A stretch of 64,000 nt of DNA from contig CM041776.1 of the NCBI GenBank assembly GCA_023374045.1, positions 47,560,171-47,624,170 of the forward strand, read 5' to 3'. The DNA is from Limonium bicolor. Its lineage: Eukaryota; Streptophyta; Magnoliopsida; Caryophyllales; Plumbaginaceae. The stretch's first letter is position 1, and every line of letters starts with the position of its first letter. The notes under the pieces are model-generated. The model did no database searches. It saw only the letters and a list, made by a program, of their open reading frames with translations, and was not told where the DNA came from. Made by a program: the position numbers and the translations under genes. Below, in pieces: positions 1 to 64,000 of the stretch.

Positions 1-226
1 CGGTATAGTTGATAAGGTGTATATTATGTTGTTGTTAATGGAAAGGAATAATAATGTATAGTTGCTCGGGAATTTAGCCCATCAGACCGGTACAGTGTGT
101 ATGTATTAGCCTTGTTAGCCACGTGGGTGGCTAACGGCGTGTAACACCAACAAGTTAAGTATGTGATGAGTTTGTTCTTCCGCTGCAGTTTATTGTAAGT
201 ATGTAAATGTTGGATGGGGTGTTACA
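1..226 (+). mobile_element. 3' end of a plus-strand chromovirus-like LTR (element F)
   Basis: The segment ends in GGGGTGTTACA, the same terminus as the LTRs of elements A, C and E. Read on the other strand it matches the terminal 200 bases of A's LTR in order: the gcagcgg box, the GTGTTACACGCCGTTAGCC block and the ACCGGTCTGATGG block. At 227 the sequence switches to the inside of A's LTR (matching 9441 onward). The simplest reading is a plus-strand element inserted into A's 3' LTR, with the rest of it left of the window. Confidence 0.7.
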
Positions 227-2261
227 AAACTCATTTAATTCCTTGTCTAATACATCACCCAATTCTTGCTCAAGTTCAATAAATTCGTTTTCTCACATTT
301 TGCATTTTGCACTCTTTTACACTTTCTAACTTCTTCTTGTTAGTTTTACATCCTACCAACATCTCCAAATGCATCAATGACCATTACACATCATTCCTAG
401 ACAATTGCATCCTCTAAACCCAAGTTCACTCCTTGTTTCACAAGTTATAAACACAAATCCTTTCTCTTGGAATTCTAAGTTCCTATCACCATTATGCTAC
501 AGATTTTGCACCCTTCCAATATCATTCTCCATCTACCCTTACAAGGTCATCAAGTATCTCAACTCAGCCACATACACACCTAGCTCCTCCAGTTCAGCAA
601 GTCCCCTTATAACACTTATTTTCTATCGAAATTTCGCCATAACTTCCCCATAAACTTAACATCTCCCAAACCATCAATTCACATCAATTTACCTTCCTAA
701 TCTAGCCACAACCATAAGGGTCCTATCAGCACACAATATCAATCCAAAAAAATCCACCAACAACATTTATAGCTACAAAATCTCAATACACCACAATATA
801 ACTTCAAACTCAAATCCTTTGGCTCCAAGGCCTCCAATTCAAACCAATAATTCACAAGATCTCCCAAAATCAACTAAAACATTATTTTCATATTTTGGGT
901 TTATTATTCAATTTAACCCATCCCCAAGCTTTAGAACCATTAAACAAGCTTTAAGGTAGATTCCTTACCTTAATTTACAAGTCTCACATTAATTCTCCTC
1001 TTGCTCCTCATCTCCTCAACATCGGTCAAGAGGGAATGGAGTTTCAAAACTACATCCCAACATTCAAGAAACACAAAATACATTCCATTAATTATCTAAA
1101 CCCTTAGGAAATCTCAATTCAACATAAAGGGCTTAGAGTACAAGTTAGGGTTTTACCTTTGGAGATTTTTGAGAGGGGTTCTCACCCTTGAATCAAGAAG
1201 GGAATTACTTCACCATTGGAGGGTTGAAATGGAGCTCAAAACCAAGAAGAAAAACAAGGTAAGAGAGAGAGGCAAAATCGGCTACCACCACAAGATGGAG
1301 AAAAATGAGGTTTTTCTTGGAGATTTTTACCTTAGGAGGGAGAGGAGACTCCAAGCTACCCATTGGTGCCATTTCTCTTCAAATGGGGAAAACCCATGGA
1401 GATGAAGTTCATCCTTTTGGAATTTTGAAAAGAGAGGATGATAGAGGATGATGAGGAGATGAAGAATATGTAGTTTATTTTCGATTTGGAGCTCAAATGG
1501 AGCTTGGGCACGAGTTTGAATGTGGAGTAGCCATGGGGGCTTCACCATTGTTCAGAAACAGAGAGAGAGAGAAGGAAAAATCGATGGGGAGGAAGAAGAG
1601 AGGAAATAGAGAAAGGGAAGGAAAATAACGGAGGAGAGAGAGGGTGGGGGCACCTTTTTATTTTTTGCTTTTGCTTTTAACTTATTTGATTAGTTAACTA
1701 GTCATGTGTGAGGGGCTATCTACATTAATAAAACCGGCCCACATAACTGTTACAGGCTGGAGCGTTTTTCGTCGTTTACAGAAACGCTCGTTAATTTACC
1801 CGGTTTAGCACTATTCACTAACCGGGCCCGTTTTCCGGAATTTTCTCGTTTATTAATTTTAATGGTTATTATACCCCCATTAATGTTTATTTATAGTTAT
1901 ATGATAAACTATAATTTTACGGGGTCATTTGACTGTTTAAATTCACGTTTTCGGGTTTTCTCGAAAAACGCGCTTTAAGACTCCGTTAGCGTTTTAACGC
2001 ATTATTTGAATCCGTTTTCTTCCGGAATTTTTCCCACATGTTCTTAGTGTGTAATTAAGGTATAAAAATACATTTATCACTCTAACTAAGGTTATGTACC
2101 TCCTAAAATAATTAAATACACGATTTCACGTTTTATGACTTTTACGCATTTTCTTATTCTTTTTGGTTTTTATTTCTTCACCAATAATCTTAAGGACTTA
2201 ATTAGCCTTAGAAAATTATAATTACATAGTTAATTAACATATTAAGGTTTGGGGTATTTCA
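227..2261 (-). repeat. 3' LTR of element A (partial)
   Basis: Near-identical to 9441-11495, with scattered one-base indels. It starts in element orientation with TGAAATACCCCAAACC at 2261 and is cut at about 227 by element F. It includes a pyrimidine-rich leader-like stretch around 1555-1660 (read as CT-rich on the minus strand). Confidence 0.85.
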
Positions 2262-2279
2262 ATCTACCCCCCTTAAAAG
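2262..2279 (-). other. Polypurine tract of element A
   Basis: The minus strand reads CTTTTAAGGGGGGTAGAT directly before the LTR start TGAAATACC. The same tract precedes the 3' LTRs of C and D. Confidence 0.85.
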
Positions 2280-2377
2280 AACTTCGTCTCGAAGTTCACA
2301 CTTCCCACACATCATTGGTTAGAATACAGGGATTACTTGCAACATACAACTTCCATAACAACATACCTTACATCACA

Positions 2378-2630
2378 CCCTCGGACTTAACGGTCCGGGT
2401 ACATATACACATCCATACATAACATAACATACTTAGTAGCCTCGGACTTAATGGTCCGGGTACCTTAACAACATTGTACCTACATAACAACCCTTAGACT
2501 CTTAGGTCTGGGTAACATAGCAACATTTAGACTCTTAGGTCTTGATAACATAACAACCTTTAGACACATGGTCTAGGTAACATAACGCTTTCGGAATTCA
2601 ATCACATTAGGACTCAAGGTCCAAAATAAT
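2378..2630. repeat. Spaced short inverted repeats (GGACTTAACGGTCC type)
   Basis: About six units spaced 30-60 bases apart: two GGACTTAAnGGTCC, two AGACTCTTAGGTCT, one AGACACATGGTCT and one GGACTCAAGGTCC. Most are followed by GGGTAAC/ACATA-rich spacers. Each unit can form a short hairpin. Single related units occur at the equivalent place in C (about 19800) and D (about 40311 and 40360). Confidence 0.7.
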
Positions 2631-3768
2631 AATTACTACACATACCACACAACATGTCATAGCATGTATATCAACCAGAAATTCCTTTTCCATCTCTTCA
2701 TGAGTTCGAGACCCATGTAGAGTACATATACACTGTGATCCCGCAGAACCGGTCGCGATGGACACTCTGGTCCCCGTTCCTTTGGGAGATCAAAACAATT
2801 GCATACATCTTTAAAATATACTTCTCATGTCACCGGTCCTAAGACAAAGGCTCATACGTCCTCAGCTCGTGAGCAAGTAGTAGGAAAATACCCTCTACGA
2901 GGTTAAGTATAATGAAATCCCTTTATGGAAGGGTACAAGTTGAAAACCTCTACGAAGGTCACATAAAGGGGTTCCTTCCTTTGAAAATACCACGTAAGAA
3001 TCTTAAAATATTATTGAAGTCTAGAAATACCAATTGCAAATTTGAAAAACCCAATTTAAAATTCTTTGAAAGCCATACAACTCCAAGTCCAATTATTTTA
3101 GCTGTATCTTATTCTGAGTGTGATATTGTGACCACTTATAGGGAGTTTCAAGAATCATCCAACCCTAATGATCAACATCAGAGTTGAACTACCTTGCACC
3201 CCAATTTGTGTTCGGCTTCCCTTGATCTCATGATAATCAAGTTTCACCTCCCACTTCATTTTCAAACAACAACTAATTCAGCATGTACCATTTTCTATCT
3301 TTTAATCCATCTAGTCGTAATCATTACATCTCCAAGGGATAGAACTCTGTCTATCAATCGTCTTCCAGATTTACTTTAAATCAAGTTACCTAGGGAGTTA
3401 ATTCTCACTAGGTTCTATGTCGATTTCATACTTCTTCCTAAATCGCAACCAATATATATATATACATACAGATATAGGTATTTTTTTTTTATCAAAATAT
3501 AAGGATCATATGAACATATATTGTTGGGGTTTTAGTTCCCCGGGAGTTTTTCTACTCCTTATACATATACTTTCACACACATCCTTTAACACAACAACAC
3601 ACTTATCACAATGTATTCGCATCTTCTGTGCGCAATTACCACAATTAACCATGAATGAATGCGTATGTTTATGTAACACGCGCACCAATCATCAAAACAA
3701 ATCATTTTGTGCTATGCACATCGTAGTTCAGTACACTTGTACGGTAAAAGACACTAAGTGGTTCTGCG

Positions 3769-3801
3769 CTCTACCCCCCTTAAAAGGGATTACGCCCACG
3801 T
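3769..3801 (-). other. Second polypurine-tract-like module of element A
   Basis: The minus strand reads CGTGGGCGTAATCCC, then TTTTAAGGGGGGTAGAGC. The core AAGGGGGGTAGA is identical to the true PPT 1.5 kb away, and the same module sits just after pol in C, D and E. Confidence 0.75.
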
Positions 3802-6800
3802 AATCAATCAGTTAATCACTGGTTTAGAACATTCTACCGTCGTGAAGTGTTTATCGCCACGCGGTTATTACACAATGTGTTCTGGTTTGAGGATCTTAGC
3901 CATATTGGCGGTTAGTCCCTAACCAAGAATTCTCCTAGAGTTTACTTTGACTCTTAACTGGTTTCGATTCTGGCCTGTGAGGCTTTTAGGCATCATTAGT
4001 TTGCCATTCACTCATGTTCACTATTCACATTCATCGTTTGACTCACTGGTTCACCAGTTATGTTGCGCAACTCTTGATAATTTAGAGCTTAGTTTGCTCC
4101 ATACATTATCCTTACTGTATTATATCCCCGATTATCACCTTTATCTTGGTATAACGGTTTCTCAACCGACGAGCGTGGTATTTCTTACCGTGAGCGAATT
4201 CGGTGAGTTACAAACTTACTATCCACTTCCATGATAATTACTGTATTCCACAATGACTTACTTGATTTCTTCCGACTTACTGTCGGTTACGTTTGAGCTA
4301 ATACTTGTTGTGTAGTACTCTGTCGGTTATTTCCAACACTTGAGGTATATTCCATACCGATATTTAATAATCGTGTTACTGTAGTCACTTATGTCAACCA
4401 AGTACCCTTTGATTGGTACGACCGTGCTTCTCTTATGCATCGGTTTATCACACCATAAGTCTGTCATCTATCACACTTAACATTTGCCAAAACTTCCTAG
4501 CTATCTCACTCGATCATTACCGTGCAAGCGCAATACCAAAAACACTCAGTCATACAGAGTGCAGAGGCGTAACTCTTGACAGTAAATCTCTTATGCGGTA
4601 GCGATAGGAATTCGCACTGTTCCTTATCACATAGTCTCAACTACTGGCTCATTGCCCAGTCTGTTTATTATTACTTACTTGTATGTCCATTGAGTTTCAC
4701 TCATAACTGGTTCTTGCCGCATTATTATTTAACAATACTTATGCAACGGTCGCTTGCTGCGCACCGTGCGGTTACTTATTGTATAACATTAACTTATCCG
4801 GCATCCGCTATTATATTAGCTTCTGCCATTGCACTGTGTTTCGCCACTTAGTGGCCGATGCTGAACACGCTATTGTTTTTGAGTCTTTATGCTCTTGAGC
4901 GTTGTTCATTACACATTAGCATCCCCACCTATTGCCACTTATTTGACCTTTTTACTCATCTGGTCTCCACAACTGGGTGCAACTCTTTTCGTAGTAACAA
5001 ACATGGTCAACTCTTAACACATTCCCTGAACTCTATTCACATAACTACCGCTGTTGCGGTCTCACATATCATGAGGTATCCCCACTCTTAAAGCAGTGGT
5101 TCGTTATCCGCTTTACTTACTTATATAACATAGACTTCCGTACTTAACAAATTTTACCCAACATATTCCATTTATGGCCTATAGGCCTTATTGCTTCGAG
5201 TTCTAGTCACTGTAGGCTGTCACACACATTACTTTTCGAACAATATTTGCGTTGAGCTCCATGACAAGGTCATTGTTCCTTTCATGGTATGCCCCTTCAA
5301 GGATGTCAGACTTCCTCTTGACGCCTTATGCTTAAACTGGGGTTTAGTTTCAACCCTTGCGTTTCCGTCACGTTATTCCGTTCAACCACTGTTGATCCAA
5401 ACACCCTTTTAAGGATAACTCCTGGGTGTTATTAGGTTATGCCATTACATCTGGCTTGCACTTATGAGTACGTGTGGTTAGCTACATTGCCTTACGTTCT
5501 TGGCTGGGTTAAATATCATTTCCAGTGAGATTGATATTCCCTTAGTTCAAGTGATCACTTCGGGAGTCTCATCCCGTTCATTGCACATCAACGTATCCAT
5601 AGTAGACATCTGCCTCACCATATGCAGGTTGATTACTTCCAGCTATTATATTCATCCCTCGGGATTCTTGAGATATGTTCCACGTCTTTACTTACTAACC
5701 AGTGCACTTCGCACTTGTTCACCTTTAAACATTTCCCTAAAATGAATTTGCTGATTCCTTTAGTCTCGTTGACTTAACTGGGTCCCTTTACTTCAACCCT
5801 TCGATGGTAATCCATTACTCTTGTCTGACTTTACTTTGGACCGTAGTATGGAGTCGACTACTTCCCGTGTTCCAGACTCCACTCGTATACATACGTGGGG
5901 TATCCTACTGATACATTGCTACTTACCCGACTACCCCATAAGAAGGTTTGTCAGGCCCACAAGCTCCTATCGAGTGCGGTCGTCCCACATTACTGTTGGT
6001 ACACTCGTAGTGTCCGTCACACGCCTAGGTGAAGTATTCTGTTGTCAACTCCTCTTATATTATCCTGTGATAATATGCATTCCATGCTTCCCGAACTTAC
6101 TCAAGGGAAGTGTATCCACTGTTGTATTATTATGAACTCCATCCATTCCTTCGGGTGTTACCCTTGGGTTTACCGGTTTCCGTCGGTTATTTAAAAGTAA
6201 CTGGGTAAAACTTACCTACCATGTGGCACTGAGGCCGGTGTAGGTCTTCTGGTTTGGTTTCAAAAAGAAGGTTAGAAATAAAATGGGTTTGAAAGAAACT
6301 TTGGTTTTGAAAATAATTTTAGGTTGAAAGAAAAATTTTCGTGGTTTTACAACGTTTCTTGCCTTATCCAAGTCTAGCTTCTTGCTGACTGGTGTATTTC
6401 CAAGTACAGAGGTCAGGCTATTAAGCCTCCCACAGTTATGATGACCTCACTTAACTTCATGGTACTTTACTAAGTGCGGTCGGTAGTTGTTAAAATTCTC
6501 CCGCACAGCCTTGTTATAGCAGCACTTGCCATGGCAAGTGCGCCATGCAACCTGGTTATCGGTTCAATACACATTGGTTGCGGTACTGCTTTCACCCGCT
6601 CTAACATCAGTGGCCTTGTTGGCCCTTGCTTGATCTTACAGTCTTAACAACAAATCCTCTGGGTACTTCTCACTGTCGTCACACGACATCCATTAACTAG
6701 GGTGTTTCCCGTTCTGGGAGACCCCTTTTATTTAGTATTGTATCCTCTTCGTACTACGTCGTAGTTCTTTGCTCGGTTGGTGTACCGTTGGTGTGTTAGT

Positions 6801-7283
6801 CAACATTGTAGTCCCGTAGACACTCATCTCGGGTTTCTACTATTTCACTTCTCCACGTTTGCACGCTTAGTGCTTGTAAGCTGGTTGTCCTCGACTGCTT
6901 CGCATGTCGACCCAGGGTGCTGGAAATTCCATTCTCTTATGCATAAGATTCTTCACTTTTCGCTAACAAGAGCGGTTACTATTGTTTAAATGGAACCGTC
7001 TTCGGGATTCACGCCTTTCGGAATCTACCGTGTGACAGGTTCTCAGTACTTATAAGGACATTTAATAACAGCCAGATCGGTATTCCCGAGTAAGAGAGGA
7101 CTTTCTTCTCTCTGGCGTTCTTTCCAAGTTATAAAATAGGGTTTGTGGAGGGTGGGATGGATACTGTAGGTATCCAGTACACACTGGTATTCCCTAACTA
7201 GCGTACTTCTCACGCTATCACTCAACCCTAACCCAAAGTACTAAACTCTTAACTCGGTACTTCCTAAGCTCGGTATTTCAGTC

Positions 7284-7316
7284 ATCAGAGCGATACTTCG
7301 CTCTGATACCACTTTT
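7284..7316 (-). other. Primer binding site and hairpin of element A
   Basis: On the minus strand the LTR end GGTGTTACA is followed by a short spacer and TGGTATCAGAGC, complementary to the 3' end of plant initiator tRNA-Met. Immediately after it comes CGCTCTGAT, which can pair with ATCAGAGCG of the PBS around a six-base loop. Confidence 0.85.
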
Positions 7317-7684
7317 TGTAACACCCCAACTACAAATAACATACTTAACAACTCTTTGCAGCGGAAATCACAACTCACATCATAACTCAACTCTTTGGTG
7401 TTACACGCCGTTAGCCACCCACGTGGCTAACAAGGCTAACATACATACATCGTACCGGTCTGATGGACTAAACTCCCGAGCAACTACACACTAATCCCGT
7501 TCCATGTCCAACATTCATTATACACTTACATTACAACTGTACCGAGTATTCTCCAACTAACGCCGATACAATTTCGGTCTTACTACACCTACAATACTTA
7601 CATAATTTACACGACTACCACGTACAGTCAACTACCCCGTCCTACTCTCGAACGGCTTCCAGTTCCTTGTACCTGAAAAGTATG

Positions 7685-7719
7685 GAGCCCCCAAAGGGGG
7701 TCAGCACCTTTGCTGGTAT
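7685..7719 (-). other. Conserved double-hairpin LTR block (A)
   Basis: Plus strand: GAGCCCCCAAAGGGGGTC, then AGCACCTTTGCTGGTA. Two adjacent stem-loops (CCCCC/GGGGG and CAGCA/TGCTG). The same block is at 15906, 26379, 36718 and 46994 in the LTRs of C and D, whose flanks differ more. Confidence 0.7.
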
Positions 7720-9127
7720 GGTAATCCCGCAGCCCGCATGCTACCGGGCCACGCACAAATTTGTCGTCTTAGCATGCGGTTGATTTACTTCAAACATGCA
7801 CAAACTCACACACATATCATGCTTATAAGCAAACATCCATTAATAGAATACCTACACAAGGTTAGCACACTCAACATAACAACACACTTCACTTTATAAT
7901 ATACACAACTTAATTTCACTCTTCTTAGAGTACATGAACTTCATTTAGGGAGTGCCGGGGTGATATAAGCCCGAGCACAACATACATACATTTTCTTTAC
8001 TTGAGTGGCGGCTTCATATAGGACCGTACACAACATACATAATTTCCCCCTAACTCCAATAGTGATGAGGTAGGTAAGCCTTGGTTAAGCTTGTGGGTGG
8101 TTGTAATTCAAGGAGGAAGAACAACCGTAACATAACAAAGAGGGAGTCGAAGCAAACTTAGGCATCGACACCCTACCAACATTATACATAATTTCCCCCC
8201 TAGCCGATGTGGAGGTCGGGTAGGTAAGCTTTGGCTAAGCTAGTGGGAGGTCGAAATCCAATGAAGGAAAACAACCCTAACATAACAGGATGGGAGTTAA
8301 TTCACATATATATATTAACTCCCAAACAATACGCGCGACCAGGACAACCAGATTCCTCTCCATACATACATATACTTATTAGTTAAGGGTTCCCTTATGG
8401 AACTTATCATATACATACGTCACATAGTGTTGCTAACTCGGTTAGACACACAAGGGAGATCATATCCCATTTCAACAACACGGATAACAGTATTCCACGA
8501 CAACAACAAATTAAACACGTCACATACATCACACATAATCATAACATACACTAACGCACGGATAGCCGCAGTTAGAACGTTCCCATGGGTTGGGACGTTT
8601 ATTCCGAATACCGATCACTTATGTGAGCCTAAGGTCGGTTAACTATTATTTAATAACTAAGGTTAAGCGGTATTGGAATTAATTACGCCACAATAATGAA
8701 TTACTGTAAACTCATTTCATGCTTTATCTTGCAAGGTGGCAAACACACAGAAAAACACATTGGCATACAAGCCGGTGTAACCGGTAGGACACAGGTTGCA
8801 AGAAAACCATACCTATCACCATGGTCCACTCTAACGTGTCCTCTTATGTTCCTCGAACAATTCTCGAACAACTGGTAACATTACAATTACTTTCATCAAC
8901 ATTGGGGTAACATGATTGCTTAATAACTAACGCCCATAGTTAACCCCGTCATCCCGTTGTACTTAATTTATTTATGTGATCTTTTGTTCACAACTTACAC
9001 ATTCACTCTCACCCTTGTTTATACTTCCAATGTCCTTTAAAAGTCACCAAACAAGGCCTAAACATTATCTAAACCATTATCATTCACTTCCCCATCTTAA
9101 CACACTTAATAACACTCTCTGGTGCAT

Positions 9128-9320
9128 TTTTAGGGTGGTCCGGGTTTGTGTCCAAGTTTACAAACCCGGACCATCTCATCGCAATACTCTCTGCCCAATT
9201 TTTCACCTGGTCCGGGTTTGTATCCGAGTTTACAAACCCGGACCACCTACAGAATTCACTCTCTGGTATGTTTTTGGGCTGGTCCGGGTTTAGGTCCTTG
9301 TTTGCAACCCGGACCACTCC
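9128..9320. repeat. LTR inverted-repeat array, GGTCCGGGTTTG type
   Basis: Three units of about 60 bases, each with GGTCCGGGTTTG and, after a short gap, CAAACCCGGACC. The array sits just upstream of a block shared with C and D (CTCCTAATGT / CTCATTT region). Confidence 0.85.
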
Positions 9321-11495
9321 AGCATTAGTTCAGAACATTATTTCTCAGCCACTCTTCAACCACCAAACCAAGCCTAACCTTCTCCTAATGTTTCTACATA
9401 AATCCTAACATGTTTTAACACTAATTTGGCACCTCAAACCTCATTTAATTCCTTGTCTAATACATCACCCAATTCTTGCTCAAGTTCAATAAATTCGTTT
9501 TCTCACATTTTGCATTTTGCACTCTTTTACACTTTCTAACTTCTTCTTGTTAGTTTTTACATCCTACCAACATCTCCAAATGCATCAATGACCATTACAC
9601 ATCATTCCTAGACAATTGCATCCCTCTAAACCCAAGTTCACTCCTTGTTTCACAAGTTATAAACACAAATCCTTTCTCTTGGAATTCTAAGTTCCTATCA
9701 CCATTATGCTACAGATTTTGCACCCTTCCAATATCATTCTCCATCTACCCTTACAAGGTCATCAAGTATCTCAACTCAGCCACATACACACCTAGTTCCT
9801 CCAGTTCAGCACGTCCCCTTATAACACTTATTTTCTATCGAAATTTCGCCATAACTTCCCATAAACTTAACATCTCCCAAACCATCAATTCACATCAATT
9901 TACCTTCCTAATCTAGCCACACCCATAAGGGTCCTATCAGCACACAATATCAATCCAAAAAAAAAAAATCCACCAACAACATTTATAGCTACAAAATCTC
10001 AATACACCACAATATAACTTCAAACTCAAATCCTTTGGCTCCAAGGCCTCCAATTCAAACCAATAATTCACAAGATCTCCCAAAATCAACTAAAACATTA
10101 TTTTCATATTTTGGGTTTATTATTCAATTTAACCCATCCCCAAGCTTTAGAACCATTAAACAAGCTTTAAGGTAGATTCCTTACCTTAATTTACAAGTCT
10201 CACATTAATTCTCCTCTTGCTCCTCATCTCCTCAACATCGGTCAAGAGGGAATGGAGTTTCAAAACTCCATCCCAACATTCAAGAAACACAAAATACATT
10301 CCATTAATTATCTAAACCCTTAGGAAATCTCAATTCAACATAAAGGGCTTAGAGTACAAGTTAGGGTTTTACCTTTGGAGATTTTTGAGAGGGGTTCTCA
10401 CCCTTGAATCAAGAAGGGAATTACTTCAACATTGGAGGGTTGAAATGGAGCTCAAAACCAAGAAGAAAAACAAGGTAAGAAGAGAGGCAAAATCGGCTAC
10501 CACACAAGATGGAGAAAAAGAGGAGAAAAATGAGGTTTTTCTTGGAGATTTTTACCTTAGGAGGGAGAGGAGACTCCAAGCTACCCATTGGTGCCATTTT
10601 CTCTTCAAATGGGGAAAACCCATGGAGATGAAGTTCATCCTTTTGGAATTTTGAAAAGAGAGGATGATAGAGGATGATGAGGAGATGAAGAATATGTAGT
10701 TTATTTTCGATTTGGAGCTCAAATGGAGCTTGGGCATGAGTTTGAATGTGGAGTAGCCATGGGGGCTTCACCATCGTTCAGCAACAGAGAGAGAGAGAAG
10801 GAAAATCGATGGGGAGGAAGAAGAGAGGAAAGAGAGGAAAGAGAGAAAGGGAAGGAAAATAAAGGAGGAGAGAGAGGGTGGGGCCACCTTTTTATTTTTG
10901 CTTTTGCTTTTAACTTATTTGATTAGTTAACTAGTCATGTGTGAGGGGCTATCTACATTAATAAAACCGGCCCACATAACTGTTACAGGCTGGAGCGTTT
11001 TTCGTCGTTTACAGAAACGCTCGTTAATTTACCCGGTTTAGCACTATTCACTAACCGGGCCCGTTTTCCAGAATTTTCTCGTTTATTTAATTTTAATGGT
11101 TATTATACCCCCGTTAATGTTTATTTATAGTTATATGATAAACTATAATTTTTACGGGGTCATTTGACTGTTTAAATTCACATTTTCGGTTTTTCTCGAA
11201 AAACGCGCTTTAAGACTCCGTTAGCGTTTTAACGCATTATTTGAATCCGTTTCTTCCGGAATTTTTCCCACATGTTCTTAGTGTGTAATTAAGGTATAAA
11301 AATACATTTATCACTCTAACGAAGGTTATGTACCTCCTAAAATAATTAAATACGCGATTTCACGTTTTGTGACTTTTACGCATTTTCTTATTCTTTTTTG
11401 TTTTTATTTCTTCACCAATAATCTTAAGGACTTAATTAGCCTTAGAAAATTATAATTACATAGTTAATTAACATATTAAGGTTTGGGGTATTTCA

Positions 11496-11692
11496 CAATT
11501 AGAGTGCTCAGTATCTATTCATCACAGCGTGAGGAGTTGTATTGTTGGAAAGGGTAAGGTTGCCTTGTTGCTCACAAGGGTGAGTGACGGCGTGTAACAC
11601 CAAGGTAGATAGTTTTATTTTCCGCTGTGATTTATTATTCATTATGCTACGACTTGCGACGTTATTACAGGTTTAGGATTAGGGGTGTTACA
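11496..11692 (+). repeat. 3' terminal part of the 5' LTR of element E
   Basis: Ends in AGGGGTGTTACA at 11692 and carries the family blocks GGCGTGTAACACC and TTTTCCGCTG. The LTR is cut at 11495 by element A. The matching end of E's 3' LTR lies beyond 64000, so the two copies cannot be compared here. Confidence 0.7.
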
Positions 11693-11694
11693 AA

Positions 11695-11724
11695 AGGGTA
11701 TCACAGCAGAGTACCGCTCTGATG
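11695..11724 (+). other. Decayed primer binding site and hairpin of element E
   Basis: GGGTATCACAGCAGAG follows the LTR end, a mutated form of TGGTATCAGAGC. It is followed by CGCTCTGATG, preserving the PBS-pairing arm seen in A, C and D. Confidence 0.6.
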
Positions 11725-11904
11725 AAAAGATATTGAGTCTAGGACAATGAGCATAGGAATATTGGGATACGGGAAACGTCCGTGAGGATTCGTGACCTAG
11801 AAAAATCTAGGGATATTTTATTGCTAGTAATTAGTTTCTTACATGTTTGTGATTATGTATGTGATACGGTGTAGCAGCCGAGTAGAAATAAAAATATACT
11901 ATAG

Positions 11905-12461
11905 ATGTCAACAAGAGGAGGACCATATGGAGGCAACAGCGGACGCAGTGGCGAGACACCGGCGGATGTTTCAGCAGTACCAGGCCTAGCAGTAGCCATG
12001 GCGGCCTTCGTGCAGCAACTAGGAGCTCAACTTACGGGAGCCATACCCCACCTGCCGCAGCCCAGGGAAACCAACTGGTTGAAGAGCATTGCAGACGTGA
12101 GAGTACTGACTTACTCAGGGGAACCGGACCCCACCGCGCTAGAGAAATTTATTGAAGAGCACCAGAAGGCGTTCAAAGCTATTGGAGTTCCAGAAGACCA
12201 GCAGGTCGACATCGCCGCATACAACCTGAAGGACACAGCTGACGTTTGGTGGCGGTTTGTAGAGGGCCACCGTAGAGCTACACCGGACTTTGGATGGACA
12301 GCATTTGTAGAAGTGTTGCGGGAGAAGTTCAACCCCGAACACCTAAAGCAGAGGAAAAGGTAGGAGATCGAGACCTTAATCCAAGGGAGGCAAACAGTTG
12401 ACCAGTACTACGCACGGATCACCAGGTGTTGGACTATATACTAGGAATCGACAACTCCTAC
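11905..12461 (+). pseudogene. gag: gag of element E, N-terminal part (split by T1)
   Basis: An open frame of 152 residues (to 12363) begins MSTRGGPYGGNSG after a glycine/arginine-rich start, as in the gags of C and D. The capsid-type retrotransposon gag motifs follow: PRETNWLKSIADVRV, TALEKFIEEHQKAF, AAYNLKDTADVWWRF and FGWTAFVEVLREKFNPEH. This protein would form the virus-like particle shell. A stop at 12361 interrupts it. Reading continues as EIETLIQGRQTVDQYYARIT and then runs into the T1 insertion at 12462. After T1 the sequence resumes at 53926. The copy is broken by at least one stop, indels and the 41 kb insertion. The family assignment is firm; the start is chosen as the first ATG with a gag-like N-terminus. 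Confidence 0.8.
12457..12461 (+). other. Target-site duplication of T1 (left), CCTAC
   Basis: CCTAC precedes the T1 LTR start at 12462 and recurs at 53921-53925 directly after the T1 LTR end. This proves a single insertion into the gag of E. Confidence 0.9.
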
Positions 12462-13936
12462 TGCAGACGTTATAAAATGAGTGGTTAAACTGGTGTAAAA
12501 TTAAAGAAAAGAAATAAAACTCAAAATAAACGTCGGGCTGCAAACAAAATCCCGGTCGTGGTAGTATAGTAAAAATGTAAGCGACCGGATATCGAACTGC
12601 GGGACTAATGTACATATTATAGTACCTAAGCGTGTCACAAGAGGGGGGATTAATTGACTTGTTTATATAAATAAAAGGAAAGATAAAATGACTAAATTGA
12701 CAGATAAACTAAACGGGACTCTGGTTCTGTTAATATAATATCTGCTCTTTCATGCTAGGTCTACTGGTTTAATTATAATTGTTTGGCAAGATTCCTGTTA
12801 TTTTCTTAAGGTCCGATGAAAACTCATAAGAACTCGTTTACCTGTAATGCAAGGTCCGATGAAAACTCAAGCAAAAAGCCTGTAAACGGCAGAGGAGTGT
12901 TGAGGATTACATTTGCAACTGAGTACTAACTTAAACGATGAAAATAAGTTTCCCCCAGTTTTACGGCTTAATCAACCCATCTGTTTCCAACCGATGAAAT
13001 CAAAAACAGACTTAGTAAAGCATTTTAATAAATTCATGAGGTTTATTAAAAAGATGCGAGAAAACCTTTAAACGTAACAAACTTCATTAAAATTAAAACC
13101 AGTAAAACATATTGCATAATTAATACAGATACATAATAATTATTCCCAGAGTATACGTAAACTAATGAAATGGAAAGAAAACAAATGGAGAAGCGGGAGA
13201 TTAGAAATGGAATGAACGAGTGAGTGAAGGTGATGTGGTTCGAAGATGGACTGATGGGGTGAATTGGAACTCCGGAAGGAACCACGGAAGGAGCCTCCGG
13301 AAGGACACTGGGTAAGGTAAATGAGCGTTGTATTTATAGAGGAAGGAGAAGAAGAAGAATAGCAGCAGCTCATTGATTGAGCTCGTTGATTGCATCCTCA
13401 TTGATTGCAGGGGACAGGAACAATGCGTGAGTGATTTCTGGTAGGCGCCGACTGGTAATTGATATGGGGAATCAAGTTGCAGAGCGAGTCAGCGAGAAGA
13501 TAACCCGTTGATTTACTTAATTTTACACGCGTCCGCTCAATAAGGGGCGGTTCTCTCATCTCCTCTCTTGTCCGCATGTTAATAGGCGGTCTCCTCTCTA
13601 TTTCCTTGTCTCTTGTCCGCTCAATAAGGGGCGGTTGCCCTCTCTGTCTCGTCCGCCTGTTATGTGGCGGTTGCTCTCTCTGTGTTGTCCGCCTGTTATG
13701 GAGCGGTACAGAAGAGGCGGACACATACATGCGTGCTTCACGCGTGACATCTCTTTTAATCCTTTTAATATATGTCTTTGTTTGTCATTTTTCCTACATT
13801 TTAACACATATAATACATCAGTTAATATAACAACATAAATATAGGAAAAACTTAAGATAAGTGAGAAACATTACTAAAAATGCTGCAATTATAAGGTGAT
13901 TAAACCTTAATAAGTCTATATGTTTTGCACTTATCA
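12462..13936 (-). repeat. 3' LTR of T1 (1475 bp)
   Basis: Matches 52479-53920 over its whole length. The main difference is about 30 extra bases near 13490-13520. It contains a CCGCC/GGCGG hairpin array at 13535-13725. Confidence 0.9.
13535..13725. repeat. GTCCGC...GGCGG hairpin array in T1 LTR
   Basis: Five units of the form GTCCGC, 7-10 bases, GGCGG, spaced 30-50 bases apart, such as GTCCGCCTGTTATGTGGCGG. It is repeated in the other T1 LTR at 53515-53705. Confidence 0.85.
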
Positions 13937-15275
13937 AACTTCCTCACACTTGACTTTTGCTTGTCCTCAAGCAAATAAGGAATAAAATTATCTCTAAGCC
14001 ATAATAATAAAACAAGATTAAATAAGTGTAGAAGGGAATTTAGACAAAGTGACAATCGAAAGAATAATTCTTTTCTTAGACAAGTAGGTTTTTACAAACC
14101 ATGGAAGAAGAACAATTAAATAAAAGCATAGAAAAATAGACTGTAGAAAAACAGTAGATTTATACTGCTGATTCCAAACCAATTTCATTCTCTAACCCGG
14201 GATGACAAGGTGTGAAGTAATGCCTTATTCCGCAATACCTTTCAACACCACGTACTCATGTTCATAAATATAAAATTGCAAATTTTTATTTACATTTTTT
14301 TTGAATGTGCAAATTGAATACAAAGCATACATTTTTTTTAATTGCATATTTTTCTGTACCCCAGACTTTCTCTCTATCTTTGTAACGGTTGGGTCTTCTA
14401 TCCCAGATCACGAGACCTTAGGTTAGATAGGTGTAAAAGCACCCCAAAGAACTTAATAACCGGATAGACGAGGGCCTTGTTTTGGTTAGAAAAATTCATA
14501 AACAGTGGAGTACCTTGTCTTTATCCTTTCTTTCCTTGACTTTCCACAATATTTCCATAATCCCAAGCTAAACTAAATTGATTTTTACAATCAGCAGATC
14601 TATCATTTTTCGAGTGAAAATAGAGTATTTTTGAAGGAAAATAATTTATACAAACTCCTTAAATATAAAACCTCTTTCAGTTGTCAATTGACATAATTTC
14701 AGACACTTCTACAATTATTTATCTCATTTTTGCAATTTTTTTAATTTTAGGCAGTTTAGAGTAGCAAAAAGTGAGTGTGGCATTATCGAACTACTGTCAT
14801 AATTTCAGGGAAAGGTCTTCTCCTTCCTCACACTTAAGAGAAGCAATGGCTCATTGTTCAGAATTAAAATCAAGAAAATACCTTTCAAATTATGACAAAC
14901 TCATAAAGGATTAAATATAGGTGAACAAGAAACAAATAAAGGAAGAACGGAAAACTCCCTGTTGTATCGTAGATTGAGGAAGGTACCCTTCCTCACACTT
15001 TAAAGATTGGTAGGGGTGAGACGTTCCTCACACTTAAGTTCGCGCAAGTGTTCAACCGAAGATATCGAATTCTAGAGCAACTGAGGTTGCTTCCATAGGT
15101 GAGTTCAGCTATACGTTCGAATTTGTTCTGAAAAGGTAAACATATATAGCCAGCAGAACTCAAGTGGCACCAAAAGAAAAATATAAATGAAAAACATATA
15201 TAAATAGGCATAAATATTAAAGCACTGCATAAAAAAACTAAAAACAAAAACATAAAGTAATTAACTGTTACCTTC
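13937..15275 (-). other. T1 interior, 3' side: non-coding with PPT-like repeats
   Basis: On the minus strand AAGTGTGAGGAAG directly precedes the 3' LTR and acts as its PPT. Near copies (AAGTGTGAGGAAG or AAGTGTGAGGAACG) recur at about 14825, 14990 and 15025. No gene is visible. Confidence 0.7.
15271..15275 (+). other. Target-site duplication of T2 (left), CCTTC
   Basis: CCTTC precedes the T2 LTR at 15276 and recurs at 51536-51540 after the T2 LTR end. Confidence 0.85.
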
Positions 15276-15544
15276 TGAACGAGTGTTTATTTATGAGTGG
15301 TTTAGAACAGGTGTAATTTATTAAAAGAAAGAAATTAAAAACTCAAAATTATAAACGTCGGGCTTGCAAACAATCACGGTCGTAAGTTAGTAGTATAACG
15401 AGTGTCGTAATCCACGGGAGCTTGGTTCAATTTACCTAGTCTTGAGTAGTTCTTAAAAACTGTTAAAAGGGGTTAGCCCAGCAAAGCTGATTTGTTGTTA
15501 AATTAATACAGAAATAATAAAACAGTTAAAGTTGAATTAATGAG
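15276..15544 (-). repeat. 3' LTR of T2, outer piece
   Basis: Matches 35930-36190 (blocks GAGTGGTTTAGAACA and AACGTCGGGCT), with the first bases altered. Interrupted at 15545 by element C; continues at 30155. Confidence 0.8.
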
Positions 15545-18500
15545 TGTAACACCCCATCCAAAGCCTATCGTGGTTATCGCAATCTGAACACTTAATCGAA
15601 AACGTCGCAGCGGAAATATACAAACACTTGGACCTTGCCCCCACGGTCTGATCGTTAGAACATACCGGCTTAATTATATACAATACTTACCAAAATACTT
15701 ATCAGCTCAAAAAATTAACATCCACAATCCCACGACCATCCGAGTACTAGTATCTCAAACATAATCTCAAACTCTTACAAATTTAATATGAACAGTCGGG
15801 TGCACAGGCGCAACCCGAACTCAAAATAAAAGTCCCCACCTAAGTCTAACCGCTCCTACTCTCGTAGTGCGTCCTCATGGGCCTCTTACCTGCAAGTGTA
15901 AAAATAGCCCCCGAGGGGGTCAGCACGAATGCTGGTACACCCTCTCATGGCCCCCAAGCTAACGGGGCTACGACGACTAATTGTCGATAGCATGGAAATT
16001 GATTACATACACAAACATAATATGAAGTGCAATAACAAAACCACAGATGAACATATATAGTTCACAAGCAATGAACGACTCAAGCGTTCCCTTATCAAGT
16101 GGGTTAGTAACCCCCTCCTTAGTCCTCATTTCCTTAATCTCAGTTCCTTACCTTACCTTATCTTATCTTATCTCAATCTTAATCTTAATCTCAGTATACA
16201 AACCTTTCCTGGAAGGGATTGGTTGTAGCTTAATTCAAACTGGGATTTAGGTGATCCCACCGCACCATCTTAATGCCACCTACTCTGGACGGGAGTCCAG
16301 CGTAGCTGAGCCGGCAACCGGCCCTAGGCTACAAGTCCGAAGACAAGTCCTTAAGCGGAGGGCGGATCTGATTCAGATACCGTCCCCCTTTCTACTTAGC
16401 ATGCATGACCGGAGATCGGTCCCGGGTTTCCTCACTCAAGTTCCAGTTAGTAGACATCTTAAACACCATGTGCTAGCTAAGCCTTCAACGGGCATTAACC
16501 AACAGCCATCAACTTAACTCTTATTCTTAACTCAGTAAGTACTAAACTTAGTTAGTAACAATCTCAAATCTCGCGGGTTAGTGTAAATATAACACAATCA
16601 CAACGAGAACAATATAACCGGTTGCATGCTTTATCTTGTTTTAGTCATAGCAAATAAACAGATAGCACACAAGCCGAGGGACACCTCGTTAGCAAGCAGG
16701 TCACGAAAAGGATTGTACCGTTCACCGTCGATCGTTGTTTGACTAATCTTCTTCGGGTCCCAACTCACAAACCTAAAACATTCATTCATTTTTAGGTTAT
16801 TAGTTATTTGCACCTTACTTAACTCACTTAGTCCCTAAGGACTTCCATTCACAACCTCCAAGTCTTTATCACTTAATCTTACACAACTTAACTTGAACAT
16901 TAAAACTTATACTTAATCTTAACTTAATTCCTCAAGTTCTTAGGGTCCCAATCATTACTACCCTACCAAGGGCATACCTCATTACCATTACCATTTTAGA
17001 ATTAAATTTTCTTTTTTTTTTTTATTTTAGGCTCGACCGGACTTACCGACCGGACTTGCCAAGTCGGTCCATTCCAGTTACCTTTTACCGTGGAAAAATC
17101 ACTCCGACCGGACTTACATGTCCGGTCCTATGTCCGGTCGATTCAGAGACTTATAATCCGTACTAATTCATGCCGACCGGACTTGACAAGTCCGGTCCCA
17201 TGTCCGGTCCATTCCAGAAACTCCCCTCTCACAAACAAAGCCCGACCGGACTTGCAAGTCCGGTCCCCCAAGTCGGTCGATTCCACCAGAAACATTTCCC
17301 GGTAGTGTAACAGAGCCCGACCGACCTTGCAAGTCCGGTCCTAAGGCCGGTCGGCTCTAAAAAACTGTTTCTAAATCCTTTTCAACTCCAAACTTCTCCT
17401 CATATATCCTAATATGTTATAACCTCATTTGGGCACCTCAAATACACCTTAAGCCCTCCTTAAAATACCTTAATTCATCCACCAAAATCCATCTTAGTCA
17501 TTATGCATTTTCCTTGTAATAATGCTAACACTTGTAATGTTTTTCCTCTAGGTTTCTTTGTGGTGGTTCATACCTAATGTAACCACTATGCCAAATGTCT
17601 CTTCACCACTATTACATCATCTCCCAAGCATCTCTCGTATCTAAACTCCTTTAGCATTCACTTAAAGTTCCTTAACAAGTTTAAACTTCCATTCATCACA
17701 TTATTTCCTTCCTAGTGTGCACCAACATTTGCCTAAGTCCTAAATATTCCTATACATTCTCTTGATTTAAAATCCTTCCAGTAATGCCTAAGTCATTATG
17801 AGTCATTAGAACACCTTATTCTCACCCTTTTTCATCAAGACAACCCATAGAACACTCCTAGTACTTCTTAATCATTAAATTCCCTTAGGATATCTTAAAC
17901 ACCTAAACTTCCTTTAAATTTCGCCATGGGTTCTCTAGTATATATACTTCCTAACACATGGTTTTCTCCATCAAACAACCAATACCACACAAATTCTCAT
18001 CAAAACACTTAACACCCAATTTACACTAAAACTTCACCACATCATCATATAATGCTTTAAACTTAAAATGCTTGGCACTTAGGCCCTTAAATGACAATAA
18101 TCTTAACCACTGAATTTCCACATATATATGCCTTCAACCTGCGAATACACTCAACAAGGCTCCCATTGAAATAAAATGCTTCTTGTACTTCACCTTTATA
18201 TTCTTAAACTATCTCCTTTCTCATTTGCTCCTTAGTCACAAGTTCACAAGATAGTGACATTGTTTCTCCTAGGTTTTAATAGCACCTTCCACATATAAAC
18301 TAAACACTAAACTCATCATATACCCACATCTCATTCCCTTAAACAACAAGACACCTTAAGGTAAGTAATTTACCTTGTTTTCTCACAAGCTTAAAACTTT
18401 TCTCCTTAGGTTTTCTTTGTTCAATCTCGGTCACCAATGTGATTCTCCTTGCCAATGTTCTAACCAATATCCAATGACTCCAATGAGTACTAGATAACAC

Positions 18501-19683
18501 ATAACCCTAAGGAACAAACCCTAGGTTTAAAAATATGTTTTAAGGTATTAATGTGATTGTTTTACCTTGGTTTCTCAAGACAACTTGGATGTGAAGCAAG
18601 AAGGACCTCCTCTCCCTTTGAAGAGTAGAGTAGAAACAAGCTAGAACAAGGCATAAACATGGAGTCCCATGAGTATATATTTTCGGTTATGTGAAGAAAA
18701 TGGTGGAAACCTAGATTTTCTTACACTTTCTTTACCTTAAGAGAATGGAGATGTCAATGGAGTCTCCAAACTTGAATTTCCTCCTCTAATGGTGGGTTGA
18801 CTTGGCACCAAAATGAAGCTCTTGAAGTTTTGAAAAGATAGGAAGGAGGAGCTTGAGCTAACTAAGAGGAATATGTATTTTGTTTTGGATTTGGAGCTTA
18901 AATGAGCAAGTGGTGTGCAAGGAAGGTGGAGCTTTCATGGAGGTGAGCTCTACGTGAATGGAGAAGAGAAAGAGAGCAAGAAATCGTGGGCAACAAGGGA
19001 AAATGAAGAAGTGAGGAGAGAGGTAAGCTAAAGTGATATTTATCTAAAAAGGTGAATAGTGTTTTATGCTTTATAACTTACTTATTTGCTTTCTCTTAAC
19101 TTAGTTAGATAAGTGTGGTGAGTCACACTTAAAGAAACCGGCCCCCTTTAGTGAATGAGGGTAGTTAGTCTTTGTTGACCAAATGTCTCACTTATATAGA
19201 CTTATGTTATAAACTAGCTTAATAAATTCACTATTCATCAAAAACAAGGCACATTGTTGTGAAATTTTTGATTTCCCATTGATATAGACCTCCAAATGTG
19301 ATACTATATAGTACACATATTAATTAAAGAGTAATGATGGACATTTAGCCATTCAAAACTCATTTACAAGACAATTTTTCAAAAACGTGCTTTAAGACTC
19401 CTTAAAGCACATTTTGTGTTTTAACTTGTTTTCAAGCTTGGTTTTCTTTGGTAATTGATTTAAAATGACCATTAGGATATTACTAAGGTCTTGGAACAAT
19501 ATTTGGGTACTCTCCCATATCTCTCCAAGCTTAGAGCACGTTTTTGTTTAAACTGCTCTTTTGGTGTTTCCTTATATTTTCTTTGATTAGAAATGTTTCT
19601 TAATGTTTCTAAGGCATTATTTAGCCTCCTTATTATATCTTAGTTTATCATTTAAACACCATATCTAAGTTTGGGGTATTTCA
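15545..19683 (-). repeat. 3' LTR of element C (4139 bp)
   Basis: Plus strand TGTAACACCCC...GGGGTATTTCA. The matching copy is 26025-30154. It contains the double-hairpin block at 15906-15938, the inverted-repeat array at 17028-17365 and a donor-like AAG|GTAAAAC at about 18565 (minus strand). Confidence 0.92.
17028..17365. repeat. LTR inverted-repeat array, GACCGGACTTG type
   Basis: At least five units alternate GACCGGACTTG with CAAGTCCGGTC, each able to form a hairpin. The homologous array in the other LTR is at 27495-27830. Same LTR position as the arrays of A and D but a different motif. Confidence 0.88.
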
Positions 19684-19701
19684 ATCTACCCCCCTTAAAA
19701 G
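19684..19701 (-). other. Polypurine tract of element C
   Basis: The minus strand reads CTTTTAAGGGGGGTAGAT, abutting the LTR start TGAAATACC at 19683. Confidence 0.88.
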
Positions 19702-19952
19702 AACTTTGTCCTCAAAGTTCACACATGTGTTTAACCATTCACGGTACACAATTCTCTTAATCTTAATACCACATCTTATATTCACATTCATACATCTCAA
19801 GACCCAAAGGTCAATCTCAAATACAATACATAAGTATCATACATAACTCAAAACTCAAACTTACACCGAAGTGTAGCAACTTACACAAATCCACATCTTA
19901 AACAACCAAACAAACGACAAACATGATCGTTTCCTAACTCAAAAGCGAGGAA

Positions 19953-19990
19953 GCTCTACCCCCCTTAAAAAGGGGTACGCCCCGTACCCT
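19953..19990 (-). other. Second PPT-like module of element C
   Basis: The minus strand reads GGGGCGTACCCC, then TTTTTAAGGGGGGTAGAGC, about 12 bases after the pol stop codon. The PPT core AAGGGGGGTAGA is repeated exactly. Confidence 0.8.
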
Positions 19991-20001
19991 ATACAGACGA
20001 T

Positions 20002-20478
20002 CTAGTCAGTAAATAAAGAAGGGTACTTCGCCCTCATCTTATCCTCTAATTCCCACGTGGCCTCTTCGACATCCTGGTTAGACCAGAGAACCTTCACCAG
20101 TCGCACTGACTTGTGGCGAGTGTCCCTAGTTACTGTCCAAGATTCTCTGAGGAGTCTCCACGGATCTCATTTGGTTCTAAGTCAACCTCTCAGGTTCTAA
20201 CACATGGGAGGGGTGGTGCATGTATTTCTTTAGCTGTGAAACATGAAAAACATCATGCACTTTACCCAGCTCAGCAGGTAAATTCAACCTGTAAGCAACG
20301 GGCCCACCGCTCCGTAATCTCATAAGGACCAACAAATTTCGGGCTTAACTTGCCCTTCTGCCCAAACCTGAAACACCCTTCATCGGTGATACTCGCAGAA
20401 ATACCTGGTCGCCCACTGCGAACTCCAGGTCCCGTCGTCGAACATCAGCATACGACTTCTGCCTATCTTGAGCAGCTT
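20002..20478 (-). pseudogene. pol: pol of C: integrase C-terminus and chromodomain (frameshifted)
   Basis: This is the tail of the polyprotein, out of frame with 20479-22080 and with further shifts inside. It can be read by comparison with D (40480-41286): the DVRRRDLEFAVGDQVFLRV segment, the GPY module (PKFVGPYEI), and a chromodomain-like end finishing YPSLFTD before the TAG at 20002-20004. In chromoviruses the GPY module and chromodomain help steer integration to particular chromatin. The stop lies about a dozen bases before the second PPT-like module. Broken by several one-base indels, some of which may be sequencing errors. Confidence 0.8.
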
Positions 20479-22080
20479 TCATGTTCTCCCTGATTTGCTG
20501 AACTTCAGCCTGAATTGTTCTAAGTACTCTGGTCCTATAATGACCGTCTCACTCGACTCATCCCAGCAGAGCGGTGTACGACATGGTCTACCGTACAACG
20601 CTTGAAAAGGTGCCATCTTGATCGAAGCGTGATAGCTGTTGTTGTATGAAAACTCGATCAGATGCAATCTGTCAATCCAACTGCCCTGGAAGTCTAAGGC
20701 ACATGCTCTCAGCATGTCCTCGAGTGTCTGAATAGTACGCTCAGTCTGACCATCTGTCTGAGGATGGAACGGGGTACTCAGTTTGAGTTCTGTACCCAAC
20801 GCTTCTCTGGTAGCTCTCCAGTACCTCGAAAGGAATCTGGTATCTCTATCTGACACTATGGTCTTTGGTATGCCGTGATGTCTCATGATTTCTTTCTCAA
20901 ATAACTCAGCTAATTTGGTCACCTTCCAAGTATCCTTCATCGGTATGAATCGGGCTACTTTGGTAAGGCGATCCACCACCACCCATATCATGTTGAGACC
21001 TCCCCTAGCAGGTGGAAGCCCAACTACGAAGTCCATGGAGATATCATGGAACTTCCACTCCGGAACTGGCATCGACTGTACCATTCCGCCCGGTCGTCTG
21101 TGCTCGAATTTCACCTTCTGGCATGTGAGACACCTCAAGACGAACTCGGTAACATCTGTCTTCATCCCCGACCACCAGAAGTATCTCTTCATGTCTTTAT
21201 ACATTTTAGAGGCTCCCGGATGGATGGAAACTGAAGAACAGTGTGATTCTCTAAGTATACGGTCTTTCAGATCCGTGTTACCTCGTGGTATGCATAATCG
21301 GCCCTTAAGTCTGATCAGATCATCATCATGAAGTCTGAAGTCGTATTTCTGACTCTCGAAGGTACCATCTGTCAGCTTCTGTCTGACCTCTCTCATATAC
21401 TCATCAGTCCTCTGAGCCTCTCGCACCTCATCAACCAAGCTGGAGAAAGAAACTAGCGAATGGAGTGAGTGTGCTCGACGGCTCAGGGCATCTGCTACAA
21501 CATTGGCCTTCCCTTCTTTGTATTGGAGGTCAATGTCATAGTCCTTCAGAAATTCTAACCATCTCCTCTGTCGAAGATTTAACTCCTTCTGAGTGAATAT
21601 GTATTTCAAACTCTTGTGATCGGTGTAGATCGTGACACTAACCCCATATAAGTAGTGGCGCCATATCTTCAAAGCGAAGACTACAGCTCCCAGCTCTAAA
21701 TCATGTGTGGGGTAGTTCTCCTCATGTTTCTTCAACTGGCGTGAGGCATATGCCACCACCTTGCCATGTTGCATGAGCACGCAACCCAGCCCTCTGCCGG
21801 ATGCATCACAATAAACCTCAAAGCCCTCTGTACCGTCTGGAATGGTCAGTACCGGTGCAGTGGTCAGTGAGTCCTTCAAGCGCTGAAATGATCTCTCACA
21901 GTCGACTGTCCATAGAAATGGTGCATCTTTCTTCATCAGACTGGTCATCGGCTTCGCGACCTTGCTGAAATCTCTAACAAACCTCCTGTAGTAACCTGCC
22001 AGACCGAGAAAGCTCCTGATGTCGGTAACAGTCTTCGGCCTTGGCCAGGTACGTACGGCATCAATCTTTGCTGGATCCAC
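20479..22080 (-). CDS. pol: pol of C: RT thumb, RNase H and integrase
   Basis: A 533-residue open frame. Residues 1-60 are the RT end ([19 protein letters not shown]). RNase H follows with D92 (YCDASGRG), E129 (DLELGAV), D154 (YTDHKSLKY) and D197 (VADALSRR). The integrase zinc-binding HHCC is H280, H287, C317 and C320. The catalytic core triad is D350 (ISMDF), D411 (VSDRDTRF) and E447 (QTERTIQ). Together these remove the RNA template and insert the cDNA into the chromosome. The frame ends early at a frameshift; the integrase tail continues in another frame at 20002-20478. The first Met is internal to pol, so the true polypeptide begins upstream. Assignment to Ty3/gypsy chromoviruses is certain, with Tekay/Del the best fit. 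Confidence 0.95.
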
Positions 22081-22641
22081 TGCGATCCCAGCATCTGAGA
22101 TGACATGACCTAGGAAAGAGACCTGGTCAAGCCAAAACTCACACTTGGAGAACTTAGCATATAGCTGGTTCTCCCTAATATTTCTAACACCCTCTCAAAT
22201 GTTCCTCATGCTCAACCTTAGACTTTGAATATATCAAATATCATCAATAAAAACCACCACCGACTTGTCCAGCTGCTCCCGGAACAAGCGGTTCATCAGA
22301 TCCATAAACTTCGCTGGCGCGTTCGACAAACCGAACGGCATCACTGTAAACTCATAGTGGCCGTATCGTGTCCGGAATGCCGTCTTCTCAATGTCTCCCT
22401 CCTTAATGGCTATCTGATGATACCCCGATCTGAGATCAATCTTGGAAAACACAGATGCTCCCTTCAACTGATCGAACAGATCGTCAATGCGGGGTAGTAG
22501 TGGGTACTTATTCTTCACTGTCACTGCATTCAGCTCTCTGTAGTCGATGCAGAGGCGGAGACTACCATCCTTCTTCTTCACGAAGAGGACTGGCGCTCCC
22601 CATGGTGACACACTTGGTCTAATGAATCCCTTATCCAACAA
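22081..22641 (-). pseudogene. pol: pol of C: reverse transcriptase palm and fingers
   Basis: The frame at 22234-22641 holds the RT core: [58 protein letters not shown] and the catalytic VVFIDDI (the YxDD box as FIDD). RT copies the element RNA into cDNA. Between about 22234 and 22081 the frame shifts, but the RT thumb segment ([19 protein letters not shown]) can still be followed into the next ORF. An extra base near PLLPRID (about 22490) and the shift after FIDDI break the frame. All catalytic aspartates are present. Confidence 0.92.
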
Positions 22642-23372
22642 ATCTTTCAGTTGTTTTTAACTCAGTCATTTCTGCCGGAGCCATACGGTATGGTGCTTTG
22701 GCTATCGGTCCGGTACCAGGTAGCAGCTCAATGGTGAACTCTACCTCCCGAGTGGGTGGCATGCCGGGCAGTTCCCGTGGAAATAAGTCGGGGAACTCCG
22801 ACACTACCGGTAAGTCGGGGTCGAACTCAGGGTCTCTCTCTATGTCCTGTACATAGCAGAGGTATACTTCTTCCTTTCTCCTTAATTCTTTGTACATTGC
22901 CATGGCGGTGATGATCTTAGTCGAAGGCTCCCTGGGCCTCTGGCGGTATGATATTGTTACCCCAGACGGACTCCTGAGCAGCAATCTATGCTCGGCGCAG
23001 AGGATACGTCCCTTGTGCCGCTCCAACCAGTTCATCCCGAAGATAACATCAAATCCTAGCTTACTGAACTCAATGAAACTGACTGGGAAGTCTTCCCCCT
23101 TAATTCTGATGGTGGCTCCTCGGTAGTAACGAGTGCAACGAACCTTCTCCTTAGACGGGAGCGTAACCGTGAAGTCGGGTAGCTCATCAGCGTCTAGCCC
23201 CAACCTGCTCGCAAATGATGCAGAGAGACAAAGGTATGCGAGGCCCCTGAGTCGAAGAGAACTGATGCCTCAATCCCATTGATCGGAAAGGTGCCGGTGA
23301 GGATAGTACCGCTAACGTCGGCCTGTGCCTCTGTGAGTATGCTTAGTGCACCTTCCGTACCGAGTCCATGAC
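22631..23372 (-). CDS. pol: pol of C: protease and start of RT, begins at a splice acceptor
   Basis: The frame to 23203 continues upstream with one shift. The aspartic protease motif DSGASHTF lies at about 23240-23265, followed by [20 protein letters not shown] and the linker to RT. This retropepsin cuts Gag and Pol. The in-frame reading reaches 23372, which directly follows an AG at 23373-23374. From there it reads [20 protein letters not shown]. No ATG is needed if this is exon 5, joined to the gag zinc-knuckle exon. The equivalent acceptor in D is at 43862-43863, and the codon phase of the join matches in both. A frameshift occurs near 22640 at the RT junction. Confidence 0.88.
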
Positions 23373-23526
23373 CTAATTGTGTTCACAAGCTCCATGAGTA
23401 TTGATGGTATAACAAGAGTCGTAACAATTATATGAACAACACTGTTATTTTATTCATGACCATCCTGTTTACAACATGTGCTTCAATCTTACATCTCATT
23501 TCTCATCTCATTCTAACATTACATGG
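23373..23526 (-). other. Spacer between AlkB stop and the pol splice acceptor (C)
   Basis: 154 AT-rich bases with no conserved frame, ending in ACAATTAG. The D equivalent (43862-44040) is equally non-coding and ends in AAACTAG. It behaves as intron or 3' UTR sequence. Confidence 0.7.
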
Positions 23527-24263
23527 CTAATATTGTCTAAAGGTTAGGTTTAATCTTCCTGGTCTCATATGCGTCGCATTGATTACTGCTGACGGTGCTG
23601 TATTCAGCTTGATTCTCAATCCCATGGTATAACATCCTTGATTCTCCTCCCAAAATTAATACATCACCTGACTTAAGTATTATCTTATCTGCACGGTCCG
23701 CACGCTTCTGCTCGCCGTATAAAAACTCCGCATCATCTCCAATGGACCAAGACACTACGGGTATCCCTCTTTCGAGAGACTCCGTTGTCTCGTCCTTATC
23801 CTGGTGTAGTCCCAGTTTCCCATCTTTTCGTAGAAGTTTACAATGCAAATGTCTGGCTGGATGTCTGGAATCGGTTCAGCTTCAACTGCTGAGCGATTTC
23901 CATGACTTGTGTAATAACTGGATGGAACTCTTCGGGTATTCCCGGTGGTGAGACTCCATCTTGCTCCCTTGTGGTTTGGTAATTCTTGGCATACGGATTC
24001 CAATCCTTGCCCAAGCTCATCATCTTTAATTTCATCCTTGCTCCCCCTGGGTACTCCGGTGTGTAAAAACTCCCGGTCCCATTCCTAGTTGTTGATTGCA
24101 CCTCCTGATGATGGCTATTTGTGCGTCGGGTGTCAGGTATCCCCTTAATAAAATCATACCTGGGCGGATAACCTGACATTGTTCGGTTGGAAAGTGTGTG
24201 GTTTCGATGTCGGTGTGCTCCGGGTTAGATGTAGATGGTATAGGGTAGCAAATGTTGAATCTC
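23527..24263 (-). pseudogene. AlkB/ALKBH1-type 2-oxoglutarate dioxygenase exon of element C
   Basis: A captured Fe(II)/2-oxoglutarate oxygenase of the AlkB family; relatives remove methyl groups from nucleic acids. Readable parts in order: QCQVIRPGMILL, YLTPDAQIAIIRRC, FYTPEYPGGARMKLKMMSLG, DICIVNFY (2OG-binding N-x-Y), KLGLHQDKDE with iron ligands H (23804-23806) and D two residues on, IPVVSWSIGDDAEFLYG, SGDVLILGGESRMLYHGI with distal iron His (23624-23626), and RPGRLNLTFRQY with the 2OG-binding Arg. The stop is at 23527-23529. Exon length of 737 bases fits about 245 residues, the size of a whole AlkB domain. It lies between the gag zinc knuckles and the protease. At least three one-base shifts break the frame here. 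Every catalytic residue expected for AlkB is present, so the domain was probably active until recently, or the breaks are sequence errors. Function in the element is inferred. Confidence 0.92.
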
Positions 24264-24394
24264 CTAAAGTGGTAGTAGGTTATATCTTACTTAGGTTCTA
24301 TCTCATCTTATTTCACTTAACTCATATATTTCACCAAACATGCATGATAATGCGGTAAGCAGGTAGTTTTATTACTAAATGGTTATAGTGGTAC
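24264..24394 (-). other. Intron 3 of C gag-AlkB (131 bp)
   Basis: Donor CCAG|GTACCACT, acceptor ACTTTAG|GAG, with a conserved TTACCGCAT...CATGCATG block inside. D has an equivalent 148 bp intron (44779-44926) with donor CCAG|GTACCGC and acceptor CCTTAG|GAAC. Confidence 0.75.
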
Positions 24395-24730
24395 CTGGCC
24401 TCGATGAGGGCTCAGGCTCATCATCCCGATCCACCATGTGTAGAGTGGGCCCCGTCTGGGTCGCCGTGGGTTTTTTCCGCCGGCTGCTGCACTTTCCTCT
24501 GACCGTCAGATCCAGCTCCCTGATCGGTCTTGCCCTTGCCCCTGGTGTCGGGCCTATAGGCTCTGCTAGCAGGGTTCCGGTAACACTCGTATGCCGGTGC
24601 CCATACACTCCGCAGAAGTTGCACTCCACCTTATTTCCCTTACAGTCGAGCCCGGGGTGGTCCTTGTGACACCATCTACAGATGAAGCGTCGCTGGTAGC
24701 CACCACCGGCTCCTCTCTCAGTCTCAGATC
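24395..24730 (-). CDS. gag: gag of C, exon 3: tandem zinc knuckles
   Basis: The nucleocapsid part of Gag, which binds the element RNA. Two CCHC-type fingers stand back to back: CRWCHKDHPGLDC (C-x2-C-x4-H-x4-C) and CNFCGVYGHRYEC (C-x2-C-x4-H-x4-C), joined by KGNKVE. A basic, low-complexity tail follows and ends SSRPG at the intron 3 donor. The exon is 336 bases, a multiple of three, with both flanking introns in phase 1. Apparent stops arise from one or two indels after the second finger. D (342 bases) and the decayed E copy have the same pair of fingers. Confidence 0.85.
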
Positions 24731-24812
24731 CTGATGATTCACATTGTCAATTCTCATATCTCAAACGGTTACTAATTTATTTCTTAACTCATTCAATATT
24801 AATTTTTCTCAC
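24731..24812 (-). other. Intron 2 of C gag (82 bp)
   Basis: Donor AAAGG|GTGAGAAAAATT and acceptor AATCATCAG|GATC; AT-rich throughout. D has an 82 bp intron at the same place (45269-45350). Confidence 0.75.
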
Positions 24813-25064
24813 CCTTTGGCGCCTTAGAGCGCAGTGGTGTAGCTGCAATCGCGTAAGTCAGCTTCAATGGCTCTTCCGAAGCCTTCTCCTTTTCCTCCTT
24901 CCCCTTCGGGTTCTGGTTCTTCTGGGCCTGAGGCTGGTACTTTTGTTTCTTGTACCCTCCTTGCCCTTGACTCTCTGAGCTCTTCCCAGCACTCTTCCTC
25001 TTGCATTCTCCTCGTCCCTCAGCTGGACGGTAATCTCAACCTTAGCAGCGGCATGATAGCACTC
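24813..25064 (-). CDS. gag: gag of C, exon 2: basic linker
   Basis: Starts ECYHAAAKVEITVQLRDEEN, the last capsid helix of Gag, then a lysine/glutamine-rich linker (YKKQKYQPQAQKNQNPKG) and a conserved EEPLKLTYA segment leading to the intron 2 donor. A missing base near EENA shifts the frame once; compare D exon 2, which reads through. It connects capsid to the zinc knuckles. Confidence 0.8.
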
Positions 25065-25150
25065 CTGCTTTTCCATGGTATTAGTCATACTTATTCATCA
25101 TAACCTAAATCTTATTCACCACTTACTCAATTCTCAATCATTCTTATTAC
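25065..25150 (-). other. Intron 1 of C gag (86 bp)
   Basis: Donor CTTGCAG|GTAATAAG and acceptor GAAAAGCAG|GAGTGC. D shares exon borders CTTGCAG| and |GAGTGCTATC around a diverged 104 bp intron (45609-45712). Phase 0. Confidence 0.8.
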
Positions 25151-25791
25151 CTGCAAGGTAGTGTAACTCGTCGGCCCATGCCGTAGCGGAGTCGATGGCT
25201 AAGCCCGCCATAGAAGCGGTCCACCAAGATCTGGTCAGAATACCCTAGACCTGGCAGAAGACGGAGCAAGGCAGTGAACTCTGAGTAATACTCGTCCACT
25301 GTCATCTTGTCCGACTGCTTAAGCGCATCCAACTGCAAGCGCTTCTTCGTCTGGACATGGGCGGGGTAGTACTTTGCCCGTAGCAAGGCGGTGTACTGCT
25401 CCCAGCCGAACTCTGGGTTGGCCACATGCTCGGCCCTCACCAGCTTCCACCAATCGCCCGCCGCCCCCTTCAGGTAGAAAGCAGCTAAGCGCACCTTGAT
25501 CCCAGCAGGGACATCAAGGGTCTCGAAAGCGGTCTCCAGCTCGGAGATGTACGCCTCAAGCTTGGCGGGATCGGTCTCCCCCTTGAAGTGAGCGGGTCGA
25601 AGATCTGACAGACTCTTCACCCAGTTTGGTTCCCTAGGTTGTGGCGGTGGAGGTGGTGCACCCACACCAGGCTGATAGCCCATGTGCCCTAAAGCGGCAG
25701 CTACGATCTCTGCGATCGTCTGCCCTCCAGGTATCCCTGGAATATCCTCACCCCGGCCGCGACCTCGGCCTCCTCTAGGGCGTCCTGCCAT
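25151..25791 (-). CDS. gag: gag of C, exon 1: capsid
   Basis: Starts at MAGRPRGGRGRGRG, chosen because D's gag begins MSGRPRGRGRGRG; an upstream in-frame Met at 25803 is possible. An arginine/glycine-rich N-terminus precedes a proline run (GAPPPPPQPREPNWVKSLSD). The retrotransposon gag domain follows: LEAYISELETAFETLDV, AAFYLKGAAGDWWKLV, FGWEQYTALLRAKYYP, DKMTVDEYYSEFTALLRLLP and VDRFYGGLSHRLRYGMG. It builds the particle shell. A single missing base after GMG shifts the last residues before the intron 1 donor. Confidence 0.93.
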
Positions 25792-25991
25792 CTGAACAAG
25801 CATAACTTACATTAGATTCACATTCACCATTGTTTGGTTAGTAAATTTATAACGTCCGTAGACGGTAAAGACAATCCACACTTATTAGTGGTCATCTGAC
25901 TCTACTCACTCTAACTTCTCACACCCTTAACCCAAACTTACTCCTTAACTTATATCCTAACTCGGTGGTTACTTATATCCGGTATTTCTTG
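25792..25991 (-). other. Leader between PBS and gag of C
   Basis: About 200 AT-rich bases without a reading frame. This would be the packaging-signal region in a typical Ty3 element; no specific motif is visible. Confidence 0.5.
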
Positions 25992-26024
25992 ATCAGAGCG
26001 TAACTACGCTCTGATACCACTTTT
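25992..26024 (-). other. Primer binding site and hairpin of element C
   Basis: Minus strand: LTR end, AAAAAG, TGGTATCAGAGC (iMet-type PBS), then GTAGTTACGCTCTGATC. ATCAGAGCG pairs with CGCTCTGAT around the loop TAGTTA. Confidence 0.88.
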
Positions 26025-29000
26025 TGTAACACCCCATCCAAAGCCTATCGTGGTTATCGCAATCTGAAACTTAATCGAAAACGTCGCAGCGGAAATAAAC
26101 AACACTTGGACCTTGCCACGGTCTGATCGTTAGAACATACCGGCTTAATATATACAATACTTAACCAAAATATTATCCAGCTCAAAACATTAACATCCAC
26201 AATCCCACGACCACCGAGTACTAGTATCTCAATCATAATCTCAAACTTACACATTTTAATATGAACAGTCGGGTGCACAGGCGCAACCCGAACTCAAAAT
26301 AAAAGTCCCCACCTAAGTCTAACCGCTCCTACTCTCGTAGTGCGTCCTCATGGGCCTCTTACCTGCAAGTGTAAAAATAGCCCCCGAGGGGGTCAGCACG
26401 TGCTGGTACACCCTCTCATGGCCCCAAGCTAACGGGGCTACGACGACTAATTGTCGATAGCATGGAATTGATTACATACACAAACATAATATGAAGTGCA
26501 ATAACAATAACCACAGATGAACATATATAGTTCACAAGCAATGAACGACTCAAGCGTTCCCTTATCAAGTGGGTTAGTAACCCCCTCCTTAGTCCTCATT
26601 TCCTTAATCTCAGTTCCTTACCTTACCTTAATCTTAATCTCAATCTCAAACTAATTAATCTCAGTATACAAAACTTTCCTGGAAGGGATTGGTGTAGCTT
26701 AATTCGAACCTGGGATTTAGGTGATCCCACCGCCATCTTAATGCCACCTACTCTGGACGGGGTCCAGCGTAGCTGAGCCGGCAACCGGCCCTAGGCTACA
26801 AGTCCGAAGACAAGTCCTTAAGCGGAGGGCGGATCTGATTCAGATACCGTCCCCCTTTCTACTTAGCATGCATGACCGGAGATCGGTCCCGGGTTCCTCA
26901 CTCAAGTTCCAGTTAGTAGACATCTTAAACACCATGTGCTAGCTAAGCCTAACGGGCATTAACCAACAGCCATCAACTTAACTCTTATTCTTAACTCAGT
27001 ATGTACTAAACTTAGTTAGTAACAATCTCAAATCTCGCGGGTTAGTGTAAATATAACACAATCACAACGAGAACAATATAACCGGTTGCATGCTTTATCT
27101 TGTTTTAGTCATTGCAAATAAACAGATAGCACACAAGCCGAGGGACACCTCGTTAGCAAGCAGGTCACGAAAAGGATTGTACCGTTCACCGTCGATCGTT
27201 GTTTGACTAATCTTCTTCGGGGTCCCAACTCACAAACCTAAAACATTCATTCATTTTTAGGTTATTAGTTATTTGCACCTTACTTAACTCACTTAGTCCC
27301 TAAGGACTTCCATTCACTAACCTCCCAAGTCTTTATCACTTAATCTTACAAACTTAACTTGAACATTAAAACTTATACTTAATCTTAACTTAATTCCTCA
27401 AGTTAGGGTCCCAATCATTACTACCCTACCAAGGCATACCTCATTACCCATTACCATTTTAGAAATTAAATTTTCTTTTTTTTTTTTAGTTTAGGCTCGA
27501 CCGGACTTACCGACCGGACTTGCCAAGTCCGGTCCATTCCAGTACCTTTACCGTTGGAAAATTCACTCCGACCGGACTTACATGTCCGGTCCTATGTCCG
27601 GTCGATTCCAGAGACTTATAATCGTACTAAATTCATGCCGACCGGACTTGACAAGTCCGGTCCCATGTCCGGTCCATTCCAGAAACATTTCCCCTCTCAC
27701 AAAAACAAGCCCGACCGGACTTGCAAGTCCGGTCCCCCAAGTCCGGTCGATTCCAGAAACATTTCCCGGTAGTGTAACAGAGCCCGACCGACCTTGCAAG
27801 TCCGGTCCTAAGGCCGGTCGGCTCTAAAAACTTGTTTCTAAATTCCTTTCAACTCCAAACTTCTCCTCATATATCCTAATATGTTATAACCTCATTTGGG
27901 CACCTCAAATACACCTTAAGCCCTCCTTAAAATACCTTAATTCATCCACCAAAATCCATCTTAGTCATTATGCATTTTCCTTGTAATAATGCTAACACTT
28001 GTAATGTTTTCCTCTAGGTTTCTTGTGGTGGTTCATACCTAATGTAACCACTATGCCAAATGTCCTCTTCACCACTATTACATCATCTCCCAAGCATCTC
28101 TCGTTATCTAAACTCCTTTAGCATTCACTTAAAGTTCCTTAACAAGTTCAAACTTCCATTACCATCACATTATTTCCTTCCTAGTTGTGCACCAACATTT
28201 GCCTAAGTCCTAAATATTCCTATACACTCTCTTGATTTCTAAATCCTTCCTAGTAATGCCTCAGTCATTATGAGTCCTTAGAACACCTTATTCTCACCCT
28301 TTTTCATCAAGACAACCCATAGAACACTCTAGTACTTTCTTAATCATTAAATCCCTTAGGATATCTTAACACCTAAACTTCCTTTAAATTTCGCCATGGG
28401 TTCTCTAGTATATAATACTTCCTAACACATGGTTTTCTCCATCAAACAACCAATACCACACAAATTCTCATCACAACACTTAACACCCAATTTACACTAA
28501 AACTTCACCACATCATCATATAATGCTTAAACTTAAAATGCTTGGCACTTAGGCCCTTAAATGACAATAATCTTAACCACTGAATTTCCACATATATATG
28601 CCTTCAAACCTGCGAATACACCAACAAGGCTCCCATTGAAATAAAATGCTTCTGGTACTTCACCTTTTATATTCTTAAACTATCTCTCCTTCTCATTTGC
28701 TCCTTAGTCACAAGTTCACAAGTATAGACATTGTTTCTCCTAGGTTTAATAGCACCTTCCACATATAACTAAACACTAAACTCATCATATACCCACATCT
28801 CATTCCCTTAAACAACAAGACACCTTAAGGTAAGTAATTTACCTTGTTTTCTCACAAGCTTTAAAACTTTTCTCCTTAGGTTTTCTTTGTTCAATCTCGG
28901 TCACCAATGTGATTCTCCTTGCCAATGTTCTAACCAATATCCAATGACCTCCAATGAGTACTAGATAACACATCAACCCTAAGGAACAAACCCTAGGTTT

Positions 29001-30154
29001 AAAAATATGTGTTTAAGGTATTAATGTGATTGTTTTACCCTTGGTTTCTCAAGACACCTTGGATGTGAAGCAAGAAGGACCTCCTCTCTCCCCTTTGAAG
29101 AGTAGAAACAAGCTAGAACAAGGCATAAACATGGAGTCCCATGAGTATATATTTCGGTTATGTGAAGAAAATGGTGAAACCTAGATTTTCTTACACTTTC
29201 TTTACCTTAAGAGAATGGAGATGTCAATGGAGTCTCCAAACTTGAATTTCCTCCTCTAATGGTGGTTTGACTTGGCACCAAAAGAAGCTCTTGATGTTTT
29301 GAAAAGATAGGAAGGAGGAGCTTGAGCTAACTAAGAGGAATATGTATTTTGTTTTGGATTTGGAGCTTAAATGAGCAAGTGGTTTGCAAGAGAAGGTGGA
29401 GCTTTCATGGAGGTGGCTCTAACGTGAATGGAGAAGAGAAAGAGAGCAAGAAATCGTGGGCAACAAGGGAAATGAAGAAGTGAGGAGAGAGGTAAGCTAA
29501 AGTGATATTTATCTTAAAAAGGTGAATATGTTTTTATGCTTTATAACTTACTTATTTGCTTTTCTCTCTTAACTTAGTTAGATAAGTGTGGTGAGTCACA
29601 CTTAAAGAAACCGGCCGCCCCCTTAGTGAATGAGGGTAGTTTAGTCTTTGTTGACCAAATGTCTCACTTATATAGACTTATGTTATAAACTAGCTTAATA
29701 AATTCACTATTCATCAAAAACAAGGCACATTGTTGTGAAATTTTTGATTCCCATTGATATAGACCTCCAAATGTGATACTATATAGTACACATATTAATT
29801 AAAGAGTAATGATGGACATTTAGCCATTCAAAACTCATTTACAAGACAATTTTTCAAAAACGTGCTTTAAGACTCCTTAAGCACATTTGTGTTTTAACTT
29901 GTTTTCAAGCTTGGTTTTCTTTGGTAATTGATTTAAAATGACCATTAGGATATTACTAAGGTCTTGGAACAATATTTGGGTACTCTCCCATATCTCTCCA
30001 AGCTTAGAGCACGTTTTTGCTTAAAACTGCTCTTTGGTGTTTCCTTATATTTTCTTTGATTAGAAATGTTTCTTAATGTTTCTAAGGCATTATTTAGCCT
30101 TCTTATATATCTTAGTTTATCATTTAACACCATATCTAAGTTTGGGGTATTTCA
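26025..30154 (-). repeat. 5' LTR of element C (4130 bp)
   Basis: Direct repeat of 15545-19683. The double-hairpin block is at 26379-26409, the inverted-repeat array at 27495-27830 and the donor-like AAG|GTAAAAC site at about 29038 on the minus strand. Confidence 0.92.
27495..27830. repeat. LTR inverted-repeat array of C, second copy
   Basis: The same GACCGGACTTG / CAAGTCCGGTC units as 17028-17365. Units here are a little more regular because the left copy has lost some bases. Confidence 0.88.
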
Positions 30155-31447
30155 GATGTGGATGGGAAAATGTATCCTAGGATAGCGGGGGAATTTCCTA
30201 AATTACTTAACCATATTTATAACCATGTCTCAATTATTTATTGCCTATTGAGTTAATAATTGTCAGTTACGAACTCTTAATAAAAGCCTTAATATTTTCC
30301 TGCTCAGTCCGGAGTGTAAATACTAAGATTAATTCCTTTGTGGTACCTAGACTATCTCAAAATCATATGTTGATAATTCCAAATAAATGCAGTCGTTTGT
30401 CGCGCAAAGCATTTAGCAATATTAGTTGAAATGAATTAAAACAAGTTAAATGAGAGAAACAGGTGATAAATATTAATTTACGTAATATTAGAAATCAAAC
30501 CCCATCCTAGGATACAAAAGAAAATTACTCAGACATTAACGGAGATAAGAAGATTACACAGATAGATTTTGACATTAATTCAGAGGAAGAACTGGTCTGT
30601 TCTCGCTCTCACTGCTGCTCTTCTATTTCTTTTGTTACTGCGTGAGTGTGGAATGATGTGGTGATACGGGAGGAAATATAAGTGGAAGGGAATGGATGAG
30701 TGTGGTGAGCGAATTCTTCAGACTCCCGTCGTGCGTGGTATCTTTTTGCAGTAATGGTGTTGGGTTTATATAGAGAATTGAGGAGGCAAATCCGTAAGTA
30801 TTAATCGATTGCAGTTGATTGCAGTCTGAGTGCTTCATTTATTGCAGAGGGGACAGAGAGCTGGAGTGATTTAAGGTAGGCGGTGCGGCGGAGAGTAGAT
30901 GGATAACAGAATCCATTTGCAGAACGACGCGAGGAAGAAGGAGACAGGCGCGTCTCAGATCTGGAATTTTTACACGCGTCCGCGTGGTGTCCTCCTGAAC
31001 AACCGCCTCATATACACGCGGTTGCTTACTTCTCCCTCACGTCCGCCTGCTGGTCCGCCTGGCTAACAGGCGGTTGCTTGTGTGAGTCCGCTCGTGTTGG
31101 TGGCCGCCTGTACGTCCGCCTGGCTAACAGGCGGTTGCTTGGGTGAGTCGTCCGCGCCTAATATAGGCGTTTGCCCATGCATTGACCTATTTTCCTTCCA
31201 ACTTTGACCGGCTCTAGATTCTTCGTTTGGCTCCGTTTTTCGAGCCGTCTGCGCCTATGCGTTCGTCTCTTCGTGTACTTTCGTCCTAGCTTGGCTTTTC
31301 CTCATGTTTAAAAACCAATAAATTTGTGATATAATCAATAAAACATAAACTAGAGGAAAAACATACGATAAGTGAGAAATGAGCAAAAAAGTGCTGATAT
31401 AATACATGAAATACACCCATAAAACATGCTCATTTAGACACTTATCA
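30155..31447 (-). repeat. 3' LTR of T2, inner piece
   Basis: Continues the LTR interrupted by C. It matches 36187-36319 and 50433-51535 and ends in CACTTATCA at 31447. Confidence 0.88.
30980..31165. repeat. CCGCC/GGCGG hairpin array in T2 LTR
   Basis: Several GTCCGCC-type and GGCGG half-sites, including two GTCCGCCTGGCTAACAGGCGG hairpins. The other T2 LTR (51130-51260) has only one full hairpin, so the array changed length between copies. Confidence 0.8.
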
Positions 31448-32600
31448 CACCCCCCACTTACCTTTTTGCTTGTCCTCAAGCAAAACCATGTACCCAAACA
31501 AGTAGGGAATGCTCAATATTAACAAATACTATTATGAAGGGTAGGATAAAGAAGTCAATAGTACATGATCTTAAACTTTTTAGAGGAGTGTGATCCATCA
31601 CCTACTGGTGGCATAGGTGTACTCAGGGTAAAAATAAAAATTAGAGTTTCGGGGTATGATCCAAGGTACTTCAATGCTTCTTGGTTAAGGTGACTTTGAG
31701 AACTTTTACCATGGCCAACTTCTCTCAAGAATGGGCATTGAGGAGAAAACAAAAGGAAAAATAGATTTATGCATTCGTTTCACTTTTGCATAAGAGATGA
31801 GAAAAATATAGGCATCACGCCTTTGTATTTAAGAACACTCAACTCTCTTTGTTGGTTACCAATGGTGTCTCGCAAGTCCCTTATTTATTCTATATGTTTC
31901 TTTCTTTTTTACAGAGAAGCACCCCTTAGCAATCCCTAAAAGAAGACAGAAGAACCCCTGAGTAATAAAAATTCATCCATTTCAGATCATTTGGTCACAC
32001 CGCATAAAAATGCTCCTCAAAAGTAATCAAAATTTAAAATTTTTGTACATTTTTGTACCATTTATCCCACAATTCATAACAATATTATTCTTAAAGAGAA
32101 CAACCCACATAAAAAAGGTCCACGATATTGAATTTGAACAAACGCAAGATAAGCAGAGAGATTAAGCATTTTAGCATAAAATGTCACCGAAAAGGGCACA
32201 CTCCCCCACACTTAAATTGAACAACGTCCTCGTTGTTCACCAGAAAAACAAGGGAAAGCCTCAGAGGCCTTTTCGGTAAGTAGATAAAATAGAGAGAACA
32301 CGAAGCTCACAAATATTCATTTAAGCATATAAATTATCCTCTGCATATTTTATTTAAATAAAAGCATAATTTAAAGAAACTAGTACTCCCCTGAATTTTT
32401 TTGCTAGCGTGTATTGGACTTCCCCCCCACACTTGAGCTTCAGTCTCAAGTAGCGTAGCTTGGTTGCGGTGTAGACATGAAATTGCACCTGCATAAGACA
32501 CTAGAAGCACCATACTATAAACGAGGTTAAAATTAGCAAAAATAAAATTAAAGGAACCTGAAAATTAAAACAGCATAAAAGCATATAAAGATAAGTTCGT
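31448..32600 (-). other. T2 interior, 3' side: PPT and non-coding stretch
   Basis: The minus strand reads AAGTGGGGGGTG directly before the 3' LTR, an Athila-type PPT. Two more G-rich copies occur near 32200 (AAGTGTGGGGGAGTG) and 32425 (AAGTGTGGGGGGG). RT, integrase and the env-like region of full Athila elements are absent. Confidence 0.75.
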
Positions 32601-33835
32601 CCGGGTTGCCTCCCGGAAAGCTGCCCTTCTTTAACGTCTTTAGCTAGACGCTTTTCGTTAGATCGATCATGGGGGGTGGTTATGAGGAGGAGATCCAAAG
32701 CATGACTCGATGGTTTTTTTGAGAGTCCACCTGGATGCATGTTTTCTTTTCTTATCCCGCTCTTCGTCCGGGATTGATGGTGGTATCTCTGTAATAGACA
32801 TGCCGTCTGGAAGGGTGATAAACAGAAGTGGGGATGATGGTGATTGAGTGTCCCGCACAATTTGAGATCCTTAGATTGTTATCTGGAGATCTTCCTGATG
32901 CAAACTCCAGTTTTTCGTTATAAGCTTGAAGGGTGATCGTCCCCTGGGCTACCCAAATGTGCACATCGGCTGTGGCAAGGAATGGTCGTCCAAGGATGAG
33001 AGGTGTAGTGGGTTCTCTTCGATGTGTCTAGAATGACAAATCGCATGGGAAGTATAAGTGCTCCACTTTGATGATAACATCCTCCACCACTCCGCTTGGG
33101 TATGTTACCGAACCATCTGCCAGTTGCAGGGTCATCTTAGTCTTTTTTCATCTCTCCAATTCCTAGCTTTTGAAAGTGAGAGGGCATCAAATTAATGGAA
33201 GCACCTAGATCGCATAGGGAGTATGGAAATGAGGTGCTACCAATTGTGACTGGAATAGTGAAGCTGCCCGGATCATTGCATTTGGAAGGTAGGGTTTTTG
33301 TAGAGTAGCTGAGCAAGCTACATTGAGAGGTACCGTACCGACTTCGGCCAATTTAGTTTTGTTGGATATGAGGTGTTTGAGGAATTTGGCGTAGTTTTGG
33401 CATTTTGGCAATGAGGTCTACAAACTGTATGTTGACGTTTAGTTGCTTCAGCATTGCCAGAAACTTACCATATTCATTATCCAATTTCTGCTTCTGGAGT
33501 CGGTGGGGGAATGGTATAGGCTTCTTGGATCGTGGGAGGTTTTTGAGTGATGAATGTGAGCGCTTGGAGATGTCTTTTTTGGATTGCCTTAACCTTTTTC
33601 TTCACTATCCTCTTTGGATTCTTCTGATTGTTGCGGGACGTGAATCTCGTCGGTTTTCTTACCGCTTCTCAAGGTTATCGCCTTAACCTCTTCTCCTTCT
33701 TCTTCAAATTCGAGCTTCTCATGTTCATAACCGGCTACCAAGTTCTCAAGGTAGGTATTCTCAGATTGAATGCGATTTTATAGACTTTGGCGGTGCTTTC
33801 GAGTTCAGCTACATTCCTTTTGGAAGTCTCAATTG
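32601..33835 (-). pseudogene. T2 aspartic protease and gag-protease linker
   Basis: In several shifted frames one can follow EVKAITLRSGKKT (a motif typical of Athila-type polyproteins, about 33650-33690), then the protease with FPYSLCDLGASINLMPSHF (DLGAS in place of the usual DTGAS or DSGAS, about 33175-33230) and LADGSVTYPSG-like sequence. It ends near 32640 with no RT after it. It would mature Gag. Frames are broken by indels, and the DLGAS variant is usual in Athila/SIRE-like plant elements as far as I know. This is the last coding part of T2. Confidence 0.75.
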
Positions 33836-34861
33836 CTACAACCCATTCTTGGAGGGAGGGTGTAGTTCTGGAACTTCAGCTGTTTTAGCCTCCTTTGTCT
33901 TTTCTGCATCGTGCTCCTTCACATAGATGCACTTGGCTTGCTCTCTTGGATTTGGTTCATTTTGGCTGGGGAGAGCCCCTGACGGTCTTCGAGCAAGATG
34001 TTCTGCAAGTTGATTGAATTTACCTTCGATTTTCTGGTTGAAGGCTTCTTGTGCAGAAAGCTGGTTCTGAGTTATGGACATGAATCCTTTCATCATCTCT
34101 TTGAGTTCTGCGTTTGGATCAACAGAGGATGAAGATGGTTGTTGTTGTTGTTGAAAACCTGGAGGGGGACCTTGTGCTCTATAACCCATATTAGAGTTTG
34201 GTTGGGGTCGGTTCCCTTGATAGGTATTGGAATTGTTGTTCTGCCCTCCTTGGTTTTGATCATTATTTTTCCATGAGAAATTCGGGTGATTTCTCCATGG
34301 ATAGTTGTTGTTGATGTTATTGTTATAGGAATTACCGGGGCGGTTTCCTATGAATTGTACTTCCTCGTACTGGCCTTTGCCTTCACATTGATGAGTTTCA
34401 TGAGGACCGGCGCATATGACACATCCTTCTGTAGGTGGAGCTGGTGGTGAACTTGTAGGTGGGGAAGCTATTGTTTTTACAATTTCGTTTTGAGATGTTG
34501 TTAGCTTTTCCACCATCTTTGCAAGGGACGAGATCTGAGCTGATAAATGATCTGTAGGCTCAACATGGAGTAGGCCTGCTGCTCGTGGCGTTCGTCCTTT
34601 GGATCTCGTCCACTGTCTGGTATTGCTCGTCATGGTTTCGAGGAGATCCATTCCTTCTTTAGGAGATTTCATCATGAAACTTCCTCCTGCAGAGGAATTG
34701 ACGAGTAGTCGGTTCCCATCATCCAGACCGTTAAAGAATGACAGGCAGAGGGATTGATCGTCAAGACCATGGTGGGAACACTTCATTAGCATATCTTTGA
34801 ATCTATCCCATGCGTCGTACAACGTTTCTCCCCGGCTCCTGACAGAAAGTGTTGATTTCAC
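33836..34861 (-). CDS. gag: T2 (Athila-like) gag, C-terminal part with zinc knuckle
   Basis: A 341-residue frame. It begins with the end of the capsid domain (ETLYDAWDRFKDMLMKCSHH, LSFFNGLD), followed by a single CCHC-like finger (CVICAGPHETHQC). An asparagine-rich stretch (NSYNNNINNNYPWRNHPNF) and a glutamine/proline region come next, then a coiled helix (AFNQKIEGKFNQLAEHL). Its N-terminal neighbour (34803-35435) overlaps it in another frame, so one frameshift separates what is normally one Gag. It packages the T2 transcript and is the main product T2 could make. Confidence 0.88.
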   Translation of the reverse strand: MKSTLSVRSRGETLYDAWDRFKDMLMKCSHHGLDDQSLCLSFFNGLDDGNRLLVNSSAGGSFMMKSPKEGMDLLETMTSNTRQWTRSKGRTPRAAGLLHVEPTDHLSAQISSLAKMVEKLTTSQNEIVKTIASPPTSSPPAPPTEGCVICAGPHETHQCEGKGQYEEVQFIGNRPGNSYNNNINNNYPWRNHPNFSWKNNDQNQGGQNNNSNTYQGNRPQPNSNMGYRAQGPPPGFQQQQQPSSSSVDPNAELKEMMKGFMSITQNQLSAQEAFNQKIEGKFNQLAEHLARRPSGALPSQNEPNPREQAKCIYVKEHDAEKTKEAKTAEVPELHPPSKNGL

Positions 34862-35435
34862 TGATCAATTGCCTCGTTCTACTGGTTGGGTAGTATTTGG
34901 CAAGGAATTTTTGGGCCATTTGAAGCCATGTGGTGATTGATCGGGAGGGAAGGCTTCGGTACCACCGGTTTGCTGAATCCGATAATGAGTGAGGAAATAG
35001 TTGGAGTCGAATTCTTTCTTTGACATTGCCGGTTTGACCAAAGGAATTGCAAAAGTCTAGGAAGAGACTCAGATGATTTGGGGCTTCATCTGGGTTCGCT
35101 CCACTAAACTTGCCTAGATCCCGGACGGCGGTGATGTAGTGGGTTTTGAAAACCCATCGTCCGGCTTCTTCTGGTGTAAGTTCGGGGAGAACTATGGCTG
35201 ATGCTCTTCCTTCGGTGTTAGGTTGGTGGTAATCAGATAGGGCACGGTGTTCTGGTTGATTTGCATGGTCTATTTCATTTATAACTTCGTTATTGGCCAT
35301 GGCTTGGTTTCTCAGGTTTCTTTGTGCTTGTAATAAAGTGCGCTCGGGTTCGGGCTCGGGCTGATTGGTGGAGAGCCTCGGGTTCGAGTATTTGGCATGC
35401 ACAGAAGATAACTTGTGGTTTGAGAGAAACTGCAA
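34803..35435 (-). CDS. gag: T2 (Athila-like) gag, N-terminal capsid part
   Basis: A 210-residue frame. The probable start is the internal Met of MANNEVINEIDHANQPEHRA (about 35300) or an upstream Met. Gag domain motifs: FSGANPDEAPNHLSLFLDFC, LRLQLFPHSLSDSANRWYRS-like sequence (written here as in the frame: RLQLFPHSLSDSANRWYRSL), TTWLQMAQKFLAKYYP and TRQLISEINTFCQEPG. This is the Athila-clade retrotransposon gag. The frame shifts at about 34830 into the C-terminal part. Confidence 0.88.
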   Translation of the reverse strand: MQFLSNHKLSSVHAKYSNPRLSTNQPEPEPERTLLQAQRNLRNQAMANNEVINEIDHANQPEHRALSDYHQPNTEGRASAIVLPELTPEEAGRWVFKTHYITAVRDLGKFSGANPDEAPNHLSLFLDFCNSFGQTGNVKERIRLQLFPHSLSDSANRWYRSLPSRSITTWLQMAQKFLAKYYPTSRTRQLISEINTFCQEPGRNVVRRMG

Positions 35436-35908
35436 AATTAGTTAGTAAATAAAATAGAAAGGCAGAGATATTGGTTAGGCTGATAAACGTTAGGAGTTAG
35501 TGTACTGGAAATTATAAGTTAGTAGTTAGAGACAATGGAAAGAAATGACAGAAAATTGAAATGACAATGGAAAGAAATGTTAAGGACAATGGAAATGAAA
35601 TGTTAAGGACAATGGAACGAAATGACAGGAGATTATAAGTTAGTAGTTAGAGACAATGGAAAGAAAGGACAATGGACGAAATGACAATGGAACGAAATGA
35701 CAATGGAACGAAATGACAATAATATTAAGATGTTAGGAGTTAGATGTCCAAAGTCCGAGTCAAATGTCCAAGTCAGGTCAGAAGTCCGATGTCCAAGTCA
35801 GATTATAAGTCCGATGTCCAAGGTTAGATTATTAACAAGATAATATTGACAGTTTATTATAATAAAACAGGTGAACTACCGGAAACTAGGAAATGATGGA
35901 ATCAATCT
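35436..35908 (-). repeat. T2 5' leader with short tandem repeats
   Basis: Degenerate GACAATGGAACGAAAT / GACAATGGAAAGAAAT units (35530-35720) are followed by AGTCCGATGTCCAAG-type units (35745-35825). The same two repeat types lie in the matching leader of T1 (52060-52290). Confidence 0.75.
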
Positions 35909-35929
35909 CCCCTCGCAACGGCGCCAATT
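35909..35929 (-). other. tRNA-Asp-type primer binding site of T2
   Basis: The minus strand reads TGGCGCCGTTGCGAGGGG three bases after the LTR end. T1 has the closely similar TGGCGCCGTTGCCGGGGA. Confidence 0.85.
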
Positions 35930-36319
35930 TGCAGACTGTTATTTCTGAGTGGTTTAGAACAGTGTAATTTCATAAAGAAAAAATTAAAAACTCAAATTAT
36001 AAACGTCGGGCTGCAAACAATTCCCGTCGTCGTAGTATTATAACGAGTGTCGTATCCACAGGGAGATTGTTCATTTACCCTAGTCTTGGTAGTTACTTAA
36101 AAACTGTAAAAGGGGTTTTAGCCGGAGGCAAGCTTGATTTGTTGTTAATTAATACAGATAAATAAAAACAGTTAAAAGGTGAATTAAGTGATGTGGATGG
36201 GAAAATGTATCCTAGGATAGCGGGGGATTTCCTAAATTACTTAACATATTTATAACCATGTCTCAATTATTTATTGCCTATTAGAGTTAATAATTGTCAG
36301 TTAAGAACTCTTAATAAAG
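35930..36319 (-). repeat. 5' LTR of T2, outer piece
   Basis: Starts TGCAGACTGTTATTTCTGAG on the plus strand. Interrupted at 36320 by element D; continues at 50433. Confidence 0.88.
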
Positions 36320-39300
36320 TGTAACACCCCTACTACGCGCCTAACAATAAATACAGTCGCAGCGGAAATGACCAACTAAACAACAACTAACAAATTGGTG
36401 TTACAACGCCGTTAACCACCCACGTGGTTAACTAGGCGAATAAATAACAACGTATCGGTCTGATGATCAGACTCCCGAGCAATAGGACCCAACATCCAAC
36501 ATAACCATAACCATTAAAACCGAGTATTTAATTTACATACCGTCTACATCATAACATCCTCCACCAACTCCACCGTCAACTAACAGTACCAAAATAACGC
36601 CACGCCACGGGAGCACAGGCGCATCCCGGGCCAACATCCAAAATAAACAAAAGTATCATGGTCTAAACCTACAACCATTCCGCCTCTTCAAGTCTCATCC
36701 TGCAATGAAAAAGAAAATGGAGCCCCCGAGGGGGTCAGCACCTTTGCTGGTATGGCTAACGCGCAGCCCATCGGCTACCGGGATACGCGCAAACCACTTG
36801 TCATGATAACATGGAGTTCCTTAAAACAACCAACATCATATACATGTATTTATTCACCATAACATAGCACATTAACAATCCATAACACCACAAGGTCGGT
36901 TCTCACAAGGAACATTCCATCATGGTTAGAATACCAAGTGAGCCTAAGGATTTTCATTAATCCCATGTTAAGCTCGTTACATACCTCGTTACCATCCCGT
37001 TATTTGAATGGTTAACTTAATCCCAAGGTGTGTCGGATATAGTGATCCCAAGCACACCGAAATAATATACGTATGCCCCTGTGGCCCGACGTGAGTCAGT
37101 AACTAGCTTTGGATAAGCTAAGGGAAGGTTGAAACCAAATTGGAGAACAACCTATACATACACCAAGAGAGTCGAACCGGATATGATATCGACCCCCGTC
37201 CTCACACGCGTGGCCGGAACAGACCGGACTCCTCACTCCCCCGGTTAGCACTTGTTAGTGATCATACAAGTGATCTTGTTAAGTCACACACAAGCAAGCA
37301 TATTGGTCTTGTTAGACAACCCAAGGGATAGGAGTCACAATAATACATCATCATAATATAAACAACCGTAAACTCTTTTCATGCCTTAATCTTGTAAGGT
37401 CGTAAACACACAGAAAAAGCAAACAGCACACAGGCCGGTGTAAACCGGTAGGCAACAGACTGCAAGAAAACCATACCTTGGTCTTTGCTCCGATTGATTT
37501 CCACCGTAGCCACTCCTATACAACATGGTAACGTTGGTTAATTAACCACTTAACTTCAAATTCTACTAAGTGTTTACATGATTTTATGACATGTTTTATT
37601 GCCTAAACTCATCATTGATTACCTTCATTATAACCCTAGGCTTAACTACTTAAGCCACCTTTTGTTTTGTTTTTTTTTATTATTATTAAGGGTCGACCGA
37701 CCCACCGACCGACAACCTCTGGGTCGGTCCGTTCCAGTAACCTTCTGGTTCAGACAAAAACCTTAGACCGACCCACGACCGACCCATCCTCTATGGGTCG
37801 GTCCTTTGCGAAACTTTTCCCATCCTTTGAAAATTCTCCGACCGACCCAAAGTTGAACCGACCGACCCAAAACCCTCTGGGTCGGTCCATTCCAGAAACA
37901 ATTTCCTTCGTTAAATTTTGCCCGACCGACCCATAGCTAAGCCGACCGACCCAAAACCCTCTGGGTCGGTCCATTGCCGAGACTTTCTGGCTGGCTTAAC
38001 ATGGTCCGACCGACCCAAAACTGGGTCGGACCCTGGTCGGCCCACTACAATTTTACTCTTAATTTGTTCTTTCAACTCCAAACTTTTCCTCATATATCCT
38101 AACATGTTCTAACCTCATTTAGACACTTCAAACACATCTAATCCCTACCTAAACACCATAAACTCATCTTCTAATTCCTTAAGCCTTTACTCATTCCTTC
38201 ACAAAATACTTAACACTTACCATGTTTTCTCCTAGGTTCCTAGTGGTGTTTCATACTTATAAAACTACTATCCCAAAACATTTCTCACCACTACAACATC
38301 ATCTCTAAAGCATTATTTCTCACCAACCTAACCCTAGTTAATGTCTAAGTCCTTTTGTTTACCTAGAACACTCTAAGACATAGTTTCTCTCTAGTAAACA
38401 CTTAGTCATTTTCTAACATCTCTAGTTCACCAAACCTTACATTAATACCTAGAACTCCTTAGATATTTCCTAAATTTTGACATGGGTTCTCCTAGAACAT
38501 TACTAAGCCTAAACACTTTGTTTTCTCCACGAAACACACAGAATACCTAAAATCACCAAGAACACTCTCATACATACACCAAAACTTCACCAAGTTTACA
38601 CTACACCACAATATTGTGCATAATTTAAATTTGCATGGCACTTAGGCCCTTAAATTGCTCAAACCATAAACACTGAATTTCCTCACATATTTATGCCTTT
38701 AACCTGCAAATACACTCAACAACATATATGCCTTTACTAAGCTCTTGAGAACACTTTACTAAGTCATTCACCATTTGCTCTTTAGGTAGTTTTAATAAGC
38801 ATTTATAAGCTCATTTCTCCTAAGGCATTAAACAACATTAGGTTAGTATTTTTACCTCTTTTCCAACCAAACTTCTTTCTTGTTTCCTTTAGAAAACCGA
38901 TAGAGTACTTGATTCTTTGACAAGCTCTAAACAATATACAAACATTATAATGAGTATTCAAGCTATAAGCTCCATCTCATTGTAAACCCTAGTTTCACAT
39001 TATTTCAAAAACATCAATGTGATTGTTTTACCTTGATCTTTGAAGAGAGTTTGAATGTCTATGAAGAGAGGACTCCACCTAGTCCAAGAAGGGTTGAAAT
39101 GAAGCTAGAACAAGGTCACATAAAGAGCTCCTTCAATATGTATTTTCGGTTATGGCAAAAACAAGGAGGAAACTTGATTTTTATTTGAGATTCCTTACCT
39201 AGAAGCCAAGGAGAGTAATAATATGTAGAAGAACAAGCTCAAGCTCCTTCAATGGTGGAACTCCATGGCACCGAAATGGTTGTCTTGAAGTTTTAGGAGA

Positions 39301-40139
39301 TAGAAATGAAGAGCTTGATGCAAGGAAGAGAATGGTGGTGTTTGTTCTTGATTTGGACAAGTGAGGAAGATTTGGCAAGAGATTGAAGTTGTGTTTTAAT
39401 GGTGGTGTGTGTGTTACCGTGAGAGAGAGCAAGAAGGGAGGGAGAAGAAGCTTGCAACCGTGTGAAAGAAAGGCAAAGAAGAGAATGAAGATTGAATTTA
39501 CTTTTTGAAGATATTTAAGCCTTAAAGCAAATAGTACCTATGAGTCACATTTATTTACTTAACAAGTTAACATACTTGGTGACTCCTCACTACAAAAACC
39601 GGCCCCCTATATTAGTATGAGGGTATTTTAGTCTTTGTTTGTCAATTTAATTACTTATACAACATATGTTATAAACTAGCTTGTAAAAATTACTATTCAC
39701 CTATACAAGGCACATAGAAGTGAAATTTTTGATTTCCCACTAATATAGCCACCCAAATGTGATACTATATAGTACACATATATATTTAAGAGTAATGATG
39801 GACATTTAGCCATTCAAAACTCATTTACAAGACAATTTTTCAAAAACGTGCTTTAAGACTTCTTAAAGCACATTTTGTGTTTTAACTTGTTTTCAAGCTT
39901 GGTTTTCTTTGGTAATTGATTTAATATGTTCATTAATATATAATGAAGTCTTGGTAAGCTTACAAGCCTTAACCAAGCTTATCCCAAGCTTAGAGCATTT
40001 TTCGCCCTAAATAACCTTTAAGGTAATTACTTGTATTTTCTTGTTTTAAATTGTTTGCTAATGTTTCTAAGACTCTTTTTAGTCTTAATAAATCATGTTT
40101 TAATGTTTAAATACATTTTAAAAGGTTTGGGGTATTTCA
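36320..40139 (-). repeat. 3' LTR of element D (3820 bp)
   Basis: TGTAACACCCCTACTACG...GGGGTATTTCA on the plus strand. The second copy is 46606-50432. Contains the double-hairpin block at 36718-36751, the inverted-repeat array at 37685-38045 and a donor-like AAG|GTAAAAC at about 39031 (minus strand). Confidence 0.92.
37685..38045. repeat. LTR inverted-repeat array, GACCGACCCA type
   Basis: Five or more units of GACCGACCCA with facing TGGGTCGGTC. The second LTR has the array at 47965-48330. Position within the LTR equals that of the C and A arrays. Confidence 0.88.
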
Positions 40140-40157
40140 ATCTACCCCCCTTAAAAG
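40140..40157 (-). other. Polypurine tract of element D
   Basis: The minus strand reads CTTTTAAGGGGGGTAGAT, abutting the LTR start at 40139. Confidence 0.88.
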
Positions 40158-40239
40158 AACTTTGTCCCCAAAGTTCACAATTCCCACATATTCTAATGTT
40201 AGAACGCCGGGAATAACTTATGAAGCAATGCTTCCCAAT

Positions 40240-40285
40240 ACCAATTACACTTCGTGAAGCAATGCTTCCCAATACCACATTACCA
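40240..40285. repeat. Direct repeat GAAGCAATGCTTCCCAATAC
   Basis: The 20-base unit occurs at about 40220 and again at about 40256, each with an internal GAAGCAATGCTTC palindrome. It lies between the PPT and the pol stop of D. Confidence 0.7.
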
Positions 40286-40429
40286 ACATCAACAATATGT
40301 TCACATAACAACGGACTCAAGGTCCAACCATATAATACCAACCATATAATACCATTCAGACACAATGGTCTGTACATAACATAGACAATGTATGCAAATA
40401 CATGTCGTACACACATCCAAACCGAAACG

Positions 40430-40465
40430 GCTCTACCCCCCTTAAAAGGGGTACGCCCCGTACCC
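40430..40465 (-). other. Second PPT-like module of element D
   Basis: The minus strand reads GGGGCGTACCCC, then TTTTAAGGGGGGTAGAGCC, shortly after the pol stop at 40480. Same module as in C, A and E. Confidence 0.8.
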
Positions 40466-40479
40466 TATACATATAAACA

Positions 40480-41286
40480 CTAAGAAGTAAACAATGACGG
40501 GTACTTCGCCTTCATCTTGTCTTCCAGCTCCCAGGTGGCCTCCTCGACGTCCTGGTTAGACCAGAGAACCTTCACCAGTCTCACGGACTTATGGCGAGTG
40601 TCTCGAGTCTTAGTGTCCAGAATCTGTACGGGAGTCTCCACTGATCGCATGGTCGGCTCTAGGGTTAGCCTCTCAGGCTGAAGCACATGAGACGGATGAG
40701 ATATATACTTCTTCAACTGGGACACATGAAATACATCATGTACCTTGCCCAGCTCGGCGGGTAGGTCAAGTCTGTAAGCTACCGGGCCGATCCGCTCCGT
40801 CACAACATAAGGACCTACATACTTCGGGCTCAATTTGCCCTTCTGGCCAAAACGAAATACTCCCTTCATGGGGGACACTCTCAAGAATACCTGATCGCCT
40901 ACAGCGAACTCCAGGTCACGTCTGCGTACATCAGCGTACGACTTCTGTCTATCCTGAGCTGCCTTCATGTTAGCCCGGATCTGGCGAACTTCTGCCTGAA
41001 CCTGTTCAAGATACTCTGGTCCTATAATGACCGTCTCACTCGACTCATCCCAGCATAAAGGCGTGCGGCATGGTCTACCGTACAATGCCTGGAAGGGAGA
41101 CATCTTGATCGAAGCGTGATAACTGTTGTTGTAACTAAACTCGATCAGATGTAACTTATCAATCCAACTGGTCTGAAAGTCAAGTGCACATGCACGTAGC
41201 ATATCCTCAAGTGTCTGTATAGTGCGCTCACTCTGACCATCTGTCTGTGGGTGAAACGCCGTACTCAATTTCAGCTCAGTACCCAA
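40480..41286 (-). CDS. pol: pol of D: integrase C-terminus and chromodomain
   Basis: A 268-residue frame. It begins in the integrase core with the catalytic Glu region ([19 protein letters not shown]), then [20 protein letters not shown], the DVRRRDLEFAVGDQVFLRV segment and the GPY module (KYVGPYVVTERIGPVAYRL). It ends with a chromodomain-like tail (VKVLWSNQDVEEATWELED ... YPSLFTS). This end is intact in D and serves as the guide for the broken copy in C. The C-terminal fold places the element in the chromovirus branch of Ty3/gypsy, where the chromodomain guides integration to chromatin. Confidence 0.93.
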   Translation of the reverse strand: MGTELKLSTAFHPQTDGQSERTIQTLEDMLRACALDFQTSWIDKLHLIEFSYNNSYHASIKMSPFQALYGRPCRTPLCWDESSETVIIGPEYLEQVQAEVRQIRANMKAAQDRQKSYADVRRRDLEFAVGDQVFLRVSPMKGVFRFGQKGKLSPKYVGPYVVTERIGPVAYRLDLPAELGKVHDVFHVSQLKKYISHPSHVLQPERLTLEPTMRSVETPVQILDTKTRDTRHKSVRLVKVLWSNQDVEEATWELEDKMKAKYPSLFTS

Positions 41287-42553
41287 TGCCTCTCGGGTAG
41301 ATCTCCAATATCTGGATAAGAATCTGGTATCTCTATCCGATACAATCGTCTTGGGTACCCCATGATGTCTTACTATCTCTCTCTGTCAAAGAGCTCTGCA
41401 AGCTTAGCCACTTTCCAGGTGTCCTTCATCGGAATGAATCGGGCCACCTTGGTCAGTCGGTCTACCACCACCCAAATCATATTCAGACCTCCCCTTGTAG
41501 GCGGAAGCCCTACTACAAAATCCATAGATATGTCATAAATTTCTTCCACTCCGGCACTGGCATTGGCTGCACCATACCACCAGGCCGTCGGTGCTCAAAC
41601 TTGACCTTCTGACAAGTGAGACACCTCAACACATAGTCATTAATATCCTTTTTCATACCAGTCCACCAAAAATAACGTTTCATACCCTTATACATCTTTG
41701 AAGCTCCAGGGTGAATCGAAGTCGTAGAACTATGGGATTCACTGAGTATGCGCTCCTTCAGCTCAGCGCTACTCCTCGGTATACACAACCGGCCATTAAG
41801 CCTAATCAGGTCATCATCGTGGAGTCTGAAGTCGTACTTCTGACCCTCGAATGTGCCATCAATAAGCTTCTGTCTAATCTCCACCATATACTGATCTGCC
41901 ATCTGAGCACTCCGCACCTCTTCAACCAAGCTAGTATGAGAGACTAGCGAATGGAGAGAGTGAGCTCGGCGACTCAGTGCGTCAGCTACCACATTTGCTT
42001 TTCCCTCCTTGTATTGTAAGTTAATATCATAATCATTTAAGAATTCAACCCACCTTCTCTGCCTCATGTTCAACTCTTTCTGAGTGAACAAGTATTTCAA
42101 ACTCTTGTGGTCAGAATAGATCGTCACACTTACCCATACAAATAATGTCGCCACATCTTCAATGCGAAGACATGGCACCCAATTCCAAGTCGTGGGTAGG
42201 ATAGTTCTCCTCGTGCTTCTTCTTAGCTGTCGGGAGGCGTATGCTACGACCTTCCCGTGTTGCATCAACACACACCCATACCCTCTGCCTGATGCGTCGC
42301 AATAGACCTCAAAACCATCTGGACCGTCTGGTATAGTCAGGACCGGTGCAGATGTCAGAGCATCCTTGAGTCTCTGAAAAGAACTCTCACAGTCGTCTGT
42401 CCACTCGAATGGTGCATCCTTCTTCATCAAGGAAGTCATCGGCTTCGAGACACTGGAGAAGTCCTTCACAAATCTCCTATGTATAACCTGCCAGACCGAG
42501 GAAGCTCCTGATATCGGTAACTGTCTTCGGCCTTGGCCAGGTGCGCACAGCAT
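41287..42553 (-). CDS. pol: pol of D: RT thumb, RNase H and integrase N-terminus/core
   Basis: The frame at 41513-42553 has RNase H residues in [19 protein letters not shown] and VADALSRR. The acidic residue of the middle motif falls in a locally shifted stretch (about 42180-42230). The integrase HHCC follows ([20 protein letters not shown] ... CLTCQKV). The frame then shifts at about 41530, just before the first catalytic Asp (the ISMDF equivalent). In 41287-41512 the second catalytic Asp is readable as TIVSDRDT near 41335. Activity would be as for the C copy. Confidence 0.9.
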
Positions 42554-42704
42554 CTATCTTTGCCGGATCCACAGCGATCCCGGCCTCAGAAATGACATGT
42601 CCAAGGAAGGACACTTGATTCAACCAAAACTCACACTTTGAAAATTTTGCATACAGCTGATTCTTCTCAATGTCTGTAGCACATCTCTCAGGTGGCTTTC
42701 ATGC

Positions 42705-43538
42705 TCACCTCTCGATTTCGAATATATATATGTCGTCGATGAAGACTACCACTGATTTGTCCAACTGATCTTGGAACAAACGGTTCATTAAGTCCATAAA
42801 CTTCGCTGGTGCATTTGACAAGCCAAACGGCATAACTGTGAACTCATAATGCCCATACCTAGTTCTGAATGCTGTTTTCTCAATGTCACTGTCACGGATG
42901 GCAATCTGATGATATCCTGACCGTAGGTCTATCTTAGAGAATACTGATGCTCCCCTAAGCTGATCAAATAGATCGTCGATGCGTGGTAAGGGGTAACGGT
43001 TCTTCACCGTAACAGCATTCAGCTCTCGATAATCAATACACAGGCGGAGGCTACCGTCCTTCTTCTTCACGAAGAGGACCGGCGCTCCCCATGGTGAAAC
43101 ACTAGGGCGGATGAAGCCCTTGTCCAGTAGGTCTCTCAGCTGCTCCTTGAGCTCTGTCATTTCTGCTGGAGCCATACGATATGGTGCTTTCGCAATTGGT
43201 CCGGTGCCCGGAACCAAGTCGATCTCAAACTCAACTTCCCGTGGTGGCGGCATGCCCGGCAGTTCCTTAGGAAATACATCAGGAAACTCCGAGACTACCG
43301 GCACATCTGTGCTAAACTCTGGATCTCTCTCTATGTCCTGGACATAGCAGAGGTATACATCATTTCCCCGTCGTAACTCACGATACATGGCCATGGCGGT
43401 GATGATCTGTGTCGAAGGCTCCCTGGGCCTCTGGCGGTAAGATATAGTAACCCCAGATGGACTCCTAAGAAGCAGTCGATGCTCGGCACATAGGATTCTG
43501 CCCTTGTACCGCTCCAACCAGTTCATCCCGACAATCAC
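42705..43538 (-). CDS. pol: pol of D: protease end and reverse transcriptase
   Basis: A 277-residue frame. It starts at the protease end ([20 protein letters not shown]) and linker ([18 protein letters not shown]). The RT fingers and palm follow: [58 protein letters not shown] and the catalytic VVFIDDI. The frame is lost just after FIDDI. The RT thumb (about 42560-42700) continues in another frame into 41513-42553. This is the most complete RT in the window. Confidence 0.94.
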
Positions 43539-43861
43539 ATCAAACCCAGTCCGTCGAACTCTATCAAGTCGATCGGAAACTCCTCATCCATGATTCGAAC
43601 AATAGCATCTCGGTAGTAGCGGGTACACTCTGATCTGCTCTTTCGACGGGAGAGTGACCACGAAGTCTGGCATCTCTTCACCGTCTAACCCCACCGCCTC
43701 TTCGCAAATGATAGCGAAATAATGTGTGTGAGGCTCCAGAGTCGAACAAATCGATGCATCCACGCCATTCACTGGAAAGGTACCGGTGAGGATTGTGCCG
43801 CTCTTGCCGGCTTCTGCCTTATTGCAGACACTCAGTATACCTCCCGTTCCGAGTGCACAGC
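43539..43861 (-). pseudogene. pol: pol of D: protease N-terminus, begins at a splice acceptor
   Basis: From 43861, directly after an AG at 43862-43863, the minus strand reads GCALGTGGILSVCNKAEAGK and then [17 protein letters not shown], closely parallel to C exon 5. The DSGAS active site is present at nucleotide level but shifted by one base (about 43735). Then VGLDGEEMPDFVVTLPSKEQ follows. It has no convincing start codon of its own. Joined to exon 3 (ending CCAG) it reads through in frame as PGCALGT, matching PGHGLGT in C. Confidence 0.82.
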
Positions 43862-44040
43862 CTAGTTTAATTGGCAAACGTATAAGTATACGGTAGTAAC
43901 ACGATTGATATACTCCAAAACACATCCCTTTATTTATTAACATACTTCCTTACACCATAAGTTGGTTACATTGTGGATATTGCTACGTATAGCATCCTTA
44001 ACACATAACTGGATTAATAGATTACATGATTACATAGGGC
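43862..44040 (-). other. Spacer between AlkB stop and pol acceptor (D)
   Basis: 179 AT-rich bases without a conserved frame, ending TTAAACTAG. Corresponds to 23373-23526 in C. Confidence 0.7.
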
Positions 44041-44778
44041 TTAAAACTGCCTGAAAGTCAAATTCAAACGTCCTGGTTTCATATGTGTGGCATTGATCAC
44101 TGCCGACGGTGCGGTATTCAGTTTGATCTTCTTGATACCGTGGTATAACATCCTTGATTGTCCTCCCATTATTAACACATCACCTGATTTCAACACTAGC
44201 TTCTTGCGAGATCACCACGCTTCTGCTCGCCATAGATAAACACTGCTGTGTCACCAATGGACCAAGACACCACGGGTACTCCCTTACTTAGAGACTCGGG
44301 TGACTCGTCCTTATCTTGGTGCAATCCTAGTCTTCCACCTTTCTGGTAGAAGTTCACAATACATAGGTCCGCTTTAACACTTGGAATTGAATCTTTTTCA
44401 GCTTGCTGAGCAATTCCTACGGTGTGGTTAACAACCGCAAGGAACTCCTCAGGTATACCTGGTACAGTTGCTCCATCTTCAGCTCGCACGTCTTGATATG
44501 ACTTGGTGTAAGGATTCCAGTCCTTACCCATGCACATCATCTTCAGCTTCATCTTCGATCCGCTTGCGTATTCGGGTGTGTAGAATCCTCCTAGTGCTGC
44601 TCCAAGTTCATTGCATCGCCTGATGATGTGGATTTGCGCTTCGGGTGTCAGGTATCCATTTAAGAGTACCATACCTGGTTGGATAACCTGACATTGCTCC
44701 ATTGGAAAGTCGGTGATGCTGATGGTGTTTCTTCAGGGTTTGGTGTGGGCGGGATTGGATAACAGATATTGAAGGTTC
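44041..44778 (-). CDS. AlkB/ALKBH1-type 2-oxoglutarate dioxygenase exon of element D
   Basis: The best-preserved AlkB copy. One frame of 168 residues (44196-44702) covers most of the domain: QVIQPGMVLLNGYLTPEAQ, GGFYTPEYASGSKMKLKMM, PGIPEEFLAVVNHTVG, ADLCIVNFY (2OG-binding N117/Y119), RLGLHQDKDE (iron ligands H128 and D130) and VPVVSWSIGDTAVFIYGEQK. One shift at about 44200 separates this from the end: SGDVLIMGGQSRMLYHGI with the distal iron His, and KPGRLNLTFRQF, then TAA at 44041. RLNLTFR equals the AlkB signature whose arginines bind 2-oxoglutarate and shape the active site. The exon is 738 bases, about the size of an entire AlkB domain. AlkB enzymes oxidatively remove alkyl or methyl marks from RNA or DNA; the substrate here is unknown. 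Location between nucleocapsid and protease suggests delivery as a Gag fusion. Confidence 0.94.
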
Positions 44779-44926
44779 CTAAGGTTTTCAACATTGTCTA
44801 GTTTAGGTGTCTTTTATATTATTCCTTAACTCGTTAGTTAGGTGGTTGTACATTTAGACTCTCTAATACACTCATGCATGAAATGCGGTAAGCAATCACT
44901 TTCTCATGTAACAGTTTAGGCGGTAC
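44779..44926 (-). other. Intron 3 of D gag-AlkB (148 bp)
   Basis: Donor CCAG|GTACCGCC, acceptor AAAACCTTAG|GAACC, with TTACCGCAT and CATGCATG inside as in C. Splicing gives PG-TFNICYPIP in frame with the AlkB exon start region. Confidence 0.75.
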
Positions 44927-45268
44927 CTGGTCTAGAAGAGGAGCCTGGCGCCTCAGACCGGTCCACCACGTTCAGGGCGGCCTTGCCGGACCCCGTACCC
45001 TTCCCCTTCTGGGCATCCGTGTACTTCCTGTCAGAGGGCTGCTGGGTGATCGCCTTCGGGCTATCAGTGGTCGCGGTAGTCTTACCCTTCCACTGACCCT
45101 TTGGCCTGTAGTTCCTACTGTTGGGGTTGTGCCAGCACTCAAACTCACGGTGCCCCATCTTCTCACAGTAAACGACACTTCACGTCATTCCCTTGCAGTC
45201 CTTGCCGGGGTGGTCTCCATTGCACCACTTGCAGTAAAAGTGGCGCTCCGGTCCAGAACCCGCGCTAG
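44927..45268 (-). CDS. gag: gag of D, exon 3: tandem zinc knuckles
   Basis: First finger CKWCNGDHPGKDC, second finger YCEKMGHREFEC with its leading Cys region disturbed by an extra base. Then a basic, threonine/serine-rich tail (KGKTTATTDSPKAITQQPSD) that ends SSRPG at the donor. Length of 342 bases, a multiple of three. Binds element RNA as the nucleocapsid part of Gag. The same finger spacing as in C and E shows common descent. Confidence 0.85.
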
Positions 45269-45350
45269 CTGCGTTCACAATACATCATCAATACTCACTT
45301 CCAACTCAAGAACTTATATCTCAATTTATCACACATGTTTAGGTAATTAC
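45269..45350 (-). other. Intron 2 of D gag (82 bp)
   Basis: Donor CTAAGG|GTAATTACC and acceptor GAACGCAG|CTAGC; same length and place as in C. The frame match across it needs one missing C in the CCCC run just before the donor. Confidence 0.72.
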
Positions 45351-45608
45351 CCTTAGGCGGGGAGAGCGTAAAGGCTTCGCCGCATACGCGTACGTAAGCT
45401 TCAGAGGCTCCTCAGCTGTGGTGGTCTGGGCTTGGCCCTTATCACCCTGATGCTGATTCTTCTGGGGCTGAGGGTAGTGCTTCTTCTTCTTCCCTCCCCC
45501 GTATCCTTGCTGGACCTGGCCCTCGTTTGTGGCCTTGCGCTTGTGCGCATTCTCCTCGTCCCTCAGACGGACGGTAATTTCCACCTTAGCAGCGGCATGA
45601 TAGCACTC
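45351..45608 (-). CDS. gag: gag of D, exon 2: basic linker
   Basis: Begins ECYHAAAKVEITVRLRDEEN and continues without a stop through KKKKHYPQPQKNQHQGDKG to EEPLKLTYAYAAKPLRS before the intron 2 donor. Highly basic and glutamine-rich, probably unstructured and RNA-binding. The open frame runs across the exon 1 border only if intron 1 is removed. Confidence 0.83.
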
Positions 45609-45712
45609 CTGAATTTTAGGACGTCAGTCATGCCCCGCAAAACAAAACTCACCAACTCACATTAACATTCACTATCAGTATTAACTGATTCATATCACGG
45701 TATTTTAATTAC
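45609..45712 (-). other. Intron 1 of D gag (104 bp)
   Basis: Donor CTTGCAG|GTAATTAAAA, acceptor CTAAAATTCAG|GAGTGC. Phase 0; exon 1 is exactly 225 codons to this donor. Contains in-frame stops. Confidence 0.8.
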
Positions 45713-46387
45713 CTGCAAGGTAGTATACTCAGCTGGTCCCATCCCGTAGCGAAGACGGTAGTTGAGACCATTGTAGAACCGGTTCACCAACACTCGGTTC
45801 GAATATCCAAGGTCTGGCAACAGGTGGATAAGGCCGGTGAATGCTGTGTAGTAGTCATCAACCGTCATCTTATCCCCCTGCCTCAGACTGTCAAGCTCGA
45901 GGCGCTTGGCCTCCTGCACATGTACCGGGTAGTACTTGGCTCGCAGTAGAGCCGTGTACTCCCTCCATCCAAACTCAGGATCAGCTATCCTGTCCTCCCT
46001 CACCAGTTTCCACCAACTCTGTGCCGACCCCTTCAAGTAGTAGGCGGCAAGTCGGACCTTAGCCTCAGCAGGTACGGCCAAAGTCTCGTAGGCGGTCTCC
46101 AGCTCGGAGATGTACGCCTCTAGCTTACGGGGATCGGTCTCCCCATGGAATGATGGCGGCCTCAAGTCAGCCAACGCCTTGACCCAGTTGGTCTCTCTCG
46201 GCGGTGGTGGTGGTGGCTGAACTCCGGGCTGATGCCCCTGCTGCACCGCAGCTACAATCTGGGGGACCATCTGGGCTACGGCGGCTGCAACTGCCTCAGC
46301 CATAGTCTGTGCCGTAGGGTTCTCGCCCTGGTCACCCATATCTCCAGTACCGCGTCCGCGGCCTCGACCTCGCGGTCTACCTGACAT
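45713..46387 (-). CDS. gag: gag of D, exon 1: capsid
   Basis: Starts MSGRPRGRGRGRGTGDMGDQ, the only ATG that keeps the basic N-terminus. A proline stretch (PPPPPPRETNWVKALADLRP) leads into the capsid domain: LEAYISELETAYETLAV, AAYYLKGSAQSWWKLV, FGWREYTALLRAKYYP, DKMTVDDYYTAFTGLIHLLP, VNRFYNGLNYRLRYGMGPAE and YTTLQ at the intron 1 donor. Continuous over 225 codons. It forms the particle shell and, by the layout, carries either AlkB or Pol at its end. Confidence 0.95.
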
Positions 46388-46570
46388 CTGAATTCATATG
46401 AACATTCATTAGCAACACGCTTGCACACTTATCGGTCCAACGGTAGTAACGTCTCCCGATTATAAGGTATTCCCACACTTAGTTAGTGGTTAACCCGTCC
46501 ATAACTGCTCACTCCATAAGTATAGTTAGATTTCCTAACTCGGTTTACTCCTATGCTCGGTATTCTAGTC
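46388..46570 (-). other. Leader between PBS and gag of D
   Basis: About 180 bases without a reading frame; no motif recognised beyond the PBS hairpin at its end. Confidence 0.5.
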
Positions 46571-46605
46571 ATCAGAGCGATACTTCGCTCTGATCCACAC
46601 CACTT
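46571..46605 (-). other. Primer binding site and hairpin of element D
   Basis: The minus strand reads AGTGGTGTGGATCAGAGCG (PBS with a small insertion), then AAGTATCGCTCTGATGAC. The ATCAGAGCG / CGCTCTGAT pairing is kept although the PBS itself is altered. Confidence 0.8.
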
Positions 46606-49600
46606 TTAACACCCCTACTACGCGCCTAACAATAAATACAGTCGCAGCGGAAATGACCAACTAAACAACAACTAACAAATTGGTGTTACAACGCCGTTAA
46701 CCACCCACGTGGTTAACTAGGCAGAATAAATAACAACGTATCGGTCTGATGATCAGACTCCCGAGCAATAGGACCCAACATCCAACATAACCATAACCAT
46801 TAAAACCGAGTATTTAATTTACATACCGTCTACAACATAACATCCTCCACCGTCAACTAACAGTACCAAAATATAACGCCACGGGAGCACAGGCGCATCC
46901 CGGGCCAACATCCAAAATAAACAAAAGTATCATGGTCTAAACCTACAACCATTCCGCCTCTTCAAGTCTCATCCTGCAATGAAAAAGAAAATGGAGCCCC
47001 CGAGGGGTCAGCACCTTTGCTGGTATGGCTAACGCGCAGCCCATCGGCTACCGGGATACGCGCAAACCACTTGTCATGATAACATGGAGTTCTTTTAAAA
47101 CAACCAACATCATATACATGTATTTATTCACCATAACATAGCACATTAACAATCCATAACACCACAAGTCGGTTCTCACAAGGAACATTCCATCATGGTT
47201 AGAATACCAAGTGAGCCTAAGGATTTTCATTAATCCCATGTTAAGCTCGTTACATACCTCGTTACCATCCCGTTATTTGAATGGTTAACTTAATCCCAAG
47301 GTGTGTCGGATATAGTGATCCCAAGCACACCGAAATAATATACGTATGCCCCTGTGGCCCGACGTGAGTCAGTAACTAGCTTTGGATAAGCTAAGGGAAG
47401 GTTGAAAACCAAATTGGAGAACAACCTATACATACACCAAGAGAGTCGAACCGGATATGATATCGACCCCCGTCCTCACACGCGTGGCCGGAACAGACCG
47501 GACTCCTCACTCCCCCGGTTAGCACTTGTTAGTGATCATACAAGTGATCTTGTTAAGTCACACACAAGCAAGCATATTGGTCTTGTTAGACACCCAAGGG
47601 ATAGGAGTCACAATAATACATCATCATAATATAAACAACCGTAAACTCTTTTCATGCCTTAATCTTGTAAGGTCGTAAACACACAGAAAAGCAAACAGCA
47701 CACAGGCCGGTGTAAACCGGTAGGCAACAGACTGCAAGAAAACCATACCTTGGTCTTTGCTCCGATGATTTCCCCACCGATGCCACTCCTATACAACATT
47801 GGTAACGTTGGTTAATTAACTTAACTTAACTTCAAATCTACTAGTGTTTACATGATTTTATGACATGTTTTATTGCCTAAACTCATCATTGATTACCTTC
47901 ATTATAACCCCTAGGCTTAACTACATAAGCCACACTTTTGTTTTTTTTTTTTATTATTATTAAGGGTCGACCGACCCACCGACCGACCCAACCTCTGGGT
48001 CGGTCCGTTCCAGTAACCTTCTGGTTCAGACAAAAACCTTAGACCGACCCACGACCGACCCGACCCATCCTCTATGGGTCGGTCCTTTGCCGAAACTTTC
48101 CCATCCTTTGAAATTCTCCGACCGACCCAAGTTGAACCGACCCCAAAACCCTCTGGGTCGGTCCATTCCAGAACAATTTCCTTCGTTAAATTTTTGCCCG
48201 ACCGACCCATAGCTAAAGCCGACCGACCCAAAAACCTCTGGGGTCGGTCCATTGCCGAGACTTTCTGGCTGGCTTAACATGGTCCGACGACCCAGACCCA
48301 AAACTGGGTCGGACCCTGGTCGGCCCACTACAGATTTTACTCTTAATTTGTTCTTTCAACTCCAAACTTTTTCCTCATATACTAAACATGTTCTAACCTC
48401 ATTTAGACACTTCAAACAAATCTAATCCCTACCAACACACATAAAACTCATCTTCTAATTCCTTAAGCCTTTACTCATTCCTTCACAAAATACTTAACAC
48501 TTACCATGTTTCTCCTAGGTTCCTAAGTGGTGTTTCATACTTATAAAAACTACTATCCAAAACATTTCCTCACCACTACAACATTACCTCTAAAGCATTA
48601 TTTCTCACCAACCTAAACCCTAGTTAATGTCTAAGTCCTTTTGTTTACCTAGAACACTCTAAGACATAGTTTATATTCTCTTAGCAAAACACTTAGTCAT
48701 TTCCTAACATTCTAGTTCCACCAAACCTTGCATTAATACCTAGAACTCCTTAGATATTTCCTAAATTTTGACATGGGTTCTCCTAGAACATTACTAAGCC
48801 TAAACACTTTGTTTTCCTCCACGAAACACACAAGAATACCTAAAATCACCAAGAACACTCTCATACACCAAAACTTCACCAAGTTTACACTAACAACCAA
48901 AGTATTGTGCATAATTTAAATTTGCATGGCACTTAGGCCCTTAATTGCTCAAACCATAAACACTGAATTTCCTCACAATATTTATGCCTTTAACCTGCAA
49001 ATACACTCAACAACATATTGTCCTTTACTAAGTCTCTTGAGAACACTTTACTAAGTCATTCACCATTTGCTCTTTAGGTAGTTTTAATAAGCATTTATAA
49101 GCTCATTTCTCCTAAGGCATTAAACAACATTAGTTAGTATTTTTACCCCTCTTTTCCAACCAAACTTCTTTCTTGTTTCCTTTAGAAACCGATAGAGTAC
49201 TTGATTCTTTGACAAGCTCTAAACAATATACAAACATTATAATGAGTATTCAAGCTATAAGCTCCATCTCATTGTAAACCCTAGTTTCACATTATTTCGA
49301 AAACATCAATGTGATTGTTTTACCTTGATCTTTGAAGAGAGTTTGAATGTCTATGAAGAGAGGACTCCACCTAGTCCAAGAAGGGTTGAAATGAAGCTAG
49401 AACAAGGTCACATAAAGAGCTCCTTCAATATGTATTTTTCGGTTTATGGCAAAACAAGGAGGAAACTTGATTTTTATTTGAGATTCCTTACCTAGAAGCC
49501 AAGGAGAGTAATAATATGTAGAAGAACAAGCTCAAGCTCCTTCAATGGTGGAACTCCATGGCACCGAAATGGTTGTCTTGAAGTTTTAAGGAGATAGAAT

Positions 49601-50432
49601 GAAGAGCTTGATGCAAGGAAGAGAATGGTGGTGTTTGTTCTTGATTTGGACAAGTGAGGAAGATTTGGCAAGAGATTGAAGTTGTGTTTTAATGGTGGTG
49701 TGTGTGTTACCCGTGAGAGAGAGCAAGAAGGGAGGGAGAAGAAGCTTGCAACCGTGTGAAAGAAGAAGCAAAGAAGAGAATGAAGATTGAATTTACTTTT
49801 TGAGATATTTAAGCCTTAAAGCAAATAGTACCTATGAGTCACATTTATTTACTTAACAAGTTAACATACTTGGTGACTCCTCACTACAAAACCGGCCCCC
49901 TATATTAGTATGAGGGTATTTTAGTCTTTGTTTGTCAATTTAATTACTTATAAAACACATATGTTTATAAACTAGCTTGTAAAAATTACTATTCACCTAT
50001 ACAAGGCACATAGAAGTGAAATTTTTGATTTCCCACTAATATAGCCACCCAAATGTGATACTATATAGTACACATATATATTTAGAGTAATGATGGACAT
50101 TTAGCCATTCAAAACTCATTTACAAGACAATTTTTCAAAAACGTGCTTTAAGACTTCTAAAGCACATTTTGTGTTTAACTTTTTTCAAGCTTGGTTTTCT
50201 TTGGTAATTGATTTAATATGTTCATTAATTATAAATGAAGTCTTGGTAAGCTTACCAAGCCTTAACCAAGCTTATCCCAAGCTTAGAGCATTTTTCGCCC
50301 TAAATAACCTTTAAGGTAGTTACTTGTATTTTCTGTGTTTTAAATTGTTTGCTAATGTTTCTAAGACTCTTTTTAGTCTTAATAAATCATGTTTTAATGT
50401 TTAAATAACATTTTAAGGTTTGGGGTATTTCA
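46606..50432 (-). repeat. 5' LTR of element D (3827 bp)
   Basis: Direct repeat of 36320-40139. The terminal TG has been lost or misread (TTAACACCCC). Double-hairpin block at 46994-47024, inverted-repeat array at 47965-48330, donor-like site at about 49322. Confidence 0.92.
47965..48330. repeat. LTR inverted-repeat array of D, second copy
   Basis: GACCGACCCA / TGGGTCGGTC units as in 37685-38045, with a few lost or duplicated bases. Confidence 0.88.
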
Positions 50433-51535
50433 AAAAGCCTTAATATTTTCCTGCTCAGTCAGTCTGATGTAAATACTAAGATTAATTCCTTTGTGGTACC
50501 TAGACTATCTCAAAATCATATGTTGATAATTACCCAAATAAATGCAGTCGTTTGTCGCGCAAAGCATTTAGCAATATTAGTTGAAAGGAATTAAAACAAG
50601 TTAAATGAGAGAAACAGGTGATAAATATTAATTTACGTAATATTAGAAATCAAACCCCCATCCTAGGATACAAAAGAAATTACTCAGACATTAACGGAGA
50701 TAAGAAATTACACAGATAGATTTTGACATTAATTCAGAGGAAGAACTGGTCTGTTCTCGCTCTCCAGCTGCTCTTCTATTTCTTTTGTTACTGCACTGGT
50801 GAGTGTTTGGAATGATTGGTGATACAGGAGGAATATAAGTGGAAGGGAATGGATGAGTGTGGTGAGCGAATTCTTCAGACTCCCGTCGTGCGTGGTATCT
50901 TTTTTGCAGTAATGGTGTTGGGTTTAATAGAGAATTGAGGAGGCAAATCCGTACGTATTAATCGATTGCAGTTGATTGCAGTCTGAGTGCTTCATTTATT
51001 GCAGGGGGACAGAGAGCTGGAGTGATTTAAGGTAGGCGGTGCGGCGAAGTAGATGGATAAGAATCCATTTGCAGAACGACGCGAGGAAGAAGGAGACAGG
51101 CGCGTCTCAGATCTGGAATTTTTACACGCGTCCGCGTGGTGTCCTCCTGAACACCGCCTCATATACACGCGGTTTGCTTACTTACTCCCTCACGTCCGCC
51201 TGCTGGTCCGCCTGGCTAACAGGCGGTTGCTTGGGTGAGTCGTCCGCGCCTAATATTGGCGGTTGCCCATGCATTGACCTATTTTCCTTCCAACTTTGAC
51301 CGGCTCTAGATTATTCGTTTGGGCTCCGTTTTTTGAGCCGTCTGCGCCTATGCGTTCGTCTCTTCGTGTACTTTCGTCCTAGCTTGGCTTTTCCTCATGT
51401 TTAAACCAATAAATTTGTGAGATATCAATAAAACATAAACTAGAGGAAAAACATACGATAATGAGAAATGAGCAAAAAAAGTGCTGATATAATACATGAA
51501 ATACACCCATAACATGCTCATTTAGACACTTATCA
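50433..51535 (-). repeat. 5' LTR of T2, inner piece
   Basis: Resumes at AAAAGCCTTAAT after D and ends CACTTATCA at 51535. Matches 30278-31447. CCTTC at 51536-51540 is the T2 target duplication. Confidence 0.88.
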
Positions 51536-52478
51536 CCTTCCTGTATGTAACAAAAGTTTTGGCAAGGTTTAAAACAGTATTAGTCTACAAAATGTTAGTA
51601 AAACACCTTGAAATAGAAAATTAAAGATAACAAAAATAAAAATGGCAATCTGAAGAGGAGGGGAGCTCGCGAGCTGCGTTCGTCTTCTCTGTCGTCGGGT
51701 CGAGTTTGGAGTTCAGAGAAAATTGGGGAAGAACGAGTATTATGAAACGCAGCGTCGAACCCTTTTTTTTCCTATTTCAGACACTCGTCCGCACCGTTTT
51801 AGGCGGTACTGTGTATGGCGTCCGCTTGTTATTAGGCGGTTACGCCTATTTCTTTGTCTGTCGTCCGCTTGTAAAGAGGCGGACAAGCTTCAGTGGCGTC
51901 CGCCTGGAAAGTGGCGGACAAGGTTGTGTGGCGTCCGCTAGACAGGAGGCGAACAAGGCCTGTTCGCTTTTTTTTTATTTTAACGAAACATTTCCCTAAC
52001 ATAATAAGATACGTACATAATAATAAAGTCATAACATTAGTAATAAAAGATGACATAAAATTATAAGTTAGAAGTTAATTGACAGAAATTTAAATGTTAG
52101 TAGTTAGAGACAATGGAAAGAAATGACAGAAAATTAAATGACAGAAATTTTAAGTTAGTAGTTAGTATACAGGAAATTGAAGGACAATGGAATTAAATGA
52201 CAATAATATAAGAGTTAGTAATTAGATGTCAGAAGTTTGATGTCCGAAGTTAGATGGCCAAAGTCAGGTGTCCAATGTCAGATGTCCAATTAATATTAAC
52301 AGATTATTAAATAATTATTATTAACAAAAATATAGTAGATAATTAATATTAACGATAAACAAAATATTATAGACATAATATTAACAGAATAAAGAGAACA
52401 GAATATTTATAATTAACAGGTGAATAATCCGGGGCTTAGGAACTAGAATAAATCTAGTCCCCGGCAACGGCGCCATTT
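51536..52478 (-). other. T1 interior, 5' side: leader with hairpins, repeats and PBS
   Basis: Contains a GGCGTCCGC...GGCGG hairpin array (51780-51955), degenerate GACAATGGAAAGAAATGACAG units (52060-52290), and at 52458-52475 the minus-strand PBS TGGCGCCGTTGCCGGGGA (tRNA-Asp type). No gag or pol frame is visible. Confidence 0.75.
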
Positions 52479-53920
52479 TGCAGACGTTATAAAATGAGTG
52501 GTTAAACTGGTGTAAAATTAAAAGAAAAGAAATTAAAACTCAAAATAAACGTCGGGCTGCAAACAAAATCCCAGTCGTGGTAGTATAGTAAAAATGTAAG
52601 CGACCGGATATCGAACCGCGGGACTAATGTACATATTATAGTACCTAAGCGTGTCACAAGAGGGGGGATTAATTGACTTGTTTATATAAATAAAAGGAAA
52701 GATAAAATGACTAAATTGACAGATAAACTAAACGGGACTCTGGTTCTTGTTAATATAATATCTGCTCTTTCATGCTAGGTCTACTGGTTTAATTATAATT
52801 GTTTGGCAAGATTCCTGTTATTTTCTTAAGGTCCGATGAAAACTCATAAGAACTCGTTTACCTGTAATGCAAGGTCCGATGAAAACTCAAGCAAAAAGCC
52901 TGTTAACGGCAGAGGAGTGTTGAGGGATTACATTTGCAACTGAGTACTAACTTAAACGATGAAAATAAGTTTCCCCCAGTTTTACGGCTTAATCAACCCA
53001 TCTGTTTCCAACCGATGAAATCAAAAACAGACTTAGTAAAGCATTTTAATAAATTCATGAGGTTTATTAAAAAGATGCGAGAAAACCTTTAAACGTAACA
53101 AACTTCATTAAAATTAAAACCAGTAAAACATATTGCATAATAATACAGATACATAATAATTATTCCCAGAGTATACGTAAACTAATGAAATGGAAAGAAA
53201 ACAAATGGAGAAGCGGGAGATTAGAAATGGAATGAACGAGTGAGTGAAGGTGAAGTGGTTCGAAGATGGACTGATGGGGTGAATTGGAACTCCAGAAGGA
53301 ACCACGGAAGGAGCCTCCGAAGGACACTGGGTAAGGTAAACTGAGCGTTGTATTTATAGAGGAAGGAGAAGAAGCATAGCAGCAGCTCATTGATTGAGCT
53401 CGTTGATTGCAGCCTCATTGATTGCAGGGGACAGGAACAACGCGTGAGTGATTTCTGGTAGGCGCCGACTGGTAATTGATATGGGGAATCAAGTTGCAGA
53501 GCGAGTTTTACACGCGTCCGCTCAATAAGGGGCGGTTCTCTCATCTCCTCTCTTGTCCGCATGTTAATAGGCGGTCTCCTCTCTATTTCCTTGTCTCTTG
53601 TCCGCTCAATAAGGGGCGGTTGCCCTCTCTGTCTCGTCCGCCTGTTATGTGGCGGTTGCTCTCTCTGTGTTGTCCGCCTGTTATGGAGCGGTACAGAAGA
53701 GGCGGACACATACATGCGTGCTTCACGCGTGACATCTCTTTTAATCCTTTTAATATATGTCTTTGTTTGTCATTTTTCCTACATTTTAACACATATAATA
53801 CATCAGTTAATATAACAATAAATATAGGAAAAACCTAAGATAAGTGAGAAACATTACTAAAAATGCTGCAATTAATAAGGTGATTAAACCTTAATAAGTC
53901 TATATGTTTTGCACTTATCA
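52479..53920 (-). repeat. 5' LTR of T1 (1442 bp)
   Basis: Direct repeat of 12462-13936. Hairpin array at 53515-53705. Followed by the target duplicate CCTAC at 53921-53925. Confidence 0.9.
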
Positions 53921-53925
53921 CCTAC

Positions 53926-54490
53926 GCAGAAAGAAAGAAGAGAATGAATATTGAAGGAGATGATGGTGGAGCAACCTCTGGCGGTTACTGCAAGAAGGGA
54001 AGAAATTCTTTGAAAAGAAGGAGGGGCAGAAGGATTTCTATGGTCAGAAGACGAAGGAGCAGGTCCCTCGTCTGACCGGCCCAGCTATTGATACTCAGCC
54101 ACTAAGAAAACACCACCTAGAGGCAATAAGCCAACCCGACGTCACTATTACTGTAAACGCTGTGGAATGATCACCTAGGCGTAGATTGCGCAGGAAGGAA
54201 GGTGGAGTGCCGCTATTGCAAAAAGGAAGGTCACAGGAAGTTTGAATGTTTTTTTTCCAATCCAGGGAGCTGAGTATACAAGGGAGCTAGAGGTTCACAA
54301 AGGACACCAGTTATTGAGGCGGGCGGACCAAGAGTCGGTCAGGCACCGCAGAACAACACCTATGCTAGAGGACCGGCAAGACAGCCATCCTCATCCGGGA
54401 GTCGGAAGGGAAAGGAGATAGTTCCATGAGGAAATACCCTGTACACAGTGGGAACTTCAGGCGCTGAGGCTAGCGCTCAGCGCGAAACCG
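53926..54490 (+). pseudogene. gag: gag of element E, C-terminal part with zinc knuckles
   Basis: Continues the gag cut by T1. After a basic stretch with stops, two fingers are readable in shifted frames at about 54140-54255: YYCKRCG...DHLGVDC and CRYCKKEGHRKFEC, joined by AGRKVE as in C and D. A serine/arginine tail follows, then NTLYTVGTSGAEASAQRET ending at a donor-like CCG|GTAAGCC near 54490. The zinc-knuckle segment appears to be uninterrupted by the 82 bp intron seen in C and D, but decay makes this uncertain. Confidence 0.75.
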
Positions 54491-54727
54491 GTAAGCCTAG
54501 AACTTAAACCTATGCATGATGCATAAATGTGTGTTTATATTCATCAATCGATGAAACTTGTATGTATTAGTAAGTATCAGAATTTAGAGAGACCTAACTT
54601 AGGTAACCTCTCACCTAATGGGATACTTCCATATTTATTTTCCTTACCTATGAGACCGAGATCACCTGAGCCTATGAGCGAAGGTCTAGAATATCCAGAG
54701 GCATAATGCCAAGTACTTTGACCCGGC
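54491..54727 (+). other. Probable decayed intron 3 and AlkB lead-in of E
   Basis: Begins with GTAAGCC and carries TATGCATGATGCATAAATG near its start, resembling the CATGCATG block of intron 3 in C and D. Ends with sequence readable as CQVL-PGM just before the AlkB remnant. Confidence 0.5.
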
Positions 54728-55065
54728 ATGATCCTACTCAGGAAAAACTTAACTATAAATGAACGAATAACTATGATAAATGAATATGGAACTTGGGAAT
54801 AGGCCTTGAAGGATTCTATATTCCAGGATACGGGAGTGGATCAAAACTTAAATTATATGATGAGTATGGGTAAGGATTAGGATTAGGATACCAGTTATAT
54901 CCTTCTCCATAGGAGATGATGCTGAGTTTTATGAACGGTGATCAGAAAAGGATGAAAAAAGGCAAATAAAATTGTTTTTTTTAAATCAGGAGACGTGTTG
55001 GTATTTGGTGGAGAGTCCAGATTAGTGTACCATAGAATTAAGAGTATTAAACTGTAAATAGCCTT
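54728..55065 (+). pseudogene. AlkB-domain remnant of element E (internal deletion)
   Basis: The same captured domain in an old state. The start reads GMILLRKNLTINERITMINE, aligning with GMVLLNGYLTPEAQIHIIRR of D. Next come FYIPGYGSGSKLKL in another frame and MMSMGKD, followed by stops. At about 54908 the sequence jumps to SIGDDAEF, so the part that should hold N-x-Y and H-x-D is missing. The later part keeps SGDVLVFGGESRLVYHRI-like codons in shifted frames, with the distal His. It cannot be active. It shows that the AlkB gene was present before the families of C, D and E separated, or that it was acquired more than once at the same place. Confidence 0.82.
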
Positions 55066-57763
55066 GGAATATATGGTGTGAGATAGTACAGTGAGGAATA
55101 GTAAGTTAATTTTGCTTGGACCGCCGTAGAGCGATATTAACTGTCCAAACTTACAGTAACTACAAAATATGACCTGCCTAAGAGACGAGCAGATGTCATG
55201 AAAAGGAATACATGAATTATCAAAAGAGTTCACGTAAAGAGCAAACACTGAAATTTTATGGGATACCCAGGCACCGAGCTTACCGCTCAGTGCGGGACTA
55301 CAAAATCTTACAATCCTTTATTAACTTCGCGAGAAGATAGTGCGAAACCTTGAAATATAACAATAGAGAAACAAAATCTCAAAAATATAGCTAAACATCC
55401 AATATGGATAAGCACAAGCTTTGAATACCTGAACAAATACCAAGGGTCTCAGCTAGTATTACTATAGTGACAATGCTGGACTCTTAATAATAAAGGAGAG
55501 AGAACAAACTTTAAATCTATATTTTCTAAAGTCAGGGGAATGACCTAATTAGCAAAACCAAATGCTATATATACATACAATTCGGAGGTTGTAAACCTAA
55601 AACATTGAAGAGTATTAATACATTTCAGAAGACTAAGTAACATTACATATACCTACCCTACTTGAGACACATGTCCTACACTATCTTTATGGTTCTATAC
55701 GAGCATATGTCTTCTATGACAGCTCAATTGATGAATGCAAAAAAAAAAAGAGCGCAAGAAATCAGATAAGGTCAAACCCCTTAAGTAATATAAATTTTAA
55801 TACAAACATGGTAGCGAATAACTCTCTTTAACACTTACAGTGAAGGTAGTATAAGTTATATTAAGAGTTTGAATTAACATGTACATTAAAAGTGGGAGGA
55901 AGTTATATTAAAAGTAGTAAAACATACCCGTTGGCTTGTAACAACTGTTTTACCCGTAAATATCCTAACGTTATATGCTAATCCTTGTGATTCTAAATTC
56001 CTTATTTGATACACCTAATTGACCTATTTTTGGAAGCCATTGAGTTGTGGATTAACCACGTTTCTAAGAGATAGAACAAACAATAAGCTTTGATTGTTCG
56101 TTACCAAACCGAAAGATTCAACTGGAAACCCTTAGTTTGAGATGGTACTAATATTAAGAGATACGTAACCTAGGATGAACATATGGTTTACCTGAATTAT
56201 GGAGTTTAGATGAAATAAGGAAAGCCAAGCTTTAAGGCGGAGGAAATAGTACTTTATGGAACTGTAATTGTGGATGGAGTTATGAAAACTTTTCTTGAAG
56301 TCTAACTGTGACTGTCTTGCTCCAAGTGATGGTAATCAAAGTATAGGCAATAATCAAGCCCTGATAAGTGAAATATTAGATAAGCCTTTTAAAGAGAAGA
56401 GAGTATTCTAGGGTATGCAAGTCCATGACGGAACTTATTACTTGTATGATGGATTTAAGAGTTGAAATGATTGATGGATATAATTATTAAACAGTATGAG
56501 CCTAGATGTTTTAATAAGAATTTACTTTTGTGCCAAGAAGAAAAACTGGCTTCCCCGCTTGATGATTTGATCAAAGGAACTTAGTTCCGGGGATTAAGGA
56601 ATACACTAGATTCAAGTATAGGTTTATAACAGTTATTGGAATAGATGTATAACAGTCGAGGAAAAAGGTACATGTAGTAGTCACCACGACACAAAGTTCG
56701 ATTAGATAAAATTTGGAAAATGACAATTATGTGGTTGTTTGATATTTGACTTGGGAGGTCGAACTTGATCCTGGTCAGATCCAGGGAAAACCAAACACAA
56801 AATGGTGTGGAAGGATAGTTCAACACTGATGCTGACCCCGGCAGAGTTGGATGATTCCTGAGACTCCTTACAAGTGGTCACAAATATTGCTGCGATACGT
56901 AAGTATCTATTCTTAACCTAAGATAAAATTTGACTAATAAGTACATGAGATGTAGAAGGTGTAAATTAAGAGTTAAGTTGTCCAGGTTACCCCGAGAAGA
57001 CTAAATAGCTAAAACAGCTCCGCGTATGTCGGAAAAATAACCAACTGTGAGGGAAATACTAACCATTATCATCCCATGAACCATGTTAATAAAATAGAAG
57101 ATCAAGAGACAATTACCTGTAATAAGTAATCTCAAGCTAGCTTCTAAGTTATGGCCATATTGCCATCTGGAGAGAACGATAGACTTCCATGTCTTTCTTT
57201 ATGAATTCAAACCCAATATATTAAATGGGAACCTACCTATAAACATGGTAGAATATAAAGAGTTAAAACATTATACTAATACTCACATGAGTTGATTTAC
57301 AACCGCAAGAACATGTCCAATTGAGAGAAAATTGTACCTTATTAGAAACCTTAGCATGAACCCTACTGGGGTATAACAAATGAACAGACAATAGTGATCG
57401 TGTATGCACTACTGACAATTGGTGAATCAATAATATCAAGAAATCTTTCTATAATATACATAAGATGCATAGCTCGATCATAGCTCATACTTTACTTTGA
57501 GAATGAAATCGAATATGGTGAGAGTAAACTCAAATACCAAAATCACAAGATGATGACCTACAGGTCAAAGAGAGAGATGTTAATGTGCCCCAATATTAAT
57601 ATAAACCCAAGCGCCGAAAATTATAACTACAAGCGGCGATTAAGGGAAGTGTCTTACAGAAGATAGTTTAAACAAGCCATAAAGTAATATTGACAACGTA
57701 CAGGATGGTAGATTACTTCACCCATACATACAGAATTTAAATATAAAAGCATACTAATACAAT
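55066..57763 (+). other. Unrecognised stretch where pol of E should lie
   Basis: About 2.7 kb, AT-rich, stops in all frames. I could not find protease, RT, RNase H or integrase-core motifs on either strand. It may be very decayed pol or replaced sequence. Confidence 0.5.
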
Positions 57764-58290
57764 ATGGAACATATCAAAGAATGCTTAGATTCTTGGGGGC
57801 TATACCTAGTAAGCAGACAAAAGTCATATACCGATGTCCGTAGGAGAGACCTCAAGTTCGCAGTAGGCGATCGAGTCTTCCTTAGAGTTTTACCTATGAA
57901 GGAAATCTATTTTAAGATTTGGGCAGAAGGGCAAGCTAAGCCGAAGTATGTAGGACCGTACCTTATTACGGAGTGAGTGGGCCCATTAGATTACAGGTTA
58001 GATTTACCTGTTGAGCGTGGGAGAGTGCACAATATGTCCCACATTTCATAGCTAAAGCAGTTTGTGCCTCATCCATCACATATCTTAGAGCCCGAGACAC
58101 TCGAGCTAGATCCTACACTTAGATATAAGGAAACCCCAGTTCGAATCTTATACTCCTAGACTAGGGAGACCAGGAACAAGACCATTGGAGTGGTCACGGT
58201 TCTGTGGTCAAACCACGACATCGAGGAGGCGACATGGGAGTTAGAAGACTCCGTGCGAGACAAGTATCCAACACTTTTCTCTTTGTTTTG
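57764..58290 (+). pseudogene. pol: Integrase C-terminus and chromodomain remnant of E
   Basis: Readable pieces: DVRRRDLKFAVGDRVFLRV, KPKYVGPYLITE, then, after a stop, GPLDYRLDLPVERGRVHNM, PHPSHILEPETLELDPTLRY and VVTVLWSNHDIEEATWELED. These match the end of D's pol piece by piece, with stops and shifts between. The frame passes into the second PPT-like module. It confirms the chromovirus identity of E. Confidence 0.85.
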
Positions 58291-58303
58291 TGTATACTTG
58301 TGG

Positions 58304-58341
58304 GGGTACGTGGGCGTAACCCTTTTTAAGGGGGGTAGAGC
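58304..58341 (+). other. Second PPT-like module of element E
   Basis: GTGGGCGTAACCC, then TTTTTAAGGGGGGTAGAGC, about 650 bases before the true PPT. It is closest in sequence to the module of A. Confidence 0.78.
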
Positions 58342-58963
58342 ACCACATACGACTTGCATATCTGCTGTCTATATTGGTTTTGCATGGTTATTTGTGTTTG
58401 ATTGTTGCGCATGTGTGCAATTGCTTGAATGGTGGTTGATATGCCCAATGTGACACTGGTTGGTTATTAATGATATGTCCTATGAGACACTTGTATGGTT
58501 ATTGTTGTGTCCTATGTGACACTTGAATAAGTTATGGTTGTGTTCCATGTAACACTTAGATGTTATGGAAGCACTTATTTACCTTGCAGTATGTCCATTC
58601 CAACAATCACACAAGAGATTCACTGCCAAGGGTTTACGCCTCTGCACTCTGTAGGACTGAGGATTTGGTATTGCACTTGTGCAGTGATGACCGAGTGGGA
58701 TAGCTAGGAAGTTGGGACATTTATTTGTTTGCAGTATTTATCAATACTTATGCTATAATTATAGAGATAATCATGAGTAAGGTTATGTGTTATATACACT
58801 CAGATTATTGATGGAATGAAGAGGTGTCAATATAGTATTTAACACCTGTAGATGAGTACCAAATAGTATTTACACCCTGGAATGATAGGTATACAGGGAA
58901 TAGATAAGAGGGACTTGATTCCATAGGATGAACAAGTATAAGTTATGACTTCGGGATGAAGTC
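58342..58963 (+). other. Non-coding stretch between the two PPTs of E
   Basis: Contains repeated TGTCCTATGTGACACTTG-like phrases at about 58442-58560 (four imperfect units, about 45 bases apart). No gene. Confidence 0.55.
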
Positions 58964-58981
58964 CTTTTTAGGGGGGTAGAC
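58964..58981 (+). other. Polypurine tract of element E
   Basis: CTTTTTAGGGGGGTAGAC directly before the LTR start TGAAATACCCC. Confidence 0.82.
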
Positions 58982-61900
58982 TGAAATACCCCTAACATTC
59001 AAATAATTAAATATAAGTAAATAAATAATATTTTGGAATCATAAATATTATTTGGGGAATCATGAAACCCTAAGAGGCATATAATCACTCGGGCGTTAAA
59101 ACGCACCTTAAACCTATTAAGGTCAAAACGTGCACTAAAGCACACCTTAAGCTAAACAAGTTATATAAGTTATAAAGCTCATATGAAGTGGAACATGGAT
59201 CATTTTATGACCTATAAAATACAAGTCCTCAGTTAAAACGGAGTGAAAATACAAAATGCTCGGGAGTTCCTTAAGGGCCCTTAAGGCCGGAAAGTCCCGG
59301 AAATGCATTATAGAATGAAGTAAAGCATTACACTTCATTCCAAGTGCACCATTACACCTTAATAAACATTTAAGATGAAGTACTCACACTAAATTCTCAG
59401 TTAGACACAAAGTGCTAGGAGATGCCTTATGAGGGTCCCATAGACCCTCGAGAATGCCTAGGAGGAGTGCCGAGGTGGCATGAACTCCTATATAAAATAA
59501 TTACAGTTCCTAAAATCATTATTCAACATTTAAAGAGAATTCACGAGCTACTTCCTCCAAATAAAACAAAAATAAACAAAGTACTTGGACGAATTCTTAA
59601 CGCTCCTTTTTGCCCCGGTTAGCACGGGAGTTGTGTTTCGAGTTGATATAACCCCATATAACTCAATGTAACACCTTAACTATTATATGACTATAAAAAA
59701 TGTCAATAAACACTGGGAACTCATAGAGACTAATTAATTCTCAGAAAAAATCCTTAAAGCACAAAAACTCACCTTCGGGGTCACAAAATGCGTTTCACGC
59801 AATTGCCTTGAAGTTTGAGGAGCCACGAGTTGAGAAGTTGAAAAGGGCATACAAGTAACCAATCTAAATAAAAATGTACCATCTAAATCATTCCAGTACT
59901 AATTCATAGTAAAATGGGGGCGATATTTGAGTAAAAAGATACCTAAAATTAGCATTTTTACCTTAAAAGTTTATGCTTTTACCATGGTATAAATGTACCA
60001 ATTAAATGCTGGAACCTACTACACATATTAGTATGGTCTTAGTACAATATAGTGTAACAAAAATCAAATGAAAAATTGATCCCATTTGGTCCCTAATCGA
60101 TGCGTTTTTTTAGTCTATTTTGGCTAGATTTTTACAAAAATATTGTCTTATGCTAATGTGAATCACCTAGCATATATTATATGATGAAGTAACAATTAAT
60201 TGTAGTCAATTGAAGCCTTACCCACCGTGTGACCTGCAGGAGAACAACTAGAAGATTAGTATAAGTAAAGTAATGAAATTAATTATACAACTAGTTCTAC
60301 CTTTTACAAGTTGCAAGAATCAAACAAAACTAGATGTCCTATACTACATGTCCTGTCTCCTATGCAGCCGATTATGACCAAGGAAAGGGAGGGAATTATT
60401 GCTAAACTTCAGTCTAAACAATACACTACCTAATTAAGCTAGTCTCCTATGTATAAGAGGACACAATCAAATGACATGTACAACTTATATGTACCGATTG
60501 TATGCAAAGAATAAGGCCTTGATTGCCTTATAAAATTCAAAGTAAAATACCTACTAATATAGCCATGTTCTTATGTCATCAGTTAACAAGAAATCAATTG
60601 CCTAATTGATAGCACATTACCATAAAATAACAAGAAGAAAACAAGGACCATTTAACTTATAAATTCAAGGGAACATGTACCTACCTTGCTTTGTCTTATA
60701 GTTACAACTAGCAATCAAAGACTCCATAATTCTTCCACCCAGCCATATGACTATGCTAAATGAAGTGACTTTAGTAGTCAATAATGAGATCAAATAATCA
60801 AAACAAATCATAGAATAATGACAATAATTTCGAAGTTGATTCCCTTCATTCTTTTTTTATGTCCATACTTGAGCTCTCACTTCTTTCTTGCCTTCACTTC
60901 AACCGAATGGTAAGCACCCTCTTTTCCTCTCTTTCTTCTTCCATTGTTAGCTAATTCCTTAGAGCTCTAAGCTCCATTAATGGTGAATTAAATCCTAACA
61001 CCATTTCTATGTAAATTGCTAGTTAAATCTACTAAGTCTTGAAGCAAGAAATCATCCTAGCAAACCTACAAGAAATCGCCAAGCATATATGCTCCAAGGA
61101 GGTTCCTAGATTCAACAACAACTCAAGGAACAACAAGATCAAGTTAAGGTATATTTTCATGTTGAAAAATCCTAAGTAGTTTCCTAAATCATTTACGAAA
61201 ATTTAGAACCTCTAAACCTATGTTCTCTTCACTATTTCATGAAGGAAACTTGGATCTACAATCATCACAAGGTGTATCAAAATACCTTGATAAATTCCTA
61301 AGGTAAACTCTTGTAAAACTACTCCAAATCTTATTTATAATTTTTGTTAGAAGTCTAACAAATGGATCTCCTACATATGTATAAGGAGGCCAAATCTCTA
61401 CATCAAACTAGCATTTGGAGAGCTTGGAATTCAAGGAGAAATCAAGTACAAGAATTGTCTTGATTTAAGGAGTAAGTATATATAATTAAGGTTTATTAAG
61501 TTTAAGCTTGATTTAAGCTTCAAACTTTGGTATAAAAATATATATAACCTCTAAATAAATTAAGGCCGAAATTCTATGGGTTATAATACCAAGAAAATAA
61601 TTTATAACATATAGGGCTAGGTTATTACCTTAAGGTATAAATATGTGTCACAAAAATTATTTATGATACATAAATGGTCAAACCGAATTATCTAGGGATT
61701 AAATGTTCTATTTCGAGTTTATAATCATTCTAAGTCATTAGCATAATTTTTAGAAGTGTTATATGGCTTATATACATTATATGTATTTATTATAAGGTTT
61801 AAATCAAGTTTTAAAACTATATGGTAAAGGAATATTAAAACCGAGAGCAAAGTATTCCATTTGATGATTTTTGAGATATATATATAAGAGTATTAGCTTA

Positions 61901-64000
61901 TATTATAAATTTGGGATTATTAAAAATAGTTACAAGTATTTAAATTGCTAGTTTAATAAGTTATGTGGTTAAAATGTAAATTTGAAAAGTTTGGTGTATT
62001 AAATGGGATTGCCGAGAGTTAAGGAGTATATTGGCATAATTATGGCATAATATATGGTAGGAATTAATATTATGAATTTTAGTGAATTTAAGTAGGTGGC
62101 TAAGTGTTAAAATAACATTTTATAAAGTTTTGTGACTATTTTGCAATTATTGGAAAGTATAGAGTATGGCCGAGAATTACTTACGATTTTATGGGTTTAT
62201 TAAAGTATTAATTATGAAATTAAGTCTTGGTCAAAGTGTTGACCAAAAACTTTGGGTTAAAATGATTTATGACATAAAATATTAAGTTTATAAAAGTTTA
62301 AGGGTGAATATGTAATTTATAAAAGAAATATGTGAAATCAAATTTAAAAAGGGGGCGAATTGGTGGTTTACGAAAATATAAGTGCCCATTTGGTATTTTA
62401 AAAAAATTATGTATTAAGACTATAGTTTATAAGTTAATATGTAACTTATATAAAACTTTGGGGTTTAAAAGTGAATAAAGGAAAATATAAGTGAAAACCG
62501 CAAATCAAGGGGTTTATTTGTAGTTTATAAAAGTTGGTATAATGAGATTGTAATCTACGAAAGTTAAGGTGGACATTTGGTAAATTAAAAAGGTATGTGG
62601 ATGATTAATAATTACAAAGGTTAATGTGGGTAATTAGTGGATTATAAAAGTTAGAAGGCTATTTGGCAATTTATAGAAGTTAATATAATTGTTTTACAAT
62701 TTCTGAAAATTAATATGGGTATTTAGTAAATTATAAAAGTATATGGTTGTTTGGAAAATTGTAAAAATTTATGGGTTCAAATTATGATTACCGGAAGTTA
62801 TATGTGATTATTTAATAATTTTTAAGTTGTTGGGTATAAAATATGAATACCGAAATAATAAGGTTGGTATTGTAATTTAATAAGGAAAGGAAGTAAAACT
62901 AGGTAATATAATGTATTATGGTATATTATGGAGAATAATATAAAGTTTATAAAATAATTGTGGTCATAATAAAAATGACTAGGGGATATAATATAACGAA
63001 TAAGTAAAAATAATTATGGAAGTATGATTAATGAAATAAAGATATACAGTACGGTGGGAATTCATTATCACATGTGAATATCACATAATAACGAACTGTT
63101 GAATTACCTAGAGTCACTGTAAAATAACAGGGGGAAATAAAAGAACATACGAAGTTATTATACAACGAGTATAAACATTACAGTGACATTACTATAATAT
63201 TTAATGAATAGTTATATTAATATTACCCGGTATTGCATGTTTAAATAACAGCGTACAGGGAGGGACTACTGAACAGGAGTTTGTCAAGCTAGCAGTTACT
63301 TGGTGGAACGGTATGTTAATTGTGTGGTCTGAATGTCCTAAGGATTATCCTAAGGTCCAGACGTTATGTGTTAATTGTCTAAGAGCGATATCTGTGATTT
63401 TATGTGAATGATATTGTATACTGTATTGCTCAACTTTGTTGCGTTGTATTTTTACGCGAACGTCTTATGACTGGAGGTTTATAAATCTAAACTGGAAAAA
63501 GACTAACTGACCTTTAGGTATTATTGGGCCTAACTGATGGTCAATATTATAGTCTTAACTCAAGGATTGGTTATTATGTCTCTGACAAAAAGGGCTAACT
63601 TATAAAGAGAGGAATCCAGACTGTTTTGACTTTTGGTTGCGCATAGTGATCACTACGAGAGACTTCAATGGAGAGTCACTCAAAGGAAATCCATCAGCCA
63701 CATTCGGGGATGGCGGAAGGCACTGCCGTTGGTGCACAGGTTCGACCGGATCGGTCAATTAACCAGGGCCTAGGGTCAACTGGTAACAGTTCCAATGGAA
63801 CACAGGGGACTACTGTCCATTATAAGTTATTAAAGGTTGTCTTGACATGACGCCTGAGGTGGAAAAGGTTAAGGATAGTGATTGGTTTAAAGGATAAGAG
63901 TCAGGTGGCTAACTAACAAGTACAGTTTAATACGTGTATCTTGTTGGGTGATGGCTATGGATTATTAATGTGTGCTTATTGGTTATTGCTATGGATTATT
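58982..64000 (+). repeat. 3' LTR of element E, continues past the window
   Basis: Starts TGAAATACCCCTAAC after the PPT, the family LTR start. At least 5 kb, longer than the LTRs of A, C and D. Mostly AT-rich with no gene; small ORFs here (such as 59422-59622 or 63668-63850) have no recognisable domain. No GC-rich inverted-repeat array like those of A, C and D is visible in the part shown. Confidence 0.75.
62280..62870. repeat. Degenerate AT-rich tandem repeat in E's LTR
   Basis: A dozen or so imperfect units of about 40-50 bases around the theme GGTATTTGGTAATTTATAAAAGTTAA (given here as GGTATTTGGTAA and TTTATAAAAGTTAA). Spacing is irregular. Confidence 0.55.

Follow-up and report, generated by a model that had tools for sequence, protein, structure and literature searches.

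The stretch of Limonium bicolor DNA analysed here (64,000 nucleotides of contig CM041776.1, assembly GCA_023374045.1; hereafter the window, in whose coordinates all positions are given) contains two LTR retrotransposons, elements B and D, and pieces that probably belong to an older third one, element C. An AlkB gene or its remnant is found in each of them. Element D, in which this gene was noticed, lies on the minus strand and is made up of the following features, given in the direction of reading.

46607..50433, minus strand: 5' LTR (96.4% blastn identity to 36322-40140; K2P 0.020 without gaps)
45713..46387, minus strand: gag exon 1, capsid (PF03732, Retrotrans_gag, E 1.2e-18; end ...YTTLQ/GTAATT)
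45609..45712, minus strand: predicted intron 1 (GT-AG, 104 bases, 64.4% AT)
45351..45608, minus strand: gag exon 2 (41.9% AT; one apparent internal frameshift, by eye)
45269..45350, minus strand: predicted intron 2 (82 bases, 67.1% AT)
44927..45268, minus strand: gag exon 3 (CCHC-type residues, by eye; donor AG/GTACC, phase 1)
43862..44926, minus strand: predicted intron 3 with AlkB inside (1,065 bases; removal brings gag and protease into one frame)
44041..44778, minus strand: AlkB segment (from candidate acceptor TTAG/GA to stop codon; frameshifts near 44732 and 44203)
40480..43861, minus strand: pol (PR, RT, RNase H, integrase, SH3_Tf2-1, sub-cut-off chromodomain; several broken ORFs)
36322..40140, minus strand: 3' LTR, preceded by the polypurine stretch AAGGGGGG

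Pfam matches in element D cover gag, protease, RT, RNase H, the integrase zinc finger and SH3_Tf2-1. Their order inside the LTR pair, with gag followed by PR-RT-RH-INT, is the one by which Ty3/gypsy elements are recognized, and four bases of the target site (CTTT) agree by eye. The RT gave us a Tekay-like impression, which we take as presumptive. A chromodomain follows SH3_Tf2-1 at the expected position with a score under the cut-off (PF00385, E 6.3e-4, 20.1 versus 25.1 bits). According to the portion of a survey available to us, chromodomains are present in 94% of plant chromoviruses and in none of the other groups surveyed (PMC6317226), and for this reason we regard element D as a chromovirus-like Ty3/gypsy retrotransposon of about 14 kb. 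The first-pass annotation, made from the letters of the window, had named it a Ty3/gypsy chromovirus; the order of the pol domains upholds the first half of that name, and the sub-threshold chromodomain reduces the second half to a likeness.

The same annotation described a complete ALKBH1-type demethylase between gag and protease. Its location is borne out by the Pfam matches and the LTR pair, in B as well as in D. The motifs NFY, HQDKD, YHG and RLNLTFR follow one another in this order on the minus strand of D, as had been claimed, and the 178-residue open stretch at 44196-44732 matches PF13532 (2OG-FeII_Oxy_2) with an E value of 1.7e-27 (97.4 bits against a cut-off of 31.2). Among PDB sequences the nearest is rice OsALKBH1 (5xeg, E 1.8e-49). 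These two E values rule out a chance motif match, and with it the lack of profile similarity that the first-pass annotation had named as the outcome that would speak against it. At E ≤ 0.001 there are 21 matches to solved sequences, each of them OsALKBH1, AlkB or ALKBH1. E. coli AlkB (E 3e-9) ranks before human ALKBH1 (E 8.5e-4), so that the gene is ALKBH1-type in plant naming, after OsALKBH1, but closer to E. coli AlkB than to the human protein whose name it shares; closeness to OsALKBH1 is judged here among solved structures, with one plant host protein in the comparison. The iron ligands HxD...H and the 2-oxoglutarate residues RxxxxxR are present in both B and D when the pieces are read separately.

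Completeness, then, applies to the motifs and not to the reading frame. The span 44041-44778 has to be read across all three minus-strand frames: a frameshift at about 44203 divides an N-terminal piece with NFY and HQDKD from a C-terminal piece with YHG and RLNLTFRQF, which runs into a stop codon ending at 44041, and a second frameshift near 44732 lies upstream of the AlkB domain. Position 44778, at the top of the span, is the first base past a candidate splice acceptor.

Element B has the same organization on the same strand.

26025..30154, minus strand: 5' LTR (primer-site-like sequence TGGTATCAGAGC 5 bases downstream)
25151..25791, minus strand: gag exon 1 (PF03732, E 5.5e-18)
25065..25150, minus strand: predicted intron 1 (86 bases)
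24731..24812, minus strand: predicted intron 2 (82 bases; GT donor between 24813 and 24812)
23373..24394, minus strand: predicted intron 3 with AlkB inside (1,022 bases; gag-to-PR junction in frame)
23527..24263, minus strand: AlkB segment (four frameshifts; catalytic motifs retained)
15545..19683, minus strand: 3' LTR (96.4% blastn identity to the 5' LTR; K2P 0.021 without gaps)

The LTRs of B begin with TGAAATACCCC and finish with TTACA, and no clear target-site duplication was seen in its flanks. We take TGGTATCAGAGC to be the usual tRNA-Met primer site; D carries an altered version of it. The LTRs of D start like those of B, and the final bases after GTTA differ between the two D copies. 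In the integrase C-terminal region of B, short broken ORFs only were found.

Database searches with the AlkB protein returned 971 relatives. Among the 120 listed, three proteins, P0001, P0002 and P0003, stand apart at 60-67% identity, and the others are at most 49% identical. P0001 is intact (210 residues). A search with gag gave a single match, P0121, among 3,001 candidates. P0121 and P0001 are each located on an ena contig of 26,621 bases, presumably one and the same contig, in which case it would hold a fourth gag-AlkB element. P0002 and P0003 have no tie to an element via the contig of the gag match; the sequence of P0003 upstream of the domain is partly common to C and B. NCBIfam AlkB models scored P0001, P0003 and the D piece well under their cut-offs, and no AlkB equivalog was called. 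The pol search with a 571-residue piece of B yielded at least 7,970 candidates, of which the 120 listed are 46-59% identical and come, where taxa are named, from plants; none of these 120 lies on a contig of the same size as any of the AlkB contigs, and the search covered pol ORFs of up to 999 residues. Scans of IMG/VR with P0001, with AlkB alignment A1 and with gag alignment A2 produced 2, 303 and 41 pattern matches, respectively, and a scan of prokaryote genomes with P0003 produced 13; none of these matches was confirmed.

A tblastn search of the window with the intact proteins P0001 and P0003 also hit the plus strand at 54.5-55.1 kb, where the remnant of a third AlkB copy adjoins a CCHC-like piece. 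The following plus-strand pieces probably represent one old, fragmented element C that was split by later insertions.

11932..12423, plus strand: gag (40% identity with the gag of D)
54140..54399, plus strand: CCHC-type gag piece (E 2e-8 for 54169-54399; 54140-54163 alone E 0.58)
54527..55114, plus strand: AlkB remnant (P0003 as tblastn query, E 3.5e-14; two stops and seven frameshifts where aligned)
57815..58135, plus strand: pol remnant, integrase C-terminal region (tblastn; putatively associated with the gag and AlkB pieces)

In a frameshift-aware alignment with P0003 the AlkB remnant of C scored 326, compared to 29-49 for 12 shuffled queries; in this alignment the iron-binding HxD stretch was not found and RLNLTFR was likewise not aligned. 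An LTR-like pair at 12462-13936 and 52479-53920 (98-99% identical) brackets B and D. It seems to split the old element C, and the insertions appear to be nested. Another LTR-like pair is present at 225-2261 and 9435-11495 (97.3% identical); neither the gag query (P0121) nor the pol query (P0124) matched its 7-kb interior, and this element is perhaps non-autonomous. At 33836-35441 on the minus strand, two overlapping open frames of 342 and 212 residues resemble, by eye, the gag of another kind of retrotransposon.

All AlkB copies in the window are dead. Aligned with P0001, D has one frameshift and B has four, with no in-frame stop in either. The longer P0003 brings out three further shifts in D, one close to the start of the segment and two before it, as well as two stops ahead of the segment in B. 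The copy in C is broken as well.

The AlkB genes of B and D are nonetheless related in a way that a single chance insertion would not produce. In a self-comparison of the window they are located at the same place in both elements and are 75% identical in DNA over 653 alignment columns. Together with the remnant in C this rules out the single-copy insertion that the first-pass annotation had named as a way for its reading to fail; its view that the gene belongs to the element is sustained by the two elements and the remnant, and by the equal size of the contigs of P0121 and P0001. When the B-D alignment was divided into windows of 60 columns, the 13 windows touching AlkB were identical at 540 of 780 columns, and at 475 of 660 once the two border windows (36/60 and 29/60) were set aside. 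The two windows upstream and the two downstream were identical at 56 and 50 of 120 columns, respectively. AlkB is thus conserved while its flanks are not.

The substitution pattern agrees with this. The AlkB proteins of B and D agree at 143 of 201 residues, and dN/dS is 0.142 (95% interval 0.07-0.22), with values of 1 or more in none of the 992 usable bootstraps out of 1,000. The corresponding values are 0.084 for gag exon 1 and 0.042-0.072 for three pieces of pol, and on this ground AlkB is constrained, though somewhat less than gag and pol; the ratios are rough because dS is near saturation. The raw synonymous difference (pS) of AlkB is 0.63, which falls within the range of gag and pol (0.62-0.74) and indicates that AlkB diverged together with the element. 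We are highly confident that this retrotransposon lineage carried an AlkB gene under selection.

The placement of AlkB inside a predicted intron was absent from the first-pass annotation. Short AT-rich stretches bounded by GT and AG interrupt the gag frame at matching positions in B and D, and we predict three introns in the gag region, the third of which contains AlkB. This third intron begins at AG/GTACC after the CCHC region and ends with TAG just ahead of the protease; when its ends are joined, gag continues in one open frame into the protease in B and D alike, as far as the short translated stretch extends. The splice sites were chosen by eye, so the agreement in phase is weaker than it appears. 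Base composition follows the predicted boundaries: introns 1, 2 and the left part of intron 3 have 64-72% AT and the spacer after AlkB 67-68%, compared to 40-46% for the gag exons and 54% for AlkB of B and D. In element C there is no such contrast (63.0% AT in the AlkB remnant versus 65.3% in the stretch before it). The database gag P0121 runs to ...FTTLQ and ends after VLS, just past the position of the intron-1 donor, as fits reading into intron 1. Taken together, the gene probably sits in a spliced intron of gag-pol. In view of an ATG just upstream of the segment in D and of the P0003 gene call, which starts upstream of the segment, AlkB could have its own start codon. The end of the left part of predicted intron 3, just upstream of AlkB (24263-24394 and 44778-44926), is partly alike in B, D and C, and P0003 has an open frame there too, so that the N-terminus assigned to AlkB is provisional.

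Both elements have a second candidate acceptor, TTAG/GA, immediately before the AlkB segment, and AlkB carries its own stop codon. Joined to this acceptor, the gag donor of D leads in frame into AlkB (...SSRPG-TFNICYP...) until the shift near 44732. In B the same junction is out of frame by one base. That B is decayed is an excuse for this and not a proof, and the renewed break of the frame in D also counts against a fusion, so we propose the synthesis of a Gag-AlkB protein only tentatively.

The enzyme itself could be modeled with confidence from the intact relative P0001. The AlphaFold2 model (36-row alignment) reached a pLDDT of 92.9 and a pTM of 0.90. Its top Foldseek matches in the PDB were the OsALKBH1 structures 5xeg and 5xoi (TM 0.91-0.92 by query, 51% identity), with E. 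coli AlkB next (TM 0.84), among the best 50 of 166 matches at E ≤ 0.001. In a 14-row tree, B, D and P0001 to P0003 group (80/85) beside rice OsALKBH1, and eight database AlkB proteins, probably bacterial, are set apart (100/100). Within the group only the pair of P0001 and P0002 is resolved (90/91). The three sequences tied to elements (B, D and P0001) are not separated as a clade from P0002 and P0003; a single change between the two sets suffices in just 2% of the bootstrap trees. With OsALKBH1 as its one plant host protein, the tree neither dates the capture nor identifies the donor host; if P0002 or P0003 were host genes, more than one capture would be favored.

The explanation that we consider best, and hold to be rather probable, is that an AlkB gene of the OsALKBH1 type lies between gag and protease of a chromovirus-like Ty3/gypsy lineage, in a predicted third intron, and that the enzyme likely demethylates the RNA or single-stranded cDNA of the element. 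The gene would have been taken from a host ALKBH1-like gene, probably before B, C and D separated. One primary transcript may be spliced in two ways. Removal of the whole third intron would give Gag-Pol, and use of the acceptor just upstream of AlkB would give Gag-AlkB, by which the enzyme would reach the particle, the site of reverse transcription. The genome would be the unspliced RNA, and this would account for the persistence of the introns. In the portion of the report at hand, OsALKBH1 is described as a 6mA demethylase that removes 6mA from single-stranded DNA and R-loops (PMC10469495), from which we infer that single-stranded DNA, for example the first cDNA strand, or RNA is the likely substrate here. 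That the substrate is nucleic acid of the element itself is the somewhat likelier case. The fullest version of this proposal is more speculative, and we consider it conceivable rather than probable: alternative splicing would yield both Gag-Pol and Gag-AlkB, each particle would pack the copying machine together with a demethylase to clean up the RNA template or newly made single-stranded cDNA, and the element would be the first retroelement with a packaged nucleic-acid demethylase as well as a second, independent capture of AlkB by a plant Ty3/gypsy element.

Three other explanations have to be weighed. The enzyme might be a repair protein that reverses alkylation damage in packaged RNA or cDNA instead of removing methyl marks set by the host. 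The active site shares HQDKDE with E. coli AlkB, the matches that rank directly behind OsALKBH1 are AlkB repair enzymes, and a repair role has been proposed for the AlkB proteins of plant RNA viruses (as cited in the part of PMC9289625 available). The closest relative is nevertheless the reported 6mA demethylase (PMC10469495, same portion), and fold and sequence do not discriminate between substrates; we consider a repair function unlikely, though a serious competitor.

Slightly less likely still is that AlkB forms an ORF apart, has a start codon of its own and is translated as a free enzyme from an intron-retained or separately initiated RNA, to act on nucleic acid of the host or of the element. 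The available part of the orchid report, in which AlkB comes from a separate ORF (PMC9289625), provides a precedent, and the AlkB stop codon, the out-of-frame gag-AlkB junction in B, the ATG that adjoins the segment in D and the further 27 residues over which P0003 is open upstream would all fit. Against it, no start codon at a shared place was seen in B and D (compared to P0003, D has its two frameshifts and B its two stops upstream of the acceptor), and the AT content drops from 64-68% to 54% at about the acceptor in both elements.

It is very improbable, finally, that AlkB is passenger DNA, that is, a host copy carried without function or captured separately by B and D, with the low dN/dS reflecting selection in host genes. 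LTR elements with transduced host fragments are well known, all three copies in the window are broken, and P0002 and P0003, which lack a tie to an element, sit among the element rows of the tree (P0002 with P0001). Separate capture is, however, not expected to yield both the same location in B and D and an AlkB pS within the gag and pol range, conservation in frame through the divergence needs selection inside the element, and the upstream sequence that P0003 has in common with C and B speaks for P0003 being a copy from an element.

Mobile and viral genomes with an AlkB of their own are known from plants. As cited in the accessible part of PMC9289625, AlkB domains occur in plant RNA viruses of the families Alphaflexiviridae, Betaflexiviridae and Closteroviridae, and one has been described in a potyvirus P1 (PMC9452765, seen in part); these viruses resemble the present elements in carrying the enzyme and differ in that they do not reverse transcribe. 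Rice OsALKBH1 (LOC_Os03g60190; 5xeg, 5xoi) is the closest solved relative by both sequence and fold and has the same catalytic residues; it is a host gene, whereas the element copies form the group beside it. With respect to introns, plant LTR elements generally lack them, Ogre and EVADE being the notable exceptions in the available part of a 2025 review (PMC12786077). In both of these LTR retrotransposons splicing leads to different RNAs (PMC6317226 and PMC12786077, each in part). EVADE is a Ty1/copia element according to the same extracts, whereas the present elements have three predicted introns in the gag region, lying within gag and between gag and PR, the third with an enzyme gene.

The first-pass annotation knew of no standard Ty3 element with an AlkB gene; this does not hold, since one of another lineage and with another AlkB subfamily has been published from Phalaenopsis (PMC9289625). 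The accessible portion of that work reports a screen of 121 angiosperm genomes in which two Phalaenopsis species were the only ones to have LTR elements with AlkB-type domains. Gypsy_Pa_2799 is there described as a 25-kb element of the Tat/Ogre type with dual RNase H and gag-pol in one ORF, whose separate ORF2 encodes paALKBH5-like, a protein that removes m6A from RNA in vitro. Beyond this orchid case, no LTR element with an AlkB domain appeared among the open-access PMC papers listed, judged by title and the start of the abstract, and the orchid element is the only one named in the part of the 2025 review at hand. Membership of the present elements in the orchid Ogre-AlkB family can be ruled out: no ALKBH5-type match is among the 21 solved sequences, and AlkB does not lie apart from a single gag-pol ORF. 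Both are plant Ty3/gypsy LTR elements with an AlkB-family dioxygenase that retains the residues for metal and 2-oxoglutarate binding. The orchid gene is an ALKBH5-type ORF2 of an Ogre element, whereas the genes described here are OsALKBH1-type and lie in a predicted intron of a chromovirus-like element of about 14 kb. A repeated capture of AlkB, with a different subfamily and apparently a different retrotransposon lineage involved, suggests that plant retrotransposons face methyl marks or methyl damage on their nucleic acid as a real and recurrent obstacle and repeatedly meet it with an enzyme of their own. Judged by its subfamily, the enzyme is directed at DNA 6mA or alkylation more likely than at mRNA m6A, which would bring the question of plant 6mA into the retrotransposon life cycle. 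What is new compared to the orchid element is the subfamily, the position and the predicted expression of AlkB and, apparently, the retrotransposon lineage that carries the gene.
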